Positions 1 to 33,000 of a DNA stretch of 33,000 nt are shown piece after piece. This DNA is from Oscillospiraceae bacterium (GTDB lineage Bacteria > Bacillota > Clostridia > Oscillospirales > Oscillospiraceae), in contig JAFQZI010000104.1 in NCBI GenBank assembly GCA_017406005.1, positions 1-33,000 on the forward strand, written 5' to 3'. Every line of letters begins with the position of its first letter. Within the stretch, counting starts at the first letter, position 1. The notes below the pieces were generated by a model. The model was not told the DNA's origin, ran no database searches, and worked only from the letters and a program-made list of their open reading frames with translations. Position numbers and translations under genes: made by a program.

Positions 1-1
1 C

Positions 2-457
2 CTTGGGGGCATTGTTCCGGATGATAAGCTGGGTGCCGGGGATATGGTGAATGTCCAGGTTGTGGGTGAGATCCACTGCGGCGAAGCAAATGATGCCATT
101 GAGAATATCACGGAGAGCTATCTGCTTCCGGTGAGCCTGGTGGGCAGGAGTGAGCATATCATGCTCCGGGCAAGGGGCAACAGTATGACGAAGCGGGGCA
201 TCTTCCCGGGGGATCTGCTGATCATCCGCCCGGTCGAGGCGTATGAGCCGAGGGCGAATGAAGTGGTGGCGGTTTCCATCGCCGGGGAGGAGGCCTGTTC
301 CAAGGTCATCCGGAGGAAGGAAGACGGGCAGCTTTATTACTGTGCCGATTCCGATGAGACGGATGATTACGGCAATCCGTTCCCGGATTATGCGATGGAT
401 GAAGGGGTCGTTTTCGGTGTGATCGATTATGTGTTCCACGATCCCACGGCCTATTAA
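2..457 (+). CDS. LexA/UmuD-type S24 autoprotease repressor, 5' end outside window
   Basis: The reading frame is open to the left edge, so the N-terminus (probably an HTH DNA-binding domain) is missing. What remains is a complete peptidase S24 domain. VGEIHCGEA resembles the self-cleavage region, with Cys-Gly in place of the common Ala-Gly, as in UmuD. RGNSM carries the predicted catalytic Ser, and the Lys in ACSKVIRR is the likely general base. In this family RecA filaments trigger self-cleavage. It lies 14 bp upstream of a Y-family polymerase gene, so it is either the SOS repressor of that block or a UmuD-like partner. The missing N-terminus would decide which. An internal ATG at 44 has no good ribosome binding site, and homology-like sequence continues upstream of it. 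Confidence 0.85.
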   Translation, partial: LGGIVPDDKLGAGDMVNVQVVGEIHCGEANDAIENITESYLLPVSLVGRSEHIMLRARGNSMTKRGIFPGDLLIIRPVEAYEPRANEVVAVSIAGEEACSKVIRRKEDGQLYYCADSDETDDYGNPFPDYAMDEGVVFGVIDYVFHDPTAY

Positions 458-471
458 TGCGGAGCTGAGAG

Positions 472-1866
472 ATGGCGGCCTATATAGCGATCGACATGAA
501 GAGCTTTTATGCCTCTGTCGAGTGTGTCTTCCGCGGCCTGGATCCGCTGAAGGCCGATCTCCTGGTGGCGGATGAAAGCCGCAGCGACAAGACGATCTGC
601 CTGGCTGTCTCTTCGAGTCTGAAGGCGAAAGGGGTTCCGAGCAGGCCGCGGCTTTTCGAGGCAAAGCAGGCGATAAAGCTGTGGGAGGCGAAAAACCGTC
701 AGCATCTGGATTACCTGATTGCCGTGCCCAGGATGGCGGAATACGAGCGTGTGTCAGCACAGATCTATTCCATCCTTCTCCGGTATGCCGGTGAGGATGA
801 CATCCATGTCTACAGCATTGATGAGAGCTTTGTTTACTGTGATCCGTATCTCCATGCCTATACCAAAAAAGCGGCAGAGCTCGGCATCGAGCCAGCAAGG
901 CTCATGGCCATGACGATGATCAAAGCTGTCCTGGCGGAGACGGGTATTACGGCCACGGTCGGCATCGGCACTAACCTGTATCTTGCAAAAGTGGCGATGG
1001 ACATTGTGGCGAAGAAGGCCCCTGCGGATGAAAACGGAGCCCGTATTGCGGAACTGAATGAAGACAGCTACAAGTATCTGCTCTGGGATCACAAACCGCT
1101 GACGGACTTCTGGCAGATCGGCCCCGGCAAGGCGGCCCGCCTGCAGAACCGCTGGATGTTTACGATGGGAGATATCGCCGTCAGGTCACAGTCGGATGAG
1201 GAGTGGTTTTACCGCACCTTTGGCATTGACGGGGAAATCCTGATCGACCATGCCTGGGGCAGGGAGCCGGTGACGATGAAGGATATTAAATCGTACCATA
1301 CCGATACCCACAGCCTGTCCAACGGGCAGGTGCTCCCGAAGCCGTATGAGTATGTAAAAGCGAGGAATGTTTTCCTCGAGATGGTGGATGTGCTCTGCGC
1401 CAATATGTTTGAGAAGCATATCATTTCCCGCACATTCACCTGGTGGGTGTCGTATGACTGGAAGAGCCTGGAGGTACTCCCGCATTATGACGGGCCGGTG
1501 ACTTTGGATTTCTACGGCAGGCTGCATCCCGTGCACAGCAACGGCACGGCGCGGCTGCGCTTGAAAACGAACAGCCCGAAGCTGGTGGCGGAAGCGATGG
1601 CTGCCCAGTTCGATGCAAAGACGGATCACCGCCTTCTTTACCGGAGGCTTGGTGTCTGCGCAGCGGATGTCGAAGTGGAAAGGGAGACCCTCCAGCTGGA
1701 TCTGTTTATGGATTATGAAAGGCTGGAGAGGGATAGAAAGATCCAGGGAGCCATGCTCAGGGTGCGGGCGAAGTACGGGGCCAATGCGCTCTTCACCGGT
1801 AAGAATCTGGTAGAAGATGCGACCACGCTGATGCGAAATATGCAGATCGGCGGGCACAGAGCATGA
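472..1866 (+). CDS. Y-family DNA polymerase, UmuC/UvrX-like
   Basis: This 464-residue protein has the Y-family layout. The N-terminal AIDMKSFYASVE carries the first catalytic Asp and the aromatic gate region. YSIDESFVY carries the Asp-Glu pair of the palm. IGPGKAARL is the helix-hairpin-helix-like segment, and a little-finger domain follows. The family performs translesion synthesis, and UmuC-like members are SOS-controlled. The ATG follows a GGAG-type site and lies 14 bp after the S24 peptidase gene, so the two are probably cotranscribed. This LexA-like/UmuC/YolD arrangement is common on prophages and conjugative elements of Bacillota. The start is well supported because the first catalytic motif begins within ten residues of it. 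Confidence 0.93.
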   Translation: MAAYIAIDMKSFYASVECVFRGLDPLKADLLVADESRSDKTICLAVSSSLKAKGVPSRPRLFEAKQAIKLWEAKNRQHLDYLIAVPRMAEYERVSAQIYSILLRYAGEDDIHVYSIDESFVYCDPYLHAYTKKAAELGIEPARLMAMTMIKAVLAETGITATVGIGTNLYLAKVAMDIVAKKAPADENGARIAELNEDSYKYLLWDHKPLTDFWQIGPGKAARLQNRWMFTMGDIAVRSQSDEEWFYRTFGIDGEILIDHAWGREPVTMKDIKSYHTDTHSLSNGQVLPKPYEYVKARNVFLEMVDVLCANMFEKHIISRTFTWWVSYDWKSLEVLPHYDGPVTLDFYGRLHPVHSNGTARLRLKTNSPKLVAEAMAAQFDAKTDHRLLYRRLGVCAADVEVERETLQLDLFMDYERLERDRKIQGAMLRVRAKYGANALFTGKNLVEDATTLMRNMQIGGHRA

Positions 1867-1879
1867 AGGAGTATTTGAA

Positions 1880-2413
1880 ATGATTGGCACAATGCCTATG
1901 CCAGAGAATTTCCGTTATAAAGATGTATTATTGCAGGGGCAGCCGCAGCATTCAATCTACGATGATTTCTGCCTGAAGCATCCGCCTATGCCCCTCACCA
2001 AGCGAGCCAAGATCTTTTCTCCCTTTGATGCTCTCAGAGGTTTTGACTTTGAGATTTCTTTAAAGAGAGAGATTTATGAGGAGAAGCACGAGCTTTCAGA
2101 GGGTGAAAAGGAGGAGCTCGGCCGCAGGCTGACGATCCTCTGGAATCTGACGAGGAACAGCCGCCTGGCAAAGCAGAACCGGGTTCACGTTTCCGTCACC
2201 TGGTATGAGCTGTGCACGGATCTGAATCATGAAGCCTGCGGGGTAAAGGGCAAGTATGTCACGGATTCCGGGATTGTCCGGCAGGTGAATCCTCAGTTTA
2301 TACGCCTGGATGACAGGAAGATCGCTCTGGATGACATCCTGATGATTGAGAGCACGGATACGGTTGACGGGCATGAGCTCTTTGCCGAACCGTGGGAGAT
2401 GGAAGTATTATGA
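1880..2413 (+). CDS. YolD-like protein linked to the UmuC-like polymerase
   Basis: The protein has 177 residues. The N-terminal segment with MPLTKRAKIFSPFDALRGF matches what I recall of YolD-like proteins, which almost always follow a UmuC/UvrX-type polymerase and are thought to be a UmuD-like partner or regulator. No catalytic motif is visible. The middle is charged and probably helical (KREIYEEKHELSEGEKEEL), and the C-terminal half looks like a small beta-rich domain. The ATG has a strong AGGAG site and sits 13 bp after the polymerase stop, so it is translated from the same message. The exact biochemical role of the family is not settled. Confidence 0.8.
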   Translation: MIGTMPMPENFRYKDVLLQGQPQHSIYDDFCLKHPPMPLTKRAKIFSPFDALRGFDFEISLKREIYEEKHELSEGEKEELGRRLTILWNLTRNSRLAKQNRVHVSVTWYELCTDLNHEACGVKGKYVTDSGIVRQVNPQFIRLDDRKIALDDILMIESTDTVDGHELFAEPWEMEVL

Positions 2414-2433
2414 AGAAAAAGGAGGAAAACTGA

Positions 2434-2550
2434 TTGAAGGATTTGGAAAATTGTAAGATCAAAGGGTTTATCAGTTTTCCCTGTGGTTGCAAGCATTGTA
2501 ATGTTGTCGTCTATGAAGGTGCAACAGAGAGCACATCTACATTACGATAA
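2434..2550 (+). CDS. 38-residue Cys-rich small ORF, coupled to the next gene
   Basis: A TTG codon at 2434 follows an AAGGAGG-type site at the usual distance and opens a 38-codon frame. Its TAA shares its last A with the ATG of the next gene (TAATG), which is typical of translational coupling. The product contains Cys7 and FPCGCKHC (Cys17, 19 and 22), a possible metal-binding knuckle. I recognise no family. It may be a small phage zinc-ribbon-like protein or mainly a coupling leader. Support comes from the ribosome binding site and the overlap, not from homology. Confidence 0.55.
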   Translation: MKDLENCKIKGFISFPCGCKHCNVVVYEGATESTSTLR

Positions 2551-2867
2551 TGGAAAACAAAAATCTTGAAACGCTGGGTGGGCTGTGCAGCCATATGCTT
2601 TCTTCGCCAATGCCAGTATCTGATGATGTACGCGAGTGCCTGACGCAGCTGTGTGTCTGGCCGACCTGCACTGCTTATATCATTTTCGGCATGATACAAA
2701 AAGCCGCCAAGGGCGATACCTCAGCGGCAAAGTTTATTAAGGAAATCAACGGGGAAGGGGCTTCCCTGGATGATGCTGGTATTTCCGATCTGCGTTCTCT
2801 TAGCGATGTGGTTCTCTGCCGCATGGCAGGGTTTACACTGGAGAAGCTGATACAGAGCGAGATGTGA
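2550..2867 (+). CDS. Terminase small-subunit-like phage protein
   Basis: This 105-residue protein carries KGDTSAAKFIKEINGE near its middle. That resembles the GD..AAK segment of many TerS-like proteins of Bacillota phages, where a small DNA-recognition subunit precedes the large terminase subunit. The assignment is supported by position: the next plus-strand phage gene, about 9.5 kb on, is a terminase large subunit. Decayed copies of its 3' end recur at 4143-4243 and 5800-5884, fused to other terminase-locus pieces, so its stop-codon region is one border of the cargo insertions. No nuclease motif is seen. It could instead be an unrelated phage protein of similar size. Confidence 0.55.
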   Translation: MENKNLETLGGLCSHMLSSPMPVSDDVRECLTQLCVWPTCTAYIIFGMIQKAAKGDTSAAKFIKEINGEGASLDDAGISDLRSLSDVVLCRMAGFTLEKLIQSEM

Positions 2868-2872
2868 AAAGC

Positions 2873-2884
2873 CCGGTAAACCGG
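2873..2884 (-). terminator. Weak terminator-like hairpin for the minus-strand PPOX gene
   Basis: On the minus strand CCGG-TTTA-CCGG is followed by GCTTTT, 13 bp past the stop of the flavoprotein gene and just beyond the small-subunit stop. The stem is only 4-5 bp, so function is uncertain. The same flank appears in degraded form near 5865-5880. Confidence 0.3.
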
Positions 2885-2896
2885 AAGTTGTTGAAA

Positions 2897-3310
2897 TCAG
2901 AGCACAAAGCTTTCGGTTTTCAAATCCTGATAAAAACGTCCACTTGTTGCAACAAACTGTAAAACACAATAATCGGGGTCAGTAACTCCTTTTTTATAAA
3001 ACATTTTATCGCCGGTTCGCCAGATTCTTTCTTTTGTTTCCTGATCTGTCAACACATTCATGGTGCCCTTCAACATAATTCCGGTATAACGGAATCTGCC
3101 CCGGTGGTAGAAGTAAATTGATGCTTTTGAATTGGCAAGAAACTGCTTTACACGCATGGAGGATGTATTCGTTGTGAAGTAAAAGGTAACACCATCTCTT
3201 TCTCTCGATGCCAACATAGCTTTAATATTCGGAAAACCATCTTCATCAACAGAACCGATGAATGCTGTTTTCTGAGAATCAACAAATTCAAATATCTCTT
3301 TCTGTGTCAT
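2897..3310 (-). CDS. Pyridoxamine 5'-phosphate oxidase-family flavoprotein (cargo gene 1)
   Basis: This 137-residue protein has the split-barrel flavin-binding layout. AFIGSVDEDGFPNIKAM begins the first strands, FYFTTNTSS and VKQFLANSKASIYFY form the FMN-phosphate region, and FRYTGIMLKGTM follows. It resembles the general-stress-protein-26 group, which binds FMN or F420-type cofactors and reduces small substrates; the substrate is unknown. The ATG has a GAGAGGA site. The gene is antisense to the phage genes and ends 29 bp past the small-subunit stop. It is served by the promoter repeat at 3367-3396. It is the first unit of the cargo array. Confidence 0.85.
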   Translation of the reverse strand: MTQKEIFEFVDSQKTAFIGSVDEDGFPNIKAMLASRERDGVTFYFTTNTSSMRVKQFLANSKASIYFYHRGRFRYTGIMLKGTMNVLTDQETKERIWRTGDKMFYKKGVTDPDYCVLQFVATSGRFYQDLKTESFVL

Positions 3311-3360
3311 TTCATTTTCTGTCCTCTCTGAAAGTTTGTCTCCGCGAATACCGATTTGTT

Positions 3361-3404
3361 GAGTTGATTATACCCCAAATAACAAAATCCTGTAAAGGAG
3401 AAAT
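3361..3404 (-). promoter_or_regulatory. Promoter repeat copy 1
   Basis: Read on the minus strand this is TTTACA (3391-3396), an 18-bp spacer and TATAAT (3367-3372), 57 bp from the flavoprotein start. It matches copy 4 at 12276-12319 at 42 of 44 positions by eye, far beyond what promoter function requires. On the plus strand its right end reads AAAGGAGAAAT, the ribosome binding site that precedes the terminase large-subunit start in copy 4. Confidence 0.8.
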
Positions 3405-3427
3405 TATTAACATGAAAGAGAGAAAGA

Positions 3428-3455
3428 AAAAGCCGATGAAAAAACAACGGCTTTT
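3428..3455. terminator. Probable bidirectional terminator
   Basis: AAAAGCCG and CGGCTTTT form a perfect 8-bp stem around a 12-nt loop, giving a U-tract in both directions. It lies between promoter copy 1 and the 3' end of the flavodoxin gene. It would stop flavodoxin transcripts before they run into the next cassette. The short plus-strand frame over it is probably incidental. Confidence 0.6.
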
Positions 3456-3482
3456 CCCCGAATAAAGCCTGATGATTAAAAA

Positions 3483-4004
3483 CTACCGTAATGCTTCCAG
3501 AATCGGCGCAAGATAAGACTTGTCGGTCCAATCGTGCTTTTGGTCTCCTGCCTCTAACAGTGCCTTTTCCCAAACCTCACAGTCTTCAGGTTTCTTTTTT
3601 GCTACTGCTTTCTGCAGCATTTTACATAGATTCCTGTCAACAAGACTCATCGCGTCCATATCCCAGCCGCCTCTGCAATAGAAGCAGGGCAGACCGGACA
3701 GAGAGTCTTTCAGGTTATAAGCAATAATCTGCTGAAATGCCTTTTCATCATAAGGAGAAGCACCATCACAGAAGATGATTACTTTTTTCCTCTGAAGCTG
3801 AGCGATATTCTTTTTCAGAAAGGAAAGTCCGGCAATTCCAGAGGCGTAGATTCCTCCTCCGAGGATGATCGTGTCATACTGCTTCACTTCATCAATTTTT
3901 GCCTTTTTAGTTTCAATGCAATCATATCCGGTTTCCGTGGCAATCCACTCTGCATAACGCTTTGTAGCACCGTACTTTGATGTATAAAGAATGATTCCTT
4001 TCAC
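3483..4004 (-). CDS. Flavodoxin-domain protein (cargo gene 2)
   Basis: The protein has 173 residues. The N-terminal ILYTSKYGATKRYAEWIA is the flavodoxin phosphate-binding loop, and TIILGGGIYASGI is the second FMN-contact loop. KKVIIFCDGASPYDE forms the next strand and turn. It resembles the Flavodoxin_5/HemG-like group, which carries electrons through FMN. Start choice is GTG at 4004, with a GGAGG site 7 nt upstream. Promoter copy 2 lies about 36 bp before the start, so the gene is a self-contained transcription unit closed by the hairpin at 3428-3455. The redox partner is unknown; the adjacent PPOX-type flavoprotein is only suggestive. Confidence 0.87.
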   Translation of the reverse strand: MKGIILYTSKYGATKRYAEWIATETGYDCIETKKAKIDEVKQYDTIILGGGIYASGIAGLSFLKKNIAQLQRKKVIIFCDGASPYDEKAFQQIIAYNLKDSLSGLPCFYCRGGWDMDAMSLVDRNLCKMLQKAVAKKKPEDCEVWEKALLEAGDQKHDWTDKSYLAPILEALR

Positions 4005-4033
4005 AATACTACCTCCGCAAATTCCAATCTATC

Positions 4034-4078
4034 GTGATGATTATAAGCCAAATAATATAATCCTGTATAGGGGAAGTT
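4034..4078 (-). promoter_or_regulatory. Promoter repeat copy 2 (diverged)
   Basis: On the minus strand this reads TATACA (4064-4069), an 18-bp spacer and TATAAT (4040-4045), upstream of the flavodoxin gene. It aligns along its length with copies 1, 3 and 4 but has several substitutions. On the plus strand it runs into a copy of the terminase large-subunit start at 4084. Confidence 0.75.
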
Positions 4079-4083
4079 ACCTT

Positions 4084-4137
4084 ATGAACAATGATTTGCT
4101 TGCCGAGTTGGCTCGAAGGGAGCTGGGCTGGAGATAA
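4084..4137 (+). pseudogene. Fragment copy of the terminase large-subunit 5' end
   Basis: ATGAACAATGAT followed by codons for LLAELARREL matches the beginning of the large-subunit gene at 12324-12412. The match lacks the 43-44 nt insertion found there, so this copy preserves the older sequence. Homology stops after GAGCTG, and a TAA closes the frame at 17 residues. It follows promoter repeat copy 2 exactly as the full gene follows copy 4. Confidence 0.75.
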
Positions 4138-4142
4138 AATAG

Positions 4143-4243
4143 AAAGCCGCCAAGGGCGAACCCTCAGCGGTATTCCCTCATCGATGTGGTTCTCTGCCGG
4201 CTGGCAGGGTTCACGCCGAAGAAGCTGATGCAGGGTGAAATAT
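4143..4243 (+). pseudogene. Decayed copy of the small-subunit 3' end
   Basis: AAAGCCGCCAAGGGCGA and the following CTCAGCGG, GATGTGGTTCTCTGCCG and AAGCTGATGCAG match 2699-2867 of the small-subunit-like gene, with roughly 60 bases deleted inside. It is joined directly to the large-subunit 5' fragment, in the reverse of the natural gene order. It immediately precedes the 3' end of the next minus-strand cargo gene, the same arrangement as the intact copy. Confidence 0.75.
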
Positions 4244-4282
4244 CAAAGAGAAAGACAGATTTAAATAACGCTGAATGGCAAA

Positions 4283-4833
4283 TCAACTATTCCATTCAAT
4301 CGTGTCTAAAAGTTCAAACATCTCATTTGCTTTTTCTTCACTCTTGGAACGGATTGTAAAGATGTAGGAGCCTCCGTCTTTGGGAACGAGAATACTGATC
4401 AGTTTATAGTCATCTGTCATGAACATATTATTTATGGTAAAATCTACTTCATAGTACTGACAATTCTCAATCCCAAGGACTGTTCTGGTATCCCTTGTTT
4501 CTGATTTTTTCTGCATAGTGGAAAGTGAGGATTTGCTTAATTCCGTTACGGCCTCCATCAGTTGCTGTTCAGGAATAAGGGCAATCGACAAAGGGTCGAG
4601 CACTTCTTCTTTATAGTAAACCTTTATCAGGCTGTCTCTATCCTCATCGCCGGAATAAGGAAACACTTTTGCATAGTCTTTTTCGACATTGGCAGAGTGA
4701 CCGTTCGGCACTTCCATCGTCATGCGGGAAAGAATATTCACTCTTCCTTCCGGAAGGTCTCTCTCCTCCGCATATGCGAAAGCGCAGAACATAGTCGTAA
4801 TGAATGCCAAAAGTAAGCAGATTGTTTTTTCAT
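4283..4833 (-). pseudogene. Exported hypothetical protein with a start-proximal frameshift (cargo gene 3)
   Basis: The open frame gives LAFITTMFCAFAYA then EERDLPEG, which is the back half of a signal peptide. The natural start is the ATG at 4831-4833, with a GGAGGG site, but it is out of frame. It is followed by six A residues; seven would restore MKKTICLLLAFITTMFCAFA, a perfect signal sequence cleaved after AYA. The mature part (about 150 residues) has no motif I recognise. It looks like a small secreted or lipid-facing beta-rich domain, ending in a regular SEEKANEMFELLDTIEW helix. Options are a disabled gene, phase variation at the A-tract, or a base error in the assembly. Confidence 0.65.
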
Positions 4834-4969
4834 AGTTATACCCTCCAGTAATTTTGTGAAGCGAATTTGAAGTATTCGCAACTTTAAAACGGTATCATTA
4901 CAAGATTTATTTTTTTATATCATACCAAATACTGTGCGTCAACAGTAACCTTCTGCCGTCATGGTATCC

Positions 4970-5761
4970 TCATACTTTTCTCGCTTTTGCAAAGATTCTT
5001 TCGTACCTCAGTACTGCTTCTTTTGAGAAATCGTCTTTCAGATCGATCATAACCCTGTTAAAAAAGAATTCCTTTTCTGTCTCATTCAGAGGAGCGGCCA
5101 GTAATTCCAGCCCCACAGAATTGAAATGTTGATAAACGGCCTCAGCCGATGGAAAGGAGAACAGATTGGACTCCATTGAAGCTTTTACATCGGAAAATCC
5201 AACCTCTTTCATCATGATGTTAAACTGCTCTATGCTATCCGGAACATACCACGGGGAATGCCAACTTTCGTACCGTGCATTGAAGCCAAGTTCGTTTATC
5301 GCTCGTCCGGCGTACTTGATCAACGGGTGTTCAGTGTTCAACACCGGGAACTGCACGATGAAATCACCGCCCTGTTTCAATGCCTTGTTCAATCAGCTTA
5401 AACCATCCTCTGTCTCAACGACCCAATGAAGAACAGAATTGGAAAATATCAGATCAAATTGTTCTTCGAATTCAATCTCGTTGATTCCACACTTCCGGAA
5501 TTCCAGATTTGACACACCTTTTGCAGCCATTGATTCCTTTGCTTTTTTGATCATAGATTCAGAGGAATCTATTCCCAGTATATATCCGTAGGGAACTTTC
5601 TTCGCCAGAAGGACTGTCAGGTTTCCGCTTCCGCATCCGGCATCCAGTACGCACATATTTGGTGAAAAGCGGATCATATCGATCAGGTATTCACCAACAG
5701 AAGATTGAATGCTGTTTGCAGCTGCATATGCTTCGCCATTCCAATTGAACTTGTTTTTCAT
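4970..5761 (-). pseudogene. SAM-dependent methyltransferase with an in-frame TGA (cargo gene 4)
   Basis: Two back-to-back frames in the same phase together make one class I methyltransferase of about 264 residues, close in look to trans-aconitate methyltransferase-type enzymes. VLDAGCGSGNLTVLL is the SAM-binding motif I, LGIDSSESM is motif II, and FDLIFSNSVLHWV is the motif IV/V region. A TGA at 5393-5395 interrupts after EDGLS and is followed by LNKALKQGG. A Trp codon TGG is the natural residue there, so one G-to-A change explains it. The TTG just after the stop could allow reinitiation but would yield only the C-terminal half. A GAGGAT site precedes the first ATG. Confidence 0.8.
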
Positions 5762-5788
5762 TTACATCCTCACGAATCCCAATCTTTG

Positions 5789-5884
5789 GAGTTGATATAT
5801 GGTCCTCTGCAGCCTGGAAGGGTTCACTCTGGAAAAGCTGATGCAGAACGAGATGTGAAGATCTCGGCATACCGGAATTTGTTA
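5789..5884 (+). repeat. Fusion of a promoter-repeat stub and the small-subunit 3' end
   Basis: GAGTTGATATA (5789-5799) matches the left end of promoter repeat copies 1 and 4. It passes directly into TGGTCCTCTGCAGCCTGG and on through the stop codon, matching 2808-2890 of the small-subunit gene and its trailer (CATACCGGAATTTGTT against TAAACCGGAAGTTGTT). The minus-strand ASCH fragment ends within it, just as the flavoprotein gene ends beside the intact copy. Confidence 0.7.
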
Positions 5885-6166
5885 TACAACTTCAAATTCT
5901 TCACAAATAAGTTCGATTTGGCTGTTGAAAGTCTGTCCGATAGTTTTCAGTTCATCTGTGAAGAACTTCTGATGTACATTCTTCCAGTATTCCAGAGTGC
6001 GATCGCCTTCGCCTTCCAGGAAGGAGTGTTTTTCGCTGACTTTTTCGAATGTTGTAATGTATACATTCGTTGTTCGGATAATACATATTGCTTCATCCTC
6101 GGAATTCATGATTACCCTGTATTCTCCGTTTAATCCGGATTTTCTCCACAATTCTTCCGCTGTCAT
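5882..6166 (-). pseudogene. ASCH-domain protein, N-terminally truncated (cargo gene 5)
   Basis: The 94-residue open frame matches the C-terminal two thirds of ASCH-domain proteins: EAICIIRTTNVYITTFEKVS, then EGEGDRTLEYWKNVHQKFF and a terminal ICEEFEVV. ASCH domains are RNA-binding or hydrolytic beta-barrels of the PUA-like fold. Full proteins have about 140-150 residues, so the first part is missing. Homologous-looking sequence (WIEKNRK, then IVEDEWIKSRFAGEAS) can be read upstream, but it is split between two frames around a T7 run at 6221-6227. It then stops at a promoter-repeat remnant. The gene is therefore probably dead. An AGGTGA before the ATG could still allow a short product. Confidence 0.65.
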
Positions 6167-6251
6167 TGATGCTTCACCTGCAAATCTCGATTTAATCCAT
6201 TCGTCTTCAACTATTTTCTGTTTTTTTCAATCCACTCAACGGCAAGCCTGA

Positions 6252-6266
6252 TTTATCATGATGGTT
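6252..6266 (-). repeat. Remnant of the promoter repeat
   Basis: ATCATGATGGTTAT matches ATCGTGATGATTAT of repeat copy 2 at 12 of 14 positions. It sits exactly where the ASCH gene is truncated and where the nitrilase gene ends. The remainder of the repeat is gone. A still shorter piece, TCGTGATG, is present at 10262-10269 beside the GH3 gene start. Confidence 0.4.
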
Positions 6267-7185
6267 ATCGCTCTGTCACAATCAGTTCCAGAACATCCGG
6301 CCGTGCATAATGCCCGACAGCATCGTGTTCCATTTTACACTTTGCGGGAAGAGTCATGTCAAGATCGGCATATATGATTGTCTCACTGTCCCAGACAGGC
6401 TCTGTGACGAAATGGCCATACGGGTCAATGATACAGCTGCCTCCGCGACAGGCCAGTTCAGGGAGTCGGGCTATTGCATCCTGCTCATTGAGGCAGGCCG
6501 GATAAGAGCTTTTTCGGACGAGCATATCAGCATTGATAAAATAGCATTTTCCTTCGATTGCAATATGCTGTATGGTTGCCTGCCATTCAGGATTGTCGTT
6601 GGTGTTCGGAGAAATATAAATCGTGATCCCTTTCTGGTAAAGCGCCACTCTGGCAAGAGGCATATAGCTTTCCCAGCAGATCAGGCTCCCGATCGGCCCC
6701 CACGGAGTGTCGGTGATCGGAAAATAATCCTTGTTTGCATCACCCCACACCAGTCTTTCACTTCCCGTGGGTTTGAGCTTGCGATGTACTTTATAGGAGC
6801 CGTCCGGTTCAAAAATGGCATTGCTGTTAAAAAGCGTGCCGATTACGGCATCCCGTTCTGAAAAACCGATGCTGATATAAGCACCCGTCTTTTTCGCTGC
6901 AGCTGCAAGCTGCTCAAATTCCGCCTCTCCGGCAATGACCGATGCATCGTGGTATCTCTTCCAGTCTTCTCTGCCAGGTTCCGTCCGCTTCCCCATGCTG
7001 AATCCGAAGTTCATCCCGATCGGATACCCCGGGATAAACAGTTCGGGGAATACGATCAGTTCTGCTTTGTGCGCTGCCGCTTCTTCAATATAGTCCAGCG
7101 CTTTCTTCAGGGAAGCCTGTTTATTAAACATTACCGGTTCAGCCTGCACAAGGGCTGTTTTGCATGATCCCTTCAAATCTTTCAT
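6265..7185 (-). CDS. Nitrilase (carbon-nitrogen hydrolase) (cargo gene 6)
   Basis: The 306-residue length fits a full nitrilase. The catalytic triad is visible: Glu48 in LIVFPELFIPGYP, a Lys in HRKLKPTGSERLVWG (about residue 136) and Cys170 in LICWESYMPLAR. The CWE signature and the ERLVWG segment point to true nitrilases, which convert nitriles to carboxylates and ammonia, rather than amidases. There is no signal peptide, so it is cytoplasmic. The start lacks a striking ribosome binding site but aligns with the family. No promoter repeat is visible in the 153 bp upstream, so it may be read from the esterase transcript. The natural substrate cannot be told from sequence. Confidence 0.88.
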   Translation of the reverse strand: MKDLKGSCKTALVQAEPVMFNKQASLKKALDYIEEAAAHKAELIVFPELFIPGYPIGMNFGFSMGKRTEPGREDWKRYHDASVIAGEAEFEQLAAAAKKTGAYISIGFSERDAVIGTLFNSNAIFEPDGSYKVHRKLKPTGSERLVWGDANKDYFPITDTPWGPIGSLICWESYMPLARVALYQKGITIYISPNTNDNPEWQATIQHIAIEGKCYFINADMLVRKSSYPACLNEQDAIARLPELACRGGSCIIDPYGHFVTEPVWDSETIIYADLDMTLPAKCKMEHDAVGHYARPDVLELIVTER

Positions 7186-7338
7186 CGTCTGTTACCTCGA
7201 AAATCCAAAGTTAATATATAACTACCATCCGACTGATTATTTACGCTTTTTGTAACAGTCCTCATTAATAGTATCTCTCCTGATATTTCTGTGCTGAATG
7301 AATTACCCCGGGGAAAGACCATAGCTTGCAGATAAAAA

Positions 7339-8226
7339 CTATTTTCTTATCATTGCCGCGACGTCACGCTGTACATTATCAGCTTCGGGGATCGGAAAGA
7401 GCGGATAGCAATGATTCATTTTATCTTCTTCGATATAGTTGATGCTGATGCCCTTTTCGGCACACAGTTTTTTGAACCTGCGGGCATCGAGTATGAAAAT
7501 CTCATGCGTTCCGAAATATACGGTGATGGGGGCAAGGCCGCTGAAGTCTCCGTAGATGGGGCTTAGTCTGTAATTATGCACATCAACGTTTCCGGCCCAG
7601 TTTTTGCCCATATGCCTCAGCCCGTCCGCTGATAATGAAGGGTCGACCCGATCCAGCTCTTTCGGGATCTCTGTCTCCATGCTGATGTCGAGCCAGGGTG
7701 AAAAGAGGATGATCTGCCCGGGCTGAGGTAATTTGATTTCCTTCAGATATTCAGCGAATCCGAGAGCCAGTCCGCCCCCCGAAGAATCCCCCATGAGAGT
7801 GATTTTCTCGGGGCTTATTTCCGCCGTCAGTTTTTTCCACAGTTCGGTCAGATACTCGTACGCAACCTCAAAAGTATGATCCGGAGCTTTTTTATAAATC
7901 GCCATGACAGCGGTCACATCTGCTTCTCTGGCCATTCTGTCGCAAAACTGCCAGTGCTGACTGACAGGCTGCTCACAGTACGATCCGCCATGCAGATATA
8001 AAAGCGCTTTGCCGCGACCTTTATTCAGGAAAAAAGTCTCACAGCCGCAAATGATCTCTTTCGTGACCTCTGATTTGATCCCCTTGCGCGGCGCCTCAAC
8101 CGGTTTGCGGTTGATTGCTCTGAGTTCTTCGATGTATTTTGCCCGGCGCACCGGATCGGAAGTCTTTTTCTTATATCCGGTAAGCCAAAAATAGCAATAT
8201 GCTATCTTACTCATGAAACTCGTCAT
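7339..8226 (-). CDS. Alpha/beta hydrolase, HSL-type esterase (cargo gene 7)
   Basis: The protein has 295 residues. LYLHGGSYCEQP holds the HGG oxyanion motif of hormone-sensitive-lipase-type esterases. LMGDSSGGGLAL holds the nucleophile Ser. An Asp near FILDARRF and the His in MNHCYPLF complete the triad. The NHCYPLFPIPEA ending is typical of Bacillota steryl-acetyl-hydrolase-like esterases. I chose ATG 8226, which has a GGAGG site 7 nt upstream, over a longer GTG start that would include the ribosome binding site itself. The N-terminal AYCYFWLTGY may associate with membrane. Promoter repeat copy 3 lies about 56 bp upstream. The nitrilase gene follows on the same strand. Confidence 0.86.
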   Translation of the reverse strand: MTSFMSKIAYCYFWLTGYKKKTSDPVRRAKYIEELRAINRKPVEAPRKGIKSEVTKEIICGCETFFLNKGRGKALLYLHGGSYCEQPVSQHWQFCDRMAREADVTAVMAIYKKAPDHTFEVAYEYLTELWKKLTAEISPEKITLMGDSSGGGLALGFAEYLKEIKLPQPGQIILFSPWLDISMETEIPKELDRVDPSLSADGLRHMGKNWAGNVDVHNYRLSPIYGDFSGLAPITVYFGTHEIFILDARRFKKLCAEKGISINYIEEDKMNHCYPLFPIPEADNVQRDVAAMIRK

Positions 8227-8275
8227 TATTCGCCTCCAAAAAAACACAGAATCGTCCTATATACTGAAAGTTATC

Positions 8276-8311
8276 GAGATGATTATACCCCAAATAATAA
8301 AACCTGGAATT
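8276..8311 (-). promoter_or_regulatory. Promoter repeat copy 3 (right end lost)
   Basis: GATTATACCCCAAATAATAA is identical to copy 4, placing a minus-strand TATAAT at 8282-8287 upstream of the esterase. The -35 side has diverged (AATTCC or ATTCCA), and the ribosome-binding-site end seen in copies 1 and 4 is missing. The identity breaks shortly before the 3' end of the GH3 gene. Confidence 0.7.
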
Positions 8312-8342
8312 TCATAATGTCTTCTGTATGTATAACGGACTT

Positions 8343-10250
8343 CTAGTCCGAAATCGTTTCGGGCTCTTTTTTCGGCTGGAAGTCGCTTCCGTATGAAAGA
8401 CCGTAGCCGTGTTCCAGGAAAGATTTATCGGTACCGATCTGGTCGATACTGCCGTACCACGGCGATGGAAGCTTTCCCGCGAAATCCGCGCATCCGCATA
8501 ACACATCGGAAATTCCTTTTCCTTCCGAACCCGGAAGATAACACATTACAACACTGTCCCAGTCATCAAAGTCTTCGGAATTAATGATAACGTTTCTGCC
8601 CGCAATAATGCAGGCAACAATGGATTTCTCCATTTTCTTTGCCTCTTCGATGGCTTTTTTGTTGTCAGGAAGACCAAGTGCGCCGCAAAGCTCCAGATCC
8701 GCAGTATCGCCGTTCCATTCTGCATAGGCGTTTTCGCCTACACAAAGCAGTACCACATCGGCATTTTTAGCTAAACTCTTATTGGTAATGATTTCAATGC
8801 CGTAATCTTCAGCATAACGTTCAAAAGCATCCAGTATGGTTGTTACGCCCGCGATTTCTTTGCTTGAAGATCCGTTCCATTCAATCGTCCAGCCGCCGCA
8901 TTGTGCTGAGGCATTATCCGCCGCCGGTCCTGTTATATAGACTTTCGTACCTTCCTTTAGCGGAAGGACATCCGAATCGTTTTTCAGGAGGATAAGACTC
9001 TCCTCAACCAGTTTTTCCGCGATCTTTCTGTATTCCAAAGAACCGGTTTCCTTCTGCTTTGTCTCTGCCTTTTCGAGGAAAGGATCTTCAAACAGTCCTT
9101 CCTCTTTTTTGACTTTGAGAATTCTCGTTACAGCATCATCCACGCGTTCTTCACTGATTTCACCGTTTTTCACGGCATCCGTGATGATCTGTTTTGCCTC
9201 ATCGAAGCGTTCGACCTCCATAAGCATATCGATCCCAGCATTAATGCTTGTGATGATTTGCTCTCTGTAGGACGAACCCGAAATATGCTGTACAGATTCC
9301 CAGTCACTTACAATAAAACCTTCAAAACCCATCTCATTTTTCAGCTTCATGATGTACTCTTTGTTTTCGTGCATCTTCACGCCGTTTAAGGATGAATGGC
9401 TGATCATGATGGTCTGTACGCCGGCATCGATTTGTGCCTGATATACTTTCAAGAGTTCTTTTATCTCATCGTCGGTAAGTCCGGCATTCCCCCGATCGAT
9501 GAGCATTTCGGTATCTCCTTTCTCACCCGTGTTATATTCCACATTTCCATCCGCAAGATAATGCTTTGCACAGACAACCAGCCCTCCATCGATCAGCCCC
9601 TTTGTGTAAGCGATGCTGAGCTTTGTGATTGTTTCCAGATCCGAACCGTAGGATTCATAAGTTCTTCCCCAGCGCGGATCTACGGACTGCGCAATGCACG
9701 GAGAATAATTCCATAGCATATGGCAGAGCTTTGCTTCGTCAGCCGTAATCAGGCCGACCTGATACGCAAGCTCTTCATCATTTGCTGCGCTCTGTCCGAT
9801 GTTATGGGGAAAATATACGGCATTTAAACAGTAATTCACACCGTGGACATCATCCTGTCCGTAGATATAGGGTATCCCTGCATCCGATAAAAGTGCGGCA
9901 TTCTGATATCTGTCCACGAGACTCCGCCAGGATACGGCATCGATGCTGCCTGCCGTGGAGAGGATACTGCCGTAATCGTTATCTTTCATCTTATCCGGGC
10001 TCACATTGTAGACAGCAGGCATTACCATTTGTGCCGCTTTCTGCTCAAGCGACAGACTTGCAACTATCTCTTCGGGACTCATTGATGCATATCCGGTACA
10101 TTTGTATTTGGATTCGGAGACTGAGTATTTTTCCGCTTCCCCCGCTTTCGGAGAATTGCCGTTTAAAGAACAGCCTGCTGCCGATATCAGCATCGTCAGA
10201 AGAAGTAAAGTTGATATTGTTTTTTTCTTCCTAACGCTTAACTCTCCCAT
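8343..10250 (-). CDS. Glycoside hydrolase family 3 lipoprotein, beta-glucosidase-like (cargo gene 8)
   Basis: The protein has 635 residues. After a basic start it has a hydrophobic stretch ending in LISAAGC, a lipobox, so it is predicted to be anchored outside the membrane. A GH3 N-terminal barrel follows, with ARWGR-like DPRWGRTYESYG, CAKHYLADG and the nucleophile Asp in GFIVSDWESV (about residue 316). The C-terminal sandwich contains VYITGPAADN and CVGENAYAEWNGD, and ends near LEHGYGLSYG. Such enzymes remove terminal beta-linked glucose (or similar) from oligosaccharides. The ribosome binding site is weak (GGGTTGAAAAATG). It is the largest cargo gene and appears intact. Confidence 0.9.
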   Translation of the reverse strand: MGELSVRKKKTISTLLLLTMLISAAGCSLNGNSPKAGEAEKYSVSESKYKCTGYASMSPEEIVASLSLEQKAAQMVMPAVYNVSPDKMKDNDYGSILSTAGSIDAVSWRSLVDRYQNAALLSDAGIPYIYGQDDVHGVNYCLNAVYFPHNIGQSAANDEELAYQVGLITADEAKLCHMLWNYSPCIAQSVDPRWGRTYESYGSDLETITKLSIAYTKGLIDGGLVVCAKHYLADGNVEYNTGEKGDTEMLIDRGNAGLTDDEIKELLKVYQAQIDAGVQTIMISHSSLNGVKMHENKEYIMKLKNEMGFEGFIVSDWESVQHISGSSYREQIITSINAGIDMLMEVERFDEAKQIITDAVKNGEISEERVDDAVTRILKVKKEEGLFEDPFLEKAETKQKETGSLEYRKIAEKLVEESLILLKNDSDVLPLKEGTKVYITGPAADNASAQCGGWTIEWNGSSSKEIAGVTTILDAFERYAEDYGIEIITNKSLAKNADVVLLCVGENAYAEWNGDTADLELCGALGLPDNKKAIEEAKKMEKSIVACIIAGRNVIINSEDFDDWDSVVMCYLPGSEGKGISDVLCGCADFAGKLPSPWYGSIDQIGTDKSFLEHGYGLSYGSDFQPKKEPETISD

Positions 10251-10333
10251 TTTTCAACCCGTCGTGATGCCTTTCATCTATGGCATTTCATTACTGCTTT
10301 TCTTATAATCAAGCACTATTGTTTTTCTCCTCT

Positions 10334-11359
10334 CTAAGTAAACCGAATAATCTGCTTCTCGGTATCAACTGTTGCCTCGACGTCGAACGGGATGATACAG
10401 CGCGGCTTTGCATGCCCGATGTTTATGTTGCACACGACTGGAATCTTTGGATCACCGATTACATCGACAAGAATCTGTTTGTACTCGCGATCGTAGGTCT
10501 CATCCATAGGTTTTCCTGTCAGGACACCGCTGACCACATCAAATACGCCTCTTTCTTTCAGGTATTCCAGCGACTTCCGATACTGGTTTGGAGCCATCTT
10601 TTCCTCACTGGATTCCAGGAGAAGGATGCGGCCCTTCCAATCCTCTCGATCCGGAAACAGCTGGTATTTCTCACATAATAGAGGCATATCTGCATACCGG
10701 GTTCCGTTGAAGATATCATGTATGGAATCGATACAGCCGCCGAGAATCTTTCCAGAAAACACATGGGAGCCCTGAAGCAATTCAAATCCCCGGTCGGGAT
10801 GCGACTTCAGTGGTTTTCCGATCTGATCAGGTCCGAATCCGGTTCTTTCCTCGTACCAGAGGTCGCTCGGAGTAATGGATTTAATTTTACCGGTACTTAT
10901 GAGCTCTTCAAAATACTTCTTCGTATATGGAAGCATATCCGTATCCAGTTCACATATGTCCGCCAGGAACGATTGCCCATAGAACGTCCTAAGCCCTACT
11001 TTATGGAGCATAAAGTGATTGATTGTGGTATCAGAAAAGCCGAGAAACGTTTTGTCAGAAACGGCTTTCGCGAGCTCACCATTCTCAAACAGATAAGGGA
11101 GCAGTCGGTAGGTATCGTCTCCACCGATCGCACAGAGGATCATGTCGATGCCCGGGCTTTGAAAGGCTTCCAGCAGATCTGCAGCACGTTCGGCGGGATG
11201 ATTCTTCACATATTCGATACCTTTAAGCGCATGTGGCATAAACCGCACAGACAAACCGAAGTCTTTCAGCCGTTTTATTCCCAATTCAATCTCGTGTTTT
11301 ACAAAAGCTTCTCCGATAGTACCACTTGATAAGCTCACGATAGCAACATTCTTAATCAT
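10334..11359 (-). CDS. S66-family peptidase, LD-carboxypeptidase/MccF-like (cargo gene 9)
   Basis: This 341-residue protein carries the S66 triad. The Ser is in LGFSDTT (about residue 109), the Glu in GRILLLESSEEK and the His in NINIGHAKPR. The family includes murein LD-carboxypeptidases and MccF, which cleaves microcin C-type toxic peptide-nucleotides. The length and the GFSDTT and NIGHAKPR segments look more like the MccF-type branch, so a self-immunity or detoxifying role is possible. I chose ATG 11359 because the upstream GTG would include the GGAGG ribosome binding site as codons. It has no signal peptide. It probably shares a transcript with the DUF1801 and GNAT genes upstream on this strand. 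Confidence 0.87.
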   Translation of the reverse strand: MIKNVAIVSLSSGTIGEAFVKHEIELGIKRLKDFGLSVRFMPHALKGIEYVKNHPAERAADLLEAFQSPGIDMILCAIGGDDTYRLLPYLFENGELAKAVSDKTFLGFSDTTINHFMLHKVGLRTFYGQSFLADICELDTDMLPYTKKYFEELISTGKIKSITPSDLWYEERTGFGPDQIGKPLKSHPDRGFELLQGSHVFSGKILGGCIDSIHDIFNGTRYADMPLLCEKYQLFPDREDWKGRILLLESSEEKMAPNQYRKSLEYLKERGVFDVVSGVLTGKPMDETYDREYKQILVDVIGDPKIPVVCNINIGHAKPRCIIPFDVEATVDTEKQIIRFT

Positions 11360-11412
11360 ACTCGCCTCCACAAAGTTCTACATCGCCATAATCTATTTCA
11401 TAAACTCCGATT

Positions 11413-11748
11413 TTATATGCTGTTTTTTTCAAAGCTCCATCGGGCAATTTCAGCAATCAATTCCATGGGCAGTTCTTTGCTGTTAGGCAGTTGGATCGCA
11501 CCCTTGCTGGTTTTATAACCTGCCAGTTGATCTGCAAAAGCCTCGATTGCCTCAGGTCCGGGATACAATCCGATGTGTTTTTTTGCCGAAGCAAAATGAA
11601 TGATATTCCTGCCTTTCCAAAATGTCGGCATTCCCCAGGACAGACGTTCCTGTGCATCAGGTATAGCAGTGCGGATCGTATCATAGATCGCTAACAAACG
11701 AGGTTGAATCGTACTGTCCTGCGTATGAATATATTCCTGTATCGTCAT
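11413..11748 (-). CDS. DUF1801 (YdhG-like) protein (cargo gene 10)
   Basis: The protein has 111 residues with the DUF1801 pattern: LSWGMPTFWKGRNIIHFASAK in two short runs, HIGLYPGPEAIEAF, then YKTSKGAIQLPNSKELP and a closing helix. The fold is small alpha/beta and its function is unproven; some relatives were proposed as frataxin-like iron chaperones. An AGAGGTG site precedes the ATG. The gene lies 24 bp after the GNAT gene and 53 bp before the S66 peptidase gene, so the three probably form one minus-strand operon. Confidence 0.85.
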   Translation of the reverse strand: MTIQEYIHTQDSTIQPRLLAIYDTIRTAIPDAQERLSWGMPTFWKGRNIIHFASAKKHIGLYPGPEAIEAFADQLAGYKTSKGAIQLPNSKELPMELIAEIARWSFEKNSI

Positions 11749-11772
11749 GACTGCACCTCTATAGACTGGAAT

Positions 11773-12225
11773 TTACTTTCCTGTCGGGATAGAATCGTTC
11801 AGACTTTTATTGCGATAGTTCAGATTTGTTCTGAGAGAATACCCTTGCTCTTCCCAGAATGCATTGGCCACATCATTATCCTTGAATACAAAGCAAAATA
11901 TTTTTTGAATTCCTTCCTTCTTCAGCGCATCTTCTGCAAGAGAGAGAAGGCGAGCGGCAATCCCTGAACGCCGATAATCGGGGTGAACACAAAGATGATG
12001 AATGATTGCTCGTCGACCATCATGGCCGGTAAGAATCACACCAATAATCTTATTCCCCTTTATAGCAGCAAAGCAGGTGTTCGGGTTCCTTTTCAGATAT
12101 CTGTCAATTCCCTCTCTTGAGTCATCGATAGGATTTAATGCGCGTCGACTCTGCTCGGTACTTTGCCATAATTCATAGACCGCATCATAATCATCTATTG
12201 TGACTTGCTTAATCCTGTATTCCAT
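11773..12225 (-). CDS. GNAT-family N-acetyltransferase (cargo gene 11)
   Basis: This 150-residue protein is a single GNAT domain. The acetyl-CoA motif A is LCVHPDYRRSGIAARLL, with the R-R-x-G-I-A pyrophosphate loop, and motif B is FWEEQGYSLRTNLNYRNKSL. Members acetylate amines on small molecules, peptides or antibiotics; the substrate here is unknown. The GGGAGG ribosome binding site is strong. The promoter of repeat copy 4 lies 57 bp upstream, the same distance as for the first cargo gene. It is the first gene of the likely GNAT, DUF1801, S66-peptidase transcript. Confidence 0.88.
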   Translation of the reverse strand: MEYRIKQVTIDDYDAVYELWQSTEQSRRALNPIDDSREGIDRYLKRNPNTCFAAIKGNKIIGVILTGHDGRRAIIHHLCVHPDYRRSGIAARLLSLAEDALKKEGIQKIFCFVFKDNDVANAFWEEQGYSLRTNLNYRNKSLNDSIPTGK

Positions 12226-12275
12226 AATGCCTCCCTGCCTGCAAACATAATCATATAAACAAATCCTGTTCTGTC

Positions 12276-12319
12276 GAGTTGATTATACCCCAAATAATAA
12301 AATCCTGCAAAGGAGAAAT
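12276..12319 (-). promoter_or_regulatory. Promoter repeat copy 4
   Basis: On the minus strand it reads TTTGCA (12306-12311), an 18-bp spacer and TATAAT (12282-12287), upstream of the GNAT gene. On the plus strand its right end AAAGGAGAAAT is the ribosome binding site of the terminase large-subunit start at 12324. This copy shows the original context of the element, at the small/large-subunit border. Confidence 0.8.
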
Positions 12320-12323
12320 CAAA

Positions 12324-12855
12324 ATGAACAATGATTATCCCGACGCGCATTGCGCGTGCGACGTTCCTTGATAATAATATGCTTGCCGAGCTGGCTCGAA
12401 GGGAGCTGACCCGGCGATATTATTCCGAATACCTGGCATATGCCTACGGAGACAGCTGGATCAGAACCAGGCTGTCTTCTTTTTTTGCCAGAAAAATACA
12501 GTCTTTCATCGAAACGGATACCGGCCACGCCTATGACATTATGATCATCGAGTGCCCGCCGGAGCACGGAAAGAGCATGACTGTGAGCGAATCTCTGCCG
12601 AGCTGGTATCTGGGGAGATATCCCGAACAAAATATCATTCTGCCATTCTATATTTCCGATCCGGCGAAAGCACCCTGGGAGGCAGACTATGTGGACCAGT
12701 GGACTTCGTTCCCGAACGGAAAAAATGATGATATGGTCGATGCCACTTCGCAGGCACTGGCAAGGATGATTTATTCCTCCGGAGATATCCGGGAAGAAAA
12801 AGAACAAAAGTCTATCTTAGATATCGACAGACTTTTTAATCCATATGGAATGTGA
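12324..12855 (+). pseudogene. Terminase large subunit with insertion and large internal deletion
   Basis: The open frame (from ATG 12331) encodes LLAELARREL-like and YYSEYLAYAYGDSW sequence. IIECPPEHGKSMTVSE follows, the ATPase Walker A region of phage terminases. The protein then jumps to DYVDQWTSFPNGKNDDMVDA, the C-terminal nuclease-end signature. Functional large subunits have over 400 residues, while this one has about 175; Walker B and most of the nuclease are gone. The original start ATG 12324 now gives a 15-codon dead frame, because 43-44 nt are inserted at 12336-12379 relative to the fragment at 4084. It therefore cannot package DNA. Confidence 0.88.
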
Positions 12856-12859
12856 AAAA

Positions 12860-12886
12860 GCCGCCTGAGCGTCAGGGCGGCTTTTT
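12860..12886 (+). terminator. Rho-independent terminator after the terminase remnant
   Basis: GCCGCCTGA and TCAGGGCGGC form a GC-rich stem with a short GCG loop, followed by TTTTT at 12882-12886. The A-run before it also makes it plausible in the other direction. Confidence 0.8.
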
Positions 12887-12906
12887 CACATAAAAAGGAG
12901 GTCACA

Positions 12907-12999
12907 ATGAAAAAAATAGTCTATAAAAATAATAAGCTGTTAACTGATATTTGTCAAGTAATTTATGTAAACATATCAATAAAATCAGGTGTTTTCTGA
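12907..12999 (+). CDS. Possible 30-residue small ORF
   Basis: An AAAAAGGAGG site precedes ATG 12907. The frame encodes 30 residues beginning MKKIVYKNNKLL and stops at TGA 12997-12999. It is AT-rich and unlike any family I know. The only support is the excellent ribosome binding site; it could be a truncated gene start left by phage decay. Confidence 0.35.
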   Translation: MKKIVYKNNKLLTDICQVIYVNISIKSGVF

Positions 13000-13021
13000 T
13001 GATCTATTTACGGAGGTATAC

Positions 13022-13294
13022 ATGAAAAAATTTAATACATGTGAGGAATATGTCCTCGCTGAACTGGAAGAAAAGAAAGAACAGCTAAAAAAGCTCTCTG
13101 ATGCCTGCAAGGCATACAGGGAGTTTTTTGAAGCCACCGAGGGGTTTATCAACGTTTTGAAGCAGTTCCTGACGATCCGAAAAGCATCCTGCGACGGGGA
13201 AGTCATTTCCATGAACTGCGTTTTTGAGAAATATGAGCCCAATGAATTCAAACTGATCAAAGAAATGTTTGATCTGGAAGCGGAGGATGCGTAA
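13022..13294 (+). CDS. Small helical phage-type hypothetical protein
   Basis: The protein has 90 residues. I chose ATG 13022 with an ACGGAGG site rather than the upstream GTG at 12989. The first half (CEEYVLAELEEKKEQLKKLS, then DACKAYREFF) is a strongly charged, probably coiled-coil helix. The second half, with KQFLTIRK and a short ISMNCVFEKYE strand segment, has no recognised motif. Its size and place beside terminase debris suggest a phage accessory gene. Function unknown. Confidence 0.7.
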   Translation: MKKFNTCEEYVLAELEEKKEQLKKLSDACKAYREFFEATEGFINVLKQFLTIRKASCDGEVISMNCVFEKYEPNEFKLIKEMFDLEAEDA

Positions 13295-13319
13295 TGGATA
13301 TGATTGCAGTGGTGGTCAG

Positions 13320-13367
13320 ATGACTTCGGGAGGCTATCACTGGCGTTATGCGGAACAGGAGGGTTGA
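13320..13367 (+). pseudogene. NUMOD-like C-terminal scrap
   Basis: A 15-codon frame ends in TSGGYHWRYAEQEG and a TGA. GGYHWRYA is the characteristic end of NUMOD-type DNA-binding modules found in phage and intron-associated homing endonucleases and regulators. Nothing upstream in the same frame continues the domain, so only the tail survives. Confidence 0.5.
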
Positions 13368-13371
13368 TGGG

Positions 13372-13402
13372 TTATCCCGGGAAAGGTATCTGCCCGGGAT
13401 AA
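13372..13402. repeat. Perfect 10-bp inverted repeat
   Basis: TTATCCCGGG and CCCGGGATAA pair perfectly around an 11-nt loop. No T-tract follows on either strand, so it is not a standard terminator. It lies between the phage debris and the tRNA promoter and could be an operator, a mobile-element end or a processing hairpin. Confidence 0.6.
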
Positions 13403-13447
13403 AAGGATAGGAGATGCGGTGAAGTGAAGAAATTCTGAAAAAAACTA

Positions 13448-13476
13448 TTGCAATTCGTTTCAAGCTGTGCTAATAT
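13448..13476 (+). promoter_or_regulatory. Promoter of the tRNA-Arg gene
   Basis: TTGCAA, a 17-bp spacer and TAATAT lie 22 bp before the mature tRNA start, which is the normal distance for a short leader. Confidence 0.6.
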
Positions 13477-13497
13477 ACTCGGGCAGTAAAAAAGTAT

Positions 13498-13571
13498 GCG
13501 TTGTTAGCTCAGCTGGATAGAGCGTCTGGCTACGGACCAGAAGGTCGGGGGTTCGAATCCCTCACAGCGTG
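13498..13571 (+). tRNA. tRNA-Arg (anticodon ACG)
   Basis: A full 74-nt cloverleaf can be drawn. The acceptor GCGTTGT pairs with ACAGCGT through two G-T pairs, and the D stem is GCTC/GAGC. The anticodon stem TCTGG/CCAGA surrounds loop CTACGGA, giving anticodon ACG. The T arm is GGGGG-TTCGAAT-CCCTC with one G-T pair, and G is the discriminator. CCA is not encoded. ACG is normally edited to ICG and reads CGU, CGC and CGA. The two wobble pairs in the acceptor stem are unusual but tolerable. Confidence 0.95.
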
Positions 13572-13578
13572 CTCAAAA

Positions 13579-13610
13579 ACCGCTTTTTCCGATAAGGAAA
13601 GGCGGTTTTT
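13579..13610 (+). terminator. Terminator of the tRNA-Arg gene
   Basis: ACCGC-TTTTTCC and GGAAAGGCGGT pair around GATAA, followed by a T-rich run. It starts 8 bp after the tRNA. Confidence 0.8.
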
Positions 13611-13618
13611 ATTTTATA

Positions 13619-13647
13619 TTGAATTCTAAGTGAAAAAACGATATAAT
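13619..13647 (+). promoter_or_regulatory. Promoter of the ymdB, nuclease, ATPase operon
   Basis: TTGAAT, a 17-bp spacer and a consensus TATAAT (13642-13647) lie 33 bp before the ymdB start. Confidence 0.7.
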
Positions 13648-13680
13648 ACTATAATTAAAATAATGTAGCGGGAGACCGTA

Positions 13681-14448
13681 ATGAAGATTTTGGCAGTCGG
13701 AGATGTGTGCGGGCAGCCGGGGCTCAGTTTTCTGGAAAATCGCCTGAAAAAGTACCGGGAAGAGCATATGATTGATTTTTGCGTTGTCAACGGAGAGAAC
13801 GCGAATGTCGTCGGCATAACTCCCAAACAGGCGGATGTGATCCTGAAAGCCGGTGCGGATGTTGTTACGCTCGGGAACCACACGTGGACGCGCACGGAAC
13901 TCCAGCCCTATCTAAATGAACGGAGAAGGATCCTTCGCCCGGCAAACTACGGGCCTCAGTGCCCGGGGAGAGGGATCAATACGTACCGGACGGAATTCGG
14001 AGATGTCTGCGTGCTGAATCTTCTCGGGAGATTTACGCTGGATAACAATACCGATAATCCGTTTGTTATTGCAGACGGGTATATGCGTGAAATCAGGGAG
14101 AAAATCATTCTTGTTGATTTCCATGCGGAGGGAACAAGTGAGAAACAGGCGATGGGATATCTTCTAGACGGAAAAGTGAGTGCCGTCTGGGGGACGCATA
14201 CCCATGTCCAGACTTCGGATGTACGCGTCCTTCCCAAAGGAACGGGCTTTATCACGGATCTTGGTATGACAGGGCCGATAGAATCCGTTCTGGGGATTGA
14301 CCCGGAACAGAGCATCGGCAAGTTTATGGGAGATCCGCCTATGCGCTACAACTCCGCATCCGGCCCGTGCAAGCTGGAAGGCTGTGTGTTTGAAATCGAC
14401 CCGGATACGGGGAAGTGCCTCTCTGCGGAAGGAATCAGACTTACATGA
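13681..14448 (+). CDS. ymdB: YmdB-type metallophosphoesterase (2',3'-cyclic nucleotide phosphodiesterase)
   Basis: This 255-residue protein has the family's full length. Metal ligands are seen in AVGDVCGQPG (first Asp), VNGENAN, VTLGNHTWT, VDFHAEGTSEK and GTHTHVQTSD. The order and the GTSEKQA segment are specific to the YmdB/TIGR00282 group, hexameric di-metal enzymes that hydrolyse cyclic nucleotides and influence RNA turnover and cell fate in Bacillus. The ATG has a GGGAGA site. Its TGA overlaps the ATG of the next gene by 4 bp, implying coupled translation with the nuclease. Confidence 0.95.
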   Translation: MKILAVGDVCGQPGLSFLENRLKKYREEHMIDFCVVNGENANVVGITPKQADVILKAGADVVTLGNHTWTRTELQPYLNERRRILRPANYGPQCPGRGINTYRTEFGDVCVLNLLGRFTLDNNTDNPFVIADGYMREIREKIILVDFHAEGTSEKQAMGYLLDGKVSAVWGTHTHVQTSDVRVLPKGTGFITDLGMTGPIESVLGIDPEQSIGKFMGDPPMRYNSASGPCKLEGCVFEIDPDTGKCLSAEGIRLT

Positions 14449-15560
14449 GCAAACTCAGGATTCTTCATACGGCAGACCTGCATATGGATTCTCCGTTTGA
14501 ATCGCTTTCCGAAGGAAAGGCGGCGATCCGGCGGACAGAGCTGAGGGCGCTGCCGAAAAAGATCGCTGCACTTGCCGTGAAGGAAAAAGTGGATCTGGTG
14601 CTGTTGAGCGGGGATCTTCTGGACGGAGAGAGTGTCTATCAGGAGACGGCAGAGGAACTTTCACAGTATCTGCGCAGGATCCCTGCGCCCGTTTTTATCG
14701 CACCGGGGAACCATGATTATTACAGCAGCAGTTCGGTCTATGCCAGGATGGATCTTTCAAGCAACATCTATCTGTTTCGAAAGAATACCATCGAGCACTA
14801 TGATTTCCCGGAGAAAGGATTCCGTGTTTACGGGGCAGCTTTTACGGGGAAGGATGCACCTGCTCTGCTGAGGGGTTTCCACGCGGAACGGACAAAAGGA
14901 ATGCTCAACCTGATGTGTATCCACGGGGAAGTGGATACACCCATGTCTCCCTATAATCCGATCACAACAGAGGAGATCGCGGAGAGCGGGCTGGATTATC
15001 TGGGCCTCGGCCACATACACAAGGCGAGCGGCCTGCAGAGAGCCGGCAATACGCGCTATGCCCAGCCGGGATGCCCGGAGGGCCGCGGCTTTGACGAGCA
15101 GGGGAGAAGAACCGTCAATCTCCTGGAATACGACGGCGGTACATGGACTTTGCGTTCCATTCGGATCGCTTCGAGGCTTTATGAGCAGATCACGGTGGAT
15201 GTTTCCAATACGGATCCGCTTTTTGCAATCCAGATGGCTCTGCCGGACGATACCGTGCGTGATATTTATCGCATTATTCTGAAGGGTGAAACAGAAGCTC
15301 CGGTAAATCTGAAACGTCTGTCGGAACAGCTTTCGGAATATTTTTTTGAGGTTCAGCTGAAGGATGAAACCCGGCTGAAAGAGGATGTCTGGGCCAGGGC
15401 CGGAAGCGATACCCTGCGGGGGCTGTTTCTCTCGAAGATGAAGAACAGGTTTGATGCTGCCGGATCGCAGGAGGAAAAGAGCAGGATCGAACAGGCCGTG
15501 CGTTGGGGAGTGGCAGCGCTTGACAACCGCGAGGAGGTAGTCCGTCATGAAAATCAATAA
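14445..15560 (+). CDS. SbcD/YhaO-like exonuclease (Mre11-type phosphoesterase)
   Basis: The protein has 371 residues from ATG 14445, chosen for its 4-bp ATGA overlap with ymdB. Mre11-type metal-binding motifs occur in order: LHTADLHMDSPF, LLSGDLLDGE, APGNHDYYS, CIHGEVD and LGLGHIHKA. The C-terminal part is a capping and partner-binding region. With the ATPase encoded next (14-bp overlap), it should form a nuclease complex that opens and trims blocked DNA ends. The SPFESLS segment and the neighbour gene fit the Bacillus YhaO/YhaN branch rather than classical SbcCD. Confidence 0.92.
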   Translation: MSKLRILHTADLHMDSPFESLSEGKAAIRRTELRALPKKIAALAVKEKVDLVLLSGDLLDGESVYQETAEELSQYLRRIPAPVFIAPGNHDYYSSSSVYARMDLSSNIYLFRKNTIEHYDFPEKGFRVYGAAFTGKDAPALLRGFHAERTKGMLNLMCIHGEVDTPMSPYNPITTEEIAESGLDYLGLGHIHKASGLQRAGNTRYAQPGCPEGRGFDEQGRRTVNLLEYDGGTWTLRSIRIASRLYEQITVDVSNTDPLFAIQMALPDDTVRDIYRIILKGETEAPVNLKRLSEQLSEYFFEVQLKDETRLKEDVWARAGSDTLRGLFLSKMKNRFDAAGSQEEKSRIEQAVRWGVAALDNREEVVRHENQ

Positions 15561-17451
15561 GCTGACGGCTACTTTCGGCAAGTTCAATAATGAGTCAATA
15601 TCGTTTCACAGCGGCCTGAATATCATCGAAGCACCGAATGAGAGCGGAAAGTCGACCTGGTGTGCCTTCATTCTGGCAATGTTGTACGGCATCGACAGTT
15701 CAGAGCGGACAAAAACCGGGACGCTCCCTGCCAAGCAGCGTTATGCCCCGTGGTCCGGAGCCCCGATGGAGGGCACTGCGGAACTCACGGCGGATAACTG
15801 CGATATTACGATCATCCGGTCGACGCGGCTCAAGAATGCCCCGATGAGGGAATTCTCCGCGGTCTATACCGGCACAAGCATTCCGGTTGAAGGGATGAAT
15901 GCCTCCAATGCAGGTCAGCTTCTGACGGGAGTATCGCGGGATGTTTTTGCCAGGAGCGCCTTTGTCGGGCAGGGGGCAGCTGCCGTGACGGGAAGCCCGG
16001 AGATGGAAAAAAGGATTCAGTCCATTTTTTCAACCGGCGAAGAGGAGATCTCCTTTACCGAGGCGAATGACCGCCTGAGTGCCTGGCAGAGAAAACGCAG
16101 CTATCGTCAGCAGGGATTTCTTCCGGATGTCGATGTTAAAATCAATGATCTGAGGGAATCCATCGAAAGAGCCGATAAAACCGCAGCCGAGATCAGGGCT
16201 GCCGAAGAACAGCTTGACGAGTGCGAAGAAAAATGCAGCGAGCTGGAATCGGATGTCATCCGGGCAAGAAAAGAGCGCCGGAAGCAGATGTTCCGTGATA
16301 TAGACGCAGCCCGCGCGGAAGCAAGGCTGCTTGCCGAAGAACAGAATGCAGCGCTTGAAGAGCTGAATGACAGACGAAACGACCTCCGGGAAAGCCTTTT
16401 CGGCAGGAGAAGCGCTGACTCTGTCGAGGCGGAAGCGGAAAAGGACCTCTCCAGGCTGGAAGAGCTCAGCACGGAAAAGAAACCAAGCATCCTGTGGCTG
16501 CCGGCTTTGCTGTGTTTTCTGCTTGCGCTCGCGGGAGCGGTTGTTTACCAGCAGGTGTTCACCCATATCGCGGTCATCATCGCGGCGGCTGTTTTCTGCC
16601 TGCTTGCGCTGGTTTGTCTGGGGCTTTATATTCGACAGCGATCGGAACTGTTGGAAGCACAGGAAGAAATGCAGGCGATCCTGCGAAAATACAAAGCGGA
16701 TAATGCAGAGGATATCGTCCTGAAGCTCGACGAGCACCATGCACGGTGTGTTGCCGCACACAAGGCGGAAGAAAAAGAAAAAAAGGCTTCGGCAGCAGCT
16801 GACGAAGCCTATGAACGTTTGACAAATCTGGAAGCAAGAGCATCGGAAGATACCGACAGTGCGTCCGGCAGCACAGCCGAGGCGGACTTTGTGCGGGAAC
16901 TTGCCGGGATGAGAAAACAGGCGGTTGCCCTTTCTTCCAAAATCTCTACGGACAAGGGCAAGCTTGCGGTAACGGGAGACCCCGTGGTGATGAGAAGCGA
17001 GCTTGCACGGCTGGAACAAGAGCGTCTGCAGCTGCAGGAAGAGCTGGAAGCAATTGCTCTTGCAAAAACCGCGCTGAAAGAAGCGGATGACGAGATCCAG
17101 AGCAGATTTTCTCCGGAGCTGGGGAGAGTCGCCGCTGAATATATGTCTTTTGTAACGGGAGGACGGTATGAAGGGATCCTCCTGAACCGCGACTTCTCGG
17201 CGATGACGAAGACGACAGACGATGCCGTGGCGCGAAAATCGGAATATCTCAGCGCCGGGACGATCGATCTGCTTTATCTTGCCGTGCGGCTGGCAGTGTG
17301 CGAACTTGCCCTGCCGGAAGGGGAAACCTGCCCGCTTATTATCGATGATGCGCTTGTGAATATGGATGACACCCGCTATGAACAGGCGATCAAACTGCTT
17401 GGGGAAATCGCAAAAGAAAGGCAGGTAATTCTGTTTACCTGCCGGAGATGA
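15547..17451 (+). CDS. SbcC/YhaN-like coiled-coil ATPase with internal membrane hairpin
   Basis: The protein has 634 residues. The N-terminal Walker A is APNESGKST (residues 29-37). A charged coiled coil runs from about 190 to 310. Two hydrophobic segments (about 315-362, ILWLPALLCFLLALAGAVVY and the next) are followed by a second coiled coil. The ABC signature region (YLSAGTIDLLYLAVRLA) and Walker B (PLIIDDALVNMDD, near residue 595) follow, and QVILFTCRR ends the protein. The transmembrane pair sits where Rad50/SbcC carries its hook, as in YhaN-type proteins, so the complex is probably membrane-tethered. It is shorter than typical YhaN and stops right after the switch motif. Confidence 0.9.
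   Translation: MKINKLTATFGKFNNESISFHSGLNIIEAPNESGKSTWCAFILAMLYGIDSSERTKTGTLPAKQRYAPWSGAPMEGTAELTADNCDITIIRSTRLKNAPMREFSAVYTGTSIPVEGMNASNAGQLLTGVSRDVFARSAFVGQGAAAVTGSPEMEKRIQSIFSTGEEEISFTEANDRLSAWQRKRSYRQQGFLPDVDVKINDLRESIERADKTAAEIRAAEEQLDECEEKCSELESDVIRARKERRKQMFRDIDAARAEARLLAEEQNAALEELNDRRNDLRESLFGRRSADSVEAEAEKDLSRLEELSTEKKPSILWLPALLCFLLALAGAVVYQQVFTHIAVIIAAAVFCLLALVCLGLYIRQRSELLEAQEEMQAILRKYKADNAEDIVLKLDEHHARCVAAHKAEEKEKKASAAADEAYERLTNLEARASEDTDSASGSTAEADFVRELAGMRKQAVALSSKISTDKGKLAVTGDPVVMRSELARLEQERLQLQEELEAIALAKTALKEADDEIQSRFSPELGRVAAEYMSFVTGGRYEGILLNRDFSAMTKTTDDAVARKSEYLSAGTIDLLYLAVRLAVCELALPEGETCPLIIDDALVNMDDTRYEQAIKLLGEIAKERQVILFTCRR
17420..17443 (+). terminator. Hairpin overlapping the end of the ATPase gene
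   Basis: GGCAGGTAA and TTACCTGCC form a perfect 9-bp stem with a 6-nt loop inside the last ten codons of the gene. No T-run follows, so it is only a possible factor-dependent terminator or mRNA 3'-end stabiliser. The next gene is on the other strand. Confidence 0.35.
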
Positions 17452-17580
17452 AGTTTATTGTAGCTTCGTAATAAGTGCTTACCAGACGCTCGCGAAGATA
17501 ACATATAACCACGATTTCGGTGCTCTCTCGCGAGCTGAATGCGGGACTGCGTAATTGCGATCAGATATACAGTGCCTGTA

Positions 17581-18066
17581 TTACAGGTTCAGAAAGATCG
17601 AGTCATCGTTTTCAATCCAGTCGGATACCGGGATGGTCCGGTATTCCAAAGGCGCTGTCCGGATGACCACGGTTTCAATTCCGGCGTTGATGATCTGCCG
17701 CTTGCACATCGAGCAGGACATTGCATCCTTCAGCAGCTCGTTCGTTTTTGCATCGCGGCCGACCAGGTAGAGGGTTGCGCCGATCATATCCCGCCTGGAA
17801 GCGGAAATGATGGCATTGGCTTCCGCATGGACGCTTCTGCACAGTTCATAACGCTCGCCGGAAGGTATTTTCAGCGTTTCGCGGGTGCATACGCCGAGGT
17901 CGGAACAGTTCTTGCGGCCGCGCGGAGCGCCGTTGTATCCGGTGGAAATGATCTCGTCATTCCGTACGATAATCGCCCCGTATTTCCGCCTTAAGCAGGT
18001 GGAGCGCACCAGAACGGAATCGGCAATATCAAGATAATAGTTTTGTTTACTGGTTCTGCTGTCCAA
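17581..18066 (-). CDS. comEB: dCMP deaminase (ComEB-like)
   Basis: This is a zinc cytidine deaminase-fold protein of about 161 residues. CRSVHAEANAI supplies the His and catalytic Glu, and MSCSMCKRQI supplies two Cys ligands. STGYNGAPRG and the Cys cluster CSDLGVCTRE are typical of dCMP deaminases. It converts dCMP to dUMP for thymidylate synthesis. I prefer the TTG at 18066, six bases after AGAGGTG, over the GTG at 18075 that lies within that site. A consensus promoter stands upstream. It is transcribed alone, toward the ATPase gene. Confidence 0.92.
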   Translation of the reverse strand: MDSRTSKQNYYLDIADSVLVRSTCLRRKYGAIIVRNDEIISTGYNGAPRGRKNCSDLGVCTRETLKIPSGERYELCRSVHAEANAIISASRRDMIGATLYLVGRDAKTNELLKDAMSCSMCKRQIINAGIETVVIRTAPLEYRTIPVSDWIENDDSIFLNL

Positions 18067-18096
18067 AACGGTCACCTCTTTTTCTTCAATAGAATT

Positions 18097-18125
18097 ATTA
18101 TATCTGTGCGGTGGCCGATTGTCAA
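18097..18125 (-). promoter_or_regulatory. Consensus sigma-70-type promoter of the dCMP deaminase gene
   Basis: On the minus strand TTGACA (18120-18125), a 17-bp spacer and TATAAT (18097-18102) match the consensus at every position, about 31 bp before the chosen start. Confidence 0.85.
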
Positions 18126-18200
18126 ACCATAATCTGCCGATCGCCCGGCAGAAGAGAGAAAACAGTGGCTTTTTATGTCCCGGAGTGGTAAAATCACTTT

Positions 18201-18860
18201 ATGAACAGACGAAATTATCAAAAGGAACTGGAAAAAATCATCAGCCGGTGCGGAGAACGGCAGCCGACGGTTTTGCTCCACAGCTGCTGCGGCCCGTGCT
18301 CCAGCAGCGTTCTGGAATATCTGACGCAGTTTTTTCAGGTGACGATCCTGTGGTATAATCCGAACCTGTATCCGGAGGATGAATACGTCCGGCGGCTTGA
18401 GACACAGAAGGAACTGCTCGAAAAGATGGGGCTTGCCGAAAAGGTGCATTTGCTGACGGAGCCGTGGAAAAGCGAAGAATACTACGGTGCCGTGGCGGGC
18501 TGTGAAGAAGAGCCCGAGGGCGGGAAGCGCTGTGAAAAGTGCTTTCGGCTTCGGCTGGAGGAGTGCGCGAGAATCGCGAAGCTGCACGGGTTTGATTACT
18601 TCTGCTCCACGCTTACGGTTTCGAGGCACAAAAACGCCGTGCTGATCAACACCATCGGGGAAGCGGCGGCGCAAAAAGCCGGGATATCCTGGCTCCCGTC
18701 CGACTTTAAAAAGCGGGACGGGGAAAACAGATCTGTTGAGCTGAGCGAGAAGTACGGGATTTACAGGCAGGTCTACTGCGGATGTGAGTTCTCCCTCCGG
18801 GCGAGGCAGCAGCCGAAAAGGGAGATACCGGCAGAACAGGAAGGGACAGGAAGTGAATGA
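18201..18860 (+). CDS. queH: Epoxyqueuosine reductase QueH
   Basis: The protein has 219 residues. The vicinal Cys pair in LLHSCCGPCSS (Cys29, Cys30) and the later CEKCFRLRLEECA give the four Cys that hold the iron-sulfur cluster and extra iron in QueH (DUF208). YNPNLYPEDEY, FDYFCSTLTVSRHKN and KKRDGENRSVELSEKYGIYRQ in pieces are family hallmarks. It reduces epoxyqueuosine to queuosine in tRNA. The ATG lacks a close ribosome binding site: GGAG ends 15 bp upstream, and a TAAAAT box lies only 6 bp before the start, so the message may have almost no leader. The next gene follows directly. Confidence 0.93.
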   Translation: MNRRNYQKELEKIISRCGERQPTVLLHSCCGPCSSSVLEYLTQFFQVTILWYNPNLYPEDEYVRRLETQKELLEKMGLAEKVHLLTEPWKSEEYYGAVAGCEEEPEGGKRCEKCFRLRLEECARIAKLHGFDYFCSTLTVSRHKNAVLINTIGEAAAQKAGISWLPSDFKKRDGENRSVELSEKYGIYRQVYCGCEFSLRARQQPKREIPAEQEGTGSE

Positions 18861-18861
18861 T

Positions 18862-19446
18862 ATGACAATTGAGTTATCGGCTTTTTTTCACAGGCTGGCT
18901 GAAAAATGGAAGCTTTTGTTGTGCTGCATGCTGATCGGCGCAGTGCTGCTGGGAAGCTACGGCTATAAAAATGCCGTGCAGACGTATGCAAATGCCCAAG
19001 CCCGGCATGACAGCTATGCCGAAGCAGCTGAAAATCTGCCCGGATATTTTACCGAAGACCTTTACAATGCCCGGGAAAGTGTGGGAGATCCGAAACGGAT
19101 CGCTTTTGCGGAAGCCTTTGCGGGCCTTTACAGGAGCTTCATCAGTCAGTACGGCGGGGAGAACATGTTTTCTCCCGATACGGAAAACCTGCAGGCCTAT
19201 ATGATGTTTCTGGATTCCTATAAAGACGTGCTCTCCGTCATGAGCGGCCCGGAAAGGAATTATTTTGAAATTCTTGCCTCGCTGGATCTGGAGAACGCCG
19301 GTTCGGGCCATCCGGAGGTCGGTGATTTCACGGCTCAGGCCCCGTCCGTCATACAGGTGAAATGGGTCGGCATCGGGCTGTTCCTCGGCCTTCTGGCAGG
19401 GTGCTTTCTGGCTGCGGTTTCCTGGAAACCGGCGAGGAAAGAATAA
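18862..19446 (+). CDS. Wzz-like membrane protein, putative chain-length determinant
   Basis: The protein has about 194 residues. One transmembrane helix near the N-terminus (LLLCCMLIGAVLLGSYGY) and one at the C-terminus (VGIGLFLGLLAGCFLAAVSW) enclose about 135 extracellular residues rich in helix. This is the Wzz/YveK-like topology of polysaccharide co-polymerases that set glycan length. Its place in front of an initiating sugar transferase, a polymerase and a flippase supports that. No kinase domain is attached and none is nearby. Start is ATG 18862 or GTG 18853; both follow AGGA-type sequence. The sequence itself is too divergent for firm assignment. Confidence 0.6.
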   Translation: MTIELSAFFHRLAEKWKLLLCCMLIGAVLLGSYGYKNAVQTYANAQARHDSYAEAAENLPGYFTEDLYNARESVGDPKRIAFAEAFAGLYRSFISQYGGENMFSPDTENLQAYMMFLDSYKDVLSVMSGPERNYFEILASLDLENAGSGHPEVGDFTAQAPSVIQVKWVGIGLFLGLLAGCFLAAVSWKPARKE

Positions 19447-19460
19447 TACGGGAGAGAGCA

Positions 19461-20006
19461 ATGTATAAAAAAATCATCAAACGCCTTCTGGATATCATTC
19501 TGTCCCTGATCGGGCTGATCGTTACGGCGATCCCCATGGCAATCGTCGCACTGGTGATCAAACGGGAGGATCCCGGTCCCGCTGTTTTTAAACAGAAACG
19601 GTTCGGGATTCATAAATCGTTCTTCACCCTTTATAAATTCCGGAGCATGAAGCTGTCGACGCCCCATGATGTGCCGACGCATCAGCTCGAAAATCCGGAT
19701 CAGTATCTTCTGAAAAGCGGAAAGTTTATCCGAAAGTTCAGCCTGGATGAGCTGCCGCAGCTGCTGAATATTTTCAAGGGGGATATGAGCGTGGTCGGCC
19801 CGCGCCCCGCACTGTGGAACCAGGACGATCTGATAGCCGAAAGGGATAAATACGGCGCAAATGACGTAAAGCCGGGGCTTACCGGGTGGGCGCAGATCAA
19901 CGGGCGTGACGAGCTGGAGATCCCGGTGAAGGCAAAGCTTGACGGAGAATATGCGCAGAAGCAGAGTTTTCTTTTGACTGCCGCTGCTTTTTCGGGACGT
20001 TTCTGA
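19461..20006 (+). CDS. Initiating undecaprenyl-phosphate sugar transferase, C-terminal frameshift
   Basis: It has an N-terminal membrane-inserting hairpin (IILSLIGLIVTAIPMAIVAL) and the bacterial sugar-transferase core: FKQKRFGIHKSFFTLYKFRS in part, FSLDELPQLLNIFKGDMS, VVGPRPAL and PGLTGWAQINGRDE. It transfers a sugar phosphate to undecaprenyl phosphate to begin the repeat unit. The frame ends abnormally in LLTAAAFSGRF at 20006. One base lost near 19976 (TTTTGACTG for TTTTGGACTG) explains this. The other frame continues CRCFFGTFLKVLKHEGVV and GGTGEL to a TAA at 20075-20077, the normal family ending. The catalytic part is intact, so activity is uncertain. Start is ATG 19461 after GGGAGAGAG. 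Confidence 0.88.
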   Translation: MYKKIIKRLLDIILSLIGLIVTAIPMAIVALVIKREDPGPAVFKQKRFGIHKSFFTLYKFRSMKLSTPHDVPTHQLENPDQYLLKSGKFIRKFSLDELPQLLNIFKGDMSVVGPRPALWNQDDLIAERDKYGANDVKPGLTGWAQINGRDELEIPVKAKLDGEYAQKQSFLLTAAAFSGRF

Positions 20007-20101
20007 AAGTCCTGAAGCATGAAGGCGTGGTGGAAGGCGGAACCGGAGAACTGGCGAAAACGGAAAAGGAAAAGTAAGCAGGAAAGAGAAGGGAAGTCAT
20101 T

Positions 20102-21421
20102 ATGCGGACAAGTAAATACGCAATCTATGAGTTTCTTCTCTTCCATTTTTTTGTGGTTTTTTACTGGCTGTCCTTTCCGCAGAAAGACAGCTGGGCGGTT
20201 ACCGGGCTTCTGTTTCTGATGATCGCGGTTCTCCTCATCCTGGAGTACCTGCGGACAAGGATTTTTGTTTCGCCGCTGTTTTTCTGGATTGCCTTCTGGC
20301 TGGGAGCCATTGCGCTTGGCCGGATGTTCCTGACAGAAGCCTATCCGCTCCATCAGGAATGGTCGGAGCCTCTCCTGCGCCTGGTGCTTGCAAACACAGT
20401 GGTTTTTTACTGGGCCTTTCTTCTGGGCGAACGCGGAAAAGGGGATGCTGCATGCCTTCCGGCAGATGCAGGGACGCGACCGATCCGGGTTTTCGGCAGA
20501 GATCTTGCGGACTTGGTGCTCGTCATGCTGGCGCTTGCTTCCGTCGCTTTTATCGTGAATGTTCTGTACATGGGAGTGGTTCCGCAGCTTTCGGGTGATG
20601 CAAATGCAACACGCGGGTCTTTTATAGCAACGAGGTATTACCGGATCGTCAGCCTGATGCGTTTTTCTCTGCTTTTTGTTCCGCCTGCGATCAGAGATAC
20701 GGATTCCAAGGAAAAGAAGGTCTGTCTTGTTGTCCTGACGGGGATCTATCTTTTCGAGGAAATGCTGAGCGGGTGGAGAGGGTTTACGCTTCAGGCAATC
20801 ATTCTTTTGGCAACTTCCTATTTTTTATTCTCCGATATTACGGATACGAAGATACGGCGGAGGAATCTTCTGGTTGCACTTCTGGCCGGGTTGGCGGTTA
20901 TCGCATTTATCGTTTATGTTACGGTTACGCGGGACAGCACGTTTGATTCTTTTGAGAGAAGGGTCAGATACGCGATTGAAAACTTCTATCTGTATGTGGC
21001 GCCGAACTTCCTGAACTTTCAGACGGCGATGCAGAAGGTCCAACCGAAGGGGTACCTCCTTTACACGGTGGAAGCTTTCTGGGGCTTTTTTCGAAACCCG
21101 TGGGAAATTCCCCAGTATGTGTATGCGGATATTGAGTATAATATCGGCGCTTATAATGTCTGCACCTATCTTCTGGAACCGTTTTGCGACCTCGGGCTTT
21201 CCGGGACGCTTCTCTGGTCGGCAGTTATTGCATTTTTCTCCGGAGAAGCATTCGGCAGATGCAGGAGAAATCCTTCCGGTTTTTGGCTTGTGCTGCTCGG
21301 CATCATGAATATCACGATTTTTTATCTTCACAACAACTTTTTCCTGCGTTCGACGTCGCTCCTGTTATGGCTGGCCGCAGGGGGAGTTATCAGCTTGTTA
21401 AGTACCGAAAAAAGGGAATAG
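20102..21421 (+). CDS. wzy: Oligosaccharide repeat-unit polymerase (Wzy-like)
   Basis: The protein has 439 residues, with about ten to twelve hydrophobic segments and a larger loop around residues 270-340 (RDSTFDSFERRVRYAIENFY and following). This is the usual layout of O-antigen/capsule polymerases, which link lipid-carried repeat units on the outer face of the membrane. ATRGSFIATRYYR and EEMLSGWRGF resemble conserved loops of the Wzy-type oligosaccharide polymerase family. It sits between the initiating transferase and the flippase, as expected for a Wzx/Wzy-dependent pathway. The start is ATG 20102 with GAAGGGAAG upstream. Confidence 0.82.
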   Translation: MRTSKYAIYEFLLFHFFVVFYWLSFPQKDSWAVTGLLFLMIAVLLILEYLRTRIFVSPLFFWIAFWLGAIALGRMFLTEAYPLHQEWSEPLLRLVLANTVVFYWAFLLGERGKGDAACLPADAGTRPIRVFGRDLADLVLVMLALASVAFIVNVLYMGVVPQLSGDANATRGSFIATRYYRIVSLMRFSLLFVPPAIRDTDSKEKKVCLVVLTGIYLFEEMLSGWRGFTLQAIILLATSYFLFSDITDTKIRRRNLLVALLAGLAVIAFIVYVTVTRDSTFDSFERRVRYAIENFYLYVAPNFLNFQTAMQKVQPKGYLLYTVEAFWGFFRNPWEIPQYVYADIEYNIGAYNVCTYLLEPFCDLGLSGTLLWSAVIAFFSGEAFGRCRRNPSGFWLVLLGIMNITIFYLHNNFFLRSTSLLLWLAAGGVISLLSTEKRE

Positions 21422-21427
21422 AGTATC

Positions 21428-22870
21428 ATGGCAGGAAAATCCTACAAGAAGAATATCATCTATAATTCCGTTTATCGGTGTGTTGTGGTGATTATGCCCC
21501 TCATCACGTCTCCCTACCTGACAAGAGTTCTCGGGGCTGAAAAACTTGGGATTTATTCCTCTGCCAATGCCTTTGCCACCTATTTTGTTATTTTTACGCT
21601 TCTCGGAGTCAATGATTACGGGAACCGGACGATTGCGCAGGTCCGCGGGGACAGGGACAGGCTCTCCGATCATTTCTGGCAGATCTATTATCTGCAGTTT
21701 TTCCTGACGTTCCTGCTGCTCGCGGTCTATCTGATCAGCATTTCTGTCCACAGGAAGCATTTCAATATCCAGCTGATCCTTGCCATCTATGTTCTCTCTT
21801 CGGTGTTTGAGATCAACTGGTTTGCATTCGGGCTTGAGGAATTCAAACTGACCAGCATCCGCAGCATTATCACCCGGATCGGAATTGTCATCTGTATTTT
21901 CCTCTTTGTCAGGAAGCCGACGGATCTGTGGAAATATACGCTGATTATTACCGGCGGCAACCTGATTTCCCTGATCATCATTCTTCCCCTGATTACCCGG
22001 TATACGGATTTCCGGAAACCGAATTTCCGGAAAATTGTTTCCCATATCCGGCCGAATATCATTCTGTTCCTCCCGATCATTGCGACGAGCGTCTATCAGT
22101 ATCTCAGCAAGATCATGCTGGATTCCTGGTCGACAGAAGCAGAGGTGGGGTTCTATCAGAATGCGGAAAACATTGTTATTCTGCCTTCTTTCATTACAAC
22201 TGCTATAGAGACGGTTCTGATGCCGTATGCGTCCAACCTCGTGGCAAAAGGGGATAATGATGAGGCGCTGTTCCGCTCCACCCTGAAATATACCTCCATT
22301 ATGAGCATCGCTATGGCATTCGGAATGTTTGCCATCGCCGGGGACTTTATCCCGTGGTATCTGGGGAGCGGATTTGAACGGTCAGCCACCCTGGTGATGC
22401 TGATGGCACCGATCGTGTTTTTCAACAGTTTCTCTACGGTGATGCGGTATCAGTACATTATTCCGCATGAAATGGACACGGCAAATCTGATCGCCATGTT
22501 CAGTGGTGCGGGAGCGGATATTCTCCTGAATTTCATTCTGATCCCGCGTTTCGGGGCGGCGGGGGCAGCAATAGCAACGGTGGCTGCCTATCTTGTGATC
22601 CTGTTGATTCAGGCCTTTGTCATCAGCAGAAGAATGGAGTTTTTCTCCGCGGTCAGGTCTTTTCTGCCCAGTGTGCTGTTCGGCATTGTGATGGTGTTCT
22701 GCGTCAGATTCATCTCCGGGTTCTCTCTTAATATTATCCTGAAAATAGGGATCGAGCTGATCGTCGGAGCGGCAGTTTTCCTCGTGTGCACTTTTGTCTG
22801 GCTGCTGAAGACGGGAGATCCTGTTTTTGCCAACCTGTTTACCGATCTGAAGCGGAAGCTAAAGGGTTGA
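21428..22870 (+). CDS. wzx: Polysaccharide flippase (Wzx, MATE-like fold)
   Basis: The protein has 480 residues and about fourteen hydrophobic segments. The N-terminal KKNIIYNSVYRCVVVIMPLI and the following TSPYLTRVLGAEKLGIYSSA are classical flippase sequence. FYQNAENIVILPSFI and AAGAAIATVAAYLVILLIQ mark the later half. It moves undecaprenyl-linked repeat units across the membrane for polymerisation. The gene starts 6 bp after the Wzy gene with a weak GAGTATC site, suggesting coupled translation. Confidence 0.92.
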   Translation: MAGKSYKKNIIYNSVYRCVVVIMPLITSPYLTRVLGAEKLGIYSSANAFATYFVIFTLLGVNDYGNRTIAQVRGDRDRLSDHFWQIYYLQFFLTFLLLAVYLISISVHRKHFNIQLILAIYVLSSVFEINWFAFGLEEFKLTSIRSIITRIGIVICIFLFVRKPTDLWKYTLIITGGNLISLIIILPLITRYTDFRKPNFRKIVSHIRPNIILFLPIIATSVYQYLSKIMLDSWSTEAEVGFYQNAENIVILPSFITTAIETVLMPYASNLVAKGDNDEALFRSTLKYTSIMSIAMAFGMFAIAGDFIPWYLGSGFERSATLVMLMAPIVFFNSFSTVMRYQYIIPHEMDTANLIAMFSGAGADILLNFILIPRFGAAGAAIATVAAYLVILLIQAFVISRRMEFFSAVRSFLPSVLFGIVMVFCVRFISGFSLNIILKIGIELIVGAAVFLVCTFVWLLKTGDPVFANLFTDLKRKLKG

Positions 22871-22898
22871 TTCTGATCACTTATCCGGGGGAAATAAC

Positions 22899-24227
22899 GT
22901 GCGAAAGAAAAATGCGGTTATTGTCATAGAAGTTGCAAACAGGGAGCTGGATAACGCCCTGCTGTTGAAAGCCGAGCTGGAAAAACGGGGCTATATCGTC
23001 AGCATCATGAGCAAAACGGAACAGCTCCGGTTTCAGGAGACGGATATTCTGATTACGCCGAACTGTTATATCAAAGCGAATTATGATTTTTACCGTTACC
23101 GTTTCAACTGCAAAAGCGGCAGGATTGTAAATCTCCAGTATGAGCAGGTTCTCTCTCCCATTGAGGAGGACAATGAGCTGTACAGTCTGGATCCTGTGAC
23201 CAAAGAGATCACGAATATCTGCTGGGGCAGGCATACGGTGGATCGGCTGAGAAGAAAAGACGTCAGGCCGGAACTGCTGCCGGTCACGGGAGCGATCCAG
23301 CTTGATACGACACGTCCGCAGTTTGACGATTACTGGAAAAGCAGAGACGAGATCGCAAAAGAATTCAATCTCCCGACGGACAAAAAGTGGATTCTCTATA
23401 TTTCGAGTTTTGCCTGCTTTATCGGCAGCAAAATAAACGAAGTTCAGAAAGAAACACACACAGAGGATAATGTGGAGCGCTTTGCGGTCGTAACGGATCT
23501 CTCCCAGAAAGCAACTTTGTCGTGGTTTGACCGATTCCTTGCGGAGAGAGACGATTATGTTGTTATTTACAGGCCGCATCCGGTTGAACTCAGCAGCCCG
23601 CAGGTTCAGGAGGTAGTCGGAAAGCATCCCGAAAGCTTTCGCTGTATTCAGGATTATGAGGTGAAGCAGTGGCTGAAGGTGGCGGACATCCCCTGCACCT
23701 GGCTCAGCACGGCGATTTCCGAGAGCTACTTTGTCGGGAAGAATTGTCTCGTTTTTCGCCCCTGTGAAATCTCGGCGGATGTCGACTGCGTTTTGTATGA
23801 AGGCGTTCGGGCAGCGGAGGACTATGAATCTTTCCGGGCACAGATCCTCGGATACAACCCCGGTTTGGAGGCTTTTCCGATTGATCGGAACCTGATTGAG
23901 TATTATTATGATTTCAGCGCGGAACCGGCTTACCGGAAGATTGCCGATGTGGTTGACGGACCTCTGCCGGAGGCGGGCGATCTGGAAACCTATGAAAAGG
24001 ATCGTATTAAATATCTCCTCAGCAACCATCTGCCGCTGAAATTATCGGTAAAAAAGGCATACAGGGGATGGTACCGGCTGACCGGAAGAAAAATCAGAAA
24101 CAGACGATTCCGGGAGAAATTCTTTGTGGAAGAATGGGAAAAGACGGTTGATAACCGGATCAACAACAGCCGGGGCATTCAGCTGAAGGAGCAGAAGTTT
24201 AAAGAAATAATAGAAAGAGAAGAGTAA
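22899..24227 (+). CDS. Probable GT-B type glycosyltransferase / surface carbohydrate protein
   Basis: The protein has 442 residues with a Rossmann-like start (NAVIVIEVANRELDNALLL). The central KKWILYISSFACFIG begins a second nucleotide-binding domain. YVVIYRPHPVELSSPQ carries the RPHP motif seen in several surface-glycan glycosyltransferases and in CDP-glycerol- or CMP-Kdo-type transferases. WLSTAISESYFVGKNCLVFRP in pieces is the typical donor-site segment. The C-terminus is basic and probably membrane-associated. It starts at GTG 22899 after GGGGGAA. It is the only obvious glycosyltransferase in the window and precedes the nonulosonic-acid genes, so it may transfer the CMP-activated sugar; that is inference. 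Confidence 0.6.
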   Translation: MRKKNAVIVIEVANRELDNALLLKAELEKRGYIVSIMSKTEQLRFQETDILITPNCYIKANYDFYRYRFNCKSGRIVNLQYEQVLSPIEEDNELYSLDPVTKEITNICWGRHTVDRLRRKDVRPELLPVTGAIQLDTTRPQFDDYWKSRDEIAKEFNLPTDKKWILYISSFACFIGSKINEVQKETHTEDNVERFAVVTDLSQKATLSWFDRFLAERDDYVVIYRPHPVELSSPQVQEVVGKHPESFRCIQDYEVKQWLKVADIPCTWLSTAISESYFVGKNCLVFRPCEISADVDCVLYEGVRAAEDYESFRAQILGYNPGLEAFPIDRNLIEYYYDFSAEPAYRKIADVVDGPLPEAGDLETYEKDRIKYLLSNHLPLKLSVKKAYRGWYRLTGRKIRNRRFREKFFVEEWEKTVDNRINNSRGIQLKEQKFKEIIEREE

Positions 24228-24232
24228 TTGAA

Positions 24233-25213
24233 ATGAGCAAAATCCTCGTTACGGGAGCAGGCGGATTTATCGGCAGCCATCTGACGGAACTCCTCGTTGC
24301 AAAGGGGCACGATGTCAGGGCATTTGTCCATTATAATTCTCTGGGAACCTGGGGATGGATCGATTCCTTCCCGCAGGACGTAAAAGACAGCATTGAGATT
24401 TTCTCCGGCGATATTCGGGATCCGAACGGTGTGCGGGATGCCATGCGGGGCTGTGAGGCAGTTTTCCATCTCGCGGCATTGATTGCCATTCCCTTCAGCT
24501 ACCATTCTCCGGATACCTATGTTGATACCAACGTGAAGGGAACTCTCAACGTGCTGCAGGCAGCGAGGGACCTGGATGTCTCCCGTGTGCTTGTCACCTC
24601 CACGTCGGAAGTATACGGTACCGCCCAGTATGTTCCTATCGACGAGAAGCATCCGTACCAGGGCCAGTCACCGTATTCCGCCACGAAGATCGGAGCGGAC
24701 AGATTGGCTGAGGCTTTTTACAGGAGTTTCGATCTCCCGGTGACGATCGTCCGGCCGTTCAATACTTACGGGCCGCGGCAGTCAGCTCGCGCCGTGATCC
24801 CGACGATCATTACGCAGCTCCTCGCCGGAAAACAGGAGGTCCGCCTTGGCGCCCTGTCACCGACGAGAGACTTTAATTTTGTCCGGGATACCGCAAACGG
24901 GTTTTACTGTATCTATCGCTCGGACAGGACCGTCGGGCAGGAGATCAACATTGCAACGCAGAGAGAGATATCGATAGGCGATCTTGCCAATGAGCTGATC
25001 CGCCAGATCAATCCGGAAGCAAAAATCGTCTGTGAAGAACAGCGCCTGCGCCCGGAAAAGAGTGAAGTGAACCGGTTGCTCGGCTGTAATGAAAAGATCC
25101 TGCGCCTTACCGACTGGAAACCGCAGGTTTCCTTTGAAGACGGGCTGACGGAAACGATCTCTTTCCTTCGCGAGAATCTTGACCGGTACAGACCCGACCT
25201 CTACAATCTGTAA
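24233..25213 (+). CDS. legB: LegB-like NAD-dependent 4,6-dehydratase
   Basis: This 326-residue extended short-chain dehydrogenase has the NAD loop TGAGGFIGSH, a catalytic STSEVYG and YSATK (Tyr-xxx-Lys), and RPFNTYGPRQSARAVIPT. The FVHYNSLGTWGWID segment and RDFNFVRDTANGF are characteristic of the LegB branch. That enzyme makes the 4-keto-6-deoxy nucleotide sugar that starts legionaminic acid synthesis. Given the PtmE-like gene downstream, the natural substrate is probably GDP-GlcNAc rather than UDP-GlcNAc (inference). The gene is 5 bp after the glycosyltransferase gene. Confidence 0.88.
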   Translation: MSKILVTGAGGFIGSHLTELLVAKGHDVRAFVHYNSLGTWGWIDSFPQDVKDSIEIFSGDIRDPNGVRDAMRGCEAVFHLAALIAIPFSYHSPDTYVDTNVKGTLNVLQAARDLDVSRVLVTSTSEVYGTAQYVPIDEKHPYQGQSPYSATKIGADRLAEAFYRSFDLPVTIVRPFNTYGPRQSARAVIPTIITQLLAGKQEVRLGALSPTRDFNFVRDTANGFYCIYRSDRTVGQEINIATQREISIGDLANELIRQINPEAKIVCEEQRLRPEKSEVNRLLGCNEKILRLTDWKPQVSFEDGLTETISFLRENLDRYRPDLYNL

Positions 25214-25223
25214 GGAGAGCGAT

Positions 25224-26339
25224 ATGAGATACTGCAAAAAATGCGTTATGCCTGACACCAGGCCGGGCATTACGTTCAATGAAGAAGGCATTTGCTCCGG
25301 CTGTCAGTCATTCGAGAGAAGAAAAGAGATCGACTGGGATGCAAGATGGAAAGAGCTGGAGGCCATCTGCGATAAATACCGTGGCATGAACGGGGATGGG
25401 TATGACTGCGCCATCGCAGTCTCCGGCGGGAAGGACTCCCATTATCAGGTTCACCTGATGAAGGAAGTCATGCATATGAACCCGATCCTCTTCAGCGTGG
25501 AAGACAATTTCCCGATGACGGAAGCGGGCAAGCATAACATCCGCAATATATCGGAGGAATTCGGCTGCAATATCATCAGCATGAAACCGGACATCCGGGC
25601 CCAGAAAAAGCTGATGCGCTATATGTTCGAGGAATACGGGAAGCCGACCTGGTATGTCGACCGGCTGATCTACACCTATCCTCTCTACATGGCAGCCAAG
25701 TTCAACACCCCTTTGCTGGTTTACGGGGAAAATGTGAGCTATGAATACGGCGGAGAAGGCAGAAAAGAAACGTATTCTGCAAAGGAACAGCTCAACAACG
25801 GGGTCGCTTCCGGGGTGGACGAGGCGGAACTGATTGAGAAGGCAGGGGTGACGGCGAAAGACCTTTCCCTGACACGGGCACCGGAGCAGAGTGTTCTGGA
25901 TTCTCTCGACCCGATTTATATTTCCTACTTTGTACCCTGGAACAGCGTAAAGAATGCGGTATTTGCCAAATCAAGAGGTTTTCATGACCTGACTCACGAA
26001 TGGCGCAGAACTCTCTGCATCGAAGATTTTGACCAGGTAGACAGCCGGGCTTATCTGGTGCACCCCTGGCTGAAGTATCCAAAATTCGGGCATACCAGTG
26101 CGACGGATTATGCATCCCGCTTTGTGCGCTACGGCCTGATCGACCGTGAGACAGCCGTCCGGCTCGTTAAAGAGCATGACAGCAAGCTCGATCCTCTCTG
26201 CGTGAGAGACTTCTGTGAGTTCTGCGGTTATTCAGAATCAGAATTCTGGGCAATCGTGGACAAGTTTTACAATCGAGAGATTTTTGAAAAGAATGCTCTC
26301 GAGGAGTGGGTTTTGAAGCATCCCGTCTGGGAGGCATAA
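25224..26339 (+). CDS. N-acetyl sugar amidotransferase (PseA/PtmG-like PP-loop enzyme)
   Basis: The protein has 371 residues from ATG 25224 (AAGGAGAG site). The N-terminal RYCKKCVMPDTRPGI and GICSGC give four Cys for a zinc knuckle. The PP-loop AVSGGKDSHYQ binds ATP, and VYGENVSYEYGG is the typical sugar-amidotransferase continuation. Relatives (WbpG, PseA, Campylobacter PtmG) use glutamine-derived ammonia to turn an N-acetyl group into acetamidino on nonulosonic acids or bacillosamine-type sugars. This predicts a legionaminic acid carrying an acetamidino group. No separate HisH-like glutaminase or HisF-like partner gene is next to it. Confidence 0.85.
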   Translation: MRYCKKCVMPDTRPGITFNEEGICSGCQSFERRKEIDWDARWKELEAICDKYRGMNGDGYDCAIAVSGGKDSHYQVHLMKEVMHMNPILFSVEDNFPMTEAGKHNIRNISEEFGCNIISMKPDIRAQKKLMRYMFEEYGKPTWYVDRLIYTYPLYMAAKFNTPLLVYGENVSYEYGGEGRKETYSAKEQLNNGVASGVDEAELIEKAGVTAKDLSLTRAPEQSVLDSLDPIYISYFVPWNSVKNAVFAKSRGFHDLTHEWRRTLCIEDFDQVDSRAYLVHPWLKYPKFGHTSATDYASRFVRYGLIDRETAVRLVKEHDSKLDPLCVRDFCEFCGYSESEFWAIVDKFYNREIFEKNALEEWVLKHPVWEA

Positions 26340-26393
26340 TTGTTGCTGACTGGTGCAGCTGTGCACTATTCAAAAGAAGTGGAGGCGGCCATT

Positions 26394-27431
26394 ATGGATA
26401 ATATGAACTTGATCATCGATCTTCAGACAAGTGTATGCGACGCCATGCGCATTATAGACAGAAGCGATCTGAAAATTCTTTTTATCGCGGATGGAAAACA
26501 GCTCGTCGGGTCCTTGACCGATGGTGATATCCGTCGCTTCCTTTTCAACGGCGGAACGCTGAATGACAAAGCGGAGAAAGCGGCCAACCATAAGCCCCGG
26601 ACAGCGAGAAGTCGAAAACATGCATCCGAATTATATAATCGCCAGTATTATATCGCGATTCCCGTTCTGGACAGCCACGGCAATATTCTTGATATTTATG
26701 TCGGGGAAGAAGTTCCGCAAAAGGAGCCGAAGCAGCTTCATGTGCCGGTCGTAATCAATGCGGGCGGCAAAGGGACAAGGCTTGATCCGTTTACAAGGGT
26801 TCTCCCCAAACCGCTGATTCCCGTAGGAGAACTCCCGATTATCGAACAGATCATGCAGCAGTATCAGAAACTCGGCTGTGACGATTTCAGCGTCATTGTT
26901 AATTATAAAAAGGAACTGATCAAAACCTATTTCCGGGAGAATGAAAGCCAGTACAAGGTTACTTGGTATGACGAGACAGTCCCTCTCGGGACCGGCGGAG
27001 GTCTCAGCCTGCTCAAAGGGAAGCTTGAAAGCACGTTTTTCTTTACAAGCTGTGACACTTTGTTGCTTTCTGATTATGAGAGTATGCTGAGATTCCATCG
27101 CGAAAACGGGAATGCGGTCACGATGATCTGTGCATGGAAGAATGTTACTATCCCGTACGGAATCGTGGAAATGGGAAAAAACGGTGCGATTGAACAGATG
27201 CGTGAAAAACCGGAGCTGTCTTTCCTGACCAATACAAGCATCTATATCGTGGAACCTGAGGTCGTGGAAGAAATCCCGGATAATACGCCGATTACCTTCC
27301 CGGAAGTCATTCAGGCTCAGTTAAATCGCGGCAAAAAGGCGGCGGCTTTTCCGGTCAGTGAGAGTGAGTGGCTGGATATGGGGCAGCTGTCCGAGCTTGA
27401 AAAGATGAGAGAAAGGCTGTACGGAAGATGA
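26394..27431 (+). CDS. ptmE: CBS-domain sugar nucleotidyltransferase (PtmE-like)
   Basis: The protein has 345 residues from ATG 26394, chosen for its GGAGG site; a TTG at 26340 is possible but would add an atypical leader. The N-terminal CBS pair includes ILFIADGKQLVGSLTDGDIR. The catalytic domain starts VVINAGGKGTRLDPFTRVLP with KPLIPVG, followed by GTGGGLSLL and FFTSCDTLLL. Campylobacter PtmE is the glucosamine-1-phosphate guanylyltransferase that gives GDP-sugars for legionaminic acid. The architecture is the same, so I infer a dedicated GDP-GlcN(Ac) supply. Confidence 0.83.
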   Translation: MDNMNLIIDLQTSVCDAMRIIDRSDLKILFIADGKQLVGSLTDGDIRRFLFNGGTLNDKAEKAANHKPRTARSRKHASELYNRQYYIAIPVLDSHGNILDIYVGEEVPQKEPKQLHVPVVINAGGKGTRLDPFTRVLPKPLIPVGELPIIEQIMQQYQKLGCDDFSVIVNYKKELIKTYFRENESQYKVTWYDETVPLGTGGGLSLLKGKLESTFFFTSCDTLLLSDYESMLRFHRENGNAVTMICAWKNVTIPYGIVEMGKNGAIEQMREKPELSFLTNTSIYIVEPEVVEEIPDNTPITFPEVIQAQLNRGKKAAAFPVSESEWLDMGQLSELEKMRERLYGR

Positions 27432-28129
27432 AAAATATTGCAATAATTCCTGCCCGCAGCGGGTCGAAAGGTCTGCCGGATAAAAATATCAGGCTGGTGA
27501 ACGGGAAGCCGCTGCTTGCCTATACCATAGAAGCGGCACTGGAATCAGGCTGCTTTGATACCGTCCATGTTTCGACGGATTCCGAACGGTACGCGGAAAT
27601 TGCCAGAGAGTTCGGAGCCGATGTCCCGTTTCTGAGAAGTCCTGAACTGGCAACTGACACTGCCTCAACCTGGGATGTGGTGCGGGAAGTACTTGCCCGA
27701 TACGCAGAGCTCGGCAGGCAATTTGACACCATGATGCTTATGCAGCCGACGACACCGCTTCGAACCGGTGAGGATGTGAAGGCAGCTTATGCCCTGTTAC
27801 AGGAGAAACAGGCGAAATCCGTTATTGCTGTCTGTGAGGTGGATCATTCTCCGCTGTGGTGCGATACTATTCCGGACAGCGGAAGTATGAAAGGATTCGG
27901 CCGAAAAGACCTTGCCTGGGTCAATCGTCAGGATCTGAGACCGTATTATCGGGTCAACGGGGCAATTTACCTGCTCAGTGTTGACGGGATTGCGATTTCT
28001 CCGGATGATGATATCTACGAGGACAACTGCTATGCCCTGTTTATGGATCGGAAAAAGAGCGTTGATATCGACAGCGAGGATGATCTCGCACTGGTTGAGT
28101 TTCTTCTTGCAAGGAGAAATCGGGGATGA
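27428..28129 (+). CDS. legF: CMP-nonulosonic acid synthetase (LegF/NeuA-like)
   Basis: This 233-residue cytidylyltransferase has IIPARSGSKGLPDKNI, the CTP-binding loop. VHVSTDSERYAEIA, LMQPTTPLR and YYRVNGAIYLLSVD continue the NeuA family pattern, and the Asp pair in IDSEDDLAL is at the end. It activates the nine-carbon sugar as CMP-sugar for transfer. LegF and NeuA differ subtly, so the substrate is inferred from neighbours. It overlaps the previous gene by 4 bp and the next by 4 bp. Confidence 0.9.
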   Translation: MKNIAIIPARSGSKGLPDKNIRLVNGKPLLAYTIEAALESGCFDTVHVSTDSERYAEIAREFGADVPFLRSPELATDTASTWDVVREVLARYAELGRQFDTMMLMQPTTPLRTGEDVKAAYALLQEKQAKSVIAVCEVDHSPLWCDTIPDSGSMKGFGRKDLAWVNRQDLRPYYRVNGAIYLLSVDGIAISPDDDIYEDNCYALFMDRKKSVDIDSEDDLALVEFLLARRNRG

Positions 28130-29136
28130 ACAAACGCATTACAATTATCGCGGAAGCTGGCGTAAACTATAACGGAGATATCAGAATCGCCAAGGAAATG
28201 GTAAAGGCGGCAGCAGCTTCAGGAGCTGATTTTGTCAAATTCCAGACCGGGGTCCCGAAGTTTGATGTTTCTGTTTTTGCGGAAAAAGCAGAATATCAGA
28301 AGGCAAATACCGGAGACTCTTCCGGAGCGGAAAGCCAGCTGGAGATGTGCTCCAAGCTAATGCTCCCGTTTGAAGTGTATCCGGAGCTGATCGCCTGCTG
28401 CAAGGAAAACCATATAAAGTTTCTTTCCTCGCCGTTTGATCCTCCATGTGCGAAGTTTCTACATGAGATGGGGATGCATCTCTGGAAAATCCCTTCCGGC
28501 GAGATCACGCATTTCCCGATGCTGAAGCTGATAGCCTCTTACGGGGAACCGATTATTATGTCAACCGGAATGGCGACAATGGAAGAAATCGAAACAACGC
28601 TCGATTATCTCCGTAAAAACGGTGCAGGAGAGATCACACTTCTCCATTGCAACTCGGAATATCCGACGCCCTATCCCGATGCCAACATCCGTGCCATGTT
28701 TGCCCTCAAAGAGCGGTTCGGGCTGGAAGTCGGATACTCGGACCATACGCTTGGAATCGAAGTTCCGATTGCTGCAGCTGCACTGGGGGCTGTGGTAATA
28801 GAGAAACATTTTACGCTTGACAGAACGATGGAAGGCCCTGACCAGGTCTCCAGCATTGAACCGGATGAACTCAAAAAGCTCGTGGAATCCATCCGCCATG
28901 TGGAGGATGCCCTCGGCTCCGGGATCAAAGTCCCGACGGAGTCAGAGCGAAAGAACATAAACGTGGTTCGCAAGAGTATTGTTGCCTCGCGCGCCATCAG
29001 CAAGGGGGAGATCTTTACAGAGAATAACCTGGCCTGTAAGCGGCCGGGGGGAGGGATTTCTCCCATGGAATGGGATCATGTGATCGGATTGACTGCGGTG
29101 AGGGATTTTGCCCCGGACGAAAAGATCGAACTGTAA
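28126..29136 (+). CDS. legI: Nonulosonic acid synthase (LegI/NeuB-like)
   Basis: The protein has 336 residues. The N-terminal TIM-barrel domain has IIAEAGVNYNGD, ADFVKFQTG, FLSSPFDPPCAKFLHEMG and KIPSGEITHFP. GYSDHTLGIEVPIAA and VIEKHFTLDRTMEGPDQVSS complete the active site. The C-terminal SAF domain (KSIVASRAISKGEIFT, then KRPGGGISP) is the antifreeze-like module. It condenses phosphoenolpyruvate with a six-carbon diacetamido sugar, predicted here to be the legionaminic precursor. It overlaps legF by 4 bp. Confidence 0.93.
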   Translation: MNKRITIIAEAGVNYNGDIRIAKEMVKAAAASGADFVKFQTGVPKFDVSVFAEKAEYQKANTGDSSGAESQLEMCSKLMLPFEVYPELIACCKENHIKFLSSPFDPPCAKFLHEMGMHLWKIPSGEITHFPMLKLIASYGEPIIMSTGMATMEEIETTLDYLRKNGAGEITLLHCNSEYPTPYPDANIRAMFALKERFGLEVGYSDHTLGIEVPIAAAALGAVVIEKHFTLDRTMEGPDQVSSIEPDELKKLVESIRHVEDALGSGIKVPTESERKNINVVRKSIVASRAISKGEIFTENNLACKRPGGGISPMEWDHVIGLTAVRDFAPDEKIEL

Positions 29137-29149
29137 AGGAGTTTTTGGA

Positions 29150-30436
29150 ATGGTTAATCCAAAGGGTGAGTATTACGGAAAAAGGCTTCTGTTTGTCGGT
29201 GCGTCGGGGCATTTTGAACCTGCTGTAAAGAAAGCGCAGGAGATGGGCGCCTATGCAATCGTCATCAACAACAATCCAAATGCGAAAGCAAAGCAGTATG
29301 CCGACCTTGCCGCGGATGTCGATACCTATGTGGTAGATGATATTGTCCGTTTTGCACGGGAACAAAAGGTCGATGGGCTGTTTACTTCCTGGAATGACAT
29401 GAATCTCTTTCATACACAGGAAGCAGCCGATCAGCTCGGACTCCCGTTTTTTGCCACGCGGGAGCAGCTGGATGCACTTGTTTTCAAATATGATTTCAAA
29501 GTAACCTGCAGAAAATACGGGGTTCCGGTTACGCCGGAATATTATGTAGGCGGAAATCTGACAGAAGAAGACGTCGCCCGCTTTCAGTATCCTGTGATCT
29601 TCAAGCCGATAGATTCAGGAGGAACAAGGGGGATGACGGTCCTGCACTCAGCGGAAGGGGTATGGGAGGCTTATGAAAAAGCTCTCGCACCGTCTGCTGC
29701 AAAAAAGGTCGTCGTAGAGAAATATCTTCGAAACGGGCATCTCGTTGTTTTTGACCTTGCCATTCAGAACGACAAGGTATATCTCGCCTGTGCGATGGAT
29801 CGCTGCATTGTCCGTACTTCAGAGAGTGCAGTTCCTCTTGCCATTTCTTATATGTATCCTTCCAAATATATCGATGTGATCGAAGAACAGGTGATGCAGC
29901 CCATTACGGATATGATTCATGGGCTGGGCATCCATAACGGCATTATCTCATTTGACGGAATGATCAGTGAGGGCAAGCTGTACATGATTGAAACGCAGTT
30001 CCGTTGGGGGGGCACGCACTTCTATAAGTTTGTGGAGCAGGAATGTGGTGTCGATCTGCTTGCGATGATGATCGATTATGCCCTCACCGGGAAGTATAAC
30101 CGTTACGATTTTGAGGGTAAAGTGGACGCACATTTCAAACGACATTATGCTTGCCAGAACCTTCAGGCCTGGCCGGGCCGTATCCGGGAAGTGCGTGATA
30201 CGGACAAGGTCCTGGCGATGGAGGGAGTAGACTGGATTGTCCAGATCAAGAATCTCGGAGATGTAGTTCCGGATGATGGATCGACAGCTGAGAATTTTGC
30301 CAAAATAGGCCTCTCGGCGAATACCGAAAAAGAAATCTATCACCTGATGGATGCAGTGCAGAAGACGCTGGTTGTACTGGATGACAAGGGCAACAATCTG
30401 ATCAAGCAGAATGTTCCTGTGGAACTTCTGGAGTAA
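29150..30436 (+). CDS. ATP-grasp ligase in the nonulosonic-acid operon
   Basis: The protein has 428 residues from ATG 29150 (AAGGAG site). A pre-ATP-grasp Rossmann part (KRLLFVGASGHFEPAVKKA) is followed by the ATP-grasp core: YPVIFKPIDSGGTRGM (phosphate loop), KKVVVEKYLRNGHLVVFDLA, and the metal-binding Glu in MIETQFRWGGTHFYKF. The family joins a carboxylate to an amine or thiol using ATP. Its substrate is not known to me. Its place between legI and legG suggests that it attaches an amino- or hydroxy-acyl group to the sugar or its precursor. A role in cell-wall or cofactor synthesis is less likely given the context. Confidence 0.85.
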   Translation: MVNPKGEYYGKRLLFVGASGHFEPAVKKAQEMGAYAIVINNNPNAKAKQYADLAADVDTYVVDDIVRFAREQKVDGLFTSWNDMNLFHTQEAADQLGLPFFATREQLDALVFKYDFKVTCRKYGVPVTPEYYVGGNLTEEDVARFQYPVIFKPIDSGGTRGMTVLHSAEGVWEAYEKALAPSAAKKVVVEKYLRNGHLVVFDLAIQNDKVYLACAMDRCIVRTSESAVPLAISYMYPSKYIDVIEEQVMQPITDMIHGLGIHNGIISFDGMISEGKLYMIETQFRWGGTHFYKFVEQECGVDLLAMMIDYALTGKYNRYDFEGKVDAHFKRHYACQNLQAWPGRIREVRDTDKVLAMEGVDWIVQIKNLGDVVPDDGSTAENFAKIGLSANTEKEIYHLMDAVQKTLVVLDDKGNNLIKQNVPVELLE

Positions 30437-30440
30437 CGAA

Positions 30441-31235
30441 ATGGTCTGTGACTATCACCTTCATTCAGAGTTTTCCTTTGATTCGTCGGAGAAAATTGAA
30501 AATATCTGCGAAAAAGCCGTTCAGGTCGGTATTCGTGAAATCGCATTGACCGATCATGCAGAGTTTCCGCTTCGGGAAGCTGCCCCTTGGCCTGATTTTT
30601 CAGAGCGGGACGCCGTGATAACGGCATGTCGGGAAAAATACGGGGCAATTCTGGCAATCCGTTCCGGAGTCGAGACGGGACAGCCCTGGCGGGATCCGGA
30701 GCTCGAAAAAGAACTGATGAAAGCAGATCCGGACTTTGTTATAGCTTCCGTTCATGAACTGGACGGATACTCCGATCCGCATATGTTCCCTTTTACAAAA
30801 GAGAATGTAAAAGACTTTATATATTCGTATCTGGCGCAGATGACGCAGCTGGCTTCTCTTTGTGATTACGACGTCATCGGACATGTGACATATCTGTTCC
30901 GGTTTATCCCGGAAGTGTTGACAGCAGAGTTTCCTCCGGAATCTTTTCAGGACGGGTATGAGACACTGTTTAAAGCTGTAATTGCAAGGGGAAAAGGGCT
31001 GGAAGTCAACTGCAGCGGGCTGCGCATGGCCTCAATCGGGAAAACAATGCCTTCAGCAGCACTGTTAAAGAAGTATAGGGAGCTTGGCGGAGAGATCGTG
31101 ACGGTTGGTTCTGACGGGCATTCGTGCCGAAGTGCTTTTTCCGGTCTTGAAGCCGGGTATGAGGTGCTGAGAGAAGCAGGGTTTTCCTATGCAACTTCCT
31201 TCCTGAAGCGTACGCCGTCTTTCTATAAACTATAA
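30441..31235 (+). CDS. PHP-domain phosphatase (HisK/HisJ-like)
   Basis: The protein has 264 residues from ATG 30441. The PHP metal motifs are CDYHLHSEFSFDS, ALTDHAEFPL, the Glu in RSGVETGQ, FVIASVHELDG, YDVIGHVTY and VTVGSDGHSC. The layout is that of histidinol-phosphatase-type PHP enzymes. There are no other histidine genes here, and it lies 4 bp after the ATP-grasp gene, so it more likely removes a phosphate from a sugar or acyl intermediate of the surface-glycan pathway. LegI products can be phosphorylated in some pathways, which is one option; this is inference. Confidence 0.85.
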   Translation: MVCDYHLHSEFSFDSSEKIENICEKAVQVGIREIALTDHAEFPLREAAPWPDFSERDAVITACREKYGAILAIRSGVETGQPWRDPELEKELMKADPDFVIASVHELDGYSDPHMFPFTKENVKDFIYSYLAQMTQLASLCDYDVIGHVTYLFRFIPEVLTAEFPPESFQDGYETLFKAVIARGKGLEVNCSGLRMASIGKTMPSAALLKKYRELGGEIVTVGSDGHSCRSAFSGLEAGYEVLREAGFSYATSFLKRTPSFYKL

Positions 31236-31251
31236 TGCAGGAGCTGAGGTT

Positions 31252-32412
31252 ATGAAAAAACTGACTGTCCTCACCGGTACGAGGGCTGATTTCGGTCTCC
31301 TTTCACCAATAATAAAGAAACTGCGGGCATATCCTGATCTGGATGTCCGTCTCGCAGTTACGGGGGCCCATCTCTCTCCGGAGTTTGGTATGACGGTTTC
31401 GGAAATCGAAGCGGAAGGAATTCCGGTAGACAAAAAGCTGGAGATCCTTCTCTCCGCAGATACACCGGCATCTATCTCCAAATCCATGGGGCTGGCTATG
31501 ATCGGGTTTGCCGATTATTTTTCGGAATCGGCGCCGGATGCCCTGCTCGTCCTCGGGGACAGATATGAAACGCTGGCAGCCGCATGCGCAGGGGTGAACG
31601 CAAGGATTCCGATTTTTCATCTCTATGGCGGGGAGACAACGGAAGGCGCTGTGGATGAAGGTTTTCGCCATGCACTTACGAAGCTTTCCTGTGTTCATTT
31701 TGTTGCCAATGCGGAATTCCGCAGGCGGGTGATCCAGCTTGGAGAAGCACCGGAAAGGGTGTTCCAGGTTGGTGCTATGGGTCCGGAGAATGCGATCCAC
31801 ATGCCAAAGCTCTCCCAGGCAGAGCTGGAAGAGAGCCTTGGCTGTTCTCTCGGAGAGCAATATGCGGTGCTGACGTTCCATCCGGTTACACTGGAACGGA
31901 ACACGGCTCAGCAGCAGGCGGAAGAGCTGGTGAAAGCGCTCTCTCAGTTTCCGGAAATCTCTTTTTTATGTACAAAAGCAAACGCAGATGCCGATGGCCG
32001 GGTGATTAATACAGTGCTGGAGGAGTACACTGCTGAAAGGGAAAATGTCTTTCTCTTTGACTCGCTGGGTGCGAAGCGCTATCTCAGCGCCTTAAGCCAT
32101 GCACTGTTTGCAATCGGGAATTCCTCGAGCGGGCTTGCCGAGGTTCCGTGTTTCCATATTCCGACGGTCAACATCGGGGACAGGCAGAAAGGCCGGATGC
32201 AGGGCGACAGTATCCTCAACTGTGATCCCTGTGCGGAGAGTATTGCAGAAGCCATCCGGACGGCTCTTTCTCCCGCATTCCGGGAAATCGCACGTCAGGC
32301 ATGCAACCCCTATGGGGACGGAAATGCTTCCGGGAAGATAGCGGAAGTTGTGCATGACCAGCTCATTCATGATAAGCTGGTTTTAAAGAAGACGTTTTAT
32401 GATCTGAAGTAA
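31252..32412 (+). CDS. legG: Hydrolysing nucleotide-sugar 2-epimerase (LegG/NeuC-like)
   Basis: The protein has 386 residues. LTVLTGTRADFGLLSPIIKK is the NeuC/LegG N-terminal loop. VLGDRYETLAAA, IPIFHLYGGETTEGAVDEGF and HALTKLSCVHFVAN carry the active-site residues. IGNSSSGLAEVPCFHIPTVN with IGDRQKGR binds the nucleotide. It releases the nucleotide and inverts C2 of the diacetamido sugar before LegI acts. The spacing of 16 bp and a GGAG-type site fit the operon. Confidence 0.92.
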   Translation: MKKLTVLTGTRADFGLLSPIIKKLRAYPDLDVRLAVTGAHLSPEFGMTVSEIEAEGIPVDKKLEILLSADTPASISKSMGLAMIGFADYFSESAPDALLVLGDRYETLAAACAGVNARIPIFHLYGGETTEGAVDEGFRHALTKLSCVHFVANAEFRRRVIQLGEAPERVFQVGAMGPENAIHMPKLSQAELEESLGCSLGEQYAVLTFHPVTLERNTAQQQAEELVKALSQFPEISFLCTKANADADGRVINTVLEEYTAERENVFLFDSLGAKRYLSALSHALFAIGNSSSGLAEVPCFHIPTVNIGDRQKGRMQGDSILNCDPCAESIAEAIRTALSPAFREIARQACNPYGDGNASGKIAEVVHDQLIHDKLVLKKTFYDLK

Positions 32413-32422
32413 GGGATTATCC

Positions 32423-33000
32423 ATGAAGATTCTTGTAGCAACAGGCTCTTTCAAAGATGTATTCAGCCCTCTCGAGGCAGCTGATGTACTCTGCAATGCC
32501 CTGGACAGGAAAAAGAATGAAGTATCCATGGTGCCGTTTTGTGACGGCGGAGAGTACACCTTTGAAGTGCTGCAGCACTGTTTCGATTATAGAGAACAAA
32601 AGGTAGAGCCTGTTGTGCATCCGTCCGGAAAGCAGGTTGCTTCCCATTACCTGATGCAGGGAAACGAAGCACATCTTGTCTCCTCCTGTATTCTGAGGCT
32701 CTTTCCGCAGGAGGATGCATTAAAGAATCCGCTTGCCCTGACGGATTACGGATTCGGGCAGCTGATAGCGGAGGCTTTGCAGCGAGGGTGTACCAGACTG
32801 ACGCTTTATCTTGGTGGGACGTCTACCGTATGCTGCGGGATGGGTACCATTCAGGCATTAGGTGCAAAACTGTTTGATGCAGAAGGAAAACGGATCGATG
32901 CTCCCTGCACAGGAGCGGACCTGATCCGGATCTCCCGTATTGAACCTCCGGATATGGATTTCTCCGGGATCGAGCTTCATATTGTGGCAGACGGGAACTC
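32423..33000 (+). CDS. Glycerate kinase (PF02595-type), 3' end outside window
   Basis: The frame is open from ATG 32423 to the window end (192 codons seen). The start ILVATGSFKDVFSPLEAADV, then VPFCDGGEYTFEVL and LYLGGTSTVCCGMGTIQALG, matches bacterial glycerate kinases, which usually read GGS.T.DGG..ML.ALG at the last position. Here GGT-STVCCGMG replaces the common Asp-Gly-Gly, so substrate or activity may differ. It lies 10 bp after legG with no terminator between, so it is part of the operon. Confidence 0.8.
   Translation, partial: MKILVATGSFKDVFSPLEAADVLCNALDRKKNEVSMVPFCDGGEYTFEVLQHCFDYREQKVEPVVHPSGKQVASHYLMQGNEAHLVSSCILRLFPQEDALKNPLALTDYGFGQLIAEALQRGCTRLTLYLGGTSTVCCGMGTIQALGAKLFDAEGKRIDAPCTGADLIRISRIEPPDMDFSGIELHIVADGN

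Follow-up and report, generated by a model that had tools for sequence, protein, structure and literature searches.

How do eleven minus-strand genes of unrelated function come to lie between the two genes of a phage terminase pair? This arrangement was found in a stretch of 33,000 nucleotides (the window) of an Oscillospiraceae MAG of 3.5 Mb with 6.6% contamination. The initial annotation had proposed that promoter-bearing cargo was captured repeatedly between conserved phage genes.

The array and its terminase flanks

The eleven genes and their stated functions were confirmed by open reading frames and Pfam names (Table 1). Despite the broken large terminase gene, the majority of cargo ORFs continue to span their Pfam domains; the ASCH ORF aligns to its profile starting only at position 23. 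Both terminase flanks of the initial annotation are present, the right one as a broken remnant and the left one named mainly by position. The large-subunit gene (TerL) aligns with a 496-aa relative over residues 18-112 and 429-496 of the latter, and the short stretch starting at the ATG at 12324 lies in a different frame from the rest. The small-subunit (TerS-like) gene was called on position and size: it immediately precedes TerL at 13 empty loci, and all nine scanned members of its family matched PHROG 2412 (function unknown). A fold search of the PDB and viral libraries with the TerS model (mean pLDDT 76.6) yielded no match at E ≤ 0.001. Further upstream are an ORF (472..1866) that we take to be a UmuC-like polymerase and another (1880..2413) that is presumably YolD-like. 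The array lies in the remnant of a prophage whose large terminase gene is broken; the loss of an essential phage gene is expected of a grounded prophage.

Table 1 Features of the window from the prophage remnant through the cargo array to the gene following TerL
Feature	Position	Strand	Basis or score
S24/LexA-like gene, prophage remnant	44..457	+	PF00717; C68 prophage counterpart 96% identical
Presumed UmuC-like polymerase gene, remnant	472..1866	+	ORF; 77% relative adjoining TerS remnant in another MAG (L225)
ORF between UmuC-like gene and TerS	1880..2413	+	No Pfam match; 58% relative in L225
TerS-like gene, left flank	2550..2867	+	91% identical to L009 TerS; PHROG 2412
Terminator-like hairpin within TerS coding sequence	2700..2727	-	Hairpin prediction
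Left boundary, conserved, 3' of TerS stop	2868..2900; second copy 5857-5890		Left-flank alignment by eye
Cargo 1, PNPOx-like flavoprotein	2897..3310	-	PF01243
Promoter-like element, copy 1	3347..3406	- (promoter direction)	67.7 bits
Hairpin with T-run, after flavodoxin gene	3425..3465	Minus-strand reading	-16.9 kcal/mol, z -4.1
Cargo 2, flavodoxin	3483..4004	-	PF12724
Promoter-like element, copy 2	4020..4079	-	53.9 bits
TerL-head remnant, joined to TerS remnant	4084..4136	+	Similar joint in L033
TerS middle-to-tail remnant with hairpin 4143-4170	4134..4270	+	Hairpin -20.1 kcal/mol, minus strand
Cargo 3, ORF without Pfam match	4283..4810	-	ORF and Pfam scan
Cargo 4, methyltransferase, two ORFs	4970..5761	-	PF13847 on 5393-5761; no match on 4970-5392
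Left half-element, fused to TerS tail	5773..5796	-	Joint alignment
TerS-tail remnant	5797..5883	+	82% to 2806-2892
Cargo 5, ASCH-domain ORF, probably truncated	5882..6166	-	PF04266 positions 23-102
Left half-element	6240..6262	-	Left-half matrix score 16.9, rank 5 among all window positions
Cargo 6, nitrilase	6265..7185	-	PF00795; L193 cargo 80% identical
Cargo 7, alpha/beta hydrolase	7339..8247	-	PF07859
Promoter-like element, copy 3, -35 side degraded	8262..8304	-	32.4 bits
Cargo 8, GH3 enzyme	8343..10250	-	PF00933 and PF01915
Possible element remnant, too short to prove	10256..10268	-	Not among top left-half-matrix sites
Cargo 9, S66 LD-carboxypeptidase	10334..11371	-	PF02016 and PF17676
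Cargo 10, DUF1801	11413..11748	-	PF08818
Cargo 11, GNAT acetyltransferase	11773..12225	-	PF00583
Promoter-like element, copy 4, overlapping plus-strand TerL ribosome-binding site	12262..12320	-	62.3 bits
Broken TerL gene, right flank	12324..12855	+	Similarity to a 496-aa relative
Small gene placed after TerL in this phage family	13022..13294	+	87% identical to L009 5614-5886

Four near-identical elements, as annotated before, begin at 3347, 4020, 8262 and 12262. Copies 1 and 4 share 42 of 44 positions (95.5% over 44 nt; E 2.4e-14 in a 3.5-Mb genome), and copy 4 indeed covers the ribosome-binding site of the large subunit. The element consists of TTTACA-N18-TATAAT and a start region of about 20 nt, ending at that site, and reads as an antisense promoter abutting it. 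The announced TATAAT with an 18-bp spacer is accompanied by a TTTACA-like box in three of the four copies, while the copy at 8262 has a TATAAT without a recognised -35 box. This predicted promoter matches 10-11 of 12 consensus positions in three of the four window copies, and its sequence is conserved across hosts. In the whole region 23 promoter-like sites were counted versus 17.3 expected, a modest excess. Among the remnants initially placed at 5789, 6252 and 10262, the first two stood, by the joint with a TerS tail (5773-5796) and by the matrix (6248); the stretch 10256-10268 is too short.

Remnants of the TerS tail (4134-4270 and 5797-5883) and of the TerL head (4084-4136) had been overlooked in the earlier description of the array. 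Scars of TerS tail, TerL head and half-elements between stacked genes were present, in a single orientation, in four arrays (C81, C7, C17 and L193); their joints vary between sites, and plus-strand genes also occur among the scars of C7. The minus-strand hairpins may act as terminators. For the hairpin in TerS, one compensating pair only was observed, and since its conservation is the same in empty as in occupied loci, it may serve something else.

Occupied and empty slots in related loci

Both flanks were seen at 23 loci, of which ten were occupied and 13 were empty TerS-TerL junctions. The element was present at nine of the ten occupied loci and at none of the empty ones (Fisher p 1.2e-5, kinship ignored); seven of these nine had fed the element model, C34 (with a split copy) and L193 had not. 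Different cargo between the same flanks, the expectation of the initial annotation, was found within the genome of the window and in other MAGs. In the former, the slot carries an FAD/FMN reductase, an HTH protein and an MFS transporter at C68, a methyltransferase and a zinc-ribbon-like protein below the cut-off at C34, PrsW at C157 and, without the element, a ParE/Phd pair at C38. Occupied slots in other Clostridia MAGs were L053, L054, L055 (a 76-aa ORF only), L058, L066 and L193. TerL of C34 and C157 shares 96% and 95% identity, respectively, with its C68 counterpart, while no similarity at E 1e-5 was detected in their cargo. The cargo was antisense at 12 of 13 occupied loci, the mixed locus C7 being left out; C68 carries it on the sense strand. 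Uninterrupted TerL, portal and capsid ORFs stand alongside the cargo in C157, L053 and L055; for the head genes, PHROGs supplied the names of the capsid in L055 and of the portal in L054, and similarity named the remainder. In a TerL tree of 21 rows, with 5 of 18 inner branches starred and row L058 unusable due to a frame shift, the cargo loci tend to group by host.

Relatives among viral contigs comprised three close loci and 80 of at least 589 wider relatives. Of these 80, 24 (L067-L090) were scanned for TerS, which was present in three (L069-L071), all with empty slots. The 2090 phage records matching TerL were every one below 60% identity.

Some cargo recurred. In three MAGs a nitrilase adjoins pieces of TerS or TerL (the window, L193 with 80% and L224 with 61% identity), and PrsW is slot cargo in two (C157 and L193, 79% over 28 aa). 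The initial annotation had named a conserved chromosomal gene order lacking terminase flanks as an argument against capture; the nitrilase alone was compared in this respect, and seven orthologues elsewhere in the genus had neither element nor terminase within at most about 1.5 kb on each side. With this recurrence and these orthologues lacking the element, it seems that the cargo changes within a lasting promoter and slot; the promoter looks like part of the slot and not of each captured gene. GH3 matches were obtained in 49 of 60 genomes, the own genome included. Among the matches listed, those outside the window were 23-38% identical, except for a 67% fragment in G004, and they provided no useful context for the GH3 gene. 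The GC content of the cargo was below that of the phage flanks by at least 0.049 in seven of ten loci, scarcely different in C157 and L193 and above the flanks in C68.

A defence island was considered and rejected: PADLOC, run on the eight cargo proteins of the window other than the GH3, ASCH and two methyltransferase ORFs and on two further proteins, gave one weak match, in L054. An RNA reading was also dropped, a tRNA alone reaching the Rfam cut-off within the window.

Origin of the array

We regard it as probable that the TerS-TerL junction is a moron slot, with conserved flanks between which cargo is swapped and, in grounded prophages, piled up. The initially proposed capture between conserved flanks is supported in this form, with the amendments that the array stands in a remnant and that the promoter seems to be that of the slot rather than of the cargo. 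The slot is the TerS/TerL junction of a single clade of temperate phages from gut Clostridia. Its accessory genes run, with few exceptions, antisense to the packaging genes and follow a conserved, predicted antisense promoter. Its likely function, as judged from sequence, would be the expression of host-useful genes in lysogeny. The promoter would fire away from TerL, and transcripts would reach the minus-strand hairpin in TerS or in TerS-derived copies. On induction, late transcription through the slot would be antisense to the cargo and might silence it. Cargo may be exchanged between phages via recombination in the conserved flanks, its source being presumably the gene pool of the host genus. 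In packaging-dead prophages such as the present one, illegitimate recombination with related phages would bring in more cargo units. Element, TerL-head and TerS-tail scars would be left at the joints, and the end state would be an island of host-useful genes.

A dead prophage might also simply gather host genes, the element being an old TerL leader duplicated by chance. The broken TerL of the window, the remnant state of C7 and C17 and the respiratory genes in further gaps of C68 (names by eye) are in line with such a sink, as are 'grounded' prophages, described as gene-transfer hotspots (PMC6379469). However, element and cargo also stand beside uninterrupted TerL, portal and capsid ORFs, the single orientation holds at 12 of 13 loci, and the element is missing at 13 empty junctions, thus it is not obviously an ancestral leader; we consider this origin unlikely. 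Still less credit is given to an interspersed promoter-bearing repeat that moves genes and is often at terminase junctions by coincidence. The initial annotation had named genome-wide scatter of the repeat as an argument against capture. The strict copies did not scatter: the 30-nt core at up to 3 mismatches occurs at five places only in the genome of the window (reversed-pattern control 0), all five on contigs with TerS/TerL pieces. In a profile search of three genomes scatter was partly observed, since 9 of 26 element matches were away from such pieces (C133, C173 and C92; G060 C5:31615, C9 and C33; G061 C74, C30 and C64), therefore the element also occurs outside the slot. An ORF was on the promoter side in eight of these nine copies, with C64 doubtful and none seen at C30, and EamA genes are close to the element outside the slot in two MAGs. 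However, it was at TerS/TerL pieces that the strongest matches lay, and decayed slots may have left the outside copies as their final traces.

Recombination of element and left boundary by some integrase, as in an integron cassette array, appears very improbable. Unrelated, interchangeable genes on one strand and repeated boundary elements are shared with integrons. In contrast to these, TIGR02249 found no integrase above the curated cut-off in the genome (weaker matches occurred in 14 of 14 controls too), recombinases were absent among the Pfam matches of the array, the joints vary between scars, and several units carry the element, which reads as a promoter. 

A bolder version of the moron slot is put forward tentatively and with some doubt: a standing expression site with a TerL-side promoter, a terminator in or derived from TerS and flank-swapped cargo, integron-like yet free of an integrase, whose grounded arrays would pass phage-sampled genes to the host.

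Relation to known phage cargo

The slot represents a variation on phage morons, a known class of genes and a concept that reportedly goes back to Hendrix and Juhala. Morons lie between two adjacent phage genes with their own promoter and terminator, often deviate in GC content, mark entry hotspots and outlast the loss of the phage (PMC2920897). The slot shares with them the insertion between two genes that stand side by side in related phages (10 occupied, 13 empty loci), the deviating GC content (7 of 10 loci) and the presence of the same cargo in more than one phage (nitrilase, PrsW). It differs by a conserved promoter that seems to stay while the cargo changes, by the position inside the TerS-TerL packaging pair and by units stacked with flank scars. 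Genes between the two terminase subunits are not unique, as the gene table of Stenotrophomonas phage DLP4 presents five (PMC6469090). Unlike the antisense cargo here, the interposed DLP4 genes of visible strand are on the strand of the terminases, and the available part of that report describes neither a repeated promoter nor variable cargo. For S. aureus phage 80alpha, noncontiguous operons are described in which a phage operon encloses an antisense gene with a promoter of its own (PMC11087260). That gene is an immunity inhibitor within the cI operon, whereas the present slot places diverse host-type enzymes in the packaging operon.

Grounded prophages are defective and accumulate host-useful genes (PMC6379469). 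Compared with that description, the genes here gather at a single junction, mostly point the same way and follow a repeated promoter-like element; prophages whose head genes are uninterrupted show this as well. In moron swapping by lateral transduction, related phages carry different morons beside near-identical packaging modules (PMC12829572). Those morons are at the prophage end, whereas the present slot is internal and thus has flanking homology on both sides. No prior report of a cargo slot between TerS and TerL was found in the open-access literature of PubMed Central.

The broader question is how phages swap accessory genes while essential modules stay unharmed. With most cargo ORFs of the window still spanning their Pfam domains beside a broken TerL, the slot also hints at the genes that uncultured gut Clostridia express from prophages and go on to retain. 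In one genome, occupied and empty states, the recurring promoter-like element, shared cargo and scars coexist in several related loci, which makes the exchange route directly testable.

Occupancy of the terminase slot

The DNA of the window belongs to a 3.5-Mb assembly of 174 contigs and contains a prophage remnant; the arrays on contigs C7 and C17 of the same genome are remnants too. The gene order of the remnant is S24/LexA-like, UmuC-like, an ORF without Pfam match, TerS-like, then eleven genes on the minus strand, a broken TerL and finally a small gene, which occupies the same place after TerL in relatives; the UmuC label and the label YolD-like for the ORF are presumed. All nine TerS members scanned matched one PHROG family without a name. 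The broken TerL aligned with two stretches of the 496-aa protein of contig C68, residues 18-112 and 429-496. A tRNA gene, a possible old attachment site, borders the remnant, and at a locus of another metagenome-assembled genome (MAG) the arrangement of UmuC-like, YolD-like and TerS pieces matches that of the window, with an antisense gene coming next.

Loci in which TerS plus TerL, or a TerL head, were both seen entered a census of the TerS-TerL junction, the slot, with matches less than 150 bases apart counted as empty. Left out were L053 and L224 (one flank beyond the contig), the remnants L195, C7 and C17, and loci without TerS match. Ten slots were occupied (C81, the window's own; C68, C34, C157, C38, L054, L055, L058, L066, L193) and 13 were empty (C156, L041, L042, L056, L057, L059, L061, L063, L064, L065, L069, L070, L071). 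The promoter-like element at the TerL side was present in nine occupied slots, seven of which contributed sequences to the search model, while C34, L193 and the remnant L195 were independent of it; none of the empty slots carried it (Fisher p 1.2e-5, a hand tally uncorrected for relatedness of the loci). C38 lacked the element and in C34 it was split. Of 13 occupied loci (the census ten with C17, L053 and L195, omitting the mixed-strand C7), all but C68 had their cargo in antisense orientation (12 of 13, binomial p 0.003).

Features of the terminase slot and its surroundings (L, fetched loci; C, contigs of the window's genome)
Feature	Locus	Position	Details
TerS-like gene	window	2550-2867	assigned from position and size
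Hairpin with T-run	window	2700-2727	minus strand, inside TerS coding sequence; -17.8 kcal/mol
TerL head fused to TerS middle and tail	window	4084-4270	between cargo genes
Hairpin in TerS remnant	window	4143-4170	-20.1 kcal/mol
Hairpin in TerS remnant	L033 (C157)		-22.7 kcal/mol
Half element fused to TerS tail	window	5773-5883	between cargo genes
Element copy	window	8262	first box lost
Broken TerL	window	12324-12855	
tRNA-Arg (acg)	window	13498-13572	immediately right of remnant
UmuC-like to antisense gene	L225	3542-5665	another MAG
EamA-type transporter genes	L192; L196	8695-9615; 4190-5089	two MAGs; named by eye
TerL-portal zone	L009; L034; L033; L053; L056; L054	1652-5190; 3156-7003; 4704-5030; 2344-2981; 4249-4736; 12215-13414	
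p621-TerS position	L055; L054	8635-9205; 7331-7953	antisense
Small proteins	L009; L036	5941-6264; 3352-3678	
Slot cargo	C68		FAD/FMN reductase, HTH protein, MFS transporter
Slot cargo	C34		methyltransferase, zinc-ribbon-like protein (below cut-off)
Slot cargo	C157		PrsW
Slot cargo	C38		ParE/Phd pair
Slot cargo	L053		ferredoxin-type protein
Slot cargo	L054		GNAT, beta-lactamase-fold hydrolase
Slot cargo	L058		aminoglycoside-acetyltransferase-family protein
Slot cargo	L055, L066		no Pfam match; in L055 a 76-aa ORF only, in ~0.4 kb

Distribution of the element

Four element copies stand in the window, the first and fourth identical at 42 of 44 bases. Read on the minus strand, three of them hold TTTACA or similar, 18 bases and TATAAT. 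When 12 copies, taken from several hosts, were aligned, conservation covered both boxes, the ribosome-binding site of TerL and some 20 bases past TATAAT. An ordinary interspersed promoter, the rival raised by the initial annotation, finds no support in the strict search: the 30-base core with at most 3 mismatches occurred at five places in the whole assembly (reversed pattern: none), all on contigs with TerS or TerL pieces (C81 twice, C68, C17, C7), the piece on C17 being short and those on C7 starting 5.9 kb from the match. The sequence-only profile, however, gave that rival some ground. It found 13 matches in the window's genome, ten at TerS/TerL pieces and one each on C133, C173 and C92; two other genomes gave 8 (5 at slots; G060) and 5 (2 at slots; G061), hence 9 of 26 lay elsewhere. 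Matches in twelve other relatives were weak and mostly partial. Two EamA-type transporter genes, each near an element copy outside the terminase slot, were 76-77 % identical; such outside copies may be what is left of decayed slots, or they may be independent.

Cargo turnover and stacking

The slots hold different cargo. The nitrilase of the window was 80 % identical to cargo in L193 and 61 % to TerS-adjacent cargo in L224. Nitrilase matches (E<=0.001) occurred in 27 of 60 genomes, its own included, and 15 relatives, the L224 copy among them, reached at least 59 % identity. Seven close nitrilase loci had neither element nor terminase match inside the fetched DNA, their upstream sequences looked mutually dissimilar except the near-identical L206/L207, and the window's genome held one further match, a 29 % relative; thus cargo looks drawn from a genus gene pool, while promoter and slot persist.

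The joint between TerL head and TerS in the window has a similar counterpart in C157. Arrays like that of the window occur on C7 (TerS pieces, CAAX protease, uridine-kinase-like gene, acyltransferase, TerL head, additionally plus-strand genes) and C17 (TerS hairpin piece, SH3 gene, TerS tail by eye, SDR gene, element), and L193 of another MAG reads TerS, membrane protein, element, TerL head, nitrilase, PrsW fragment. Within every array the scars share one direction. TerL, portal and capsid frames were uninterrupted next to cargo in C157, L053 and L055, so the slot is not confined to dead prophages. PHROGs gave names to portal and endolysin of L054, to the L055 major head protein and to the L058 primase/helicase; their counterparts at the remaining loci were assigned by similarity.

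The initial annotation, which proposed moron-like cargo, was largely right. What the data show is the slot, cargo turnover, the element-occupancy link, one-way orientation and scars. The locus is an unusual moron slot: it lies inside the packaging pair, its cargo is exchanged, and stacked in grounded prophages, and its promoter is seemingly fixed in place. In lysogeny the cargo would be expressed from the putative promoter of the element; upon induction antisense transcription might silence it, by analogy with PMC11087260. Exchange may proceed by recombination in the flanks and stacking by illegitimate joining. Morons have been shown to be swapped between near-identical packaging modules of S. 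aureus phages (PMC12829572), and hotspots of Burkholderia phages are occupied by different morons (PMC2920897). Genes separating the terminase pair are not unique to the present slot, five being listed between both terminase genes of phage DLP4 (PMC6469090).

TerS hairpin and further cargo positions

In 14 of 16 TerS genes tested, which are related to one another, no more than 5.2 % of randomly chosen synonymous recodings matched the hairpin in folding stability; L042 (27 %) and L070 (64 %) failed, and L061 passed with a different fold. The motif was absent from 5 of 21 genes, and 15 sequences offered one compensating pair. Hairpin copies in TerS remnants, recognised on C17 by pattern, fit a retained putative terminator. 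Empty loci also carry the hairpin, which may thus serve another end such as packaging.

In the same phage family cargo also occupies the stretch from TerL to portal, a second zone with cytochrome/ResB/CcsA-like, amidohydrolase, toxin-antitoxin-like and dehydrogenase-like genes by eye. A possible third position lies between p621, a virion protein gene, and TerS. Two prophage remnants of the window's genome encode closely similar small proteins starting MKNIN..ANA.NDKELENVVGG, bacteriocin-leader-like by eye. The gene p621 lies directly upstream of TerS in the clade of the window and about 4-5 kb downstream of TerL in more distant phages (L059, L060, L062, L063, L065, L069, L071), a rearranged head module.
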